Assembly: GCF_026210795.1 (NCBI RefSeq)
Contig: NC_089430.1
Coordinates: 992,001-1,056,000, forward strand
Direction of reading: 5' to 3'
Origin: Rhizophagus irregularis
Lineage: Eukaryota > Glomeromycota > Glomeromycetes > Glomerales > Glomeraceae
DNA length: 64,000 nt
Shown here: in pieces, positions 1-64,000 of the stretch
How positions within the stretch are numbered: the first letter of the stretch is position 1
Layout of the letters: each line of letters opens with the position of its first letter
The notes under the pieces: model-generated
Seen by the model: only the letters and a program-made list of their open reading frames with translations
The model's database searches: none
Told to the model about the DNA's origin: nothing
Position numbers and translations under genes: made by a program

Positions 1-1112
1 ACATACAGGAAGCACAGGTAGATCAAGAGGAAGTGGAGCCAGTTGTTGAGAAACCTGCTGAGGAAAAACCCGCTCCTGTTGAGAAGAAGCCTACTGAAGA
101 GACCAAAAAGACTCCACCACCAGTACCACTTAAGCCCGATTGCTTGAAGGTAAAACCCGCACCTGTCATCAAAGAGGATCCTATTCCTGAGGAATCTCCA
201 GCTCCTATAGAATCAGATACTGATGAACCTATAGATAGCTTCTCGAACTGTTATCTATCTGATGAGGAACCTGATCAAGAAAATGAGCCGCCTGCTGAGG
301 AACCTGCATTTAAAGCTGATGATGACTATGACGTTTTAGATGACTTGCTATCTGACTCAGATTTTACAACTGTGAACCCAGCTCCTGAACAACAACCCGA
401 GTCTCCCGCAGAATTTTCTGCATCTGTCACTAAGCCTGACCCAGAACCGGCTCCTGAAAAACAATACGAGTCTCCCGCAGAATTTTCTGCATCTGTCACT
501 AAGCCTGACCCAGAACCGGCTCCTGAAGAACAACCTATCCCAGAACACGACACAGAACTAGAAGTTGACTGGGACCCTGAACCAAAGGAAGGTACTCGAG
601 CACACTGGGCTTGGCATGAAAGGCACCGATGGGATCGTAAGCCATGGGTCAAGAATTCAAAGGACCAGGTCTTCAATGATCTCTACAATACAGGTAAGGA
701 TTTATGGGCTAAGTACCAAGACGTGTCAGACGACTATGACTGGGAAATACTCGCGTTTGAAGTAGAGGAATGTCCCACAACACGTATTGAGGACGAGTAC
801 CAGTACTACCTTAGGGAGGTAGTAGACCGCTTCAAGGACTGGATAGAATATAATGGGTACTTACCTAAAACACCTAGCCGTAAAGAACTCACAGATCTAA
901 TAAGAGCATATAAGGAGGATCATGATGCCGAGATTATCCCTACCACCTCCGGTTATGAAACTATGAAGATGAATAAGGGTAAAGCACGAGAGATCCCTGA
1001 GGAACGTCCAAAAACTGATATGGAACGTGAATGGGAAGCCGCCAATGGAATTGTCGACGACTGGGATGAAGAGGATCTTGATCGTGTATGCAGCAAGATT
1101 GACTCCTTTTAA
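1..1112 (+). CDS. C-terminal part of D5-like helicase fusion protein, acidic Pro/Glu-rich tail (5' partial)
   Basis: The frame is open from the first base, so the gene starts upstream of the window; it ends in TAA at 1110-1112. The visible part is a long Pro/Glu/Asp-rich, probably disordered stretch followed by a conserved Trp-rich charged domain (roughly 535-1000). It includes a near-exact tandem duplication of about 22 codons (about 400-530) that copy 2 lacks. The homologous ORF at 16221-17705 extends further N-terminal and begins with a domain resembling the winged-helix tail of viral primase-helicases. I therefore read this as the C-terminal extension of the element's replicative helicase. 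The function of the tail is unknown. PolB follows 83 bp downstream. Confidence 0.6.
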   Translation, partial: IQEAQVDQEEVEPVVEKPAEEKPAPVEKKPTEETKKTPPPVPLKPDCLKVKPAPVIKEDPIPEESPAPIESDTDEPIDSFSNCYLSDEEPDQENEPPAEEPAFKADDDYDVLDDLLSDSDFTTVNPAPEQQPESPAEFSASVTKPDPEPAPEKQYESPAEFSASVTKPDPEPAPEEQPIPEHDTELEVDWDPEPKEGTRAHWAWHERHRWDRKPWVKNSKDQVFNDLYNTGKDLWAKYQDVSDDYDWEILAFEVEECPTTRIEDEYQYYLREVVDRFKDWIEYNGYLPKTPSRKELTDLIRAYKEDHDAEIIPTTSGYETMKMNKGKAREIPEERPKTDMEREWEAANGIVDDWDEEDLDRVCSKIDSF

Positions 1113-1195
1113 TAAGATAAGCACTTCTTAGTTATCTTATATTTTTTGTATAAATAACCTATATTACAACTGAACACAATTCATAAATACATCAA

Positions 1196-3075
1196 ATGGT
1201 TTATTCAGAGATTGTCCGTGCTTTACCTACAAGACCGGATATCAAAGAATTACAGTATTCAGGCGCAAGATTTTCCAGAGGAGCAATAGCAAGACTTGGA
1301 CAGCGACTCCAATCCCGGTATCCGACACATAAATTTCAGATTCTGCTCCCCTATGAAGACTGGAAACCCGGTGGATGGACATCAGGAAACCAACCAGCCA
1401 GCCTCTTCTCACTCTTGGACCACTACGACGAAGCACAACTACCGGATGACGCAGACCCTGATTATTTTGAACGATTCATAATTTATGTGAGAGATGCCCC
1501 ACCGGTTGCAGATGGTTGCAACGGGGAGCTAAATGATTGCCTGTATGAATGCCTAAAATATATCTACGGCACATTCTCTAAAATGCCAAAGTCAATCGAA
1601 AAGCCCGAGTATATCAAAAAGGCATTAGGTCTCAATCGTGATGCTCCAGTTCCAGTCTCATATATGGATAAGGTTGAACAACTTGCAGGAAGCCTTGCAC
1701 TTAATATTGTAGGGGATTCCACTCGAATTTCCAAGAGCAAATCTGACAGACGTGCAACACTTATCCTGTCTGAAGGCCACTACTCTCTTGCACTGAATCC
1801 CGGAAGACTCCACCCTAGCAAATTAGATAGAAAACAAAAGTCTCCCTTTGTTTATCGTGAAGATGGGGTTAATAATGTAGTAACAATATACAATGGTAAG
1901 ACAGTTAAGTCTCTTACAGTTGGACAGTTTCAGAAAGGTAAGAACTCTGATAGTTACTCCTTCATCCCTATCGAGAAGAATTGTAAAACTGGAATATATG
2001 AAACACTTGAGGAAACATACCAGAGGATCCATGAAGAGCGGGATTCCTTCCTACAGGCTACAAAGAAGTTCGGTCTAGGAATCGACTTATCTTACCACAA
2101 CTGGTCGTACAAGAGAACTGCACTCTGGCTTTTTGAACGGTTTAGTGTAGGGGTTCCAGCCAATGATCCTCTTGACCCAGTCGAAGCAGAGTGGATAAGT
2201 GATGCAATGATGGGAGGTCTTATCTGGGCAGATAATGAATGGAAGGGCTATGGAAGGCAATACGACGTGACAAGTTTGTATCCAAGTATTCAGCAATCAA
2301 ATGCAAACTTTCCAATCTGACAAGGTAAGTTTCAAATACTCAAAGACTTTGTAGACCATAGAGGTTATGCCTTGTATGGATTATTTCGTGCTAGCTCCCA
2401 GGAGCGCCCAAGGGCAAGATAAGTGGTAATGACATTCTCTTCCGACAGAATAAGAGGGGAGTCTATACATTCATTGACTTACAACGAGCAAAGAAACTTG
2501 GACTCGATATACAGTTAATCCAGGATGGAAAGCCAAATGCCTTGATATATGACAGAGAAGCAAGAATTCCTGGGACTGTAATATTTGGTGAGTATGTCCA
2601 CTTTCTCTTTAATATAAAGAACCAGGGTGGCGTGGCCGGTCGTGTTGCAAAGAGAGTTCTCAATACACTATGGGGAGCATTCTGCCAGAGGAAACGCAAT
2701 TACAAGACACTCACCACAGATCAAACAGATCCATTCAAGTTTCCAGAAGGCCACACACTTGACTCCATCGTACCAGTAGGATCTGACCAGTGGCGATTCC
2801 AGTTCACAAACCCAGGTAGTCCCTTCAAGGATGAGTATCCTAGGATCGCTCCATTCTTATTAGCACATGGACGGAAGATGACTTCAGAGTTATTAGAACC
2901 ATATAAGGATAAAGTACGACGCATCCATACAGATGGATTTATTCTAGAGGAACAGCCGAGTAGTCCTACACTTATCACTTGTCCAGAAAATGCATCCAAA
3001 GCATTGAAAGCTCTCAAGTTTGAAACCGCAGGATACTGCCATGTGAAAAATGCAAACAAGGTTATCTGGATATGA
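1196..3075 (+). pseudogene. B-family DNA polymerase with OTU-like N-terminal domain, broken
   Basis: Polymerase motif A is visible as YDVTSLYPS (codons near 2257-2290), motif B as KRVLNTLWGAF (near 2655), and motif C as RIHTDGF (near 2920), a variant of the usual DTDS. N-terminal to motif A lies an OTU-protease-like pattern, NDCLYECL near 1535 and GHYSLAL near 1770, giving Cys and His candidates. No exonuclease DxE motif is visible, and the gene (about 620 codons) is short for a Polinton PolB. It is broken twice: TGA at 2318-2320 where copy 2 has CAA, and a 23-bp insertion near 2386-2414 that shifts the frame. The inferred role is replication of the element; this copy should be dead. Confidence 0.8.
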
Positions 3076-3188
3076 TTGCCAAGAATGCGGTTGGGTTTAC
3101 AGTAGGTATATATATTTTTTCTTGCTTGAATGTAAAGTCAATTTGAAGATTCCTATTTATTACAAAGTACAAAAAAGTATAAGGAATT

Positions 3189-3659
3189 ATGTCAACATAT
3201 ACCGAATTAGCAAGCATTATTAACAGCACTGACAGCATTAGTGATAAAGTTATTTATGATGCATCATGCAATCAGTTCACCATTGTTTCTGATGAAACTG
3301 TCTTCAAGATTATCCGTGCATTGAAAGACACTATAGTAGTCGCATTAGTATCTGGGTTTAGCAAAACCAGCTACCTTGTCCAGGATCATGTGAAGTATAT
3401 CAAGCGAATCCAGACGGCAAATTCTCCTGTATCATATGTGAAGTTCGTGGCCAGAAAACTCTTCCCAGATAATGCGGCATATACTGCTAAGATAGCAAAA
3501 ATCTGTGAATCATACAAGAATAAACAAGCTCTCCTAGATAAGCTTGAGGTCCTCTTCGAATTGTATTATAATGCGACTAAGGACTCATCAACCGGTCCCC
3601 CAAAGCGAGCTATTACTAAAAACGAGGCTGAGAAAACCTTAGCAGAACTTCTTGCATAA
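3189..3659 (+). CDS. conserved element protein of unknown function (156 aa)
   Basis: This intact ORF starts at ATG 3189, 113 bp after PolB, and is conserved in copy 2, where the start region is split by a MITE. The product is soluble-looking and largely helical, with no transmembrane segment, cysteine cluster or recognisable motif, and a Lys/Glu-rich C terminus. Its place between PolB and the F-box-like gene is fixed in both copies, which suggests a genuine element gene. I do not recognise the family. A minor structural or replication accessory protein is possible, but nothing in the sequence decides this. Confidence 0.6.
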   Translation: MSTYTELASIINSTDSISDKVIYDASCNQFTIVSDETVFKIIRALKDTIVVALVSGFSKTSYLVQDHVKYIKRIQTANSPVSYVKFVARKLFPDNAAYTAKIAKICESYKNKQALLDKLEVLFELYYNATKDSSTGPPKRAITKNEAEKTLAELLA

Positions 3660-3752
3660 GCGGCTCCTGTACGAATTTAGTTTATATTTTTTATCCATTT
3701 GTAATGTGCATACAGTAATTGAAGATGGCTATAGTATAAGTAACATAACATC

Positions 3753-4151
3753 ATGTTGGACCGATTACCAGTAGAAATAGTCGAACGTATTGTTGCAAAG
3801 ATCCCAGATACTGACCTTATTGCAGCGAGTAAAGTAGATAGTGTGTGGTGGCAGGAGGTTCGTCAAGAAGCATATAAGAGATGGAAAAATTACGCTACTA
3901 CGATCGGGGATGTGTACTGGGAAATCCAGGCTCTTGGAAAGCGGTTTGAAAAGAGGGATATTGAGTGGATGACATTTGAAGATGTAAACGACACCTATAA
4001 AAACTGGATAGACCGCCTCACCGAGGATCAGCTTTATATTATGGAGAAAATGCTTAGGAATGAGATGGTTGTGAACCCCCAAGAAAGGGAAACCATAGAG
4101 CATGCATTAAGTGAACATAGATGGGGAGGCGATCCTTGGGGAGTGGAATGA
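3753..4151 (+). CDS. F-box-like protein (132 aa), C terminus altered
   Basis: The N terminus fits an F-box: LPVEIVERIVAKIPDTDLIA, then a Val/Trp-spaced helix and YKRW. Such a domain would recruit a host SCF ubiquitin ligase; that is established for F-box proteins in general and only inferred here. No substrate-binding repeats follow, so the rest is a short helical tail. Relative to copy 2 (20486-20902), an 11-bp deletion near 4138 changes the reading frame and ends the protein early. A 12-bp in-frame difference lies near 3910. The E3 fragment has a related ORF (54167-54604) next to its left terminus. Confidence 0.6.
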   Translation: MLDRLPVEIVERIVAKIPDTDLIAASKVDSVWWQEVRQEAYKRWKNYATTIGDVYWEIQALGKRFEKRDIEWMTFEDVNDTYKNWIDRLTEDQLYIMEKMLRNEMVVNPQERETIEHALSEHRWGGDPWGVE

Positions 4152-4705
4152 TTGGACTCAACAGGAGTAAGCATTTTGTACTTGACTTTCGTAGGAATTA
4201 CCCTGCAGAGTCATATTTTTTAGATCCGGCCGGCATTACCGCGTAATCCCAAATTACCTAAAAAGGAAATTTATGTTACACAGGGTTCCAAACGCATTCT
4301 TACCAAATCGATTTTTTGTGGAACGGGTATCGCCCAAAAAGGAAATGATCTACGTACCGCATGAAATCACGTGACACTCTACACATTTGTTCAGGGTATC
4401 ACGTGACATGAACTCCGTTCACATTTTCTGTAATACTGTATAATCCATAGTTTTTCCATGAATGCATTCTAGGCCAATAACCCAGTAACCTTATCATCAG
4501 GTATCCTTGCATTTTTTCGACAAGGACTGATGACCATGTAACCTTATCATCAGGTATCCTTTCATTTTTTCGACAAGGATTGATGACCATGTAACCTTAT
4601 CATCAGGTATCCTTGCATTTTTTAATAAGGACTGATGACCGTGTCACTTGGTTATTGTAAATTGAAGAAAACTATTAGGTATGTAGACACGTACAGAAAA
4701 AAGAC
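4152..4705. promoter_or_regulatory. intergenic region, likely promoter of the NPITGR gene
   Basis: There is no ORF worth calling in this 554-bp gap, which is conserved in copy 2 (20903-21431). It holds a short motif TCATATTTTTTAG shortly after the stop, two CACGTGAC boxes (about 4366 and 4400), and three tandem hairpin-forming repeats just upstream of the next gene. Conservation between copies, and the largest spacing in the element, point to a regulatory or replication role, but neither is shown. Confidence 0.4.
4485..4647 (+). repeat. three tandem about 58-bp hairpin units
   Basis: Each unit reads ATCATCAGGTATCCTTG, a short T-rich loop, then (C)AAGGACTGATGACC, so TCATCAG/TCCTTG pairs with CAAGGA/CTGATGA. 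The same three-unit array occurs in copy 2 at 21213-21370 with small changes, mostly in the loop. Confidence 0.75.
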
Positions 4706-5287
4706 ATGTCTTACCCTTATATAGCTAACCCTATAACTGGATGTCCAATTATTATCGGTGGAGATACCTTTAATCGAATAGTTATGGAATCCCATGATTA
4801 TATTGATGGAAGGCTTGTCCGTAGACAAACTGCACCTCCACCTGAAGAGCAACCTGTATATTTGAATACAGATACAGGACGTTATGTTCGACGTGGTACT
4901 AGAACATATCATAGACTGATTGAGAGTGACTATGAGGTAGTTGAGGATTACTACCTTGTCCATTATGAAGAAGAGGCGCTTATAAAGGAAATCATCAATG
5001 AAACACGCTATAATGAGGAAAATCTTGATGGGCAGCGGTTAACTTTCAATGATATACAACAAATCAGGGCCGCTATTCAGGCTGACCAAGATGAATATAA
5101 TGATTTTATCTTACAGCAAGATATGACTAACGGGACACCTTCCTCTGGTCCTTCCGGTCGTCCACGAACTTTGGAGGACCATACCCCGAGACTTGCAGAG
5201 CTTAATATTGAGTTGTGTAGGGAATGTCTCATGCCTGTAAGCCCAAGTGACTTAACGGACAAGTTGTGCAAGGACTGCTCCGAATAG
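4706..5287 (+). CDS. NPITGR-motif protein with C-terminal C2C2 zinc finger (193 aa)
   Basis: The N terminus holds NPITGCPIIIGGDTF (NPITGRPI in copy 2). This resembles the NPxTGRxI core of the short adaptor motif found in proteins of large DNA viruses and Polinton-like viruses; the flanking cysteines of the classic 2-cysteine form are missing. The middle is acidic. The C terminus has a four-cysteine zinc-binding pattern, CRECL ... CKDC, over about 20 residues. The start is at ATG 4706, directly after the hairpin array. In viruses such proteins are linked to virion or scaffold interactions; any role here is inference. The Arg-to-Cys change in the motif is specific to this copy. Confidence 0.55.
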   Translation: MSYPYIANPITGCPIIIGGDTFNRIVMESHDYIDGRLVRRQTAPPPEEQPVYLNTDTGRYVRRGTRTYHRLIESDYEVVEDYYLVHYEEEALIKEIINETRYNEENLDGQRLTFNDIQQIRAAIQADQDEYNDFILQQDMTNGTPSSGPSGRPRTLEDHTPRLAELNIELCRECLMPVSPSDLTDKLCKDCSE

Positions 5288-5332
5288 TTACTTAATTTTG
5301 AATAATTCTTTTTTACATAAAGAAAGATAGCC

Positions 5333-5893
5333 ATGTCAACATCAATCGTAATAAACCAATGCCAAAACTGTGGAGTAATCACTCCAAAAACAGCATATAG
5401 AGGATTATCCAGCGTGTTGTATAGACAGATTATAAAGAAGATTGGCGACGAGAGTGAACCTTTACAAGCCTTGGGACTTGCTAGGGATAAGTTAGTTCAG
5501 ATCATTCGTCGGGGAAGTAATGTGGACTTTACACAATTGTTTACACAAAAACTGGATATGAATATTATGGATGGAGAGCCATATGAAGATATTAGGAAGT
5601 GGCTTCTCGAACAGCTTATAGCCATAGGTTATGACAGTGGAGAAATTGCTTTATATCAATTTCTAAGGGATACATATCCAGATGGTATTGACAAGCCTTT
5701 CACTACATTCTATGAGAACTATGTAAATCATATAAGTAATCCAATGACTAAGAACTTTGCTTCTCGTGCTTTAGGAGCAATAGGGTTGAAGGCTAAGATG
5801 TTAAGGATTGACTTTGAAGGCCGTAAAAAAAGTGCTATGATTCTTAGAGCTTCTGCAGACGAATTACTTGATATTCTCACAAGATACTATTAA
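5333..5893 (+). CDS. conserved element protein, possible winged-helix domain (186 aa)
   Basis: This intact ORF starts 45 bp after the zinc-finger gene and has a near-identical partner at 22062-22622. The N terminus has a single CxxC (CQNC). The last third (FYENYVNH ... NFASRALGAIGL ... EGRKKSAMIL) resembles the winged-helix segment at the end of viral primase-helicases, so DNA binding is possible. I do not recognise the family with confidence. Its 3' end overlaps the 3' end of the convergent ATPase gene by 17 bp, so the two transcripts must converge. Confidence 0.55.
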   Translation: MSTSIVINQCQNCGVITPKTAYRGLSSVLYRQIIKKIGDESEPLQALGLARDKLVQIIRRGSNVDFTQLFTQKLDMNIMDGEPYEDIRKWLLEQLIAIGYDSGEIALYQFLRDTYPDGIDKPFTTFYENYVNHISNPMTKNFASRALGAIGLKAKMLRIDFEGRKKSAMILRASADELLDILTRYY

Positions 5894-6635
5894 TCCCTAC
5901 TTGTAATGCTCGATGGTCCATGTGGCTCTTAGAAAAGATTTGTAGAAGGACTTCAATACCTTCTATTATTTGTTTATTATCCAGAGGGCAACTAGACTTC
6001 AGGGCTTCATATCGGGAGAATAACTCCTTCACATTCTCAGTTTTCAGAGTTTCAGTCTTTGCAGTCCTACCCTGTACTTTTGCTAAGAAATCCTGAAAGT
6101 CAGCTCCTAGGGTCTTACCAGAGAGTCCATAAGCTTCCCGAAAGACATATTTAATCCAGGTATCTGCATTCTTGGCTAAGACACCAGGTACAAGTAAATG
6201 TTGACATTCTTTAGGGGATGGAAATACCCGAGCAAATTCAATCAAGTGTCCACCTTTTTTTGCTTCAAATACAGCTTTCTGACCATAGGGACTAAACTTG
6301 GATCGAACTGTGATTGAACTGGGTTCAGACTGAGATCGAACTGGATTCAAACTTGGATCAAACTGAGATTGAACTGAGATCGAACTAGGATTGAACTGAG
6401 ATTGCTCTGTGATCGAACTGAGACTAGTATCCCATCTTACTCGAATGGACAGTGGATCACTTTTGGACCGTCTAAGATCAAACACTACAAATTCACGTTG
6501 CAGAGTAAGATCATCAATTACTGGTGCTAATGACTCTGATTCTTCTGTATATAGGCGGATGATTCTCTTGGTATCTGTAAGGCTCCCATGACCTCCATGC
6601 AGTGAGATGTAGTTAACATTTTCTCGAATAGCCTT

Positions 6636-6933
6636 CACTGGTCAAAATCTATGCTATCGGGTATATATCGGGCACCTATATATCGGTAATAAATCGGATA
6701 TATATCGGGCAGTTACATATATCGGGTACACATCGGGTACCCAATATATCACCGATACACACTTGTCAAAATCTATGCTATCGGGTATATATCGGGCACC
6801 TATATATCGGTAATAAATCGGATATATATCGGGCAGTTACATATATCGGGTACACATCGGGTACCCAATATATTACCGATACACACTGGTCAAAATCTAT
6901 GCTATCGGTTATATATCGGGCATCTATATATCG
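6636..6933 (+). repeat. terminal 124-bp unit tandemly repeated (about 2.4 copies)
   Basis: The CACTGGTCAAAATCTATGC end sequence recurs at 6636, 6760 (CACTTGTC) and 6884, a period of 124 bp. Each unit carries several ATATCGGG motifs, the kind of short subterminal motif a CACTA-encoded DNA-binding protein would recognise. The outermost copy carries the target duplication, so the inner ones are duplicated termini. Confidence 0.85.
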
Positions 6934-7179
6934 GTGAAAAGTGAAATGTTTCGGCATAGTATGTCATATATATGACTTACAGTACGGTATAGGTATGCCC
7001 CGAAATCCATCAGAAAATTGGGATTGAATCCGTTCAATCCGATAATTTTTTTATTATTATACCGAATTTTTTTTTCGGATTTTAATTCAAGCCATAATAT
7101 ATTCATTAGTTTATAGTTTATTATATAGTAATATGAAATTATTTATTAATTTGAACCAAAATAAAATTATTATGTTTGT

Positions 7180-7985
7180 TTAAAGTAAACCCACCCCACA
7201 CACTACCCATATCCCAATAAAAAAGAAACATTAGTATGTTTCTTCAAAGTAAATTCCGAAACTCCCTACACATTTACCCAATATCCCAAATAATCCAGGA
7301 AGCTGAAATCTACAAAAAAGAATAAAAAAAGAAACGTTAGTATGTTTCTTCAAAGTAAATTCCAAAAGAACCCACCCTCACACACTTACCCAATATCCCA
7401 AATAATCCAAGAATCCAAAATCTACAATTGTAAAAAATAAAAAAAGAAACGTTAGTACGTTTCTTCAAAGTAAATTCCGAAAAAACCCACCCCCACACAC
7501 TTACAAAGAACCCGGAAAGACGAAATCTACAAAAAAGAATAAAAAAAGAAACGTTAGTACATTTCTTCAAAGTAAATTCCGAAAAAACCCACCCCCACAC
7601 ACTTACAAAGAACCCGGGAAGATGAAATCTACAAAAAAAGAATAAAAAGAAACGTAAGTTCGTTTCTTCAAAGTAAATTCTGAAAGAACTCCCACACATT
7701 TACCTAATATCCCAAATAATCCAGGAAGCCGAAATCTACAATAAAGAATAAAAAAGGAAACGTTAGTATGTTTCTTCAAAGTAAATTCCGAAAAAACCCA
7801 CCCCCACACACTTACAAAGAACCCGGGAAGACGAAATCTACAAAAAAGAATAAAAAAAGAAACGTTAGTACGTTTCTTCAAAGTAAATTCCAAAAGAACC
7901 CACCCCACACACTTACCCAATATCCCAAATAATCCAAGAAGCCGAAGTCTACAAAAAAGAATAAAGAGAAACGTTAGAAAAATAA
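7180..7985 (-). repeat. tandem microexon/intron-like modules, minus strand
   Basis: About eight units of roughly 90-120 bp. Read on the minus strand, each has a hairpin GAAACGTACTAACGTTTC, a T-rich tract ending in TTTTTTGTAG, a short exon-like block (ATTTCGTCTTCCCGGGTTC-type), then GTAAGTGTGTG. These match a branch-point, a 3' splice site, a microexon and a 5' splice site in order. Long reading frames through this stretch are translations of the repeat and are not called as proteins. Confidence 0.65.
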
Positions 7986-8359
7986 ATAAATAAATAAAAA
8001 CAAAAAAGAAACGAAATCCCCTCCTCCTAACTTACCTTCAAGCCGAAATCCAGTTCCAGGAAGGTGTTCCCTTAGAAAAACGAACGTCCTAAGCCGTTTA
8101 AGCCGAATTCCGAAGGGGAAGACCGAAGGAGAATAAAAAATATTTTTTTTTAAAAAAAAAATAAAAAAAAATAGGATTTGACCAGATTATCTGATCAATC
8201 CGGTCAATCCAGTCATCCGTGTAACATCCGATCTAGGATTGCTTGCCGAAACTAGGGTTTCGCAAAATCACCCGAAGTTTCGGTTAGGATCCAATCATTT
8301 ATTGATCGTTGATAATCTAATAAAAATCAATACTTAAAAAAAAAATATTTTATTTTTTA

Positions 8360-9245
8360 TTTTTTTTTGTAGGTCGGACTCCTATTTTTTGTAGAATGCC
8401 GGACCTTGGAGACCAGGACGAACCGTCGAACCAATAAAGGTAATGTGGGAGAAGGAGACCGGGGTTATGTGTTTTACTGTAATTAAGAAACGTTTTTAAC
8501 GTTTCTTTCTTTTTTTTGTAGAACTAGGACGCCGGACTCTTGGAAACGAACCCGGACTTGGAATGTGTGTAAGGAAAGAGGAAGGGTTAATATTAAAGAA
8601 ACATTTTTAACGTTTCTAAAAACGTTTCTTTCTTAATTTTTTTTATAGAACTAGGACGCCGGACTCTTGGAAGCGAACCCGGACTTGGATAATGTAAGGA
8701 ATGGGAAGAGGGGAAATGTTTTTTTAATATTATGTAAAGAAACGTACTTACGTTTCTTTCTTTATTTTTTTGTAGGGCTAGGACGCCGGACTCTTGAAAA
8801 TGAATCCGGACTTGGATAATGTTAGGAATAGGGGAGGGAATTGGTTTTTTGAATATTAAAGAAACGTACTAACGTTTCTTTCTTTGTTTTTTTGTAGGAC
8901 TAGGACGCCGGACTCTTAGAAGGTGGACTTACACTTGATGTAAGTTGGGTGGGTGTAATGTGTCATGTGTGTTAAATAAGAAACGTTTCTAACGTTTCTT
9001 TCTTCTTTTTGTAGGAAAGCCAGACGAAATTACGAACCGAACTTTTGAGTGAAGGTATTAATGGGAGAGAAATTTACTTCTCTTAGTAATATTACTAATG
9101 TTACATTTTTTTCTTTTATTGTAGGAACGCCAGACGAATTATACGAACCGGACTTTAGTGAAAGGTAAATGGGGAAGGGGAGTTTCACGTTTATTTTTTT
9201 TCCTTAGTAACATTACTTTTTTTTTCTTTTGTAGGTTCTTGGAGT
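8360..9245 (+). repeat. tandem microexon/intron-like modules, plus strand
   Basis: About seven units on the plus strand, diverging from the minus-strand array. The typical unit is TTTTTTTGTAG, then an exon-like block (ACTAGGACGCCGGACTCTTGG and about 20 more bases), then GTAAGG or GTAAGT, then a purine-rich spacer and a hairpin such as AAAGAAACGTACTAACGTTTCTTT (about 8858-8881). The exon-like blocks drift gradually from unit to unit, as expected of old serial duplication. Confidence 0.65.
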
Positions 9246-10635
9246 TTCTAAATAAATATTTATTATTTGATATTACGAAAAATCAGTGATTTTACCATGT
9301 TGACTGGTATGCATGATAGGTGACAAATAGGCTACCGATAGGTACCCGATTTGTGACTAATTGGTATATTTAAGTAGGGTTTTGTATTATTTAAAGCGAT
9401 AAAGAGTTTAACTTGCAGTGTAATTCTAGTATAAATAGTATAAATGCATTTTTTTTATTAATTATAATAATCCGGTTAAAATCCATGGCCCAATCAGAAT
9501 TTGTTATTGTAATCAGGCGATTGATCACATGATTTCGGTATTTATATTTCGCACTTTGTTTATTTTTTTTTTCTTTCGTAAAAGCCCTTTCTCTTAAACT
9601 TTTTATTTAAAACAAACTCTTTACTTAGTTATTATGAAATAATATTAATATATATTTTTTTTTTATTTTTATATTTAGAAATAAACATAAAGGTATATTT
9701 TCATTATGCTTGTTTTTTTCTTTTTATATATACATTTTCTATTGACGTTCTAATACTTTTTTTTCTTTTCTCTCACTAATGTTTTCTACCACTTAACATT
9801 TTCTATTAATATTAAATACTACTAACATGTTTTTATTAACATTCTCCTATTAACATTTTCTATTTTACTAACTTTTCTTTCTTCCTACTAACATTTTTAC
9901 TAATATTTTCTATATTTACCACTAACGTTTTTATTAACATTTCTATTTTATTTTCTCCTATTAATTAATATACTTACTAATATTTTCACTGATATTTCTT
10001 TTAAATAATAAACAGATATAACAAAACAAGCAAAGAGGTAATTTTATTATCATTGCTACTTTCAGTAGAACTTAACATATTACATAGTATAATTATGTTC
10101 AACTTTATTTGATTTTACGTAGCAGATAGTGTAAGATTTGTATTATTGCTTTTATGTAAATAAATTTATAAATTTTAATAAAATTGAATTTCATTTAGCC
10201 CAAATTAAAATAAAAAAAAGAGATATAAATCTATTAGTTTTAATATGAAATTGTCAAACGTATACAATAAAAATATATATTACCAATATTTTACATATTT
10301 TACTACCCGATATATGTGTGTTAAATGTATGATATCTATAATATATATCACTGATATTTTACTACACGATATGTGTGTGTTAAATGTATGATATCTATAA
10401 GATATGTCACTGATATTTTACTACCCGATATGTGTGTGTTAAATGTATGATATCTATAAGATATGTCACTGATATTTGACTACCCGATATGTGTAAGATG
10501 TATATATGATGTTTACATGATGTGTCACCGATTTTCTACATTTATACTACACATATCAGGTACCAGATATGTGTAGTATTGTTAAATATCATACACATAT
10601 ATTACATATATTATACACATATCAGGTACCCGATA
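9246..10635. other. AT-rich right half of the CACTA element with 64-bp tandem repeats
   Basis: No gene seen. 9640-10020 is T-rich with recurring ACTAACATTTT-like words. 10290-10510 has about four repeats of roughly 64 bp containing CCGATATGTGTGTGTTAAATGTATGATATCTATA, the right-hand subterminal repeats of the element. Confidence 0.6.
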
Positions 10636-11165
10636 TGTATCCAATAGCACCAATTTTGACCAGTGCTTAGGAATGGCAAAGAATCTTTGAGCTACATAAA
10701 TACATGAAATATTTTTGTGTCGTCCATGTGTAAAGTAACCAGTGATGAGATCCTGGATTTTTTTAGGTGCATCCATCAGATCCTCGAAGATTACCACAGT
10801 AGCTTGAGTAGGGTCAAAGGAGTCAATCTCTGGAATCTCACTATGGGTTACTGCAGTGAATGGGATCTTCTCCTCTTCGAAAAAAATCATGTACAACTGC
10901 CCACTTCGGCTCGTCAAGATATCTGCCAACTAAAAGTACTGCATCACATAGTACATACCGATTACCATCCTCCTTTGCTTTCTTGTCACCCATTAACAAA
11001 TTAATGATCATAGTTGTCTTACCTGAGTCTGAGCTACCTGCTACGGCTAATCGAAAGGGCCATGATGGAGCAAACTCATTGCCTTGTCTTGAGTCGGTCG
11101 TGTATTCGTCCAAATTGTATACATAAAGATCCATTTGAATTTTATTCTAACTTAGTTTAAATACT

Positions 11166-11963
11166 ATGTCGACATCAACACCAATTCCAGTTTATACTCC
11201 TTCAGAACCTACTGGACCGCCTCCTGCACACTTGGTCAATGAAAAAGACGATGATGAATTAGTTAGAATACTAAAGGCTCATGCAAATTTATTGACTACC
11301 AGGGGTCGTTTAACTGTTGATTCAGAGATACAGGAGGCAAATAATCAAATCAAACATATTATTAATATATTAATGTATCGCTGTAAAGCAAAACATGAAG
11401 AACTTGGTATTACAAAAGATTTGTTAGTTTTTGCACAAGGTAAGATAAATGCATTTGATGAAACGTTTACTAATTTAGAACGTCAATTAGTTATTATACG
11501 TGCTGCCAATGATAATTTCATAGAAGAAAACCATAACCTGCAAAGAGATTATGATACTATGGTAGAGCTTCGTCGACGGGCTATAGGTGAACGTAATCAG
11601 GCACGACATGAACGTAATGTATTACAAGCAGATTATACTCAAGCAGTAAGGGATCGTAATGAGGCTCAAAATGCTGTGAATCGTGGTAATATCCTTTTAA
11701 ATCATTGGCGGCTGAGGGCTACTCGGACTGGAGGATAACTTGTATTGGTTAATGCGCAACTTGGACAGGTTAATGCACAGCTAGCACATGCTAATAATAG
11801 GGTGCGTTTTGGGATTCAGACATTAGGGAGACTTAGAAATAGACTTTTCCAACAGATAGCTGCTCTTAGAATTCAGGTACAATGGTTTCGAATTAGACAA
11901 TTGAACCCTCCTCCACCTATATTAAACAATCCACTAGAGACGATATGGCTACCACTGCGATAG
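11166..11963 (+). pseudogene. coiled-coil protein upstream of Gag, one nonsense codon
   Basis: The start is ATG 11166, 31 bp from the divergent ATPase start, so the two probably share a promoter. The frame would encode about 265 residues: a Pro-rich N terminus, then long heptad-like helices rich in Arg, Asn, Gln and Glu, then a basic Pro-rich end. TAA at 11736-11738 interrupts it where copy 2 has CAA. The stop overlaps the start of the Gag-like ORF (ATG 11945) by 19 bp, which suggests coupled expression. The position and coil suggest a structural or assembly partner of Gag; this is inference. Confidence 0.55.
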
Positions 11964-13375
11964 GATTGCCGATTTTTGAGGGTAAAGCTACTGATGATAT
12001 TGATACATTTGTTAGGCTTTATATGGGTTATCTTGATACTATTAATCTTAACCCATATGCTGCTGGAGGGCCACCAGAGTCTTGGAAAAGAGCTATGGGT
12101 ATACTTAGAAGCTGCATGGCTGGTGAAGCGGCTGAATGGTTTGATCGAGAAATTACAGGAAAAAATTGGGAACTTTCTGGTATCACTTCAGCTGGTGGAG
12201 CTAATTTAGCTGCTTTTGTAGCATTAGTAATACCAGAAGCTGCAGGAGGACCAAATGCAGGTACCTATGTAAATGGGTCTGAAGCACAAATCTATTCAAG
12301 AGATCCAGTTAATGCATTAGTAACTATTAGAGCAGCATTTATTCCTACTCATGATTTAATGGGTGGAGATGAAGCTTGGAAAAGAGCTGGTGCTCGTTTG
12401 ACAGATAGAGCTGCTCCGGCTACTGCAGATGCTGGTGTTGCTGTTAATAATAATCATCCTATAGTTTTTCCAGGTATTAAACCTAATCAGGCACTTTATT
12501 GGCTTAGAACACAATTTCCAACTGTTTTAGATGAAAAGAAACGTATCCGTTTTAACAGTCTTTACCAGGAAAATGAGCCAGTTGATGCATTTTATAGAAC
12601 TGTAAAGAGGGCTGGAAAATTATTAAGACTAACTGATGATCTTATTATCGACCAGTTCTTTAGAGGTCTTTCGGCTGATAATATTTTTGAAGCAGAAAGG
12701 TTTCACAATCTTAATCCTGATGACTTGGTTAAACATCTGAGAAATTTAAAACGGAGAAGGGCTGAAATGCGCTTGGGGTTACAAGATAGAAATCGGCGAC
12801 TTTGAGCAGATTACAGTAATGCAACTCAACCTCCATTAGGAAAACAGGAACCTGTCGTACTGACATCAAAGTCAACTGAGGTTACTCAAGAACAATTACA
12901 AGAGTTGCTTAAGGCTCAGGCTGAAGAACTTACCAAGAATTTTCAGGTGCAATTTAAACAATTACAGGCTCGGCCAGTTCGTAATCCACCAGTCTATAGA
13001 CAGCAGATTAAACCTGTTCGACCAAAACCACAGAGACGTGTTATTCAGGATCCTCAGGATCCTGATTGGGATGATGGTTATGTAGATCATGATGTTGGTG
13101 ATGATCCTGATGCTCCTGAGTGGACTTTGGATGATCATCAAAATGCTATTGATCTTATTATGGGATATAAACGTGGGACGTCTAAAATACTTACAAAACA
13201 ACTTCAGAAGGCTAAAGATAGACGTGATGATCTGGATTTGGCCTGAGCAATGAGAAACCTCGATCTTAATGATGATGCTATGGACATTGATACTGCGAGT
13301 TTTGGTGAAAAGGTAGAATTGAGAGAAAAAGATGGTGATGTCTATATGGTTCGTGTTGGGTCAAAAAAAAAGTAG
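11945..13375 (+). pseudogene. retrotransposon Gag-like protein, two nonsense codons
   Basis: The N-terminal half looks like a Ty3/Gypsy-type Gag core: IFEGKATDDIDTFVRLYMGY, WKRAMGILRSCMAGEAAEWF, and a second conserved block with VDAFYRTVKRAGKLLRL and IDQFFRGLS. The C-terminal half is basic, then acidic, with no zinc knuckle. TGA at 12803-12805 (CAA in copy 2) and TGA at 13244-13246 (CGA in copy 2) break the frame. The frame ends at TAG 13373-13375 immediately after a run of nine A. No reverse transcriptase follows. Gag normally self-assembles into a particle shell; a shell role here is inference. Confidence 0.65.
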
Positions 13376-14112
13376 GTTCGAGTATCTCAAAACTTCTTAA
13401 GTCGTCCCCAAATAAGACAGCAGTTAGCTCTTCTAGTGTGCCATTGAAAGGCAAAGCAACCCCTGTTAAGATTCCTGTGAAAGTTACTGGTAGTAAGTCT
13501 ACACCTGCAAAAGCTGTTACTAAGAATGACTTATTAAGCCTGTTAAGGTCTGCAGACTTTAGGAAATTACTCCGTGAGATTCTTCAGGAGGAGTTATTGT
13601 CTGCTAGAAAAGTCACAGAGATTCCGGAGGACCTAGTTGAGGAGGAACAAGAAGAGGATATCAGGGTAGACGATCCTATGGATATTGACATAGCTCGTTT
13701 AGAGAATACTAAAGATCTTTTAGCACTGGATGGGGAGGTTAATGGAATAGCAATTCAGTGTTTAGCAGACACTTGTGCTAATGCGTCTTTTATTCAGAGA
13801 GAAGCTACTGAGGAATTAGGGTTGGATATCGACAAGAGTATTACATACAACATATTTGGTGCTTCAGGAACAGGTAGGACATTCAGCATGGTAAAGGGAG
13901 TGTTAATCAAACTTACCCCTGATTATGCTATCACTGAGGATCTTGCAGTCTTAAGTGGTTACAAGCATAGGGAAATTGGGTTAAGCCGAACGTGTCTGAA
14001 ACGTTACAATTATAATATCCATGAATCACGTAAACATATAGCCTTTACCTGTGATGGGAAGAATGTTTTTATCCCGATAGTTCCTGATGCTAATCGAGAG
14101 GATAAAAAATAA
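13372..14112 (+). CDS. retropepsin-like aspartic protease, probably made by frameshift from Gag
   Basis: This frame is open from the A-run at the end of Gag and has no convincing start codon of its own. The core CLADTCANASFI, then a hydrophobic flap-like stretch and EIGLSRTCLKRYNYNIH, follows the order of retropepsin domains; the usual DTG/DSG is DTC here. An N-terminal basic, Ser/Pro-rich linker precedes it. Relative to Gag it lies in the -1 frame in this copy, with A AAA AAG available as slippery sequence. Whether the Cys variant is catalytically active is unclear. The 3' end faces the integrase stop 24 bp away. Confidence 0.6.
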   Translation, partial: VGSSISKLLKSSPNKTAVSSSSVPLKGKATPVKIPVKVTGSKSTPAKAVTKNDLLSLLRSADFRKLLREILQEELLSARKVTEIPEDLVEEEQEEDIRVDDPMDIDIARLENTKDLLALDGEVNGIAIQCLADTCANASFIQREATEELGLDIDKSITYNIFGASGTGRTFSMVKGVLIKLTPDYAITEDLAVLSGYKHREIGLSRTCLKRYNYNIHESRKHIAFTCDGKNVFIPIVPDANREDKK

Positions 14113-14136
14113 GACCCTTTAATTCTTCTATTTTTT

Positions 14137-15264
14137 TTATTCCCAAAATTTGCAAATTAAGTCAGGGACATCCTCCTTCAATTGGTCAGCAGGTTCCCAA
14201 GTAGCCTCAGTGTCTGGATAGCGCTCCCACTTAACCAAATACTGGTCTTGACCTTTTCTAATGCGATGCCGAAGTATCTGCTCAGGAACAAATCTTTCAG
14301 GTTGTCCTCTTATCACAGAGTCAGGTGGAGGCTTTTCATTAATAGGAACTACTTGCAATTCCTTTCGGGTATATGCACATCTGGATACACCTAATCGACC
14401 ATGTGGTCCATTAAGGAGATATGTAGGAGGCTGTTCGGGTGAGAGTATCATTTTTTTGATTACACGAATGTTTGGGTTCCATCTTATGTCTCCTGTACGG
14501 AATTTTCCGTGAAGTTTATTACCAAGTACTGAGATAGGTTCATCTAACTTGACTCTGACACGTGCTCCTTCAGAGAGGAGATCCGTCTTTTTTGACACTT
14601 TGGGTGACCCTGTCGGAATGTCTGGGGGATTTCTCTGCCAGAGTTCATTTACTTTACTCACTATATTATGGAAATCTTCTGACCATTCCACGGATGTCAC
14701 CCCAATTTTCAACTCCTGTGCTACCATTCGTTTAAGAAGGGGTTCTTGGATGGCTTGGATAGCTCTTTCAGCATAAGATTGCTGTTTATGCCTTCCTGGC
14801 TCTCCGAACCTCATCATTACCCCTAGGCTGTTCAGGAAAAAATCACGTACCTGGTCGTTAGTGAATTCTGATCTGGAGTCTGTCTCCAGTCGGTGTGTTG
14901 GAGGCTTGATACGATTTCTTTTGTAGATTTTGACAAACCCGTTTAGAACTCTATTTGCAGTCTTATCCTTTAGGGGTTCTGCATCAACTCTCTTTCCTGC
15001 AACTTCTACCACTACGAGAAAATAGTGGAATCCTTTGGGGTCAACTGGCATCTCTGCAAGATCTGCCTGATGTGTTGCATTTGGTTTCCATACAATTACC
15101 TTTGGGCGTTCTGTTGACTTCTCCTTTAGGGGCTTTTTGTATAGGTTGTAGTGCTCCTCACCTTTTAGAATTCGTGCTGGTACTCCAGAGAGATTGTAGT
15201 ATTTGTAATAATTCTCTAAATGCGACATATTACGACAAATTAAAGGAATGGTTTTAGACTTCAA
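14137..15264 (-). CDS. retroviral-type integrase with C-terminal chromodomain (375 aa)
   Basis: This is an rve-fold integrase. The catalytic triad is placed at Asp68 (HQADLAEMP), Asp129 (ETDSRSEF) and Glu166 (SYAERAI), spacing D-x60-D-x36-E. The C terminus is a chromodomain with YLVKWERYPDTEATWEP. Polinton integrases have this architecture and insert the element with 6-bp target duplications; the chromodomain likely targets histone marks. The frame is intact. It starts 8 bp from the divergent zinc-ribbon gene, so the two probably share a bidirectional promoter. Confidence 0.9.
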   Translation of the reverse strand: MKSKTIPLICRNMSHLENYYKYYNLSGVPARILKGEEHYNLYKKPLKEKSTERPKVIVWKPNATHQADLAEMPVDPKGFHYFLVVVEVAGKRVDAEPLKDKTANRVLNGFVKIYKRNRIKPPTHRLETDSRSEFTNDQVRDFFLNSLGVMMRFGEPGRHKQQSYAERAIQAIQEPLLKRMVAQELKIGVTSVEWSEDFHNIVSKVNELWQRNPPDIPTGSPKVSKKTDLLSEGARVRVKLDEPISVLGNKLHGKFRTGDIRWNPNIRVIKKMILSPEQPPTYLLNGPHGRLGVSRCAYTRKELQVVPINEKPPPDSVIRGQPERFVPEQILRHRIRKGQDQYLVKWERYPDTEATWEPADQLKEDVPDLICKFWE

Positions 15265-15272
15265 ATCTTAAA

Positions 15273-15593
15273 ATGACACGTTTTTACTGCCTAAAGTGCA
15301 AGAAGGAAACTGAGACGGCTAGTGAAATACAAGATATGACTACAAATGGGCGTTACCGGCTGCATAATGACTGCACAATTTGTGGTATGCATAAGAATAC
15401 TTTTACTGGAATAGACTGGGTGATCAAGAAGAAGACTAAGGAGAAAAGGAAAGAAACCGCTGCTAAGAGACAGCAGACGGCTTATAATCGGCAATGCAAA
15501 AAACTTGGACAGAAAATCTTAGATTCTGATGACGCGTGTAAACAGTGTATTGATAAATGCCTTAAGGAGGCAAAAAAGAGGAAGACGGATTAG
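15273..15593 (+). CDS. small zinc-ribbon basic protein, DUF5679-like (106 aa)
   Basis: The N terminus FYCLKCKKETE ... NGRYRLHNDCTICGMHK gives C-x2-C ... C-x2-C zinc-ribbon spacing and resembles the small DUF5679-type proteins common in Polinton-like and large DNA viruses. The C-terminal half is strongly basic (many Lys and Arg) with an additional CKQCIDKC. Binding to DNA or packaging of the genome is a reasonable inference. It is the last gene before the right terminal repeat. Confidence 0.65.
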   Translation: MTRFYCLKCKKETETASEIQDMTTNGRYRLHNDCTICGMHKNTFTGIDWVIKKKTKEKRKETAAKRQQTAYNRQCKKLGQKILDSDDACKQCIDKCLKEAKKRKTD

Positions 15594-15630
15594 TACTGTC
15601 TTCTAAACTTATCTGGATATGCTCTATTCT

Positions 15631-16204
15631 CAATACCCATTGTTCAATTACTTATTTTTTCTGACGGGGAAAGTGGCCATAGTTCGGTGGTCATAGTTCG
15701 GCGGTCATAGTTTGGTGTCCCAGGTATGTAGATAAAGGGTGGTCATAGTTCGGCGGTCATAGTTCGGTGGTCATAGTTCGGCGGTCATAGTTCGGTGGCA
15801 TAGTTCGGTGTCTCAGGTAAGTAGATAAAGGGTGGTCATAGCTTAAATCGGGTTTTGGAGCCTGAGGGGCTAACTAAGGTGGCCATAGTATTATCATAAG
15901 TTTTTTGAACTGTGGCCAGTACTATGACCGGATATTCTGTCTGATTTCAGCTTTATTCGCGTTTTTATCCACTTTTTAGTAGTCTGGTCATAGTGGTCAT
16001 AGTGGTCATAGTAGTTTTATATATAAGAAAAAATGGATAAAAAAAAGGAGTTGGAAAGTAGTGTGACCAGCCATGGCCACTGTGGCCATGGTAGTAGTAT
16101 ATATGGGGGATTCCTGATCCCCCGTAGGGGGGATATAGGTACTGCGACGGGTCGTAGACCCGGAGGTGGGTGGTGCTTGCACCTCCCACATCCAGCCTGA
16201 TGAC
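15631..16204 (+). repeat. right terminal repeat of Polinton E1
   Basis: The repeat begins at CAATACCCATTGTTCAATTACTT and ends with the conserved block (about 16110-16204) containing TAGGTACTGCGACGGGTCG and CTTGCACCTCCCACATCCAG. Both ends match the repeats at 28581-29047 and, inverted, 53683-54152. The interior differs: here it is filled with tandem GGTCATAGTTCGGCGGTCATAG words (15673-15835) and GTGGTCATA words (about 15984-16015). Confidence 0.85.
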
Positions 16205-16220
16205 TGGGAATCCACCACCT

Positions 16221-17705
16221 ATGACAACATCTAAGCAGGATCACATTATATCGACTCTTCCACCCCTATTTCAATTCATAAAGGACACTTACCTCATAGT
16301 AAAAAATCATATAACCGACCTACCTGTTCAAGAATTTTATAGGGTATATACTTCATACTGTGAAACTCATTGCATCTCACCATTATCAAAGATAAACGCT
16401 TCTAGAATCCTATCAAATGAGTTGAGTATAAATAGTAATCGGACTTATATAAATAAAAAGTTAACCCGAGTATATAGCATATCCAGGGAGGATCTTTACA
16501 AGAAATATCTCGGCAAAAAATGGATCCACGAAACAGATGAAATCAATATAGAAGGAATAGATGTAGAAACTCCTGAGAAGCCCGCATCTGATCCAAATGC
16601 CTTGGTGAAATTCTTGGCAAATATATATAATCCAGCTAGTAAATCACAAGTAGATCAAGAGGAAGTGGAGCTAGTTGTTGAGAAACCTGCTGAGGAAAAA
16701 CCCGCTCCTGTTGAAGAAAAACCTACTGAAAAGCAACCAGTTGCTCAAAAGGCTCCTCCACCAGTACCACCTAAACCTGATTACTTGAAGGTAAAACCTG
16801 CACCTGTCATTAAAGAGGATCCTATTCCTGAGGAATCTCCAGCTCCCATAGAGTCAGATACTAATGAAATTATAGACAGTTTCTCAGACTGTTATCTATC
16901 TGATGAGAAACCTGATCAAGAAAATGAACCGCCTGCTGAGGAACCTGCATTTGAAGCTGATGATGACTACGACGTTTTAGATGACTTGCTATCTAACTCA
17001 GATCCTACAACTGCAGACCAAGTTCCTGAGCAACAACCCGAGTCTCCTGCAGAATCTTCAGCAAAATCCAAATCTCTCGCAGATTCCAAATCTTCAACAG
17101 AACCTTTAGTAGAACTGACTCTCAAAGAGCAACCTATCCCAGAACCCAACACAGAACTAGAAGTTGACTGGGATCCTGAACCAAAGGAAGGTACTCGAGC
17201 ACACTGGGCTTGGCATGAAAGGCACCGATGGGATCATAAGCCATGGGTCAAGAATTCAAAGGACCAGGTCTTCAATGATCTCTACAATACAGGTAAGGAT
17301 TTATGGGCTAAGTACCAAAACGCGTCAGATGAGTATGACTGGGAAATACTTGCGTTTGAAGTAGAGGAATGTCCCACAACGCGTATTGAGGACGAGTACC
17401 AGTACTACTTTAGGGAGGTAGTAGACCACTTCAAGGACTGGATCGAATATAATGGGAACTCACCTAAAACACCTAGCCGTAAAGAACTCGCAAATCTAAT
17501 AAGAGTATACAAGGAGGATCGTGATGCCGAGATTATCCCTACTACTTCTGGTTATGAAACTATGAAGATGAATAAAGGTAAGGCACGAGAAATCCCAGAG
17601 GAACATCCAAAAACTGATATGGAACGTGAATGGGAGGCCGCCAATGGAATCATCGATGACTGGGACGAAGAGGATACTGAGGGCGCTATCAACGACATAT
17701 TGTAA
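16221..17705 (+). CDS. C-terminal part of D5-like primase-helicase plus acidic tail (5' truncated)
   Basis: The frame is also open through 16170-16220, but that part lies in E1's terminal repeat, so ATG 16221 is the first start inside E2 and is probably not the ancestral one. Residues about 10-110 (FIKDTYLIV, LPVQEFYRVYTSYCE, PLSKINASRILSNEL, then basic residues and RVYSISREDLYKKY) resemble the winged-helix tail of D5/SF3 primase-helicases. A long Pro/Glu-rich disordered region and a Trp-rich charged domain follow. The ATPase core of the helicase is missing here; its N-terminal neighbour in E3 is seen at 63382-64000. Confidence 0.55.
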   Translation: MTTSKQDHIISTLPPLFQFIKDTYLIVKNHITDLPVQEFYRVYTSYCETHCISPLSKINASRILSNELSINSNRTYINKKLTRVYSISREDLYKKYLGKKWIHETDEINIEGIDVETPEKPASDPNALVKFLANIYNPASKSQVDQEEVELVVEKPAEEKPAPVEEKPTEKQPVAQKAPPPVPPKPDYLKVKPAPVIKEDPIPEESPAPIESDTNEIIDSFSDCYLSDEKPDQENEPPAEEPAFEADDDYDVLDDLLSNSDPTTADQVPEQQPESPAESSAKSKSLADSKSSTEPLVELTLKEQPIPEPNTELEVDWDPEPKEGTRAHWAWHERHRWDHKPWVKNSKDQVFNDLYNTGKDLWAKYQNASDEYDWEILAFEVEECPTTRIEDEYQYYFREVVDHFKDWIEYNGNSPKTPSRKELANLIRVYKEDRDAEIIPTTSGYETMKMNKGKAREIPEEHPKTDMEREWEAANGIIDDWDEEDTEGAINDIL

Positions 17706-17789
17706 GTGCTATTTGAGATTATTTCTTTTTTTTTCGTATATATATAGAAAGATATTATTTATAGTTGAAAACAAATCATATACATAAAA

Positions 17790-19646
17790 ATGCAATACTC
17801 AAGAATCGCCCGCACTTTACCAACACGACCTGACATCAAGGAACTTCAGTATTCCGGTACCCGCTTTTCCAGAGGAGCTATTGCCAGACTCAGTCAGACT
17901 CTCCAGGCGCGATTTCCAGATAGAAAGTTCCAGATCCTACTTCCTTATGAAAACTGGAAACCCGGTGGATGAACATCAGGAAACCAACCAGCCAGCCTCT
18001 TCTCACTCTTGGACCACTATGATGAAGTACAACTACCGGATGATGCAGATTCTGATTACTTTGAACGATTCATAATTTATGTGAGACATGCTCCACCGGT
18101 TGCAGGGGGATGCAATGGGGAGCTAAATGATTGCCTGTATGAATGCCTGAAGCATATCTATGGTATATTCTCTAAAATACCTGAGACTATAAAAAAGCCT
18201 GAATATATCAAAAAGGCATTAGGTCTCAATCGTGATGCTCCAGTTCCAGTCTCATATATGGATAAGATTGAACAACTTGCAGGAAGCCTTGCACTTAATA
18301 TTGTAGGGGATTCCACTCAAATTTCCAAGAGCAAATCTGACAGACGTGCAACCCTCATCCTGTCTGAAGGCCACTACTCTCTTGCACTGAATCCTGGAAG
18401 ACTTCACCCTAGTAAATTAGATAGAAAACAAAAGTCTCCCTTTGTTTATCGTGAAGATGGGGTTAATAATGTAGTGACAATATACAATGGTAAGACAGTT
18501 AAGTCTCTTACAGTTGGACAGTTTCAGAAAGGTAAGAACTCTGATAGTTACTCCTTCATCCCTATTGAGAAGAATCGTAAAACTGGAATATATGAAACAC
18601 TTGAGGAAACATACCAGAGGATCCATGAAGAGCGGGATTCCTTTCTACAAGCTACAAAGAAGTTCAGTCTAGGAATCGACTTATCTTACCACAACTGGTC
18701 GTACAAGAGAACTGCTCTCTGGCTTTTTGAACGGTTTAGTGTAAGTGTTCCAGCTAATGATCCTCTTGATCCAGTCGAAGCAGAGTGGATAAGTGATGCA
18801 ATGATGGGAGGTCTTATCTGGGCAGATAATGAATGGAAGGGCTATGGAAGACAATACAACGTGACAAGTTTGTATCCAAGTATTCAGCAATCGAATGCTA
18901 ACTTTCCAATCCAACAAGGTAAGTTTCAAATACTCAAAGACTTTGTAGACCACAGAGGTTATGCCTTGTATGAATTATTTCGTGCTAAGGTAAGTGGTAA
19001 TGACATTCTCTTCTGACATAATAAGAGGGGAGTCTATACATTCATTGACTTACAACGAGCAAAGAAACTTGGTCTTGATATACAGTTAATCCAGGATGGA
19101 AAGCCAAATGCCTTGATATATGACAGAGAAGCAAGAATTCCTGGGACTGTAATATTTGGTGAGTATGTTCACTTTCTCTTCAATATAAAGAACCAGGGTG
19201 GCGTGGCTAGTCGTATTGCAAAGAGAGTTCTCAATACATTATGGGGAGCACTCTGCCAGAGGAAACGCAATTACAAGACACTCACCACAGATCAAACAGA
19301 TCCATTCAAGTTTCCGGAAGGCCACACACTTGACTCCATCATACCAGTAGGATCTGACTAGTGGCAATTCCAATTCACAAACCCAGGTAGTCCCTTCAAG
19401 GGTGAGTATCCTAGGATTGCTCCATTCTTATTAGCACATGGACGGAAGATGACTTCAGAGTTATTAGAACCATATAAGGATAAAGTACGACGCATCCATA
19501 CAGATGGATTTATTCTAGAGGAACAGCCGAGTAGTCCTACACTTATCACTTGTCCAGAAAATGCATCCAAAGCATTGAAAGCTCTCAAGTTTGAAACCGC
19601 AGGATACTGCCATGTGAAAAATGCAAACAAGGTTATCTGGACATGA
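17790..19646 (+). pseudogene. B-family DNA polymerase with OTU-like N-terminal domain, three nonsense codons
   Basis: One continuous frame of about 618 codons carries TGA at 17970-17972, TGA at 19014-19016 and TAG at 19359-19361. Copy 1 has TGG, CGA and CAG at these sites, so each is a single transition. Motif A (YNVTSLYPS, with Asn in place of the metal-binding Asp), motif B (KRVLNTLWGAL) and motif C (RIHTDGF) are present. The OTU-like Cys (NDCLYECL) and His (GHYSLAL) are both kept. The Asp-to-Asn change in motif A would itself abolish polymerase activity. Confidence 0.8.
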
Positions 19647-19760
19647 TTGCCAAGAATGCAGTTGGATTTACAGTAGGTATATATATTTTTTCTTGCTTGA
19701 ATGTAAAGTCAATTTGAAGATTCCTATTTATTACAAAGTACAAAAAAGTATAAGGAATCA

Positions 19761-20391
19761 TGTCAACATATGGGGACACGCACAGCAAAACAAGGGGATA
19801 GGATTTAAAAATTTTTTTTTGAGACTTCATTACAACTGTAATTTTTGGATAAATTGGAGCATAATTATCATATAAACTTAAGAAATTTTTTTTTGAGGCT
19901 ATCCCCTTGTTTTGCTGTGCTTATCCCCATATACTGAATTAGCAAGCATTATTAACCGCACTGACAGCATTAGTGATGAAGTTATTTATGATGCATCATG
20001 CAATCAGTTCACTATTGTTTCTGATGAAACTGTCCTCAAGATTATCCATGCATTAAAAGACACTATAGTAGTCACATTAGTATCTGGGTTTAGCAAAACC
20101 AGCTACCTTGTCCAGGATCATGTGAAGTATATCAAGAGAATCCAGACAGCAAAGTCTCCTGTATCATATGTGAAGTTCGTGGCCAGAAAACTCTTTCCAG
20201 ATAATGCAGCATATACTGCTAAGATAGCAAAGATTCGTGAATCATACAAGAATAAACAAGCTCTTTTAAACAAACTTGAGGCCCTCTTCGAGTTGTATTA
20301 TAATGTAACTAAGGACTCATTAACAGGTCCCCCAAAGCAAGCTGTCACTATGAATGAGGCTGAGAAAACCTTAGCAGAACTTCTTGCATAA
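19761..20391 (+). pseudogene. conserved 156-aa element protein, disrupted by MITE at codon 4
   Basis: This is the homologue of 3189-3659. The original start MSTY lies at 19761, then a 157-bp MITE (19772-19928) is inserted, and the rest of the frame resumes at 19929. A reading frame entering from the MITE could still produce most of the protein (ATG 19912), so partial function cannot be excluded. The remaining coding sequence has no stop and only a few substitutions. Confidence 0.7.
19772..19928. mobile_element. 157-bp MITE
   Basis: The ends are an imperfect 30-bp inverted repeat starting GGGGAYAMGCACAGCAAAAC (two mismatches), with a short AT-rich core. It is flanked by ATAT on both sides (19768-19771 and 19929-19932), and copy 1 at 3189-3210 shows the empty site with a single ATAT. 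The superfamily is not clear from these data; a TA or TATA preference would fit Tc1/Mariner-like or PIF-like relatives. Confidence 0.85.
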
Positions 20392-20485
20392 GCGGCTCCC
20401 CGTACGAATTTAGTTTATATTTTTTATCCATTTGTAATGGGCATACAGTAATTGAAGATGGCTATAGTATAAGTAACATAACATC

Positions 20486-20902
20486 ATGTTGGACCGATTA
20501 CCAGTAGAAATAGTTGAACGCATTGTTGCAAAGATCCCAGATACTGACCTTATTGCAGCGAGTAAAGTAGATAGTGTGTGGTGGCAGGAGGTTCGTCAAG
20601 AAGCATATAAGAGATGGAAAAATTACGCTACTACAATTGGGCATGTCCAAGCTCTTGGAAAGCCGTTTGAAAAAGGGAATATTGACTGGATATCATTTGA
20701 AGATGTAAACGACTTCTATAAAAGATGGATAGACCGCCTCACCGAGGATCAGCTTTATATTATGGAGAAAATGCTTAGGAATGGGATGGTTGTGAACCCC
20801 CAGGAAAGGGAAACTATAGAGCATGCATTAAGTGAACATAGATGGGGAGGCGATCCTTGGAGATTGGACTGGAAGTGGAATGATTGGACTCAACAGGAGT
20901 AA
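20486..20902 (+). CDS. F-box-like protein (138 aa)
   Basis: This is the full-length version of 3753-4151. The F-box-like segment is residues 1-45 (LPVEIVERIVAKIPDTDLIA, then WWQEVRQEAYKRW). The C terminus ends in a Trp-rich tail (WGGDPW, DWKWNDWTQQE) that copy 1 lost through an 11-bp deletion. By analogy with F-box proteins it may couple an element protein or host target to Skp1-type ubiquitin ligases. An alternative is that the motif is a generic helical fold. Confidence 0.6.
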   Translation: MLDRLPVEIVERIVAKIPDTDLIAASKVDSVWWQEVRQEAYKRWKNYATTIGHVQALGKPFEKGNIDWISFEDVNDFYKRWIDRLTEDQLYIMEKMLRNGMVVNPQERETIEHALSEHRWGGDPWRLDWKWNDWTQQE

Positions 20903-21431
20903 GCATTTTGTACTTGACTTTCGTAGGAATTACCCTGCAGAGTCATATTTTTTAGATCCGGCCGGCATTACCGCGTAATCCCGAATTACCGAAAAAGGAA
21001 ATTTATGTTACACAAGGTTCCAAACGCATTCTTACCAAATCGATTTTTTGTGGAACGGGTATCGCCCAAAAAGGAAATGATCTACGTACCGCATGAAATC
21101 ACGTGACACTCTACACATTTGTTCAGGGTATCACGTGGCATGAACTCCGTTCACATTTTCTGTAATATAATCCATAGTTTTTCCATGAATGCATTCTAGG
21201 CCAATAACCCAGTAACTTATTTATCAGGTATCCTTGCATTTTTTCGACAAGGATTAATGACCATGTAACCTTATCATCAGGTATCCTTGCATTTTTGATA
21301 AGGACTGATGACCATGTAACCTCATCATCAGGTATTCTTGTATTTTTTGATAAGGACTGATGACCATGTCACTTGGTTATTATAAATTGAAGAAAACTAT
21401 TAGATATGTAGACACATACAGAAAAAAAGAC
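20903..21431. promoter_or_regulatory. intergenic region with tandem hairpins, copy 2
   Basis: This 529-bp region parallels 4152-4705. It keeps the TCATATTTTTTAG motif, one CACGTGAC box and one CACGTGGC variant. The three hairpin units lie at 21213-21370, with loops shortened in two units but the stems kept. No gene seen. Confidence 0.4.
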
Positions 21432-22016
21432 ATGTCTTATCCTTATATAGCTAACCCTATAACTGGACGTCCTATTATTATCGGTGGAGATACCTTTAAT
21501 CGAATAGTTATGGAATCCCATGATTATATTGATGGAAGGCTTGTCCGTAGACAAACTGCACCTCCACCTGAAGAGCAACCTGTATATTTAAATACAGATA
21601 CAGGACGTTATGTTCGACGTGGTACTAGAACATATCATAGACTGATTGAGAGTGACGACTATGAGGTAGTTGAGGATTACTACCTTGTCCATTATGAAGA
21701 AGAGGCGCTTATAGAGGAAATCATCAATGAAACACGCTATAATGAGGAAAATCTTGATGGGCAGTGGTTAACTTTCAATGATATACAACAAATCAGGGCC
21801 GCTATTCAGGCTGACCAAGATGAATATGATGATTTTATCTTACAGCAAGATACGACTAACGGGACACCTTCCTCTGGTCCTTCCGGTCATCCACGAACTT
21901 TGGAGGACCATACCCTGAGACTTGCAGAGCTTAATATTGAGTTGTGTAGGGAATGTCTCATGCCTGTAAGCCCAAGTGACTTAACGGACAAGTTGTGCAA
22001 GGACTGCTCCGAATAG
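21432..22016 (+). CDS. NPITGR-motif protein with C-terminal C2C2 zinc finger (194 aa)
   Basis: The start is chosen at ATG 21432 (MSYPYIANPITGRPI), matching copy 1; the frame stays open upstream to 21360 but that part overlaps the hairpin region. This copy keeps the Arg of the NPITGR motif. The C-terminal CRECL ... CKDC pattern is intact. See the entry at 4706-5287 for the family argument. The 186-aa gene follows after 45 bp. Confidence 0.6.
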   Translation: MSYPYIANPITGRPIIIGGDTFNRIVMESHDYIDGRLVRRQTAPPPEEQPVYLNTDTGRYVRRGTRTYHRLIESDDYEVVEDYYLVHYEEEALIEEIINETRYNEENLDGQWLTFNDIQQIRAAIQADQDEYDDFILQQDTTNGTPSSGPSGHPRTLEDHTLRLAELNIELCRECLMPVSPSDLTDKLCKDCSE

Positions 22017-22061
22017 TTACTTAATTTTGAATAATTCTTTTTTACATAAAGAAAGATAGCC

Positions 22062-22622
22062 ATGTCAACATCAATCGTAATAAACCAGTGCCAAAACTGT
22101 GGAGTAATCACTCCAAAAACAGCACATAGAGGATTATCCAGTGTATTATACAGACAGATTATAAAGAAGATTAGTAATGAGAATGACCCTCTACAAGCCT
22201 TGGGACTTGCTAGGGATAAGTTAGTTCAGATCATTCGTCGGGCAAGTAATGTGGATTTTACACAATTGTTTACACAAAGACTGGATATGAAAATTATGGA
22301 TGGAGAGCCATATGAAGATATTAGGAAGTGTCTTCTTGAACAGCTTATAGCCATAGGTTGTGATAGTGGAGAAATTGCCTTATATCAATTTCTAAGGGAT
22401 ACATATCCAGATGGTATCGACGAGCCTTTCAATACATTCTATGAGAACTATGTAAATCATATAAGTAATTCAATGACTAAGAACTTTGCTTCTCGTGCTT
22501 TAGGAGTAATAGGGTTGAAGGCTAAGATGTTAAGGATTGACTTTGAAGGCCGTAAAAAAAGTGCTATGATTCTTAGAGCTTCTGCAGACGAATTACTTGA
22601 TATTCTCACAAGATACTATTAA
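22062..22622 (+). CDS. conserved element protein, possible winged-helix domain (186 aa)
   Basis: An intact partner of 5333-5893 with about a dozen amino-acid differences spread along the length, all conservative enough to keep the frame and the C-terminal NFASRALGVIGLKAKM and EGRKKSAMIL blocks. Its last 17 bases overlap the last bases of the convergent ATPase gene. Function not recognised. Confidence 0.55.
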   Translation: MSTSIVINQCQNCGVITPKTAHRGLSSVLYRQIIKKISNENDPLQALGLARDKLVQIIRRASNVDFTQLFTQRLDMKIMDGEPYEDIRKCLLEQLIAIGCDSGEIALYQFLRDTYPDGIDEPFNTFYENYVNHISNSMTKNFASRALGVIGLKAKMLRIDFEGRKKSAMILRASADELLDILTRYY

Positions 22623-23829
22623 TCCCTACTTGTAATGCTCGACGGTCCATGTGGCTCTTAGAAAAGATCTGTAGAAGGACTTCAATACCTTCTATTATTT
22701 TTTTATTATCCAGAGGGCGACTAGACTTCAGGGCTTCATATCGGGAGAATAACTCCTTCACATTTTCAGTTTTCAGAGTTTCAGTCTTTGCAGTCCTACC
22801 CTGTACTTTTGCTAAGAAGTCCTGAAAGTCAGCTCCTAGGGTCTTACCAGAGAATCCATAAGCTTCCCGAAAGATAAATTTAATCCAGGTATCTGTATTC
22901 TTGGCTAAAACACCAGGTACAAGTAAATGTTGACGCTCTTTAGGGGATGGAAATACCCGAGCAAATTCAATCAAGTGTCCACCTTTTTTTGCTTCAGATA
23001 CAGCTTTCTGACCATAGGGACTAAACTTGGATCGAACTGTGATTGAACTGGATTCAGACTGAGATCGAACTGGGTTCAAACTTGGATCAAACTGAGATTG
23101 AACTGAGATTGAACTAGGATTGAACTGAGATTGCTCTGTGATCGAACTGAGACTAGTATCCCATCTTACTCGAATAGACAGTGGATCACTCTTGGACCAT
23201 CTAAGATCAAACACTACAAATTCACGTTGCAGAGTAAGATCATCAATTACTGGTGCTAATGATTCTGATTCTTCTGTATATAGGCGGATGATTCTCTTAG
23301 TATCTGTAAGGCTCCCATGACCTCCATGCAGTAAGATGTAGTTAACATTTTCTCGAATAGCCTTAGGAATGGCAAAGAATCTTTGGGCTACATAAATACA
23401 TGAAATATTTTTGTGTCGTCCATGTGTAAAGTAACCAGTGATGAGATCCTGGATTTTTTTAGGTGCATCCATCAGATCCTCGAAGATTACCACAGTAGCT
23501 TGAGTAGGATCGAAGGAGTCAATCTCTGGAATCTCACTATGGGTTACTGCAGTGAATGGGATCTTTTCCTCTTCGAAAAAATCATGTACAACTGCCCACT
23601 TCAGCTCGTCAAGATATCTGCCAACTAAAAGTACTGCATCACATAGTACATACCGATTACCATCCTCCTTTGCCTTCTTGTCACCCATTAACAAGTTAAT
23701 GATCATAGTTGTTTTACCTGAGTCTGAGCTACCTGCTACGGCTAATCGAAAGGGCCATGATGGAGCAAACTCATTGCCTTGTCTTGAGTCGGTCGTGTAC
23801 TCGTCCAAATTGTATACATAAAGATCCAT
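22606..23829 (-). CDS. A32-like genome-packaging ATPase (407 aa)
   Basis: Walker A GSSDSGKTT is at residues 33-41 and Walker B VVIFED at 113-118. The following GYFTHGRHKNISCIYVAQRF (about 128-147) fits the FtsK/HerA-type A32 family of viruses and Polintons. Residues 200-275 hold imperfect Ser/Phe-rich repeats that look disordered. The C-terminal third is a helical domain not recognised elsewhere. In the family this enzyme translocates DNA into a capsid. It is intact here and starts 31 bp from the divergent coiled-coil/Gag unit. Confidence 0.85.
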   Translation of the reverse strand: MDLYVYNLDEYTTDSRQGNEFAPSWPFRLAVAGSSDSGKTTMIINLLMGDKKAKEDGNRYVLCDAVLLVGRYLDELKWAVVHDFFEEEKIPFTAVTHSEIPEIDSFDPTQATVVIFEDLMDAPKKIQDLITGYFTHGRHKNISCIYVAQRFFAIPKAIRENVNYILLHGGHGSLTDTKRIIRLYTEESESLAPVIDDLTLQREFVVFDLRWSKSDPLSIRVRWDTSLSSITEQSQFNPSSISVQSQFDPSLNPVRSQSESSSITVRSKFSPYGQKAVSEAKKGGHLIEFARVFPSPKERQHLLVPGVLAKNTDTWIKFIFREAYGFSGKTLGADFQDFLAKVQGRTAKTETLKTENVKELFSRYEALKSSRPLDNKKIIEGIEVLLQIFSKSHMDRRALQVGINSIL

Positions 23830-23860
23830 TTGAATTTTATTCTAACTTAGTTTAAATACT

Positions 23861-24658
23861 ATGTCAACATCAACACCAATTCCAGTTTATATTCCTTCAG
23901 AACCTACTGGACCGCCTCCTGCACACTTGGCCAATGAAGAAGACGATGATGAATTAGTTAGAATACTAAAGGCTCATGCAAATTTATTGACTACCAGGGG
24001 TCGTTTAACTGTTGATTCAGAGATACAGGAGGCAAATAATCAAATCAAACATATTATTAATATATTAATGTATCGCTGTAAAGCAAAACATGAAGAACTT
24101 GGTATTACAAAAGATTTGTTAGTTTTTGCACAAGGTAAGATAAATGCATTTGATGAAACATTTACTAATTTAGAATAACAATTAGTTATTATACGTGCTG
24201 CCAATGATAATTTCATAGAAGAAAACCATAACCTGCAAAGAGATTATGATACTATGGTAGAGCTTCGTCAACGGGCTATAGGTGAATGTAATCAGGCATG
24301 ACATGAACGTAATGTATTACAAGCAGATTATACTCAAGCAGTAAGGGATCGTAATGAGGCTCAAAATGCTGTGAATCGTGGTAATATCCTTCTAAATCAT
24401 TGGCGGCTGAGGGCTACTTGGACTGGAGGACAACTTGTATTGGCTAATGTGCAACTTGGACAGGTTAATGCATAGCTAGCACATGCTAATAATAGGGTGC
24501 GTTTTGGGATTCAGACATTAGGGAGACTTAGGAATAGACTTTTCCAACAGATAGCTGCTCTTAGAATTCAGGTACAATGGTTTCGAATTAGACAATTGAA
24601 CCCTCCTCCACCTCTTTTAAACAATCCACTAGAGACGTTATGGCTACCACTGCGATAG
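23861..24658 (+). pseudogene. coiled-coil protein upstream of Gag, three nonsense codons
   Basis: The homologue of 11166-11963, in one frame. TAA at 24176-24178, TGA at 24299-24301 and TAG at 24473-24475 interrupt it. Copy 1 has sense codons at all three, and copy 2 has CAA where copy 1 has its stop, so the two copies decayed independently. The 19-bp overlap with the Gag start is kept. Confidence 0.65.
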
Positions 24659-26094
24659 GATTGCCAATTTTTGAGGGTAAAGCTACTAATGATATTGATA
24701 CATTTGTTAGGCTTTATATGGGTTATCTTGATACTATCAATCTTAACCCATACGCTGCTGGAGGGCCACCAGAGTCTTAGAAAAGAGCTATGGGTATACT
24801 TAGAAGCTGCATGGCTGGTGAAGCGGCTGAATGGTTTGATCGAGAAATTACAGGAAAAAATTGGGAACTTTCTGGTATCACTTCAGCTGGTGGAGCTAAT
24901 TTAGCTGCTTTTGTAGCATTAGTAATACCAGAAGCTGCAGGAGGACCAAATGCAGGTACCTATGTAAATGGGTCTGAAGCACAAATCTATTCAAGAGATC
25001 CAGTTAATGCATTAGTAACTATTAGAGCAGCATTTATTCCTACTCATGATTTAATGGGTGGAGATGAAGCTTGGAAAAGAGCTGGTACTCGTCCGACAGA
25101 TAGAGCTGCTCTGGCTACTGCAGATGCTGGTGTTGCTGCTAATAATAATCATCCTATAGTTTTTCCAGGTATTAAACCTAACCAGGCGCTTTATTGGCTT
25201 AGAACACAATTTCCAACTGTTTTAGATGAAAAGAAACGTATCCGTTTTAACAGTCTTTACCAGGAAAATGAGCCAGTTGATGCATTTTATAGAACTGTAA
25301 AGAGGGCTGGAAAATTACTAAGACTAACTGATGATTTTATTATCGACCAGTTCTTTAGAGGTCTTTCAGCTGATAATATTTTTGAAGCAGAAAGGTTTCA
25401 CAATCTTAATCCTGATGACTTGGTTAAATATCTGAGAAATTTAGAACAGAGAAGGGCTGAAATGCGCTTGGGGTTACAAGATAGAAATCGGCGACTTCAA
25501 GCAGATTACAGTGATGTAACTCAACCTCCGTTAGGAAAACAGGAACCTGTCGTACTGACATCAAAGTCAACTGGGGTTACTCAAGAACAATTACAAGAGT
25601 TGCTTAAGGCTCAGGCTGAAGAACTTACCAAGAATTTCCAGGTGCAATTTAAACAATTACAGGCTCGACCAGTTTGTAATCTACCAGTCTATAGACAGCA
25701 GATTAAACCTGTTCGACCAAAACCACAGAGACGTGTTGTTCATGATCATCAGGATCCTGATTGGGATGATGGTTATGTAGATCATGATGTTGGTGATGAC
25801 CCTGATGCTCCTGAGTGGACTTTGGATGATCATCAAAATGCTATTGATCTTATTATGGGATATAAACGTGGGACGTCTAAAATACTTACAAATCAACTTC
25901 AGAAGGCTAAAGATAGACGTGATGATCTGGATTTGGCCCGAGCAATGAAAAACCTTGATCTTAACGATGATGCTATGGACATTGATACTGTGAGTTTTGG
26001 TGAAAAGGTAGAATTGAGAGAAAAAGATGGTGATGTCTATATGGTTCGTGTTGGGTCAAAAAAAAGTAGGTTCGAGTATCTCAAAACTTCTTAA
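24640..26094 (+). pseudogene. retrotransposon Gag-like protein, one nonsense codon
   Basis: The start is ATG 24640. TAG at 24778-24780 replaces the Trp codon of copy 1 (PESWKRAMG); everything after is open to TAA at 26092-26094. The conserved Gag-like blocks (AAEWFDREITGKNW, VDAFYRTVKRAGKLLRLTDD, IDQFFRGLS) and the basic-then-acidic C terminus are intact. An ATG at 24790 could in principle restart translation. Eight A (26058-26065) precede the protease frame, one fewer than in copy 1. Confidence 0.65.
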
Positions 26095-26806
26095 GTCTTC
26101 CCCAAATAAGACAGCAGTTAGCTCTTCTAGTGTGCCCTTAAAAGGCAAAGCAACCCCTGTTAAGATTCCTGTGAAAGTTACTGGTAGTAAGTCTACACCT
26201 GCAAAAGCTGTTACTAAGAATGACTTATTAAGCCTGTTAAAGTCTGCAGACTTTAGGAAATTACTCTGTGAGATTCTTCAGGAGGAGTTGATGTCTGCTA
26301 GAAAAGTCACAGAGATTTCAGATGACTTAGCTGAGGAGGAACAAGAAGAGGATATCAGGGAATACGATCCTATGGATATTAATATAGTTCGTTTGGAGAA
26401 TATTAAAGATCTATTAGCACTTAATGGGGAGGTTAATGGAATAGCAATTCAGTGTTTAGCAGACACTTGTGCTAATGCGTCTTTTATTCAGAGAGAAGCT
26501 GCTGAGGAATTAGGGTTGGATATCGACAAGAGTATTACATACAACATATCTGGTGCTCCAGGAACAGGTAGGACATTCGGCATGGTAAAGGGAGTGTTAA
26601 TCAAACTTACCCCTGATTATGCTATCACTGAGGATCTTGCAGTTTTAGATGGATACAAGCATAGGGAAATTGGATTGAGCCAGACGTGTCTGAAACGTTA
26701 CAATTATAATGTCCATGAATCACGTGAACATGTCGCCCTTACCTGTGATGGGAAGAATGTTTTTATCCCGATAGTTCCTGATGTGAATAGAGGAGACAAA
26801 AAATAA
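26066..26806 (+). CDS. retropepsin-like aspartic protease
   Basis: The frame overlaps the end of Gag and is open back to 26027. The retropepsin-like core CLADTCANASFIQREAAEEL is identical in plan to copy 1, including Cys in place of the Gly of DTG, so the variant is fixed in the family. The N-terminal linker is Ser/Lys-rich. In this copy the protease frame is +1 relative to Gag because the A-run is one base shorter. The gene ends 25 bp from the convergent integrase. Confidence 0.6.
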   Translation, partial: VGSSISKLLKSSPNKTAVSSSSVPLKGKATPVKIPVKVTGSKSTPAKAVTKNDLLSLLKSADFRKLLCEILQEELMSARKVTEISDDLAEEEQEEDIREYDPMDINIVRLENIKDLLALNGEVNGIAIQCLADTCANASFIQREAAEELGLDIDKSITYNISGAPGTGRTFGMVKGVLIKLTPDYAITEDLAVLDGYKHREIGLSQTCLKRYNYNVHESREHVALTCDGKNVFIPIVPDVNRGDKK

Positions 26807-26831
26807 GACCCTTTAATTCTTCTATTTTTTT

Positions 26832-27959
26832 TTATTCCCAAAATTTGCGAATTAAGTCAGGGACATCTTCCTTCAACTGGTCAGCAGGTTCCCAAGTGGC
26901 TTCTGTATCTGGGTATCTCTCCCACTTAACCAAATACTGGTCTTGACCTTTTCTAATGCGATGCCGAAGTATCTGCTCAGGTACAAATCTTTTGGGTTGT
27001 CCTCTTATCACAGAGTCAGGTAGAGGCTTTTCATTAATAGAAACTACTTGCAATTCCTTTCGGGTATATGCACATCTGGATACACCTAATCGACCATGTG
27101 GTCCGTTAAGAAGATATGTAGGAGGTTGTTCAGGTGAGAGTATCATTTTTTTGATTACACGAATGTTTGGGTTCCATCTTATGTCTCCTGTACGGAATTT
27201 TTCGTGAAATTTGTTACCTAGTACAGAAATAGGTTCATCTAACTTGACTCTGACACGTGTTCCTTCAGAAAGGAGGTCTGTCTTTTTTGATACTTTAGGT
27301 GATCCTGTCGGAATGTCTGGGAGATTTCTCTGCCAGAGTTCATTTACTTTACTCACTATATTATGGAAATCTTCTGACCATTCCACAGATGTCACCCCGG
27401 TTTTCAACTCTTGTGCAACCATTCGTTTTAGGAGAGGTTCTTGGATTGCTTGGATGGCTCGTTCGGCATATGACTGCTGTTTATGTCTACCTGGTTCGCT
27501 GAACCTCATCATTACCCCTAGGCTGTTCAGGAAAAAATCACGTACCTGGTCGTTAGTGAATTCTGATCCGGAGTCCGTTTCCAGTCGGTGTGTTAGTGGC
27601 TTGATACGATTTCTTCTGTAGATTTTGACAAACCCGTTTAGAACTCTATTTGCAGTCTTATCCTTTAGGGGTTCTGCATCAACTCTCTTTCCTGCAACTT
27701 CCACCACTATGAGAAAATAGTGGAATCCTTTGGGGTCAACTGGCATCTCTGCAAGATCTGCCTGATGTGTTGCATTTGGTTTCCATACAATTACCTTTGG
27801 GTGTTCTGTTGACTTTTCCTTTAAAGGCTTTTTGTATAGGTTGTAGTGCTCTTTACCTTTTAAAATTCGTGCTGGTACTCTGGATAGACTGTAGTACTTG
27901 TAGTAATTCTCTAATTGTGACATATTACGACAAATTAAAGGAAAGATTTCAGACTTCAA
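26832..27959 (-). CDS. retroviral-type integrase with C-terminal chromodomain (375 aa)
   Basis: An intact partner of 14137-15264, with Asp68, Asp129 (ETDSGSEF) and Glu166 in place and the C-terminal chromodomain motif YLVKWERYPDTEATWEP. It lacks an obvious N-terminal HHCC zinc domain. It is probably the enzyme that could still mobilise related copies in trans. It starts about 8 bp from the zinc-ribbon gene on the other strand. Confidence 0.9.
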   Translation of the reverse strand: MKSEIFPLICRNMSQLENYYKYYSLSRVPARILKGKEHYNLYKKPLKEKSTEHPKVIVWKPNATHQADLAEMPVDPKGFHYFLIVVEVAGKRVDAEPLKDKTANRVLNGFVKIYRRNRIKPLTHRLETDSGSEFTNDQVRDFFLNSLGVMMRFSEPGRHKQQSYAERAIQAIQEPLLKRMVAQELKTGVTSVEWSEDFHNIVSKVNELWQRNLPDIPTGSPKVSKKTDLLSEGTRVRVKLDEPISVLGNKFHEKFRTGDIRWNPNIRVIKKMILSPEQPPTYLLNGPHGRLGVSRCAYTRKELQVVSINEKPLPDSVIRGQPKRFVPEQILRHRIRKGQDQYLVKWERYPDTEATWEPADQLKEDVPDLIRKFWE

Positions 27960-27967
27960 ATCTCAAG

Positions 27968-28539
27968 ATAACACGATTTTACTGTCTAAAGTGCAAGAAG
28001 GAAACTGAGACTGCTAGTGAAATACAAGATATGACTACAAATGGGCGTTACCGGCTGCATGGTGACTGCACAATTTGTGGTATGCATAAGAATACTTTTA
28101 CTGGAGTAGACTGGGTGATCAAGAAGAAGACTAAAGAGAAAAAGAAAGAACCCGCTGCTAAGAGACATCAGACGGCTTACAATTGGCAATGCAAAAAACT
28201 TGGACAGAAAATCTTAGATTCTGATGACGCGTGTAAACAGTAAGGTTGCTTGTTAAACCTCTTCAAAATCCTACGATTAGTTTCGTCAAAATTTTACTAT
28301 AGATTTATTATAGTTTTGGCAGAGTTTCGGCAGTTTCGGCATTTATAATAAGTTTTGGCATTTTCACCTTTCTCCAAAGTTTCGCCAGTTTTTTAATATA
28401 ACTTTAATATAGTTTCAGCAGAATTTCGCTTTTCGGCAAAACGCCATCTTGCCTAAACCCCTAGGTTTCGGCAAGCAACCTTAGTAAACAGTGTATTGAT
28501 AAATGCCTTAAGGAGGCAAAAAAGAGGAAGACGGATTAG
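27968..28539 (+). pseudogene. small zinc-ribbon basic protein, start lost and split by a MITE
   Basis: The homologue of 15273-15593. The start codon is ATA (27968-27970) where copy 1 has ATG. The coding sequence is interrupted after GTAAACAG by a 243-bp element (28241-28483). The zinc-ribbon cysteines (YCLKCKK, CTICGMHK) remain upstream of the insertion and the basic tail remains after it. No functional product is expected. Confidence 0.8.
28241..28483. mobile_element. 243-bp hAT-type MITE
   Basis: Perfect 12-bp inverted ends TAAGGTTGCTTG / CAAGCAACCTTA and an 8-bp duplication GTAAACAG (28233-28240 and 28484-28491). Copy 1 shows the empty site. The 8-bp duplication and TA-start ends fit hAT. 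The interior is rich in TTTCGGCA-like words and codes for nothing. Confidence 0.9.
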
Positions 28540-28580
28540 TACTGCCTTCTAAAAGTATTCTTTATCATCTGAATCGTCTT

Positions 28581-29047
28581 GGTATACCCATTGTTCAATT
28601 ACTTATTTTTTCTGACGGGGGCGGGACGGAGTTGGTCTTACTGGCTCTATAGACCTTCTAGGGGCTTACCTGCTAACTTACCTGGTTTGCTATCTCACTG
28701 CTTCCGACAGATGAATAGACTGAATCCTGATCATATGATAGAACTATGACAGAATGACAGATCTGGGGGGTAAAATCAAAACTTTTTTCTGGAGATATCC
28801 TCTCCCGATTTTTCTGAAACATCTGTCATATCTGTCATATCTGTCATGCCTCTCTGATTCTATCGTATTTTCCTCTCTTTTCCCTTATTTTATCCTTTTT
28901 TAGTATATTGTTATATGACAGATGTTAATGACAGATGGTGACAGATATAGGGGATTCCTGAGCCCCGTAGGGGCCATATAGGTACTGCGACGGGTCGTAG
29001 ACCCGGAGGTGGGTGGTGCTTGCACCTCCCACATCCAGCCTGACGAC
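28581..29047 (+). repeat. right terminal repeat of Polinton E2
   Basis: It matches, in inverted orientation, 53683-54152 along nearly its whole length, including the inner end GGTATACCCATTGTTCAATT and the outer block with GGTACTGCGACGGGTCG. The central part carries ATCTGTCAT words in tandem (about 28824-28848), where the other copies carry different words. Confidence 0.85.
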
Positions 29048-29473
29048 TACAATTTGTCTATTAATCCTTTACGGTAAGAAATTTGTGAATCCGGATAGTA
29101 CGAAATAATGTGTTTTAGAGGAGGTTCTAGAAACCTACGTTCATAGGCTTGAAGAGCAAAATTATTCTCCTTTCGGGAGGTTCTACTGGAATGACGAATG
29201 TGGGAAAATGGCTTTATTAGACGGTTTTTTATGCCTAGATTCCATCTAGAACTGGAGTAACTAGGACTTCGTCCTAGAAGAGATGCACCCATTAATGGGT
29301 TTGTGATAACCATCATTTATATGTTATGATTAATAAATCAATGGTTGCAAAAAAATCTCTATGATTTTTCGAGGAACGAGGAAAATTATAGAGGGTGGAT
29401 CCTTTTTGCCTATGAAAAGTAAACAGGTTTAATAGGGTAGTTTTCTCTAACACAAAAGCTAGTAACAGTATTA
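29048..29473. other. decayed repeat sequence; contains an unoccupied CACTA target
   Basis: No convincing gene; a minus-strand frame of 89 codons shows no recognisable motif. 29222-29396 is paralogous to the two flanks of the large CACTA element (37406-37533 plus 51996-52055) and reads through the insertion point as GATTAATAAATCAATGG. Confidence 0.6.
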
Positions 29474-30027
29474 TACCTGCATCAGTAAATTTTTTGGAAT
29501 ATGGATCCTTAAAGATTCCATAAATTGCTTTAGAATCCTTAAGGATCTGTAATTTTATGGATTCTTTAAAAATCCATACTGATTTGTAAAATACCCTTAA
29601 GGAATCTATAAGTTTACAGATCCTTAAAGATTCTTTAAAGATTCCATATAAAAAATCCTTATATATTCCTTATATCTAAATCTTTAAAAAATTTTATTTT
29701 TATTTTAAAATTAAAAAATTACGTGTATCACGTGTTATAATCTTAATGTTTAATGATCAGCCATCTGATATCTTGATATGGAATTTTTTTTTACATAACT
29801 TTCGTCTTTATTCCCTCTCTCACCTTTTCCCTTTCTCGTTCTATTTCTTTACCCTATTCTTTCCCCTCTTTCTACAAAATCCATAATGAAACATTAAATA
29901 ATGTTTCGCTATTTTTTTAGTTAGCAGTCAGATTTTGGTAAGGTTTTTTTTTATATATTTATCAGGTTCTAATTCATTTTTTTGTTTTTTTTTTCTAGAC
30001 AGTTCTTTTGGATTACTTTGAAGGTGA

Positions 30028-31052
30028 TAGGGATTGAAATCGATTATCATTATTAGAATCGATTTTAAAATCGATTAATCGCGATTAATCATTTCGCAAA
30101 ATTTTGATTCTATAATTTGATTTTCGATTTTTGATAATCGGATTTATACTTCAAAAACAATACTATTTTATGTCGCTAGCATCTTGTTAAACGTTTTAAT
30201 GAACTTTTTATTTTCTATAATTTGTAATTATAGAATTTTTTTATACTTAAAATAATGTATTTTTTATATTTTAAATTTAAAATAATGAATTTTAAAACTT
30301 ATTTTTCGGTGTAACAGATAAATTTGATGATGATCATTTAATAAACTACTTTTATTATCAATACTGCTATAGGTGTCATCGAAATTAATTACGGATTTTA
30401 CCACGATTACGGCACGTGCCGCATTGCCAACTGTAAAAACCGTAAAATTTTATTACAGCAAAATTCAAAATATACGGGACACTTGAGAATTTTGATTGTT
30501 GGGTTGTCGGGTAGCCGGGTTACTCGGCAGTAGGTTATTATATAATCTGATATACTACTATTACACTCATGTCACGTGTTATTTATAAAATAACCTATTG
30601 CTGAGTAACCCGGCTACCCGACAACCCGACAATCAAAATTCTTAAGTGTCCCATATATTTTGAATTTTGCTGTAAGGCATTAAGTTCGGCCAGAGTTAAA
30701 TGATCTTCATGATAATTTCCTTTTTTGGAATATGGTGTAACCATTGTGTAACTCGATTCTCCATTTTTGATGGAAAGCAAAATTTCCTTTTTTGGAATTT
30801 TGTGTAATGTCACGTAATATAACAACAAAAATTCGGCCGGCATTACTGGCATTACCGGCATTATAAACTTATTTACGGCATTACAGATAATTTACGGATT
30901 TCGCCGAATTAATTACGGTATAGCCAAAATGCCAAAATTCATGAATTTCGACGACAAGTATAAATTTCGATTTTTGTTCAATAATCGATTTAAAATCGAT
31001 TCTTATCAATTTTCGATAAATTCGATTATTGTAAAATCGATTCCGATCCCTA
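30028..31052. mobile_element. hAT-type non-autonomous element, 1,025 bp
   Basis: The ends are TAGGGATTGAAATCGATT and AATCGATTCCGATCCCTA (inverted), with an 8-bp duplication GAAGGTGA at 30020-30027 and 31053-31060. Joining the flanks restores one microexon module. The subterminal regions are full of ATCGATT words; no coding frame is seen. Confidence 0.88.
30453..30675. repeat. inverted repeat with about 95-bp arms inside the hAT element
   Basis: Arms starting TTACAGCAAAATTCAAAATA pair with their reverse complement ending at 30675, with about 30 bp between. The arms include GGGTTGTCGGGTAGCCGGGT. A nested foldback element or an internal palindrome of the hAT element. Confidence 0.8.
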
Positions 31053-33103
31053 GAAGGTGATATTCTGGTAAGTTTTAAACTTTTTTTTTCTTTCTTTTAA
31101 TGAATGGTTTCTAACAGTTATTTCTTTTTTAGACGGTTCTTTCAGATTTTCTTGCGGCAAGTTTTTTTTTACAATTTTTTTTATTTTAACGGAACATTAA
31201 CTAATGTTTCATTTTCATTTTTCTTTTTTTAGATAGTCGGGTCTTTTCTTTTTAGGTTCTTTCAGATTTCCTTTGCATGTGGCATTTCGGTAAGCTTACA
31301 CTTTAATTTTTTATTTATTTTAATGATATGTTGCCTTAACTAACGTTTCATTTTATTTCCTTTTTTTAGACGTCCTTTTTTTCAGGTACTTGAACATGGA
31401 TTTCGGCAAGTAAAAAAATATTATTCATTTTTTCATATTAATGAATATTATTAACTATTCTATTTTTTCTTTTTTGGGTTTGGATATTCGAATAGGACTT
31501 TTACAAGTAAACAAAAAAAATTTCATTTTTTTATATTAACGAACATTACTAACTGTTCGTTTTCTTTTTTAGGTGATTTTGAGCCTTTTTGGACGTGAAA
31601 TACTGGCAAGTAAGAAAAAAAAATTATTTTTTTTCTTTTTATTTATTTTAATGAACATCACTAACTGTTCGTTTTCTTTTTTTTAGGTGGTTTTGAGCCT
31701 TTCTAGACGCAGAATACCGGTGTGTAAAAAAAATTATTTTTTTTCTTTTTGTTTATTTTAACAAACATTGCTAATTGTTCGTTTTTTCTCTTTTTTAGGA
31801 ATTTTTTTGATGTGGGATACCAGTAAGTTTCATAAAAAATTTGTTTCAATTTTTTTTTTTATTTTGACGAATACTAAATATTCATTTTTTTTTCTTTTTT
31901 AGGTGTTTTTTTCAACTTGGATACTGGTAAGTAACAAAAAAAGAAGTTATTTCAGATTTTTTTATATTAATGAGCATTACTAACTGCTCATTTTCATTTT
32001 TTTTAGGCGTTTTTTTTTTAAATATCTCTGGACGTAAAATACTTACAGAATAACGGCAAAGGAAAAAAGATATTGAAGATGACATCTTTCGGATTAATTT
32101 CAGTATTAGACACGCACTATAAGTTATTTCAACAAGTGTATTGAAAACAAAAAAAATCAATTTTTTCTTTTCTTTAGATGGAATGGGTCATTAATGCGTT
32201 AGAAACTGGTGGGGAATTATTTAAATTTTTATTTTACTGTAGCGAAATATCTACTAATGTTTAATTTTTTTCTTTTTAGATGGCCATTTCTTTTGATTTC
32301 TTTAGACGTGTGGGAACTTGGTAAGTGAAGACTTCTTTAAATTATTTATTTTAATAAAATGTTTATTAACGTTTCAATCTTTCTCTTTTTTTTAGACGAG
32401 TAGGTTTCAATAGAGGAATACTATCGCTTGCTATAGATCAGCTATTAGTGAATCCACAAACAGATTGATACTTTTTCAATTGGAAATCACCCGGATATTG
32501 TAAAAGCCATGCAAGCAATTAGGATTGATAACCCTCCTGCTTCAAAATCAAATGACGCTATTGACATTATACTATGATCTGGGGTATCGATTAGAGAGAA
32601 AATAATTTAATAATAGGTAAGTTTCATTGCGAAACTTCAATTGCTTCCTTTTTAATAAAAGCGTTAAATAATGTTTAATTTTTTTTAGGTTGTCTGGATA
32701 TCAACAGAAGAATTAAGGAAAAGCAATAAGTTTCATTGTGAAACTTACATAATTATTTTTTTTTAACTTTATTTATTAGTTGTTTTTGTATTTTATATTT
32801 AAATTATTGTTTTATTTTTATTAACTGGAGAAATACATAATATATACAATAATATTAAAGATAAATAAATACACATTAAATATATAAATTAATAAATAGA
32901 TTTTAATAAAAATCAATAAATAATATATTAATAAAAATTAAATAAATATCCCTAAGGATTCTTTCCTATCCTTAGGGATTCTTTAAACTTTTTAATTCCA
33001 AGGATCCGTTGAGGTGGGGAAGGATCCACGCAAATCTTTACTATTTACGGAAAATAAGGATTTCACGTGGATCCTGACTCCTAAAACATTACCGATGTGG
33101 AGG

Positions 33104-34420
33104 TACCTTTGGTGTGTTCGTATGGAGGCACAGATATCACTGGTATAATTGTTTACGCTGTTTATTATGTCAGAAGACAAAAGCCTATCTAGTCAAGTAT
33201 TTACCTTCTCATGTGCACAATAGTATGTACAATGCATTACTCTCCAGGTTTTTTGCTCTATTCCTCTGGGTAGCATTAACACATGAATCCATTACCATGG
33301 ACATCTAACTCATCGGTACCACGTATTGCCAAACGGTTCAGCTGATCTATTATATCCTGATTGATCTGATTCATTTTAGCTAATTCCCTATTTATAGATA
33401 GAAGCAAGGAATCAACGATAACATGTGTACAGCCTTCTTTTGGTAGCCTTTCTTCGTCATCCCAAAAATCTTCAACCTTTCCTCGAAGCTTTATCATATT
33501 TTTCATTTTATCGTTATTCAAGACAAGATAAGAATATTCTTCACCGTTATTATCAATTTCTACCTTTCACAAACTTAAGTCATCGGCTTCAATATCAAGG
33601 AAATCATTATTTGTCATCTTGACTTTTCGTAAATTTTCTCTTTAAGATCATCAATATAATTGGTGGTGTGGATAAGAACGGTGAACGCTTTAGAATTTTT
33701 TTCGATACATTTGAAGAGTCAGCAGATCAACTTGACGTCCACCATGATTCTGTAATTATTGCCCATGATTAATGCTACTTATTTATGATTCAATTATCAA
33801 TCACCCATTTCACCAAGTGATCTGCTAATCACTGCGGTTAATGATATGGGAAAATTATGGTACTTTCATAGGGAGTAAAAGATTGTAGACCCTGATACAA
33901 TTGTAGGGTTTCCACACACTAACAACATATGATTTTTTATTACTAATATCATCAAGAACTGATAAACCCTTCCCTTTTATAGAATACTCAGGTTGCCTTC
34001 TGCGAATGTCCTCATTGAAAAAAATTATGTGTATTTCTTTGAAAGAGTAATAAATGTATGTGAAAATTAATATCACATCACACAGGACAGATGATTTTGG
34101 TAAAAAATTATCCAACTGATGGAGTCACTTTGGACTAGCTGGTTGAATGACCCTTAATACTGCACATAAAACATATTGCGGTAGAATACCCTCTATTTCA
34201 TCTATTGAATCGATAATGAATCGCACATGTTGGGATATATTCCTATTCAAAAGTGGATCAACGAGTGATTAGCCTATACACGTAATTTACATGCACTAAT
34301 ATTAATAGGATGGTAAAATCTACCGTTTATCTGGGATCTAGATTCTAATAGCATAATTTCCTTTTTCGATTAATTCTATCAACACAATCGATCTACAAAT
34401 GTAAAACGACATGTCTTTAT
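33104..34420. other. no recognisable gene; degenerate sequence
   Basis: Only short frames occur, the longest on the minus strand (33276-33521 and 33855-34115). They show charged helical sequence but no motif I recognise, and are best treated as decayed gene or transposon fragments. Confidence 0.5.
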
Positions 34421-35605
34421 TAAAGCTCTGAACGGTTCTGGTTTGAACCGGGAACCGATCCGGAACCGGCAAAAAATTCAGTTCGGTTCTCGGTTCGGTT
34501 TTGGACTTGGAACTGTCCGGTTCAGTTCAGTTCTATCCGAAATTAAGAAAAAATGCGAAAAAACGAATATGCGACTATCCAGTGATCGTACAAGGACGAG
34601 CCATAGCTCGTTGGAATCCTCTCATCAAGACGCGTCGAATAATGGTAAAATCAAGTCTCTAGCATCGATAGATCACGAGATAGCATATGATGAGTGTTTC
34701 TTAAAAAATTTGCATTAGAAAACGATCCATTGATGCTAGAGACATGAATATACCACCATTCGACGCATCTCGACGAGACGAATCTAATGAGCTATAATTC
34801 GTCTTTTTACAATCACTGGATGGTCGTGTATTCGTTTTTTCGCATTTTTTTTTAAATTTTCGAACGTCAAAAATTAAAATTCCGATACAAGCGATTAAAC
34901 GCTATCTATTGATCACACAAAGACGAATTTTAGCTCATTGGATTCGTCTCACTGAGACGAGTCGAATGGTGGTAAAATGATGTCACTAGCATCGATAGAT
35001 CGTTTTCTAATGCGAATTGTTTAAGAAACACTCATTATGGGCTATCTTACGATCTATCGATGCTAGAGACTTGTCTTACCACCATTCGACTCGTCTCAGT
35101 GAGACGAATCCAATGAGCTAAAATTCGTCTTTGTGTGATCAATATATAGCGTTTAATCGCTTGTATTGGAATTTTAATTTTTGACGTTCGAAAATTTAAA
35201 AAAAATGCGAAAAAACGAATACACGACCATCCAGTGATTGTAAAAAGATGAATTATAGCTCATTAGATTCGACTCGTTGAGATGCATCGAATGGTGGTAA
35301 ATTCATGTCTCTAGCATCAATGGATCGTTTTGTAATACAAATTTTTTAAGAAACACTCACCATGTTCTATCTCGTGAACTATCGATGGTAGAGACTTGGT
35401 TTTACCACCATTCGACGCGTCTCGATGAGAGGATTCCAACGAGCTATGGCTCGTCACTGGATGGTCGTATATTCATTTTTTCGCATTTTTATTAATTTTG
35501 GATAGAACCGAACTGAACCGGACGGTTCCGGTTCGGTTCCATTTCGGTTTTCGTTCTACCCGAACCGCAAAAAAACCGAACCGACCCGACCCATTCAGAG
35601 CTTTA
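34421..35605. mobile_element. hAT-type foldback element, 1,185 bp
   Basis: Perfect 12-bp inverted ends TAAAGCTCTGAA / TTCAGAGCTTTA and an 8-bp duplication GTCTTTAT (34413-34420 and 35606-35613). Nearly the whole element is one inverted repeat with arms of about 580 bp centred near 35015. Each arm also contains a smaller palindrome (centres near 34700 and 35345). The ends are rich in GGTTCGGTT/AACCGAACC words. Non-coding. Confidence 0.9.
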
Positions 35606-35613
35606 GTCTTTAT

Positions 35614-37405
35614 TAGTTATGTAAAACTGTTGCTAGAACCTTCGAGTAAAAATGGCTTCATACAGTATGACGAAATTCTTACATCTTTACTTCTACCTAA
35701 TTTATGTGCATAATATATACGAAGTGCCTTTCAGCTAAACCGTGTGATACGGACTCATAAAAAAGAAGCAGCCAGAAAAAAGGTTGGGCAAGAATTTTCC
35801 CGATATTGCCTGCGCATCTTCAGGTGATCGATTCCGCATGATGAAGTTTCTTTCGCATAAATTACCACGTCATTCAGAAAAAAAGATACGATGATCCAGT
35901 ATATGAGTGCGATCCACCAGATAATTCACCGACAGTTACTGGGAGATAATAGGACTCATCTTTGGTGAAACTTTCTTTTCATATCTTCTGTCACGATAAT
36001 AATAACCTCTATTATACCTATTATATCTATTGTATCTATTATACTCATAATGGATCACAGTCTAGTAGTTTGACTATTTTTTCTGTAACTTTCTTTCACT
36101 ATATGTGGAATATGCATTTCTTCCGTAATCTCCAAGCGACACTTTATTCCCTTTAGAGTTCACTAAAAAACTAAAACAATACTCTCAGTAGATTATATGT
36201 TCTCGAAATTGGTTGTCTTTAACTGTTCACAAAAATGGAAAGAGAAGAGTTCCCAGTTCCCACTAATGTTAAAACATTTATTACTAGAAAACGGAAACAG
36301 CAAAGCGAAAAAGATTTTTTTCATAAATCTTGTTCGTATGTTGTTATATGATCTATGTGTCTAAAATATTTATTTAGTATATTACAGGGGTATAATTATA
36401 GTAGTATTACATATAATCGTGATACTGTAATACACAATTAGTATAAAAAAAAAATAAACTCGATTGTGACAGGGTTAAAACAAATGCTAGTTCAGTACGG
36501 TAAATATTCCTTTGGGACGAAACAATTCAGGCATGGAATTTCTATAACTAGTGTTACATGAGATAATCGACACAGTTGGCACATGTCAAATTGACTTTCT
36601 TGATCGTTCCATTCCTGTTATGTGAAGAAATAATAAACCTATTAATGTAATGTTGCTCTATAATAAAATAGAGATAAGCAAAAGTTGTGTAGTTATTTTT
36701 GTTACGTGTGTGTCTTAAAAAATCCTCTAGTACTATAGTATACTTTTTTCGGAGCAGAAAGCTTTAACTGGAACATTTGACACTATGTTAATAACAGAGT
36801 GGAATCGAACGGGAAGATAGTCAAAACTATTAAGAATCTAATGACATTCACTATCTACTAATACCTACTGTTTGTTTTTTATCTGTTGTTCATTATTGTA
36901 ACAAGATAAACATCTGTCGTTACAAACTATAGACATCTACCGACTTTATCGTTACCAAAAACATGGAGGCTTTATTATCATCATACATATTCGTATTATA
37001 ATGGAATTAATATGTCATCAACACAAATCATTACGATATTGAGCATTATTTTATAGGCGAAGCCAGTTTCGATATCACTATGGGACATGTTTACGGTCTT
37101 ACATTGTAACGATGGAATGGGTGAAACTAGTTAAAGCTACAGTTGTTATATTTATTGATCTCATTACGTGCAGGAATCGCAAACATATGATTGGTTCTAG
37201 AAACTTTAGTAGAGAATATATCTGGAGGGTATCCTTTGAGATGTATACGAAAAATCCTTGGTCTATGAAATGGTAGCACTCTCCCGCAGTTACTCAAACC
37301 TGTTACCATTGGTAACAAGTTTTCCATGTAGACAGTGCCCTCTGAGCACCCTGCAGCACAGCTGTCTACGTTCTTCTTTCGCATGAGCGTCTTGCCCTAT
37401 GAACT
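35614..37405. other. no recognisable gene; AT-rich decayed sequence
   Basis: No frame above 85 codons shows a motif. A minus-strand frame at 37127-37384 is short and featureless. Splice-like signals occur but no coherent exon chain was found. Confidence 0.5.
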
Positions 37406-37609
37406 AACCGTCTTGTTCTAGATTCCATCTACCCTTTGGGTACAAAGTAGAACTGGAGTAACTAGGACTTTATCCTAGAAGGATATACCCATTAATTGGT
37501 TTTTGATAACTATTATTTATACGTTATGATTAACACAGGTCGAATGAAAAAAAATCGGATTTTGACCCTTTTAAAATAGTTTTGCCGATATTAGCATATA
37601 CATGCCGAT

Positions 37610-38410
37610 TTTTCGCGTATTTATGTATAGATTTGCCCATTTATGCCAATTTTTAATAAAATCTGATACATCAGTCGGAAATACCAATTTTTAATGGCCG
37701 ATCTTTGTTAATATTAAATTCGGATGTTGTTATTATTATATAGTATTGTCCGCTTTTCATATCGGAGGTTTGATGTACAAATCGGAATTTGCTCCTTTAA
37801 ATATAGCCATGCCAATTTCAGTATAGCTTTCGATGAAATCCGATAATTCAGTCGGAAATACCAATTTTTAATGACCGATCTTTGTTAAATAAAACCGATA
37901 TTAAATTCAGATGTTGTTATTATTATATAGTATTGTTCGCTTTTCATATCGCAGGTCTGATGTACAAATCGGAATTCGCTCCTTTAAATATAGCCATGCC
38001 AATTTCAGTATAGCTTTCGATGAAATCCGATAATTCAGTCGGAAATACCAATTTTTAATGACCGATCTTTGTTAAATAAAACCGATATTAAATTCGGATG
38101 TTGTTATTATTATATAGTATTGTTCGCTTTTCATATCGCAGGTCTGATGTACAAATCGGAATTCGCTCCTTTAAATATAGCCATGCCAATTTCAGTATAG
38201 CTTTCAATGAAATCCGATAATTCAGTCGGAAATACCAATTTTTAATGACCAATCTTTGTTAAATAAAACCGATATTAAATTCGGATGTTGTTATTATTAT
38301 ATAGTATTGTTCGCTTTTCATATCGCAGGTCTGATGTACAAATCGGAATTCGCTCCTTTAAATATAGCCATGCCGATTACAGCATATCTTTGCCGATTTA
38401 AAGTATAATA
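37610..38410 (+). repeat. 187-bp tandem repeats, left subterminal array
   Basis: About four units with a period of 187 bp; for example ATATAGCCATGCC recurs at 37801, 37988, 38175 and 38362. Units carry several ATCGG/CCGAT words. The outermost unit is the most diverged. Confidence 0.9.
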
Positions 38411-38679
38411 CTGTCGCGGTAATACTGCAGACTTAATAATTTTAATATATATATATATATACACTAATGTACCGACTTCATAACAATGAAAATTCGGATA
38501 GAGAAGAAAAAAAGGAAGCATTGGAAAATAAGTGAATTAAACCTTCACGATATACTTAAAGATAATAAACTTAGGACCTTAGGTGGAAAATTAGTTAAGT
38601 GCTTCTTAACTTAACAAATGGAAATATACTTATACCATATAAGAAAAAGAGAACATAATTATTTAAAAAAAAAATTATT

Positions 38680-39465
38680 TTAATTTTTTTTATTATTATT
38701 ATTATTATTATCAGGTAAGTTGGAGCGCGAACGTAATAAGTTTCTCGGATTTTTTAGAGTTTGATTTTCCGCTGAAATTAACAAAAGATATGTTAATGAA
38801 ATAATATGAAATAATAGGACAAAGATATTTTTAAGTAATAAGGAAGATACTTACATCGTAATTTGCGTATTTGCCGGTGAAGAGTAGAAATTGATTCTAC
38901 TTCATGGTTCTCCAGCTCCTCAACCCTATCTTCTGCGTCCCAGAGTGCATTAATAGTCCTTTGGTAAGCATTTTGGAGCTCTTGTAGTGCATTAGTAGTC
39001 CTACGATGAGCATTTTGGAGCTCTTGTATCTTGGTTTGCGAAGCATCTAATGCTTTTTTCATTGCTTTTAACTCCGCAAGGCATGTTCCCAGGCCTCTGT
39101 TATAACAATCGACATTCACTGAGCAATAAAAAAAAATACATATATATAAAAATAATGGGTGGTTAGCAAAAGCTAAGTGAATAAGTCGATAGTCCTTGGA
39201 AGCATTCTTCAGGATTGTTCCATTTAAGAACCGAGACTGCCCTGGAGGTACAAGACCTCGTCTTCAGGTGACCCATCTAAGAACCGGACAGCTCTGGGAG
39301 TATAAAACTCCGTCTACAGGCGACTCCATTAGAGAAATACAACCATGAACCTTGCGTACGATACCCACTTTTCAAAAATTTTACGGTCGTCATACGCTTC
39401 GCTTTGAGCGTCTTAAAACGCTTCTTAGATTTTTTCTGCGAGGTTGTGGAATGGCGAGAACCCAT
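38680..39465 (-). CDS. coiled-coil protein with basic N terminus (multi-exon)
   Basis: The exon chain on the minus strand: a first exon from ATG 39465 (MGSRHSTTSQKKSKKR), an unresolved donor, then 38855-39118 and 38680-38771. The last intron (38772-38854) has GTAAGT and TTTCAG ends and keeps the frame to a TAA stop at 38680-38682. The middle exon encodes heptad-rich helices with an internal repeat (IQELQNAHRRTTNAL / LQELQNAYQRTINAL). The N terminus resembles that of the gene at 46563, so the two form a family inside this transposon. Function unknown; a dimeric DNA-binding accessory protein is possible. Confidence 0.55.
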
Positions 39466-39715
39466 AATGGCGTTAATAAAATATAATTGATGAAAAGACA
39501 AAAATTATTGAGCGAAAGTAAAGGGCATGGAATGATGAAAGGTAGACTTTATATAATAAAAATACGCGTCCTGAAAAACACGAACAAGCTGATGAAAATA
39601 CACGTGAATTTTAGAATAATTATTTTTAGAATAAGGAGAATAGCAACTTTAAATTAGTAATATATTATTTTGAGATTTGAGCCGATTTTTAATAACGTTA
39701 TTCAAATTTATAGAA

Positions 39716-39962
39716 AATTCATTTTATTAAAATGTTATTTTTTTATTTAAAGGAATAACTGCCATATAAATTTTTTATCTTTCTCACTTCAACATTAAAT
39801 TACATGTAATAATACATTATATATTGGTATTATACTATCTCTATCCATAATTCTATATTACATGATTTTATGTCGTTATATACTTGACAATAAAATCTTA
39901 TCTTGAAAATCATGAATCGGTTTATACCATTTAACTAGTGCAAGTAATTATTTAAATAGACC
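39716..39962 (-). pseudogene. relic of the 3' end of a Tnp2-type transposase
   Basis: The nucleotide sequence is clearly similar to 42880-43130, the C-terminal exon of the intact transposase, with many substitutions and deletions. Nothing of the catalytic part remains. Confidence 0.7.
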
Positions 39963-40708
39963 TGTCCCTTAAGGTCTATAGGTCCGGAATGTCTAAAAAT
40001 TTGCAAATCACATGAATTTTCACTCTGGACCCACAATGGTTAGTATTTACGAGTGATAGTTTAGCCGTTTCCAAACTGATACATACGCCCAATTGCAACA
40101 ATCATGATTAAAAAAATACTTTTGTCAATTGATTGGTTACTATAAAATCGCCTTATATTGTTCGACATTCCAATTGTCGAAAACGGCAATAATCGTAGTA
40201 TAATTATTTGTTAATATTTCACGTGAACAAACAAATCAATAATTATTTATATAAAACTTTCTCCATCCCTTTATCGAATTTTAGAACGATGGTTGATTGA
40301 TTATTTTGCTAAGTAAATTTTATTTTGCGATTTTTAATAGTGATATATACATGATAATTAATTAAGTGATATCGATGGTATCAATTTTTAGTTTAATTTT
40401 AATAGTGATATACACATGATAATTAATTTAGTGATATCGATGATATTAATTTAATTAAGTGATATCGATGATATTAATTTTTAATTAAGAGATAACGATT
40501 ATGATATTATTTTAATGATGTAAGTAATAGTTAAATAGGTGATTTTTCACCTTTCTTTTCGTTTCAATCTTGTTTCTTTACATTATTAAAATAAAAAAAA
40601 AAATAAATTGACGCTTATTCCTATTTCACGTAGCGAATCACATCCTCGTTCTCCTTCTCAGGGTCGCTCTCAGCAATATCATCAATCTCCTTCCTCTCAC
40701 TCCCATCG

Positions 40709-42642
40709 ATGTCGACGTCGACATCATTCTCGTTCTCTCTCCCCTCTCCCTCCTCTCACTCTCGTCGACGTCGACGTCGACATCATTCTCGTTCTCGACA
40801 CCATTATGATTCTCTCTCCTCCTCCTCCCTCCTCCTCCTCACTCGTCGACGTCGACGTCGACATCATTCTCGTTCTCGACACCATTATCATTCTCTCTCC
40901 TCCTTTCTATCCTCTCACTCTCGTCAACGTCGACATCATTATCATTCTCGTTCTTCCAATTCTCATTCTCAACAATCCTCTCTCCCCTCTAGGGGGAGAT
41001 CGTTAACAAAAAGTATTATTATTTATATTTTTATTGAAATTATATTTAATATGACCTGTACTAATTACTTGTAAAATAATAGGAAATTTGCCGGATTTAT
41101 CGGAAGGTGGTTATATATATATATATTATTATCAAATCAATTAAAAATATAATAAATTTATAATATTTTATTAACTTCTGATAGGTGGACAACAGCAACA
41201 TCATCAAGAAGAGCAATCTTCGCAATCTTTAGGTGAGGACCCATTCATATCATCGCTTCATCAACTTCGCGCTTCTTTGCATAACTGTTTTTCCTATTAT
41301 AAAATTATTAAATCAAGAAATTCAAGAACTAAAAAGCGCGGTATCACAATTGTCTAGTCGACTGGAGGCTTTGACAGGCAGTAACTCCAGCCATTCCAGT
41401 GATAAGACGATCGCGAGTATAACAACAAGTGTTAATCGAAGTCTATCACCCGTAATAAGCAGAAATAAAGGAAAAAAACTATCACCAATGACTCCAGGCT
41501 TTAAAAAAACACTTCGTGTAAGTTACACCTCTATTATAAAATATTTATCTTTTATAATCTTTAATCATATTCATTATTATTTTAAATAGGATGAAGTTGT
41601 TCAAATCATTAATAATTTAGGTTCCAGAATTTCATTTGATGTTTCACAAACGTTTAGTGACCAGAAGAAATCAATAAACAAAAAACTTTTACCAGCGGTA
41701 AAAGCGGCAATGAATCCATCGATTGAAGTATACGATACCGAGATTGTTAATGTAATCAAACAGCTTCATAAGTCTCGCCGAGATATCTGGAAAATAACCC
41801 AGGATGGCAAATTAGATACGCACAGTAGACGTCAACATATGACTTCTCGGCGAGACCAAGTACGAAATTTAATAAAATGCAAAATTTGTCAATTATTTCT
41901 AATTGTCTATGCAATCAATTAACATTATTAATTAACTATTAATTAACTTTTTAACAGAAAATGACGCGACGTAAACGCGGTTTACAACACATGATTAACA
42001 CAAAAGACAAGGTTTTAAATGACTGCAAACCTCAAGAAATTACCTGGGACGAGTACATGAAAGATTGTGAAAAAATTGTAGTGATCTCGGAACTTCATTC
42101 CGATGAGTGGTCATCGGAAGATGAAAATCTTGCCAACAATGAAAAAAATCTAGAGAAAAGACCAGAACGTTTAGATAAATCGAATTCTGTAATCAAAATA
42201 CATGAAAAAAAATGGAAATCTACGAGAGTATGTAAAGTTATTTCTTTATCAATATAACATTTATAAATAATATTTTTTTTTAATTAGATTAGGAGAATTC
42301 TAAGTAGGGCGGATGAAATCGGGGAGAGTATTGGAACTGGTCTAATCCGTATGCGTCATCGTTTAGATAATGTCATCGATAATAAAAGTAGACCGACAGA
42401 AAAAATGCCAGACTGGTGGATTTCTTCCACCTGGGCGCCAGTTAGCGAAGACAGCGAAGACAGCGAAGACAGCAATGAAAGTCATAATGAAGGTGGCGAT
42501 AATAATGATGACAATAATAATAATGATGACAATAATAATAATGATGACAATAATAATAATGATGACAATAATGATGATGACAATAATGATGAGAATGACA
42601 ATAATAACAATAGTGCCAATAATAATAACAACGAATTCGATG

Positions 42643-42674
<32 letters not shown>

Positions 42675-42698
42675 AATAACCCTTTAGTAGTTTTATAA
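40709..42698 (+). CDS. SR-rich / Asn-Asp-rich accessory protein, copy A (seven exons)
   Basis: Exons 40709-41012, 41083-41106, 41185-41232, 41318-41517, 41590-41859, 41958-42227 and 42288-42698 join in frame, with GT-AG introns of 60-98 bp. Exon 1 encodes Arg/Ser/His repeats (SRSRHHYHSLSS) ending RGRSLTK. The middle exons form a conserved folded region (LLPAVKAAMNPSIEVYD, QLHKSRRDIW, SRRDQ, RRKRGLQHMI). The last exon ends in a long Asp/Asn run. The exon-1 start is uncertain: an SR-like frame also lies upstream in another phase, so the first exon may be frameshifted. The partner is 48265-50482. No known domain was recognised. Confidence 0.65.
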
Positions 42699-42861
42699 AT
42701 ATAATATATGTAACAATAATATAATAATAATATAATAAAAATATGATATATCCTTTAATAAAAAAAATTAGTTATAATTTAATCAAATACAAATGTTATA
42801 TAATTCAAATTCGTCATTCCGATTTACATATAAACAATTTTATATAAGATTCATTTGTTTT

Positions 42862-45800
42862 TTAAAACGAAATTTTTTTATTTAAAGGAATCACGGCCAT
42901 ATATTCTTTTATCTTTCTCGTTCCAATATTAAAATCACATTTTATAAATTTTCCTAATATATGATGTACCGGTATAATACTATCTCGACTCATATCATAA
43001 AACCCATTTGTCCATAATTCTATATTACATGATTTTATGTCATCGTCTACTTGACAAAAATATCTTGTCCTATGATCTTGGACCGGCCTGTACCATTTAA
43101 CTAGTGCTAGCGAATGAGTTGATGATGAATTTTTTAAATAAATAGTATGTTCAAAATAAAATTGAACTTGACCGGGGTATGTGTCTATAGTTCCATCTTC
43201 CTGCTCAAAACGAGCTAATATGTATGATGATTTCTCATGACGAGCTGCCTGAATGGAACCAAATATATCCGCCCCAATTCTTATTCTACCGTATTGTATA
43301 ATTTTGGAAATTACAACAATATCGTTATTTGGACATGTTATAGAATAAATGGGGACGAAATGTTCTTCATACAAACTATTATAAAACTCAACCAGTAAGT
43401 CCAAGACGCGGTTTGGGAGACATGTTTCTTGGCGCGGTTTCATTAACAACCCGGGAAAACGTTCTGTTCCATAAGCCGATTCATTTTCGATAAGTGAAAG
43501 CCTCAGAAAATTTTGATACTCATCACTTGTAAAATCGTCAAGTGCAGCCAAGCTTCCTGCAGATTTTCTAGGCTTTATAATGTCCAAAGTGGTGTTTAAT
43601 ATATTGCTATCGCAATTTGTGAGGTAATAGTTTAAAAAGGAACTTTCAACCATTATTTTTAATAGCTCTGGTTCAATGTTACGTTTGCTATTTTTATACG
43701 ATCCTATTTTCTTAAGAAATAAATTGGTCAATCTGTATAAATTAAAAAAAACAATCTGATTTTCAAATCGGCGAAATTAATATATCATACCTAGAATTCC
43801 GTTCATTCGTTCGAAGCTAAAACACCAAAATGAGGATAAAGGTCCATAATCTAAAGCGCATTCACATATGTGAAGGCATAAATGAAGATTTGGGCTTATT
43901 TTTTTTTTGTCCGTATTTTTTTTCAATTAATTTATTCATTTCGAGTAGTTTTGTAAATGCTTCGTTTAGATCACTTTTTTGTAGTTCCCGATTTGTTAAA
44001 ATTTTACAGGAACGTACGAAATAAGCAAGAATTTTTCGATCGATCTCTCCCAAGAGATTCCATGTGATAGGTATTGCAAAAATTAGAACAAACGTTTTCC
44101 ACATATCCGCCGTAAAATTTGAAAAGCCGTCGCCAGTGGCTATTCTAACGGGACGGCGACCGAGGTCACTTGGAAATTTTATCAAGTCGGCTCGCTCTTG
44201 CATTATTTTGAGCTTTTCATTATTTAATATACCTTCGTCGATCCAGAGCTTCATTACAATCCACTTTGCTACCCCGAGAAAGAGGCAGTGCATGGGATCA
44301 ACTACGCAAAAGCGCACAGAATTAAAATAAGGTAATTGGTATACTTCCGACCAACGAACATGATACTGTGAGACATGAGCCTTACGCGATTCTTCGGTTG
44401 CACATTTCTTCCATTCACGTGCCTTCTCCCTTATTAAATTAATATCTCTCTCAACAAACCAGTCGTCAATGTCTTCAAACCCACCAAAATTGGGTTGATT
44501 ATTTATCAAGTTTGCTGATTTATAGCATCGATAACATGCGATTCGAGCTGATATAAAACCACATAATTTTCGAGTCGCAGGAACGTCACTAGCACAACCT
44601 ATTATCGCGCCACGGATAAAACGACCGTTGTTATATTCGTAGGTTTTTATATGATACCCTTCCCATAACCGATTCAGCTGATTTATGATGGGGTATAAGT
44701 AATTGTTGATTTCATGTTTCTTTGGCTCTTTAGGACCGGGTATAACTGCTAGTGTGAGAATATTGTAGGGCTTGAAACGTTCGCTTCGGGGTAAGTTACA
44801 AATAATGGCATATATTACACCAACAGAATATTGGGAATTTATATAGGGTTGAAACCAATCTATGTTTAGCATTAATCCGATATGAGTTTCGGCGTATTCT
44901 TTTTTGAAGAATGGTTCTCCTTTGCCATCTTCAAAACTCATCCAAATCCTCCCATCATAGATGTCAAATAAGGCTTCAGTTTCGTTTTCCCTTTCTGCCC
45001 ACTTTCGACATGTCACTTCAAAATCTTTGCGACCGAAAAATAGGGTTAGTTGGCGCCTAATGTTAACTAATGGAAATGTCATTATCGGACGGATAATTGG
45101 ATTATTTCCACCATCTTTATTACTATCTATTTTTTTGACTAGAGGGTTATTACATTTTTGTCGAAATCTTTCTATGCTATGATTCGGGTAGTTTATAAAA
45201 CTACATGTTGGTACTTCGGTTGTGTTTGATATTTCATTTATGTCATACAATTTGTGACATTTATTACATGCGGCATATTTGATAATATTCATTGATATTC
45301 CCAATATTTTTTTGGCTACGTACAGGGAGGAAGGAAAAGATGAAAATTTATTTTCATCTACCGTTAAAAGAAAAAACCTTAGAAATTTAAATAAAGAATC
45401 TATTGAAACATTAGGAAGCTTATATCTTTGTTGATATTGTAATATCCATAAGATAATCCAGGTATAATTATCATTGTTGATATTAGGAAGTTTTGGTTCA
45501 CCATCATCAAAATCTTTTGACGCAAAATTGACTTCTTCCTCATAATCATCTTCAAAATCTTCAGAGTCTCTATAATCTTCATCGCTTTCAAAATCTCCAA
45601 AATTACTGTCTTCGTCATCATCTTCAAAATCGCTAGAAACACCATTTTCGTCATCATCTTCAAAACTTTCAGAATCTCTATTTTCATCGTCATAGTCTTC
45701 AAAATCTCTATCTTGATCATCATTCATATCTCTTCCGTTATCCGATAATAAATTTTCAAGAACGTGATCAGATATTTTCCCTTTCTTTGTGAATTTATGT

Positions 45801-46123
45801 TTTGCCGATTCATGTATAGGTATCATCTCGAGTAAAGGTTCGCATTCCATTGCATTATTATCGTCAGTATATTGTCTAACATCAGAAGGCCCAGCCTCTT
45901 GATAATCATCACCAAAATTATTAGATGGATTAGCATTAGAAGGCTCAGCTTCTTGATAATTGTTACTAAAATTATTATTCGCATAAGATATATTATATTT
46001 TAACCCATGTTTAGTTTTCGTTCTTGGGTCCACTAACTTGCCATTACATTCTTTACAAAAGCAGTATACTTTAGTTCTTGTTCTTGTTCTATTAGATTTG
46101 GCAACAGCTCGAGGGTTAGACAT
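42862..46123 (-). CDS. CACTA transposase, Tnp2 type (two exons, one apparent frameshift)
   Basis: Exon 1 starts at ATG 46123. The N terminus is basic with a Cys pair (CFCKECNGK), then a long acidic region. A zinc-binding stretch (CNKCHKLYDI) and catalytic blocks follow: GLMLNIDWFQPY, CASDVPATRKLCGF and VVDPMHCLFLGVAKWIVMKL, typical of Tnp2 transposases. At a run of ten A (43900-43911 region) the frame must shift by one base to continue into HICECALDYGP and SFERMNGIL. An intron at 43733-43790 then leads to the last exon (42862-43732). The A-run shift may be a real lesion or a homopolymer sequencing error. Confidence 0.8.
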
Positions 46124-46562
46124 TTTTTTATCTAGAAAATTTTTCGAAAATTTTTTTTTATATAGGAAATTTTTTTGAAAAATTTTTTTATCTAGGAAAT
46201 TTTTTGAGATCCTGAATTAATATATTATTTTCTTTAATCCGCATATATTATTATGTTTCATTAGGAGAATTATTTATATTAAAAGTTAATTTCTGATTCA
46301 CAAAAAGCCGCTAGAACAATCAGCCACATTTTTTTAATTTGTATTAATTATAATATTACAAATATTTACTCAAAATCTTTCGGGATTTTAACCAATTATA
46401 TATATATATGATTGGAAAATACCACCTGACAGGCACTTTTGCGCCTCTCCCACCCCTAAAATATAGCATAATGAATGTTATTAGCCATTTTTAGCAATAA
46501 TACATGCTTTATTCATCGAATTATAAATTCCGAGATTAGCCAGAAAGATTATTTTCGCAAAA
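46124..46562. promoter_or_regulatory. divergent intergenic region between transposase and coiled-coil gene
   Basis: The 439-bp gap separates two divergent starts. It contains three near-identical AAATTTTTTGA words just upstream of the transposase start and otherwise AT-rich sequence. A bidirectional promoter is the natural inference. Confidence 0.35.
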
Positions 46563-46955
46563 ATGGGCAAACCATCGTTGAATTCTCGCAAATCCTCGCA
46601 AAATCGCAAAAAAAATAGAAGAGAGCGAATGCTAAAGGAATTAAAGGGGAAGGATGAGGAAGTTGCCGATTTGCAAGTCCAGTTGCTGGACTTTAAAAAA
46701 GTTGTGTACGATTCGGGAGAGAAATTACTTAATAAGTTGGAGAAAAGTTCCCGTGAAAACAATAATTTGGTGGAGTGGTTAAAAATATACGACGAAAAAA
46801 TAAAAGACTATGAAAAAGAAATTTATGATTTAAATTTACGATTATATTTTTCGCAACAACATCAACAAACGCAGCCGCAACAACAATCGCAACAACAATC
46901 GCAATCACCTACATTTAGCAGCTTATCAGAATACTTCAAATTTCACAAGTCATGA
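46563..46955 (+). CDS. coiled-coil protein with basic N terminus and Gln-rich tail (130 aa)
   Basis: A single-exon frame from ATG 46563. Residues 1-25 are basic with Ser/Arg/Lys (MGKPSLNSRKSSQNRKKNRR), residues 30-95 form a heptad-rich coil (EEVADLQVQLLDFKK, EKIKDYEKEIYDLNLRL), and a Gln-rich stretch follows (about 98-115). The layout and start resemble the minus-strand gene at 38680-39465. Likely a dimeric accessory protein of the CACTA element; function unknown. Confidence 0.6.
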   Translation: MGKPSLNSRKSSQNRKKNRRERMLKELKGKDEEVADLQVQLLDFKKVVYDSGEKLLNKLEKSSRENNNLVEWLKIYDEKIKDYEKEIYDLNLRLYFSQQHQQTQPQQQSQQQSQSPTFSSLSEYFKFHKS

Positions 46956-48264
46956 TTAATCAATTATATTTCATTTTTTCATTTTTTTGGCTTTTGCGTC
47001 TAGATAAATTTGAAAATTCCTTTATATTTTGTAAATATGATGTTTTTTTTGGCTATTAAACCAGCTTCTTTTTCATAATATAAGATAAGATAATATTAAT
47101 ACCTTTAAAATCGATTTAAAATGTCATAAATTTTGTATAAAATCTAATAGTAATTAATCATCATACTGCATGTAACAAGTATCTCAACGAACGATTTGTC
47201 TATCAGCGCCGAATGATCGTGATAAACTTGCATCTATCATTTTAGTAGTAATACATATGAACTATAATTTAAACAAAAAAGTCAGTCTAGTATGGGGATC
47301 ATCCTCCCTATTGACATGGGGAACATCTCCCTGTAGATCATGTACGCAGGCAGAATGGAACTCAGAACTTTATTACATCAACGATGTTAAAAATTAATTG
47401 ATTGAGTTATTTTTAATCAAAATATCAAAATCACATATAAAAGTATAAAAAGTTATTCTTTTATTGCCCAATAAGTACTAATTTTACTAATTTTCTGCCT
47501 TGGGCGCAGTTTGTTACTACACGTGACTGGATGACACATAAGCGTCACGCGCCAGATGCATAAATCCTACAAAATCGGAGGTGCCGATCATGATATATTT
47601 GTGTATGTTTACCACGCTTTCTTCGACGATATTTATATCGCTTTTTTTCGTTCACATCACAGTTCGAAATATTTCCTCTCTCTTTTCGTTCACATTACAG
47701 TTCGAAAATATTTCCTCTCTCTTTTCGTTCACATCACAGTTTCGAAAATATTTTCTATCGCTTTTTGCGTTCACATCACGGTTTCAAAAATATTTCCTAT
47801 TGCTTTTTCGTCACGTATCGCTATTTCGTCGCGTCACAGATTTCCTACCGGAAAAACACAAAAATATTTCCTATTGCTTTTTCGTCACGTATCGCTATAA
47901 ATTTCCTACCAGAAAAACACAAAAATATTTCCTATTGCTTTTTCGTCACGTATCGCTATTTCGTCGCGTCACAGATTTCCTACCGGAAAAACAAACTTCC
48001 GTAAGTAATTAATTTAATTAAGTTTAATGATATTAATTGGTTATTGATATATTTAATTGATGGATAGTGATGTAGTATATATAAATTTATTGATATGTGA
48101 TAACGAAGTTAATAATTTATTTTATGTTTATTTTGATTAGGCAATTACGCGTTAAATGATAGGATGATTCAAAATATGTATATAAAGTGCCTTTTTATCT
48201 CTTGTCCGATCTTTAATAATAAATACCATAATGAAAAGATTTAAATTTTTACAAATTTCTCGGG
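46956..48264. other. long upstream region of SR gene B with short tandem repeats
   Basis: No gene in 46956-47550. 47635-48000 holds about eight diverging copies of a unit containing TTTCGTTCACATCACAGTTT and AAAATATTTCCTATTGCTTT, ending at a GTAAGT-like site at 48001. This could be transcribed 5' leader. Frames through it are translations of the repeat. Confidence 0.5.
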
Positions 48265-50482
48265 ATGCACAATACTAGATCTCAACAAAAAGAATCAGAT
48301 TCCCGTTCTCACTCACATCGTTCTCATCAACGATCCCATTCACGTTGTTTCCATCGTCGTTCTCACTCACATCGTTCTCATCAACGATCCCATTCACGTT
48401 GTTCCCATCGTCGTTCTCACTCACGTCATTCTCATCAACGATCCCACTCACGTCGTTCCCATCGTCGTTCTCACTCACGTCGTTCACATCGTCGTTCTCA
48501 TTCACGTCGTTCCCATCATCGTTCCCAACCTCGTAGTCGTAGTCATTCCCAATCTCGTAGTCGTAGTCATTCCCAATCTCGTAGTCGTAGTCATTCCCAA
48601 TCTCGTAGTCGTAGTCGTTCCCAATCTCGTAGTCACCGATTACGACAACAACATACCTCTCTATCCCATTCTAGTTCCCCTATCCGTTCACGTCGACATC
48701 ATCGATCACATAAATCACAATCTAGATCCCACAGTTCTAACCATCATCGATCCTATTATGAAGTATCTGATTCTAATGATCAATTTACCACTCTCTCATC
48801 CAAAGATTCATCACCACAAAATAGAGGGAGATCATTAACAAAAAGTAATATTATTTTAAATTAGTCTTAATTACATTTCAAAACATATACCGATTTAACA
48901 TAATTATTATAGGAACACTTACAAATCAATCTTCGATATTGCAAAATCAACCTTCCTCTTCAATTACTCCGGCTCTAAATAGCGGTATTATTTCCCTCAC
49001 GCTCCTATTCTGACTTACATGTAAAAAAAAAAAATTTCAAAATGAATTATATTAAATACTGACTTATAATAGGTGGCGTTGAAAACCAAGAAATTCAAGA
49101 ATTAAGAAATGTAATCTTAAATCTCACACAACGCTTAAATAACCTAACCGAAAAAAATGCTAGTCATGAAGAACCTTTAGTTAATCGTCCCAATAGAAGC
49201 TTATCGCCTATTCTTATTAGAGAACAGAAACGTGAGCTGCCACTCATGTCAAGTAATTATAAGAAGACACTTCACGTAAATATACATTTTTATTAAAATT
49301 TATCTTTATTAAATTAAATATTTGATCATTTAATGACTGTTTTATTAAATAGGATGAAGTAGTCCATATTCTCAATAATCTTAATCAGTCGCTTCAATTC
49401 GACCTATCAAAGACGTACAGTGAACAAAAAAAAACAATAGAAAGAAAACTTTTGCCAGCAGTAAAATCGGCCATGAATCCTTCTATTGTAGCATATGATA
49501 TAGAGATAGTAAGAATCATAAAACAATTGCATAAATCTCGCCGAGAGATTTGGAAACTGCAAAAAGAGGGTAAAATGCCGGAACATACCAAAAGACAACA
49601 CATGATATCCAGAAGGGATCAGGTATAAAATTCATTATTTAATAATAAAAACATATACAATTAATTAATTTTTTAATTTACTCTTCAATAGAAGATGTCC
49701 TGGCGCAGAAGAGGATTGCAGCACATGATATCGACACGAGACAAACTTTTGACTGAATGCCAACCTCGTAACTTAAAATGGGAAGAATTTATCAAAGATT
49801 GTATAAAGGCGACTAATACTTCAGACATACACTCGGACGAATGGTCCACAGAAGACGAGGAATTAGCAAACAAAGAACGCAGTAAAAATACAAGATCAGG
49901 TCGATTAATTAACAATAATTCAGTAATAAAGATTTACGACAAGAAGTGGCGGTCGTCGGGAGTATGCGAAGTCGTGATGTTATTAATGAATATAACATTT
50001 ATGCTTAATAAATTATAAATTTTTATTAGATTCAAAAAATTCTACATCGATCGGAAGAAATTGGTATTAGCATCGGATCTGGTCTAAGTCGTCCACGTTA
50101 CCGCTCAGATGAAAATTTTGACAAAAAAAGCAAACCAAAGGAGAACATTCCCAGTTGGTGGATTTCGTCAAGCTGGATTGCACAAGAATCTGACGAAGAT
50201 GGTGATGAAGAGGATAATAGTGACGACGATAACAATGACGATAACAATGACGACAATAACGACAAAGATAAAAACAATGCTAGTAACGATAAAAATGACA
50301 ATAACGTTAACGATGATAATAACGATAAGAATGATGACGATAAGAAAACCGATAATAATGATTATATTCTTATCGATGACAGCGATGAAAAGGATGATCC
50401 ATTTCGACTAGTGGTTCCAAAAGAAATTATTAGGGGATCAACTACTAAAAAACGTTCTCTTTTAAAAAGTGAAAGAAAATAG
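48265..50482 (+). CDS. SR-rich / acidic accessory protein, copy B (six exons, about 615 aa)
   Basis: Exons 48265-48844, 48913-48984, 49073-49275, 49353-49622, 49692-49961 and 50030-50482 join in one frame, with GT-AG introns of 68-88 bp, and end in TAG. Exon 1 is an extended Arg/Ser/His repeat (RSHSRRSHRRSHSRRSHHRS) ending RGRSLTK, as in copy A. Two consecutive 270-bp exons encode the conserved middle (KLLPAVKSAMNPSIVAYD; KMSWRRRGLQHMISTRDK). The last exon is Asp/Asn/Lys-rich. SR domains usually mediate RNA or splicing-factor contacts; whether this protein does is unknown. It is intact and could be the element's second (TnpA-like) protein. Confidence 0.75.
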
Positions 50483-50705
50483 TAAGATGATTATAACACA
50501 TAGTAATGATAAATATAGCAAGAATATAATAATAAATATATCATAATAATAAATATAGCAAGAATATAATAATAAATATATCATAAACTGCAAAATAAAA
50601 AAAACGTATATTACAATGTGTTCATATAAATTAAAATTGGTCAATAATAGAAAAAAACGGGTAATGATGAATTATGAAAAAATCAAAAATAGAAAGATTC
50701 TGGCT

Positions 50706-51536
50706 TACTCGAAATAAAAACAGGCATAGGTTATTTTAAGTATTGTTTTTACCGATCTATGAATCGGCATTCCTTTTCAATTCTATTTGTGATCGAAATA
50801 AAAACAGGCATATGTTATTTTAAGTATTGTTCTTACTGATCTATGAATCGGCATTTCTATTCAATTCTATTTGTGATCGAAATAAAAACAGGCATATGTT
50901 ATTTTAAGTATTGTTCTTACTGATCTATGAATCGGCATTTCTATTCAATTCTATTTGTGATCGAAATAAAAACAGGCATATGTTATTTTAAGTATTGTTC
51001 TTACTGATCTATGAATCGGCATTTCTATTCAATTCTATTTGTGATCGAAATAAAAACAGGCATATGTTATTTTAAGTATTGTTCTTACTGATCTATGAAT
51101 CGGCATTTCTATTCAATTCTATTTGTGATCAAAATAAAAACAGGCATATGTTATTTTAAGTATTGTTCTTACTGATCTATGAATCGGCATTTCTATTCAA
51201 TTCTATTTGTGATCGAAATAAAAACAGGCATATGTTATTTTAAGTATTGTTCTTACTGATCTATGAATCGGCATTTCTATTCAATTCTATTTGTGATCAA
51301 AATAAAAACAGGCATATGTTATTTTAAGTATTGTTCTTACTGATCTATGAATCGGCATTTCTATTCAATTCTATTTGTGATCGAAATAAAAACAGGCATA
51401 TGTTATTTTAAGTATTGTTCTTACCGATCTATGAATCGGCATTCCTTTTCAATTCTATTTGTGATCGAAATAAAAACAGGCATATGTTATTTTAAGTATT
51501 GTTCTTACTGATCTATGAATCGGCATTTCTATTTGT
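50706..51536 (+). repeat. 84-bp tandem repeats, right subterminal array
   Basis: Ten near-identical units of 84 bp containing AAAACAGGCATATGTTATTT and GATCTATGAATCGGCATTTC. Unit starts (GATCGAAA) fall at 50791, 50875 and so on. The first and ninth units share the same variant (CATTCCTTTTC), a sign of unequal exchange. Confidence 0.92.
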
Positions 51537-51992
51537 GAGAATGGCATGATTATCGCAGTCCGATTCTGCATGAATCTGCATGGTAGTATAAGTCTATTGT
51601 GCCAATTTATAAATCGGCACTTATTTTTTGAAAAATTATTATACGAATCAGTACAATAGGCAGTCTGATTTGGGAGATTATTGAAGAATCGGCAGGTTCT
51701 GATTTAAAAATCGGCACTTCTATATGTTATGAATCAGCATGTTTATTTTCATGCCGGCAGTCTGATTGTGATGATATTTTGTAAATTTATTTACAAGTCG
51801 GCAGTCCGATTATTGTTTGAATCGGCATGATGGTTTAAAATGCGGCATTCCTATTTTTTGTCATTAAAAAGAGGAATTTCTATTTTTAGCAATTCGTGCC
51901 ATAAAATCGGCTGAATAAAGCCACGAATCGGACAAATACAGCCAAAAATCGGCAGTCCGATATTTGACTGATTTTTACTTATTTGACGTGTG
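51537..51992. repeat. right subterminal region with scattered ATCGGCA words
   Basis: About ten copies of (A)ATCGGCA or its complement, at irregular spacing in both orientations, up to the right terminus. Non-coding; likely transposase or accessory-protein binding sites by analogy with other CACTA elements. Confidence 0.6.
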
Positions 51993-53682
51993 TAATAGAT
52001 CAATGATCGCAAAAAAATATCTATGATTTTTCGAAGAACGAGGAAAATTATAGAGGAGGATGTTCTAGGAACCTAGGTTCATAGGGCAAGAGCCCTTAGC
52101 TGGGCAAAGCCCACGGTCAGTTTATAGTCCCGTTGTCCACTTATTATGCTAACATAATATATGAAAGTCCCCTCTGAGAGAGTTTCATTTTGACCTATGT
52201 TGCCTATGTTATCTCTCCCGAAGCTTTTCACATCTACGTTATTTTTCTGCAGTCACTCAAAGTCATGTGATTTCTGAGACAGCCCGTCCTGGAAATTACG
52301 AACGGTATGATCTGTAAAAATTTCAACGACCAGAAGTCGTCAAAGTTACGTGACTTTTATCGAAATTTGTGCCCATTTGGGGCAGTTTCCGACTGGGCTT
52401 CGCCCACGAAGTGAATTCTATTCACAGAATTTAATAGTTACCAATAGTTACTTAATATGTACTGCAGCTAATAACGCAGTATCAAAAAGAGTAACTGTTA
52501 TACCAAACATTGTTACCAAACGATTAATTGATCAGCATAATATTTTTAGTTTGGAACCAACAAAAATCACATATCACAGAATATACATAATATTTATTTC
52601 TGATGAAATATTTTGGTAACGATAACGATACATTGTTGATAATAAAGAATGTTTATTCCTCATAAATATCGGGATATTATACTGTCTGACCCGTTATACG
52701 CTGATGATGGCACTTTTATTATTTCTGGATCACGTGAATAGTTTACGTATGTGTAAATACGAATTAAATACTTGAGAAGAACATCTTAAAAGAGCTCAAC
52801 AAGCTAAATGGGAACAGAAACTGCAAGAAGAACATCTCCCAATGGAGGCCACTAAACAAGCCTTGTAAAAAAAGTCGATCCATTTTTTATGTTCCATCTT
52901 TTTTCCGTAAAAGGCTCATATTTCCAGAATTAATAACCTTATATCGCGGAATTTATTGAATTATTTACATTTTTCGTGAATGGATCCGTGAAAGGCTCAT
53001 TTTTACGGAGTTTTACAGAAATAACGGATAAAATTTTTTATAGGGAAGCTGATATAGCTGAAAAGAAAAGTAAAAGCCGCATTTATTGGCACCAGTTGGA
53101 ATCACGTTCTCATGCGTCAACCAGATTAACATCTCTCAGTAATTATTATCATAATCATATGACACGACATCATAAAGAATATACGAAAGCTTCAGGTGAC
53201 CGTAAACTTCAAAAGAAATTACGTCAAGAATTGAATCAATTTACCCGGCAGTTTCCTGGTATAATCTTTTATCACATCGTAACCTGATTAAAGAGAAACA
53301 GCTCCGCTATACTTTTATATCTGTTTTTTTTTCCTTTTTACCCTTTTCGTTATTTGGAGTCAGTTACCCCTTTTAATATAGATTTTCTATTTCTATGTCA
53401 GTATTATACCTTAATGGTTTGGTTTATTTACTTTAACAACTTAGAATAGTGTGAATCATTCCACCTATGACAGTATTTACAGGTGGCAGCTTTTAGTCGA
53501 AAGAAAAATACGGATTATTAATTTTATTTTTTGATTGTACTAGAGATTTTCTTTTTTGGTACCCTTTATTATTATATTCCCTATTTGATTCGGTCGGATT
53601 TCTTGATAGTTCTCATTATATTTTTAGTTGGGGCTTGATTTCTTTTTTTCAATTTTAATTGAGGCGAAGTTTTATATTGTGT
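51993..53682. other. decayed repeat sequence, no clear gene
   Basis: 51996-52055 continues the repeat interrupted by the CACTA element. A plus-strand frame at 52976-53287 (103 codons, basic, helical) shows no motif I recognise. The rest is AT-rich. Confidence 0.5.
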
Positions 53683-54152
53683 GTCATCAGGCTGGATGTG
53701 GGAGGTGCAAGCACCACCCACCTCCGGGTCTACAACCCGTCGCAGTACCTATATAGCCCCTACGGGGCTCAGGAATCCCCATATATCCGCCACAATCTGG
53801 GATAACATCTGGAACAAATATATATACCAAATAACTAGAAAACAATAGAAAAGGAAGCAATAACGGATATAATGAGAGGGTTGTCCCAGATGTGGCAGAT
53901 GTGGCAGATGTTTCAGAAAAATTATGAGAGGACATCCCCCCAGAAAAAGTTTTATTTTTACCCCCCAGATCTGCCACATCCGGAACATCTGGAACAAGTC
54001 AGGATTCCATCTAATAATCTGTTGGAAGCAGTGAGATAGCAAACCAGGTAAGTTAGCAGGTAAGCCCCTAGAAGCAAGATCTATAGAGCCAGTAAGACCA
54101 ACCCCGTCCTGCCCCCGTCAGAAAAAATAAGTAATTGAACAATGGGTATACC
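53683..54152 (-). repeat. left terminal inverted repeat of Polinton E3
   Basis: Read on the minus strand it follows 28581-29047, with the outer block GGTACTGCGACGGGTTG and the inner end GGTATACCCATTGTTCAATT. The central words are CATCTGCCACATCTGCCACA in place of the ATCTGTCAT words of E2. Confidence 0.85.
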
Positions 54153-54166
54153 ATAAGTAACATACA

Positions 54167-54604
54167 ATGATGAACTTACACGCAGCCACTTCTCTTACCG
54201 AAGATCTTGGTCTTGATCTTGTAGACATCTATGGAATCCATAAATGGATCCAAATGCAGGCATCACCTCTCAACAACCTGGACATAGTAAGAGAGATGGT
54301 CAGAAACCTTCCAGTCAAAGAATTTGGAAAGCATCTCAAGATAAACAGACTCTGGTACAACTGTTGTAAAGCCAAGTTATGGAAGCGGCATAAAGAAGCC
54401 GAGGAGGCATACAACAGGGCAGTAGAAAAGAAGGAAAAAGCGGGGGATGATCTTGGTCAGTCATTTGAGGAAGAGGGTATTGGAAATCGTGAACTTCATG
54501 AGCTTAATTGGAAGGCATATCAAAAGGCTTGTAAAGAGTTATTGGAAGCTAGAAAAGAGCATTGTATGGTAAGGTGGGCTGTTGAGCGGTGTGGATTTCA
54601 CTAG
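54167..54604 (+). CDS. F-box-like small protein of Polinton E3 (145 aa)
   Basis: Starts 15 bp inside the terminal repeat, so it is the first gene of the element. MVRNLPVKEFGKHLKINRLW followed by CCKAKLWKRHKEAEEAYNRA resembles a degenerate F-box (LP ... W ... KRW-like) like those at 3753 and 20486. The second half is a charged helix. The fold assignment is weak. Confidence 0.45.
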   Translation: MMNLHAATSLTEDLGLDLVDIYGIHKWIQMQASPLNNLDIVREMVRNLPVKEFGKHLKINRLWYNCCKAKLWKRHKEAEEAYNRAVEKKEKAGDDLGQSFEEEGIGNRELHELNWKAYQKACKELLEARKEHCMVRWAVERCGFH

Positions 54605-54753
54605 ATATATGTGGATTGAAAAGGGGGAAGGGAAGATTTAGAGCAGTCGTAAAGGTTCGTGGTTTATAGTTTTTTTTTACCCCTAGAAGATAACCAGATA
54701 TAACCGAAGGACTGCAGAATTGCAGGACCACAGGACTAAAGGAGGATAACCGG

Positions 54754-55245
54754 TGATAACGAAGATTATGGTGCAGTAAAAATCACGAGATTCAAAAATC
54801 AGATGATTAATTAGTAGATCAATCATTATGTAATCAAATAATTTTGTAGATCTGATTAACGTTACAATTGTTATTTTTGTTATTTATATTATTTATGTTA
54901 TTTTTATTATTTTTATTATTTCTTTTATTTATTACATTTATTTTATTTACTTTATTTATTTTAGTTATATTATTTTCTTTATATTTTATTTTTATATAAA
55001 TATCTTTTGATTTTTTTAAGTTAAAGTGTGTGTCAGTGTGTCAGATAGATAAAAAATAGATAGTATAAGTTAGGGATTAACTTGTATTAACTATTTAATA
55101 AACTCTTATATTAAAAACGAACTGTGATTGTGTTATATTTTGCATATTGTGTTTTTGCGTGTCTTGCTGATATAAACTACATTATAGCTATTGACTCCCT
55201 AACGTTTAGTTATAGTTGACAGAGTCTGAGACGGACCTGTTAACA
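54754..55245 (+). repeat. 5' LTR
   Basis: 492 bp, TG...CA ends. It contains long T/A-rich runs (about 54865-55015) and no obvious coding potential. Nearly identical to 62813-63305. Confidence 0.95.
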
Positions 55246-55248
55246 AAG

Positions 55249-55262
55249 TGGTGATTCCTGCC
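55249..55262 (+). promoter_or_regulatory. probable tRNA primer-binding site
   Basis: TGGTGATTCCTGCC lies three bases after the 5' LTR. It begins TGG, the complement of a tRNA CCA end. The tRNA species was not identified. Confidence 0.6.
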
Positions 55263-55771
55263 AGGTCATAAGAGATTTATGATCATACAAGATCATTTCG
55301 AACAACAATTACAATTAACTACTCGCCATACTGCTCAACATCTTTCAAATATAAATCCACCTACTACTGTAGATCATTCTTGTCGTATCTGTTATCCTTC
55401 ACCTCTTGTTTTACCACCTGCCTTTCAAAATTTCTGGAATTGGATTAGTAACTACTTCTTTGCAGTTAGTTATACCTCCTACACTATAAGGGCTTTACCT
55501 ATCTTCTGTCAAGCATATCAATTAGATAACAATAGAATCAAAGGACGTTTTAATTCTATCTAGTAAACTACTTTTTAGTATTAGATACCAGCAAAGACCT
55601 GATCCTATCAGAAATCTAGTATTTTTCTTTTTCAATCTTACTCATAGAACAAACTATTTTAATAATCCTGTTACACCTCAATTAGTTGCTCAACTTAACA
55701 CTGATATCCAAACTGAAAGAAATAATAACCCTAATAATCTCATAGATAACCCTCCTGTTTATAATCAAAAT
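55263..55771 (+). other. leader between primer-binding site and gag
   Basis: A 94-codon frame at 55279-55563 has CRICYPSPLVLPPAF but no recognised domain and ends 208 bp before the gag start. It may be an upstream ORF or part of a spliced leader. Confidence 0.35.
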
Positions 55772-58700
55772 ATGGCTGACGAAGCTGCTATCACCAATGC
55801 TTTGCAAACTGTTTTTGGTAATAATGCTGCCAATCTTTTGAGCAGAGGAAGTAATATTGCAAAAATTGAACCCTTTTCTGGAAAAGAAGATGAAGATCCT
55901 ATCGAATGGTTAGCTATTTTTGAAAAGGCTGCTGCTACTAATGGTTGGACTACTCCTGAGAGAAAACTAGCAGTTGCAGCTTCTTATTTAAGAGGTGCTG
56001 CATCTGATTGGTATGATACTAATTCTGCTACAATAGGTAACTACTGGGAATCTGAACAAAACACTGGCAATAATTTTACAGACCTTTTTAAAAAATATTT
56101 TGCAAATGATACTCGCAAAAATAAATGGTATCAGGAATTACTCACCTTAAGACAAGGTAGTAATGAAACAGTAGATGATTATGCCGCTAAATTCCAAAGG
56201 TTATTAAAGAGAGTTGATACTACCAATGCTATTCCTGATGCTCAGAAAATTAGAATGTTCCTTTTTGGATTAACTCCTACTATCACTCCTATGGTACATT
56301 TACAAGATGCTAATACTTTATCTGATGTCATTGGTAATGCAAGAAAAGTTGAAACCGGATTAAATTACGCACATTTAGGACCAAGTGTTACTGGAATTGC
56401 TACTAAAGTAGCTACTGTATCAACCACACCTGCAAAAACTGAAAGTCCTCAAATGGAAGCAATTGAAGCATTAACTCAACAAATGCAGAAACTTTCACTT
56501 AACTATGCAAATTTATCTAGTGCTTTATTAGCTCAAACTCAACCCATTCAACCACAACCTGTTAGAAGAATCCAACCTACGAGATATACTCAACCAAATA
56601 ATTTAACCCAAATTTTCAGACCTAATAGACCCAGAACTGATATAAGAGATATCGAATGCTACAGATGTAGAGAAAAAGGACATTACGCTAGAGATTGTAT
56701 GTCAGAAAGAAATGCAAGAAGACCTCAAAGAAGAGATGCTCATTATTTGGAAACATATGAAGAAACTTATGATTCTTATGATAATTATTATGAAGATGAA
56801 TATTATCAAGATTATTACGATGACAATTATGAGGAAGCTGAAGCCTATGTTACTACTCGTTCTAGATCTCAACCAATCACTAACTATAGGCCAAAACCTA
56901 AACAACCAAGAGCTGTAGAAAATATTATTTTATCTGAATCACAACAAGAACAGAGATTGAGAAGACCCCAACCAAGACAAAATATCAATATTCCAATGGA
57001 TGAAGTTATTGAAACAACTGCTACTCCTGCTGTTCCACCAAAAAGAACTGTTAAAAAAACCCCAAGAATGCCCTCAATTATTGAACAGATGCCTCCTTAT
57101 CGCATTTCAGATGACATATTAAATATGCCATCTTCAGCAAAGATTGGACAACTTTTGAAATATAACGACCAAAAGAAAGATTTTGCCAGAATTTTGAGAA
57201 GACCACCTAAGACTCAAGAAACTAACTATGTAGATAGAATCTCTGATTCAGAAGAAGGTGATACTAGAGACACCACTGCTGTGAAATGTGCAGTGAGAAT
57301 TAAAGGAGATCCTGTTTATGCAATTTTAGATTCAGGAGCTGCTGTTTGTGTTATCACCAAATCTCTTGCTCGAAAGTTGAGATTGGAAATCACTAAACCC
57401 TCCAACACTATTGTAGTCACTGCGGATGGGACAAGAAACAGAGCCTTAGGACAAATAGAAAAAGTACCTATAGTAATTCAAACTCTCCTTATCCCTACCA
57501 CTTTCCATGTTATTGACTCAAAGGATGAAACCCTACTCTTAGGAACTGACTGGTTTAGGCGTACCAGAGCTGTACTTGATTTCAATAATAAATCAGTTCA
57601 ATTGACTTTCCTAGCTAAAACTATTCTTGCACCTATTTCAATTCATATTGGAGAAGTTTCCAGATATGTATCTTTCCAAGAAGAAGAAATTGACAATGAA
57701 ATAGACGAAATTTTTGATGAATATGAGTATGAGGATGACCTAATTGAAAAAGAGATTCACCTTCTTAATAGTGAATCAAGTGAAGATGAAGAAATATGGG
57801 AACAATGGTATCAACAACCACTAAACTATAACCCTTTGGATGAAAAGGAGGAAATTCCTGACCAATATAATTTATTAGAAGATATTTTAAATGATTACCT
57901 AACTGAAGATGATGAAGATAAAACTAATAATCCTGCACTATTCTTAGCTCAAGCAGAAAAAGGAAATGAGTGGAATATCCAAAAAGACCTACATGTTGGA
58001 CCGCTTACAGATTATCAACAGACACAATTCCAACAAGTATTGAACAACAATGAAGATATTTGTGCAAAGAGCCAGACTGATATTGGGAGAACTGGATTAA
58101 TTAAACATCAAATCCACACTGGAGACGCTGCACCTCAAGCAAGAAGTCCCTACAGAACTAACCCTAAGAAGAAAGAATTCCTTAGAGAAGAAATAAAGAA
58201 GTTGGAACAACAAGGAATGATAAAGAAATCCATGAGCCCATGAGCTGCACCAGTAGTAATAGTAGACAAGAAAGGAGGAGACCTGCGAATGTGTGTTAAT
58301 TATAGACCGCTCAATAAAGTTACAAAACCTGACGCATATCCCTTACCTCGTATCAATGATTTGCTTGAATCCTTCAGAACTGCTAATTGGTTCTCTACAT
58401 TAGACCTTGCTAGTGGCTTTTGGCAAGTGGAAATGGATTCTAAAGACAAGGAAAAAACAGCTTTTATAACAGATTTTGGATTATATGAATTTAACGTCAT
58501 GCCTTTTGGATTGAGGAATGCTCCAGGAACCTTCCAAAGGTTAATGAACTATGTATTACAAGAGTTTTTGGGAAAATTCGTGGCTGTTTATTTAGATGAC
58601 ATAATTATTTACTCAAAGACCTTTGAACAACATCTGGATAATATTACTCAAGTTTTCCAAGCGCTCAGAAATGCTAATTTAAAAATTAAGCTGAAGAAAT

Positions 58701-59611
58701 GTTATTTTTGCCTTCCTAGTATTGCTTTCCTTGGACATATCGTAGGAAGAGATGGTATAAGAGTTGATCCTTCAAAAATAGAGAAGATTAGAAATTTTCC
58801 TGCACCCACCTCTGTTACTGAAATTAGATCGGTTTTAGGATTATTCTCCTATTACAGAAAATTTATCAAGGATTTTTCTAAAATTGCGAAGCCTATCTCT
58901 AAGTTATTACAAAAAGAAACTTCATTTCAATGGACAGAGAAGCAACAGAAAGCATTTGAATACCTGAAAGAAAGATTAATCTCAGCACCTATTTTGAGGT
59001 ATCCCGACTTTGAACAACCTTTTATTTTATATACTGATGCTTCTGGAACAGGATTAGGAGCTGTACTCTCTCAAAAAGATAAAGAAGGAAAAGAATATGT
59101 AGTTGCTTATGCAAGTAGAAGTTTAAATAAACATGAACAAAACTATGCTGTAACAGACCTAGAATGTTTGGCTATTGTATGGGCAATTAATTATTTTCAG
59201 CATTATTTAGGATTATTACCTTTCTCAGTAGTTACTGACCATTCTGCCCTCAAATGGTTACAAACTTCAAAAATTCCAACTGGAAGGAGAGCGAGATGGA
59301 TTATGCAACTACAGCAATATGATTTTACTATTCAGCATAGAGCTGGAAAAGCCAATGCCAATGCAGATGCTCTCTCAAGAATTAATCCAACAGAAAAACC
59401 TATTAATTCAGCTGAATGTTTTCTAGCAATTATTGGCGAAGAAAAGAATATTTATGAAGTACAAAATGATGGATATAGTAGACCACAAAGAATTCCTAAG
59501 AAATTCAACATTATTCAACCTGAATTTAAACCTGAATATTTAATTAATGAACCATTTTGGGAACACTCTCAAAGGAAATATCGATTTAATTTCTTTTCCC
59601 ATCTTTATTAA
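55772..59611 (+). pseudogene. Ty3/Gypsy Gag-protease-RT-RNase H polyprotein with one nonsense codon
   Basis: One frame of 1,280 codons. The Gag core is at about residues 30-200 (IEPFSGKEDEDPIEWLAIFE), the zinc knuckle CYRCREKGHYARDC at 56657-56698, the protease motif AILDSGAAVCVI near 57320, the RT motif YLDDIIIYSK at about 58589, and RNase H ILYTDASGTGLGAVLSQ near 59026. TGA at 58241-58243 falls where related elements have Trp just before the APVV block at the start of RT, so RT is not made without readthrough. An acidic Tyr/Asp-rich linker follows the knuckle. Confidence 0.92.
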
Positions 59612-59731
59612 ATTTTCTTTTTTTATTTTATTATTTATTATTATTATTTATTTATTATCTATATAATTATCCAATTCAATTATTAACCAATTAAAACAAC
59701 AAAACCTTTAATAATAATCAATCAAAACAAT

Positions 59732-61024
59732 ATGGAACTACAACAATACCAAAACCTTTATCAATATTTACAATCACAACAACTACCACCAAATTTAACA
59801 ATACAACAAAAGTGCAAATTTATTAATTTTTCTAAAAATTTTATCATCAAAAATAACTTTATCTACAAAATAGACAAAAGACAACAAAACAATTTACTCA
59901 GAGTAATCAGAAATTATGAAGCAGAACCTGTTCTTTTTATGATGCATAATGATCCAACAGCTGGACATTTTGCTACAGATATAATGTTTGAGAAAATACG
60001 TTCCAGGTATTACTGGCCTCAAATGTATGAAAATATAAGAGCGTATGTTCAAGCATGTGATCAATGTCAAAGAAGGGGAAAGTATAAAAGAACAGAACCA
60101 TTACACCCAATACCTGCCTTTGAACCTTTTTATCAAATTGGAATAGATATAGTAGGACCTTTACCACGCTCTAAAAAAGGTAATAGATATATTGTAGTCG
60201 CAATAGATTATTTAACAAAATGGCCTGAAGCGAAAGCCTTATCAGAAGCTACAGCAGAAAATGTTGCTACCTTTATTTATGAAAATATTATTTGTCAACA
60301 TGGATGTCCTTCAAGAATTTTATCAGATAGAGGATCTCATTTCAATAATAAAATGATCGACAGTCTTACCCAGCGATTTCAAATTAAACATCATTTTTCT
60401 ACTCCTTATCATCCACAAACAAATGGATTAGTGGAACGATTTAATAGAACACTATGCGAAGCTTTAGCAAAAACTGCAACAGATACTGATGAATGGGATT
60501 TATTTATCGCACCAATTTTATTTGCATATAGAACCAGTAAAAATTCTTCAACAAAAATAGAACCTTTCTTTTTAGTATATGGACGATCAGCAAAATTACC
60601 AATAGATAATGATGATAATTTGTGTAATAATTCTGATACTTTATTAAAACGTGTCAAACATTTAATTGATGATGTACCACAAATCAGAGAAGAGGCACGT
60701 GTGCAGATCAATAAATCACAGCAGAAACAAAAGGATCGACATGACGCAAAATTAAAGAAAAATATTTCTTACCAAATAGGAGACAAAGTTCTTTATTTTA
60801 ATGCAGCTAAAGAAAAACAATGGTCTGAAAAATTAGACCCTAAATGGAAAGGACCATTTTACATCCATCAAGTTTTATTAAATGGATCATACAAATTAAG
60901 AACTTTGGAAGGACGAGTTTTAATAACTCCAGTTAATGGAACGTTACTTAAATTATATCATGATCGACAAAATTGGCAACCTATGGTTGTTATAAATAAT
61001 ATAAAAAGACTAGACGTTCAGTAA
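59732..61024 (+). CDS. Ty3/Gypsy integrase, separate ORF (430 aa)
   Basis: Zinc-binding HHCC region (HNDPTAGHFATD, then CDQCQRRGK), then the catalytic core with GIDIVGPLPRS, LSDRGSHFN and NGLVERFNRTL giving D, D and E. A C-terminal GPY-like segment (KLDPKWKGPFYIHQVL) is present; no chromodomain is seen. It is in the same frame as the polyprotein but separated by 120 bp with several stops, and has its own ATG, which is unusual for the family. Expression may need an intron, reinitiation or an internal promoter. Confidence 0.9.
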   Translation: MELQQYQNLYQYLQSQQLPPNLTIQQKCKFINFSKNFIIKNNFIYKIDKRQQNNLLRVIRNYEAEPVLFMMHNDPTAGHFATDIMFEKIRSRYYWPQMYENIRAYVQACDQCQRRGKYKRTEPLHPIPAFEPFYQIGIDIVGPLPRSKKGNRYIVVAIDYLTKWPEAKALSEATAENVATFIYENIICQHGCPSRILSDRGSHFNNKMIDSLTQRFQIKHHFSTPYHPQTNGLVERFNRTLCEALAKTATDTDEWDLFIAPILFAYRTSKNSSTKIEPFFLVYGRSAKLPIDNDDNLCNNSDTLLKRVKHLIDDVPQIREEARVQINKSQQKQKDRHDAKLKKNISYQIGDKVLYFNAAKEKQWSEKLDPKWKGPFYIHQVLLNGSYKLRTLEGRVLITPVNGTLLKLYHDRQNWQPMVVINNIKRLDVQ

Positions 61025-61043
61025 ATAAGAAATAATTTTCAAA

Positions 61044-61265
61044 ATGACTCCAGTAGATATTTTCAACGATTTAATGGAAATTGAACCAATAGAAATAATT
61101 TTTCCTGAAGATCCTGTAAATGACGAATCATCATCAGACCAAAAATTTATCCAATACTATCAATTATTACAAAGATATTCACGACTAAAAAGGAGACAAT
61201 ACACTTTATTTTATGCTTATAAACTTGGACAATTATTAGAAAATCAAATATTATCACGTGCTTAG
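61044..61265 (+). CDS. small acidic ORF after integrase (73 aa)
   Basis: MTPVDIFNDLMEIEPIEIIF, then a Gln/Tyr/Arg-rich helix. Starts 19 bp after the integrase stop. No motif recognised. It could be an extra ORF of the retrotransposon or chance. Confidence 0.35.
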   Translation: MTPVDIFNDLMEIEPIEIIFPEDPVNDESSSDQKFIQYYQLLQRYSRLKRRQYTLFYAYKLGQLLENQILSRA

Positions 61266-61701
61266 AAAACTTTATTTAGATCTAGAATGACGACACACTT
61301 TTATCAAGGATGTATTAGAACCTATCATATTTTTCTTAATATAGGAGTAGAACAAATATTTAGAACAAAATTAGTAACTTTTATGATGTTGAAAAAGTTA
61401 AAGTCACAAGAATTTCGATTATTATGTGGAGCTGAATTTAGTTAATGATAATCCTTAAAATCGATAAATTAATCGTAAATGATTGACAAAATTAGAAATC
61501 AATGATGATCGACAAATCAAATTAGTTTTTATGTTGAACAAACTGATCAAAAATGATCAGCATGAATATGCGACTCAATGCCCCAGAAAATTTACAAAAT
61601 TTTTTTAAAAAAAAAAAAAAAAAAATTTTTTTTTATCATATATATATTATATTTATTATATAACAAAATAATAAAAGATGATTACATAATAGAAAAGAAA
61701 A
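61266..61701. other. non-coding stretch inside the retrotransposon
   Basis: AT-rich, with a long A-then-T homopolymer stretch (about 61599-61633) between the convergent small ORF and the antisense coiled-coil ORF. No gene seen. Confidence 0.5.
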
Positions 61702-62409
61702 TTATACGGAAGAAGGAGGATTACGAGAATTATCTCTATTTCTAAGCAAAACTATCATCCCTTCAGCCCTATGGTGTGCAGCATTTCTTTCCCGACGCAA
61801 CCTATTGCAATCTTCCTTCAAAGCTGAAATTTGCTGACGAAAAGCAAGATGTTCATTTACTCTCTCATTTTTAAGCCGTTGAATGAAATCGTCACATTCC
61901 TGGATATCATTCAACATAATTTCATTCTCGGTGACCAGTTGATACTGTTCGGAACTAGTAAGAGGAAGAGGAGGAGGAGCTTGTTGTTGTTCAACTAATT
62001 CGTCATGTGACGAAGCTTCTTGGAGTTGCTCCTGGAGCGACGATAATTGTTGTTGCAGTTGTTGAACTTGTTGTTGAAGTTCTTGTCGCACCTGAGATTC
62101 TTGAGAAGATTTTATAATCGAAAAATCTTCTCGGACTTGTACTTCCTCCTGAAGTTCTTGAACTTCTTGACGTAGTTGAATTATTTCTTCACGAAGTTCC
62201 CTGTTTTGAAGAAAAAATTCAGAGGCCACTCGAACTGCCCTTTGTGATAATTTTTGCGTTTCCTTTCCTTCTTCTTTTTCTTTCTTAGATTTGCGAACAA
62301 AAAACTGCTTATTATGGTTTTTTTGAGAACTACATTTATTTTTCTTTTTAGTTAGTCTGATACGTTCTCTTGGCGTAGATTTCTGGTTATTGTATTTTTT
62401 GTATACCAT
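61702..62409 (-). CDS. antisense coiled-coil protein of the Gypsy element (235 aa)
   Basis: An intact frame from ATG 62409 on the minus strand. The N terminus is strongly basic (Lys/Arg-rich, about residues 1-50) and could be a nuclear or nucleic-acid-binding signal. Residues 60-135 form a long Gln/Glu/Leu coiled coil (LREEIIQLRQEVQELQEEVQ), a Pro-rich break follows, then a second coil (about 155-215). It lies between integrase and the 3' LTR in antisense, a position known for additional ORFs in some LTR elements. Function unknown. Confidence 0.6.
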   Translation of the reverse strand: MVYKKYNNQKSTPRERIRLTKKKNKCSSQKNHNKQFFVRKSKKEKEEGKETQKLSQRAVRVASEFFLQNRELREEIIQLRQEVQELQEEVQVREDFSIIKSSQESQVRQELQQQVQQLQQQLSSLQEQLQEASSHDELVEQQQAPPPLPLTSSEQYQLVTENEIMLNDIQECDDFIQRLKNERVNEHLAFRQQISALKEDCNRLRRERNAAHHRAEGMIVLLRNRDNSRNPPSSV

Positions 62410-62812
62410 GATGACGAGAAAAGAAAGGAGACGAGAAAAATCTTAATTAGGTTACCAGATTTTCAACATTTATGGAAAAAAAAAAAAAAAACTTACAACA
62501 ATTTTCTGATGATTTACCAGCCCATCCCGATCCCATAATTCATGATTTTCTTTTAAATTGATAATGAATTTCTTCCCAGAATCGATGTCACCCGTGTCCT
62601 GATCATTTGATAGCCACATTTGAGAAGGCTAATACCTTAGCTTTACATGGACTTTGGTTTGTGTCCCTTTCGAGGGCCTACTGTTTTGGTATTACATGGA
62701 TGACCAGTTTTTTTCATTTACTAGCGGGTTGGGAGTGAAGTGAAAAGAAAAGATAAAATTTATTTGGCTTTAATTATTTTTCGTGGGAACTCAAAATTTA
62801 GTGAGGGAGATT
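62410..62812. other. region upstream of the 3' LTR, with polypurine-like end
   Basis: No gene on the plus strand; it probably holds the promoter of the antisense ORF. It ends in AGTGAGGGAGATT directly before the LTR, a likely polypurine tract for plus-strand priming. Confidence 0.5.
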
Positions 62813-63305
62813 TGATAACGAAGATTATGGCGCAGTAAAAATCACGAGATTCAAAAATCAGATGATCAATTAGTAGATCAATCATTATGTAATCAAATAA
62901 TTTTGTAGATCTGATTAACGTTACAATTGTTATTTTTGTTATTTATATTATTTATGTTATTTTTATTATTTTTATTATTTCTTTTATTTATTACATTTAT
63001 TTTATTTACTTTATTTATTTTAGTTATATTATTTTCTTTATATTTTATTTTTATATAAATATCTTTTGATTTTTTTTAAGTTAAAGTGTGTGTCAGTGTG
63101 TCAGATAGATAGAAAATAGATAGTATAAGTTAGGGATTAACTTGTATTAACTATTTAATAAACTCTTATATTAAAAACGAACTGTGATTGTGTTATATTT
63201 TGCATATTGTGTTTTTGCGTGTCTTGCTGATATAAACTACGTTATAGCTATTGACTCCCTAACGTTTAGTTATAGTTGACAGAGTCTGAGACGGACCTGT
63301 TAACA
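62813..63305 (+). repeat. 3' LTR
   Basis: 493 bp, TGATAAC...GTTAACA, followed by the CCGG duplication. Confidence 0.95.
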
Positions 63306-63381
63306 CCGGGTAGGAATGCACATATTTGGAAAAAATATATTCAACAATTGAAGATTAGGTAACTATAAATTAGTACTCGAT

Positions 63382-64000
63382 TTGATAGAACAAAAAATGA
63401 CTGCCCAAACTAGCACTCAAGCTCAAGTTATCCCCAAGTTCGGTGAACAGAAGAAGGCTTTTAGTATTGATGAGCTTAAACGGCTCATTAACGCTGCTAA
63501 AAGTATGAGTGACCTTGATCAAGCTAAAGGTTATCTTTGCAGTTACTTTATCCCCTGCTCCAACCTGCATGGAGTCTTCATGTGGCGGTCAGAAATCAAA
63601 AACCTCGAGCACATCCCCGATAAAAATATTAGTAAACTTATCCGTCCAATTACCAAAGTCTTTTACACACAATCCGAACAAGGTCCCTCATAAAAGGTTG
63701 AATTTAATATTAACAAATGGTTTATGATCGAATATAGTACTGTATGTGTAGCTACCTATGACCCTCAAAAATCTCGTATCTTTAAACTAGGTGGCCAACT
63801 TTATCTCAATATCTTCCCAGGATTTCTCTATGTCCTGCGTCCGATATCCACTTTTGAGTCTACAACCCATCAGGCAGTTAAATTTATCTTCTTTCACATT
63901 CAAAATATCTGGTGTTCAGGCAATTGGAATCTTACTGAGTATATCATAAAGTGGTTGGCCAGTGTGGCAGCTGGAAGGAAAATGTATTCGATTCTCTACC
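63382..64000 (+). pseudogene. D5-like (SF3) primase-helicase, N-terminal part, one nonsense codon, 3' end outside the window
   Basis: One frame continues to the window edge, starting at 63382 or ATG 63397, with a single TAA at 63691-63693. After the stop, LYLNIFPGF and then IWCSGNWNLTEYIIKWLASV follow the pattern that precedes the Walker A of D5/SF3 helicases in large DNA viruses and Polintons. The Walker motifs would lie just beyond 64000. The enzyme would unwind DNA for PolB. The missing C-terminal part corresponds to the genes at 1-1112 and 16221-17705. Confidence 0.6.

Follow-up and report, generated by a model that had tools for sequence, protein, structure and literature searches.

The window examined here, a stretch of 64,000 nucleotides of the Rhizophagus irregularis genome, contains two copies of a 14-15 kb Polinton, both of its subfamily A, and one of them (copy 1) is inserted within the helicase gene of the other (copy 2). 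Copy 1 carries the C-terminal part of a D5-like helicase (33-1112, plus strand; assigned from its ORF and by alignment with copy 2), PolB (1196-3075, plus) in two ORF pieces (1196-2320 and 2542-3075), and a group of smaller genes (3189-5893, plus) comprising a 156-aa ORF, an F-box-like ORF, a 193-aa ORF (2C_adapt), and a 186-aa ORF with a winged-helix model. The A32-type ATPase (5877-11134, minus) is split by an insertion of about 4 kb at about 6640-10580 and is followed by a coiled-coil ORF (11166-11738, plus), Gag (11945-13374, plus), whose CA domain (11945-12802) precedes an in-frame stop and which has an A-run of 9 at 13363-13371 ahead of its end, a retropepsin-like protease with a DTC motif (13438-14112, plus), an integrase with rve and chromo domains (14137-15264, minus), and a small zinc-ribbon protein (DUF5679; 15273-15593, plus) identified from its ORF and a homologue in the sister subfamily B. 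The right terminal-repeat end of copy 1 (16120-16204, plus) adjoins the helicase codons of copy 2, whose interrupted gene is represented by its 3' part (16205-17705, plus). Copy 2 then shows PolB in a broken frame (18009-19016, plus), 159-aa, F-box-like, 218-aa (2C_adapt), and 186-aa ORFs (19912-22622, plus), an open A32-type ATPase of 407 aa (22606-23829, minus), a coiled-coil ORF with its frame broken past 24178 (23861-24178, plus), Gag (24640-26094, plus), which is open only from 24790 to 26094 and has an A-run of 8 at 26058-26065, a protease frame overlapping the Gag end (26027-26806, plus), an integrase with rve and chromo domains (26832-27959, minus), and a right terminal-repeat end (28950-29047, plus). 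Both copies agree with the original observation that coiled-coil, Gag-like, and retropepsin-like ORFs stand in the same order beside an A32-type ATPase on the minus strand, with the integrase also on the minus strand and no reverse transcriptase ORF.

Family searches place the remaining genes on a Polinton backbone. The integrases of subfamilies A and B and of two further families, designated X and Y, match rve at 1.6e-8, 6.7e-8, 2.3e-9, and 8.8e-7, respectively (Y below the cut-off), and the A32-type ATPase of A/B matches Pox_A32 at 2.3e-9 (copy 2) and 1.4e-8. PolB of A/B, as seen in an intact relative, matches DNA_pol_B_2 at 6.7e-6, which is 0.1 bit under the cut-off, and a PHROG DNA polymerase at 3.4e-5. 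The C-terminal piece of the X polymerase matches a PHROG DNA polymerase at 0.0033; the Y polymerase has no polymerase family match in these searches, and it is 34.5% identical to the X polymerase over 1002 aa. No reverse transcriptase or RNase H was found as an ORF or Pfam match in the A, B, and X copies or in the Y stretch read, in contrast to the gypsy element of the same window (RVT_1, 2.4e-35).

The R. irregularis genome contains at least 98 stretches matching Gag, and subfamily B includes intact copies. Within the terminal repeats, A/B elements encode the helicase, PolB, A32-type ATPase, and integrase, with the coiled-coil, Gag, and protease genes between ATPase and integrase. An inverted-repeat match was present in six of seven A/B elements tested (450-588 bp in five and 174 bp in one), the A copy on C11 being the one in which none was found, and three of four elements with both ends read show a 5-bp target duplication. 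Family X has a terminal repeat of 450 bp (99.3%), and none was found in the Y stretch. When ATPase-integrase pairs within 7 kb were collected from genome tables, a Gag match lay between the two genes in 79 of 93; among the 14 others, the eight fetched all proved to carry the coiled coil, Gag, and protease. Because of these two counts, the order ATPase, coiled coil, Gag, protease, and integrase cannot be attributed to chance. Intact relatives retain Gag. Relatives were also found in Entrophospora, Paraglomus, and R. diaphanus, and none in the viral contigs and phages searched.

The Gag capsid domain is predicted to adopt a retroviral CA fold (family Y CA lying outside the models), which is also what the structure prediction suggested for the Gag-like ORF returned. 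The CA model (pLDDT 77, pTM 0.64) has retroviral, Arc, PEG10, or MOAP1 capsids as all 50 among the matches listed, and superimposes on the dArc2 C-lobe at 2.2 A over 80 residues. Its profile aligns with the Gag of the window's own gypsy element in hhalign at 92.2% with a score of 50.8, versus at most 19.9 in 30 shuffles. The protease is a retropepsin homologue (Asp_protease_2, 1.9e-7, Pfam, copy 2), with the active-site motif DTG in X and Y and DTC, which departs from the D-T/S-G motif of retropepsins, in A/B; the latter is a point against a Gag shell. X and Y Gags carry a CCHC knuckle, and where Gag and protease meet, all four of A, B, X, and Y have an A-run, mostly of 9-10. The one TAG shared by A-family Gags was considered as decay or read-through, and this was rejected; it is the ordinary Gag stop in copies with the frame '492'. 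Comparison of A with B gives dN/dS values of 0.34 for CA and 0.13 for the protease, beside 0.07, 0.06, and 0.08 for ATPase, integrase, and PolB, which indicates, at the level of codon comparison, that Gag and protease are under purifying selection between the subfamilies, in line with the test of selection proposed earlier. dS is 1.6 in CA and 0.5-0.95 in its neighbours, and this difference confined to CA likely reflects exchange of a CA segment between lineages.

In families X and Y the Gag-protease pair adjoins a Polinton-type integrase, and their polymerase gives no alignment with that of A/B. Gag-X lies within 8 kb of PolB-X at 32 of 39 places, PolY within 8 kb of Gag-Y in 9 of 10, and a head-to-head arrangement with a Polinton-type integrase holds for 19 of 20 distant Gags. 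Since reading of X and Y copies showed Gag and protease but no ATPase, the pairing of Gag with the ATPase is not general; Gag beside a Polinton-type integrase is. The original reading of Gag as a substitute for the capsid therefore stands in part: it gains from the predicted CA fold, the retropepsin homologue, the Polinton backbone with terminal repeats, the constraint, the lack of a jelly-roll candidate among the ORFs studied, and the retention of Gag by intact relatives, and its Gag-ATPase pairing does not extend to the X and Y copies read.

Double-jelly-roll major capsid and penton proteins occur in most Polintons, although not in all. No such protein was recognized in the copies, in agreement with the earlier statement that no ORF fits a jelly-roll capsid; among the small ORFs it was the 186-aa one that was modelled. 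A jelly roll hidden in the 186-aa ORF was rejected, since its model consists largely of helices and includes a winged helix (pLDDT 73.8, pTM 0.57, five models uneven). A capsid too diverged to be seen, or supplied in trans by another virus, with Gag secondary, is very unlikely. Polinton capsid proteins are described as highly divergent in PMC4028283, the structure models cover part of the small ORFs, and a PF04451 search of the genome found no match when its control likewise matched nothing; however, the three B copies read have no unassigned ORF of double-jelly-roll size, the 186-aa model is helical, and PMC7805220, in the portion available, likewise reports no detectable capsid gene in R. 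irregularis (Glomus intraradices) Polintons and considers them capsid-less transposons.

It seems probable that in these Polintons of an arbuscular mycorrhizal fungus a retroelement Gag-protease module has the place that jelly-roll capsid genes take in others, and that a Gag shell encloses PolB-replicated DNA; a shell is the most likely role of Gag in the element. The element would be replicated by its own PolB and integrated by its rve integrase, the coiled-coil protein and Gag would together build a retrovirus-like shell that surrounds the newly copied DNA, and slippage on the A-run near the end of Gag would yield the protease. Loading of DNA may be assisted by the A32-type ATPase in A/B; in the X/Y copies, which showed no ATPase, the zinc knuckle of Gag may recruit DNA. 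We more tentatively suggest that a whole group of Glomeromycotan Polintons might be dsDNA mobile elements that pack PolB-replicated DNA in a retrovirus-like Gag shell, loaded by a motor ATPase in A/B and by way of the zinc knuckle in X/Y. They would then correspond, on the DNA side, to LTR retrotransposons, with a DNA polymerase in place of reverse transcriptase.

Other roles of Gag have to be weighed against a shell. The pair might be an accessory acquired from an LTR retrotransposon and kept to interfere with competing retrotransposons or to protect replicating DNA, with intranuclear spread only and no shell. Gypsy elements abound in the genome and one lies within the window, the protease motif of A/B is degenerate, and A and B diverge more in CA than in the enzymes, yet we regard this as unlikely: almost every pair examined has Gag, as do several families, and the ATPase is under strong constraint, whereas in the set of PMC4028283 (section 4) capsid-less elements, nine of those without MCP, had lost ATPase and protease together. 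It is still less probable that Gag binds along the element DNA, or along a protein-primed intermediate of its replication, to form a nucleoprotein that enters the nucleus and integrates, with no closed shell and no cell-to-cell transfer; the most constant feature is indeed Gag adjoining the integrase, and X and Y combine a CCHC knuckle with no ATPase seen, but a complete CA fold with coiled coil and protease suits a multimeric shell, and A/B keep a packaging-type ATPase. Finally, that remnants of LTR retrotransposons were inserted into Polintons by chance is scarcely credible, even though Gag and protease belong to retroelement families, given that Gag lies at one and the same place in 79 of 93 pairs, and given the constraint, the lack of reverse transcriptase, and an own integrase on the opposite strand; for A/B it is refuted because the position is common to two subfamilies, so the earlier view that this is not a simple retrotransposon remnant holds.

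The elements resemble Polintons/Mavericks (polintoviruses) in their terminal inverted repeats, 5-bp target duplication, rve integrase, PolB, A32-type ATPase (A/B), and DUF5679 zinc protein, but have Gag, a retropepsin-like protease, and a coiled coil instead of a recognized double-jelly-roll capsid, penton, and adenovirus-type protease. With Ty3/gypsy (metavirid) LTR retrotransposons they share the Gag CA fold, retropepsin-like protease, CCHC knuckle (X/Y), and a protease frame overlapping at the A-run, whereas they have no reverse transcriptase, RNase H, or LTRs and carry a DNA polymerase, inverted terminal repeats, and an integrase on the opposite strand. The predicted CA fold is also that of the domesticated Gag capsids Arc, PEG10, and MOAP1; those are host genes, whereas Gag here belongs to a DNA transposon. 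Ginger elements are not known to carry PolB. Ginger2 integrases group with Polinton integrases (PMC2836005), and, unlike the Polinton copies here, Ginger2 is given no Gag in the available part of that article.

The Gag module may account for the packaging of these Polintons and for the failure to find a capsid gene in them, and would answer the gap of the missing capsid in R. irregularis Polintons stated in the accessible text of PMC7805220. As far as the literature searched shows, this would be the first DNA element without reverse transcriptase to use a retroviral-type capsid, and, the fungus being culturable, capsid replacement between virus realms becomes directly testable.

The two damaged Polintons of the window (copy 1 and copy 2) could both be assigned to subfamily A, one of two sister subfamilies (A and B) of a single 14-15 kb Polinton, and the gene order described for them in the original prediction was confirmed: the ATPase (-) is followed by the coiled coil (+), Gag (+), the protease (+), and the integrase (-), and a small DUF5679-type protein completes the order in both copies. 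In the protein database, a match at 100% was to Rhizophagus irregularis DAOM 197198. Copy 2 holds copy 1 nested within its helicase gene; the right end of copy 1 (16204) meets helicase codons in the junction region 16120-16210. The window also contains a right-end fragment of this element family in inverted orientation, which has an F-box-like ORF (53683-54604), a Gypsy LTR retrotransposon (54754-63305; repeats 54754-55245 and 62813-63305, 99%) whose Gag-protease, RT-RNase H, and integrase ORFs are open, a Tnp2-type transposase (43862-46120, minus strand; Transposase_21, 2.1e-14), and a tandem array of an 84-bp unit (50541-51680).

Genome-wide, at least 98 stretches matched Gag, a lower bound because 97 of 294 candidates were scored, and they form two classes, A (about 93% identical) and B (about 55%, frames mostly open); ATPase, integrase, and family B DNA polymerase (PolB) matched 107, 110, and 122 stretches, respectively. 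An ATPase or integrase match lies within 6 kb of 94 of the 98 Gag matches, and neither occurs within 20 kb of the other four. Gag lies between ATPase and integrase in 79 of 93 pairs spaced within 7 kb; eight of the 14 pairs without a Gag match were fetched, and all eight contained Gag, often with broken frames.

Seven A/B elements were each assessed from two stretches for inverted repeats, which were found in six (five 488, 484, 450, 588, and 518 bp long at 99.2-99.7%, the sixth 174 bp long at 100%) and not in the seventh, and 5-bp duplications (TTAAT, GAATT, AGGAT) flank three of the four elements having both ends read, the fourth showing none. The same gene order was recovered in B: three copies read ORF by ORF carry a helicase (781-825 aa; DUF5906 and Pox_D5 matches), a PolB that is split in one copy and 617 aa long in the other two, small ORFs (173/174-aa, 156-aa, F-box-like, 194-aa, and 183-aa), the ATPase, a coiled coil of 234-237 aa, a 498-aa Gag, the protease, a 363-aa integrase, a zinc protein, and a 171-aa ORF. 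As noted for the window, none of their unassigned ORFs matches a double-jelly-roll capsid protein in size. The front half of the helicase varies among B copies while the remainder is nearly identical (L017:4384-6858 versus L015:4519-6861), which we read as module exchange.

Family X was reached through a Gag-like ORF adjoining a B copy. On C29 it has inverted repeats of 450 bp (99.3%), spans about 12.1 kb, shows a 6-bp AT-rich duplication, and encodes PolB, integrase (-), and a single coiled coil-capsid domain (CA)-CCHC-protease frame with the active-site motif DTG. The Gags of B and X match at 1e-21, but no match was obtained between the PolBs of the two (E 0.38 or more). Gag-X lies within 8 kb of PolB-X at 32 of 39 PolB-X places, and PolB-X within 8 kb of Gag-X at 31 of 40 Gag-X places. 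Family Y has integrase (-) head-to-head with Gag (CCHC), a protease (DTG), and a polymerase that shares 34.5% identity with that of X and is found near Gag-Y at 9/10 places within 8 kb and 10/10 within 20 kb; element ends were looked for in the Y stretch and not found. Both polymerases contain an endonuclease VII-like insert (L045:6279, L049). At 19 of 20 distant Gag matches, an integrase of this type is head-to-head with Gag within 2.5 kb. Among the copies read, A/B have the ATPase and lack CCHC and X/Y are the reverse, no ATPase being seen in the X copy or Y stretch; across these few independent lineages, the pattern is suggestive of a swap between ATPase and CCHC. Among 48 proteins, relatives beyond R. 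irregularis were matched in Entrophospora sp. SA101, Paraglomus brasilianum, and R. diaphanus.

Selection on Gag, which the original prediction had proposed to test across copies, was evident between A and B as dN below dS in CA (0.551 versus 1.619) and Gag 340-498 (0.217, 0.445), with protease at 0.070, 0.536 and coiled coil at 0.368, 0.642 (48 pairs each); the corresponding values were 0.050, 0.701 for ATPase (24 pairs), 0.057, 0.947 for integrase (28 pairs), and 0.065, 0.806 for PolB (16 pairs). Changes in a single pair were most frequent at third codon positions in both CA (129, 98, 175 of 303) and protease (18, 13, 52 of 217). That dS of CA exceeds that of adjacent genes suggests that the CA segment was exchanged or is older. 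Between A and B, the ratio rises above 1 in sliding windows of the coiled coil (1-120). Gag is constrained within A (dN 0.002-0.009, dS 0.041-0.049; three pairs of copies) and more loosely within B (dN/dS 0.029/0.087, 0.035/0.095, and 0.016/0.023, with CA of the last pair at 0.017/0.013), where windows at Gag 51-100 and 351-400 exceed 1, broken copies included. The capsid-domain stretch at about Gag residues 100-150 is locally very variable among B copies (L016, L018, L011).

Both frames of the Gag-protease junction were obtained at 13 of twenty A/B loci submitted, with the protease at -1 relative to Gag in eight, +1 in three, and the same frame in two. In the -1 cases the frames overlap by 34-46 nt and Gag ends in AAA AAA AAG TAG/TAA; Y has ten A with the protease at -1, and the run in X is either nine A within a single long frame (L043) or ten A accompanied by a frame shift (L034). 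Run lengths, in counts that take overlapping loci more than once, were 7 (1 locus), 8 (5), and 9 (9) in A, 8 (1) and 9 (11) in B, 8 (2), 9 (6), and 10 (6) in X, and 10 (1) in Y. The junction run is the sole A-run of at least 8 in all four A/B pairs scanned, and X and Y have one additional such run each. We infer that slippage may occur at this run.

In the portions available of the papers cited here, the major capsid protein (MCP) of Glomus intraradices Polintons is described as undetectable, which is attributed to loss, and none was found there either (PMC7805220); full MCPs are reported in 46 of 72 Polintons and split MCPs in 13, and nine MCP-less elements also lack ATPase and protease (PMC4028283). 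Unlike those MCP-less elements, as far as they are described there, the present Polintons retain an ATPase under constraint. Gag in Polintons is unmentioned in the portions available of PMC8647823, PMC11075540, PMC6431247, PMC4409740, and PMC2836005, and no report of it was found in the literature searched, which covered papers outside subscription. Taken together, these elements are well supported as recurrent chimeras that combine a Polinton with a retroelement capsid module, and Gag, with a putative part in DNA packaging, most likely forms the shell of the element.
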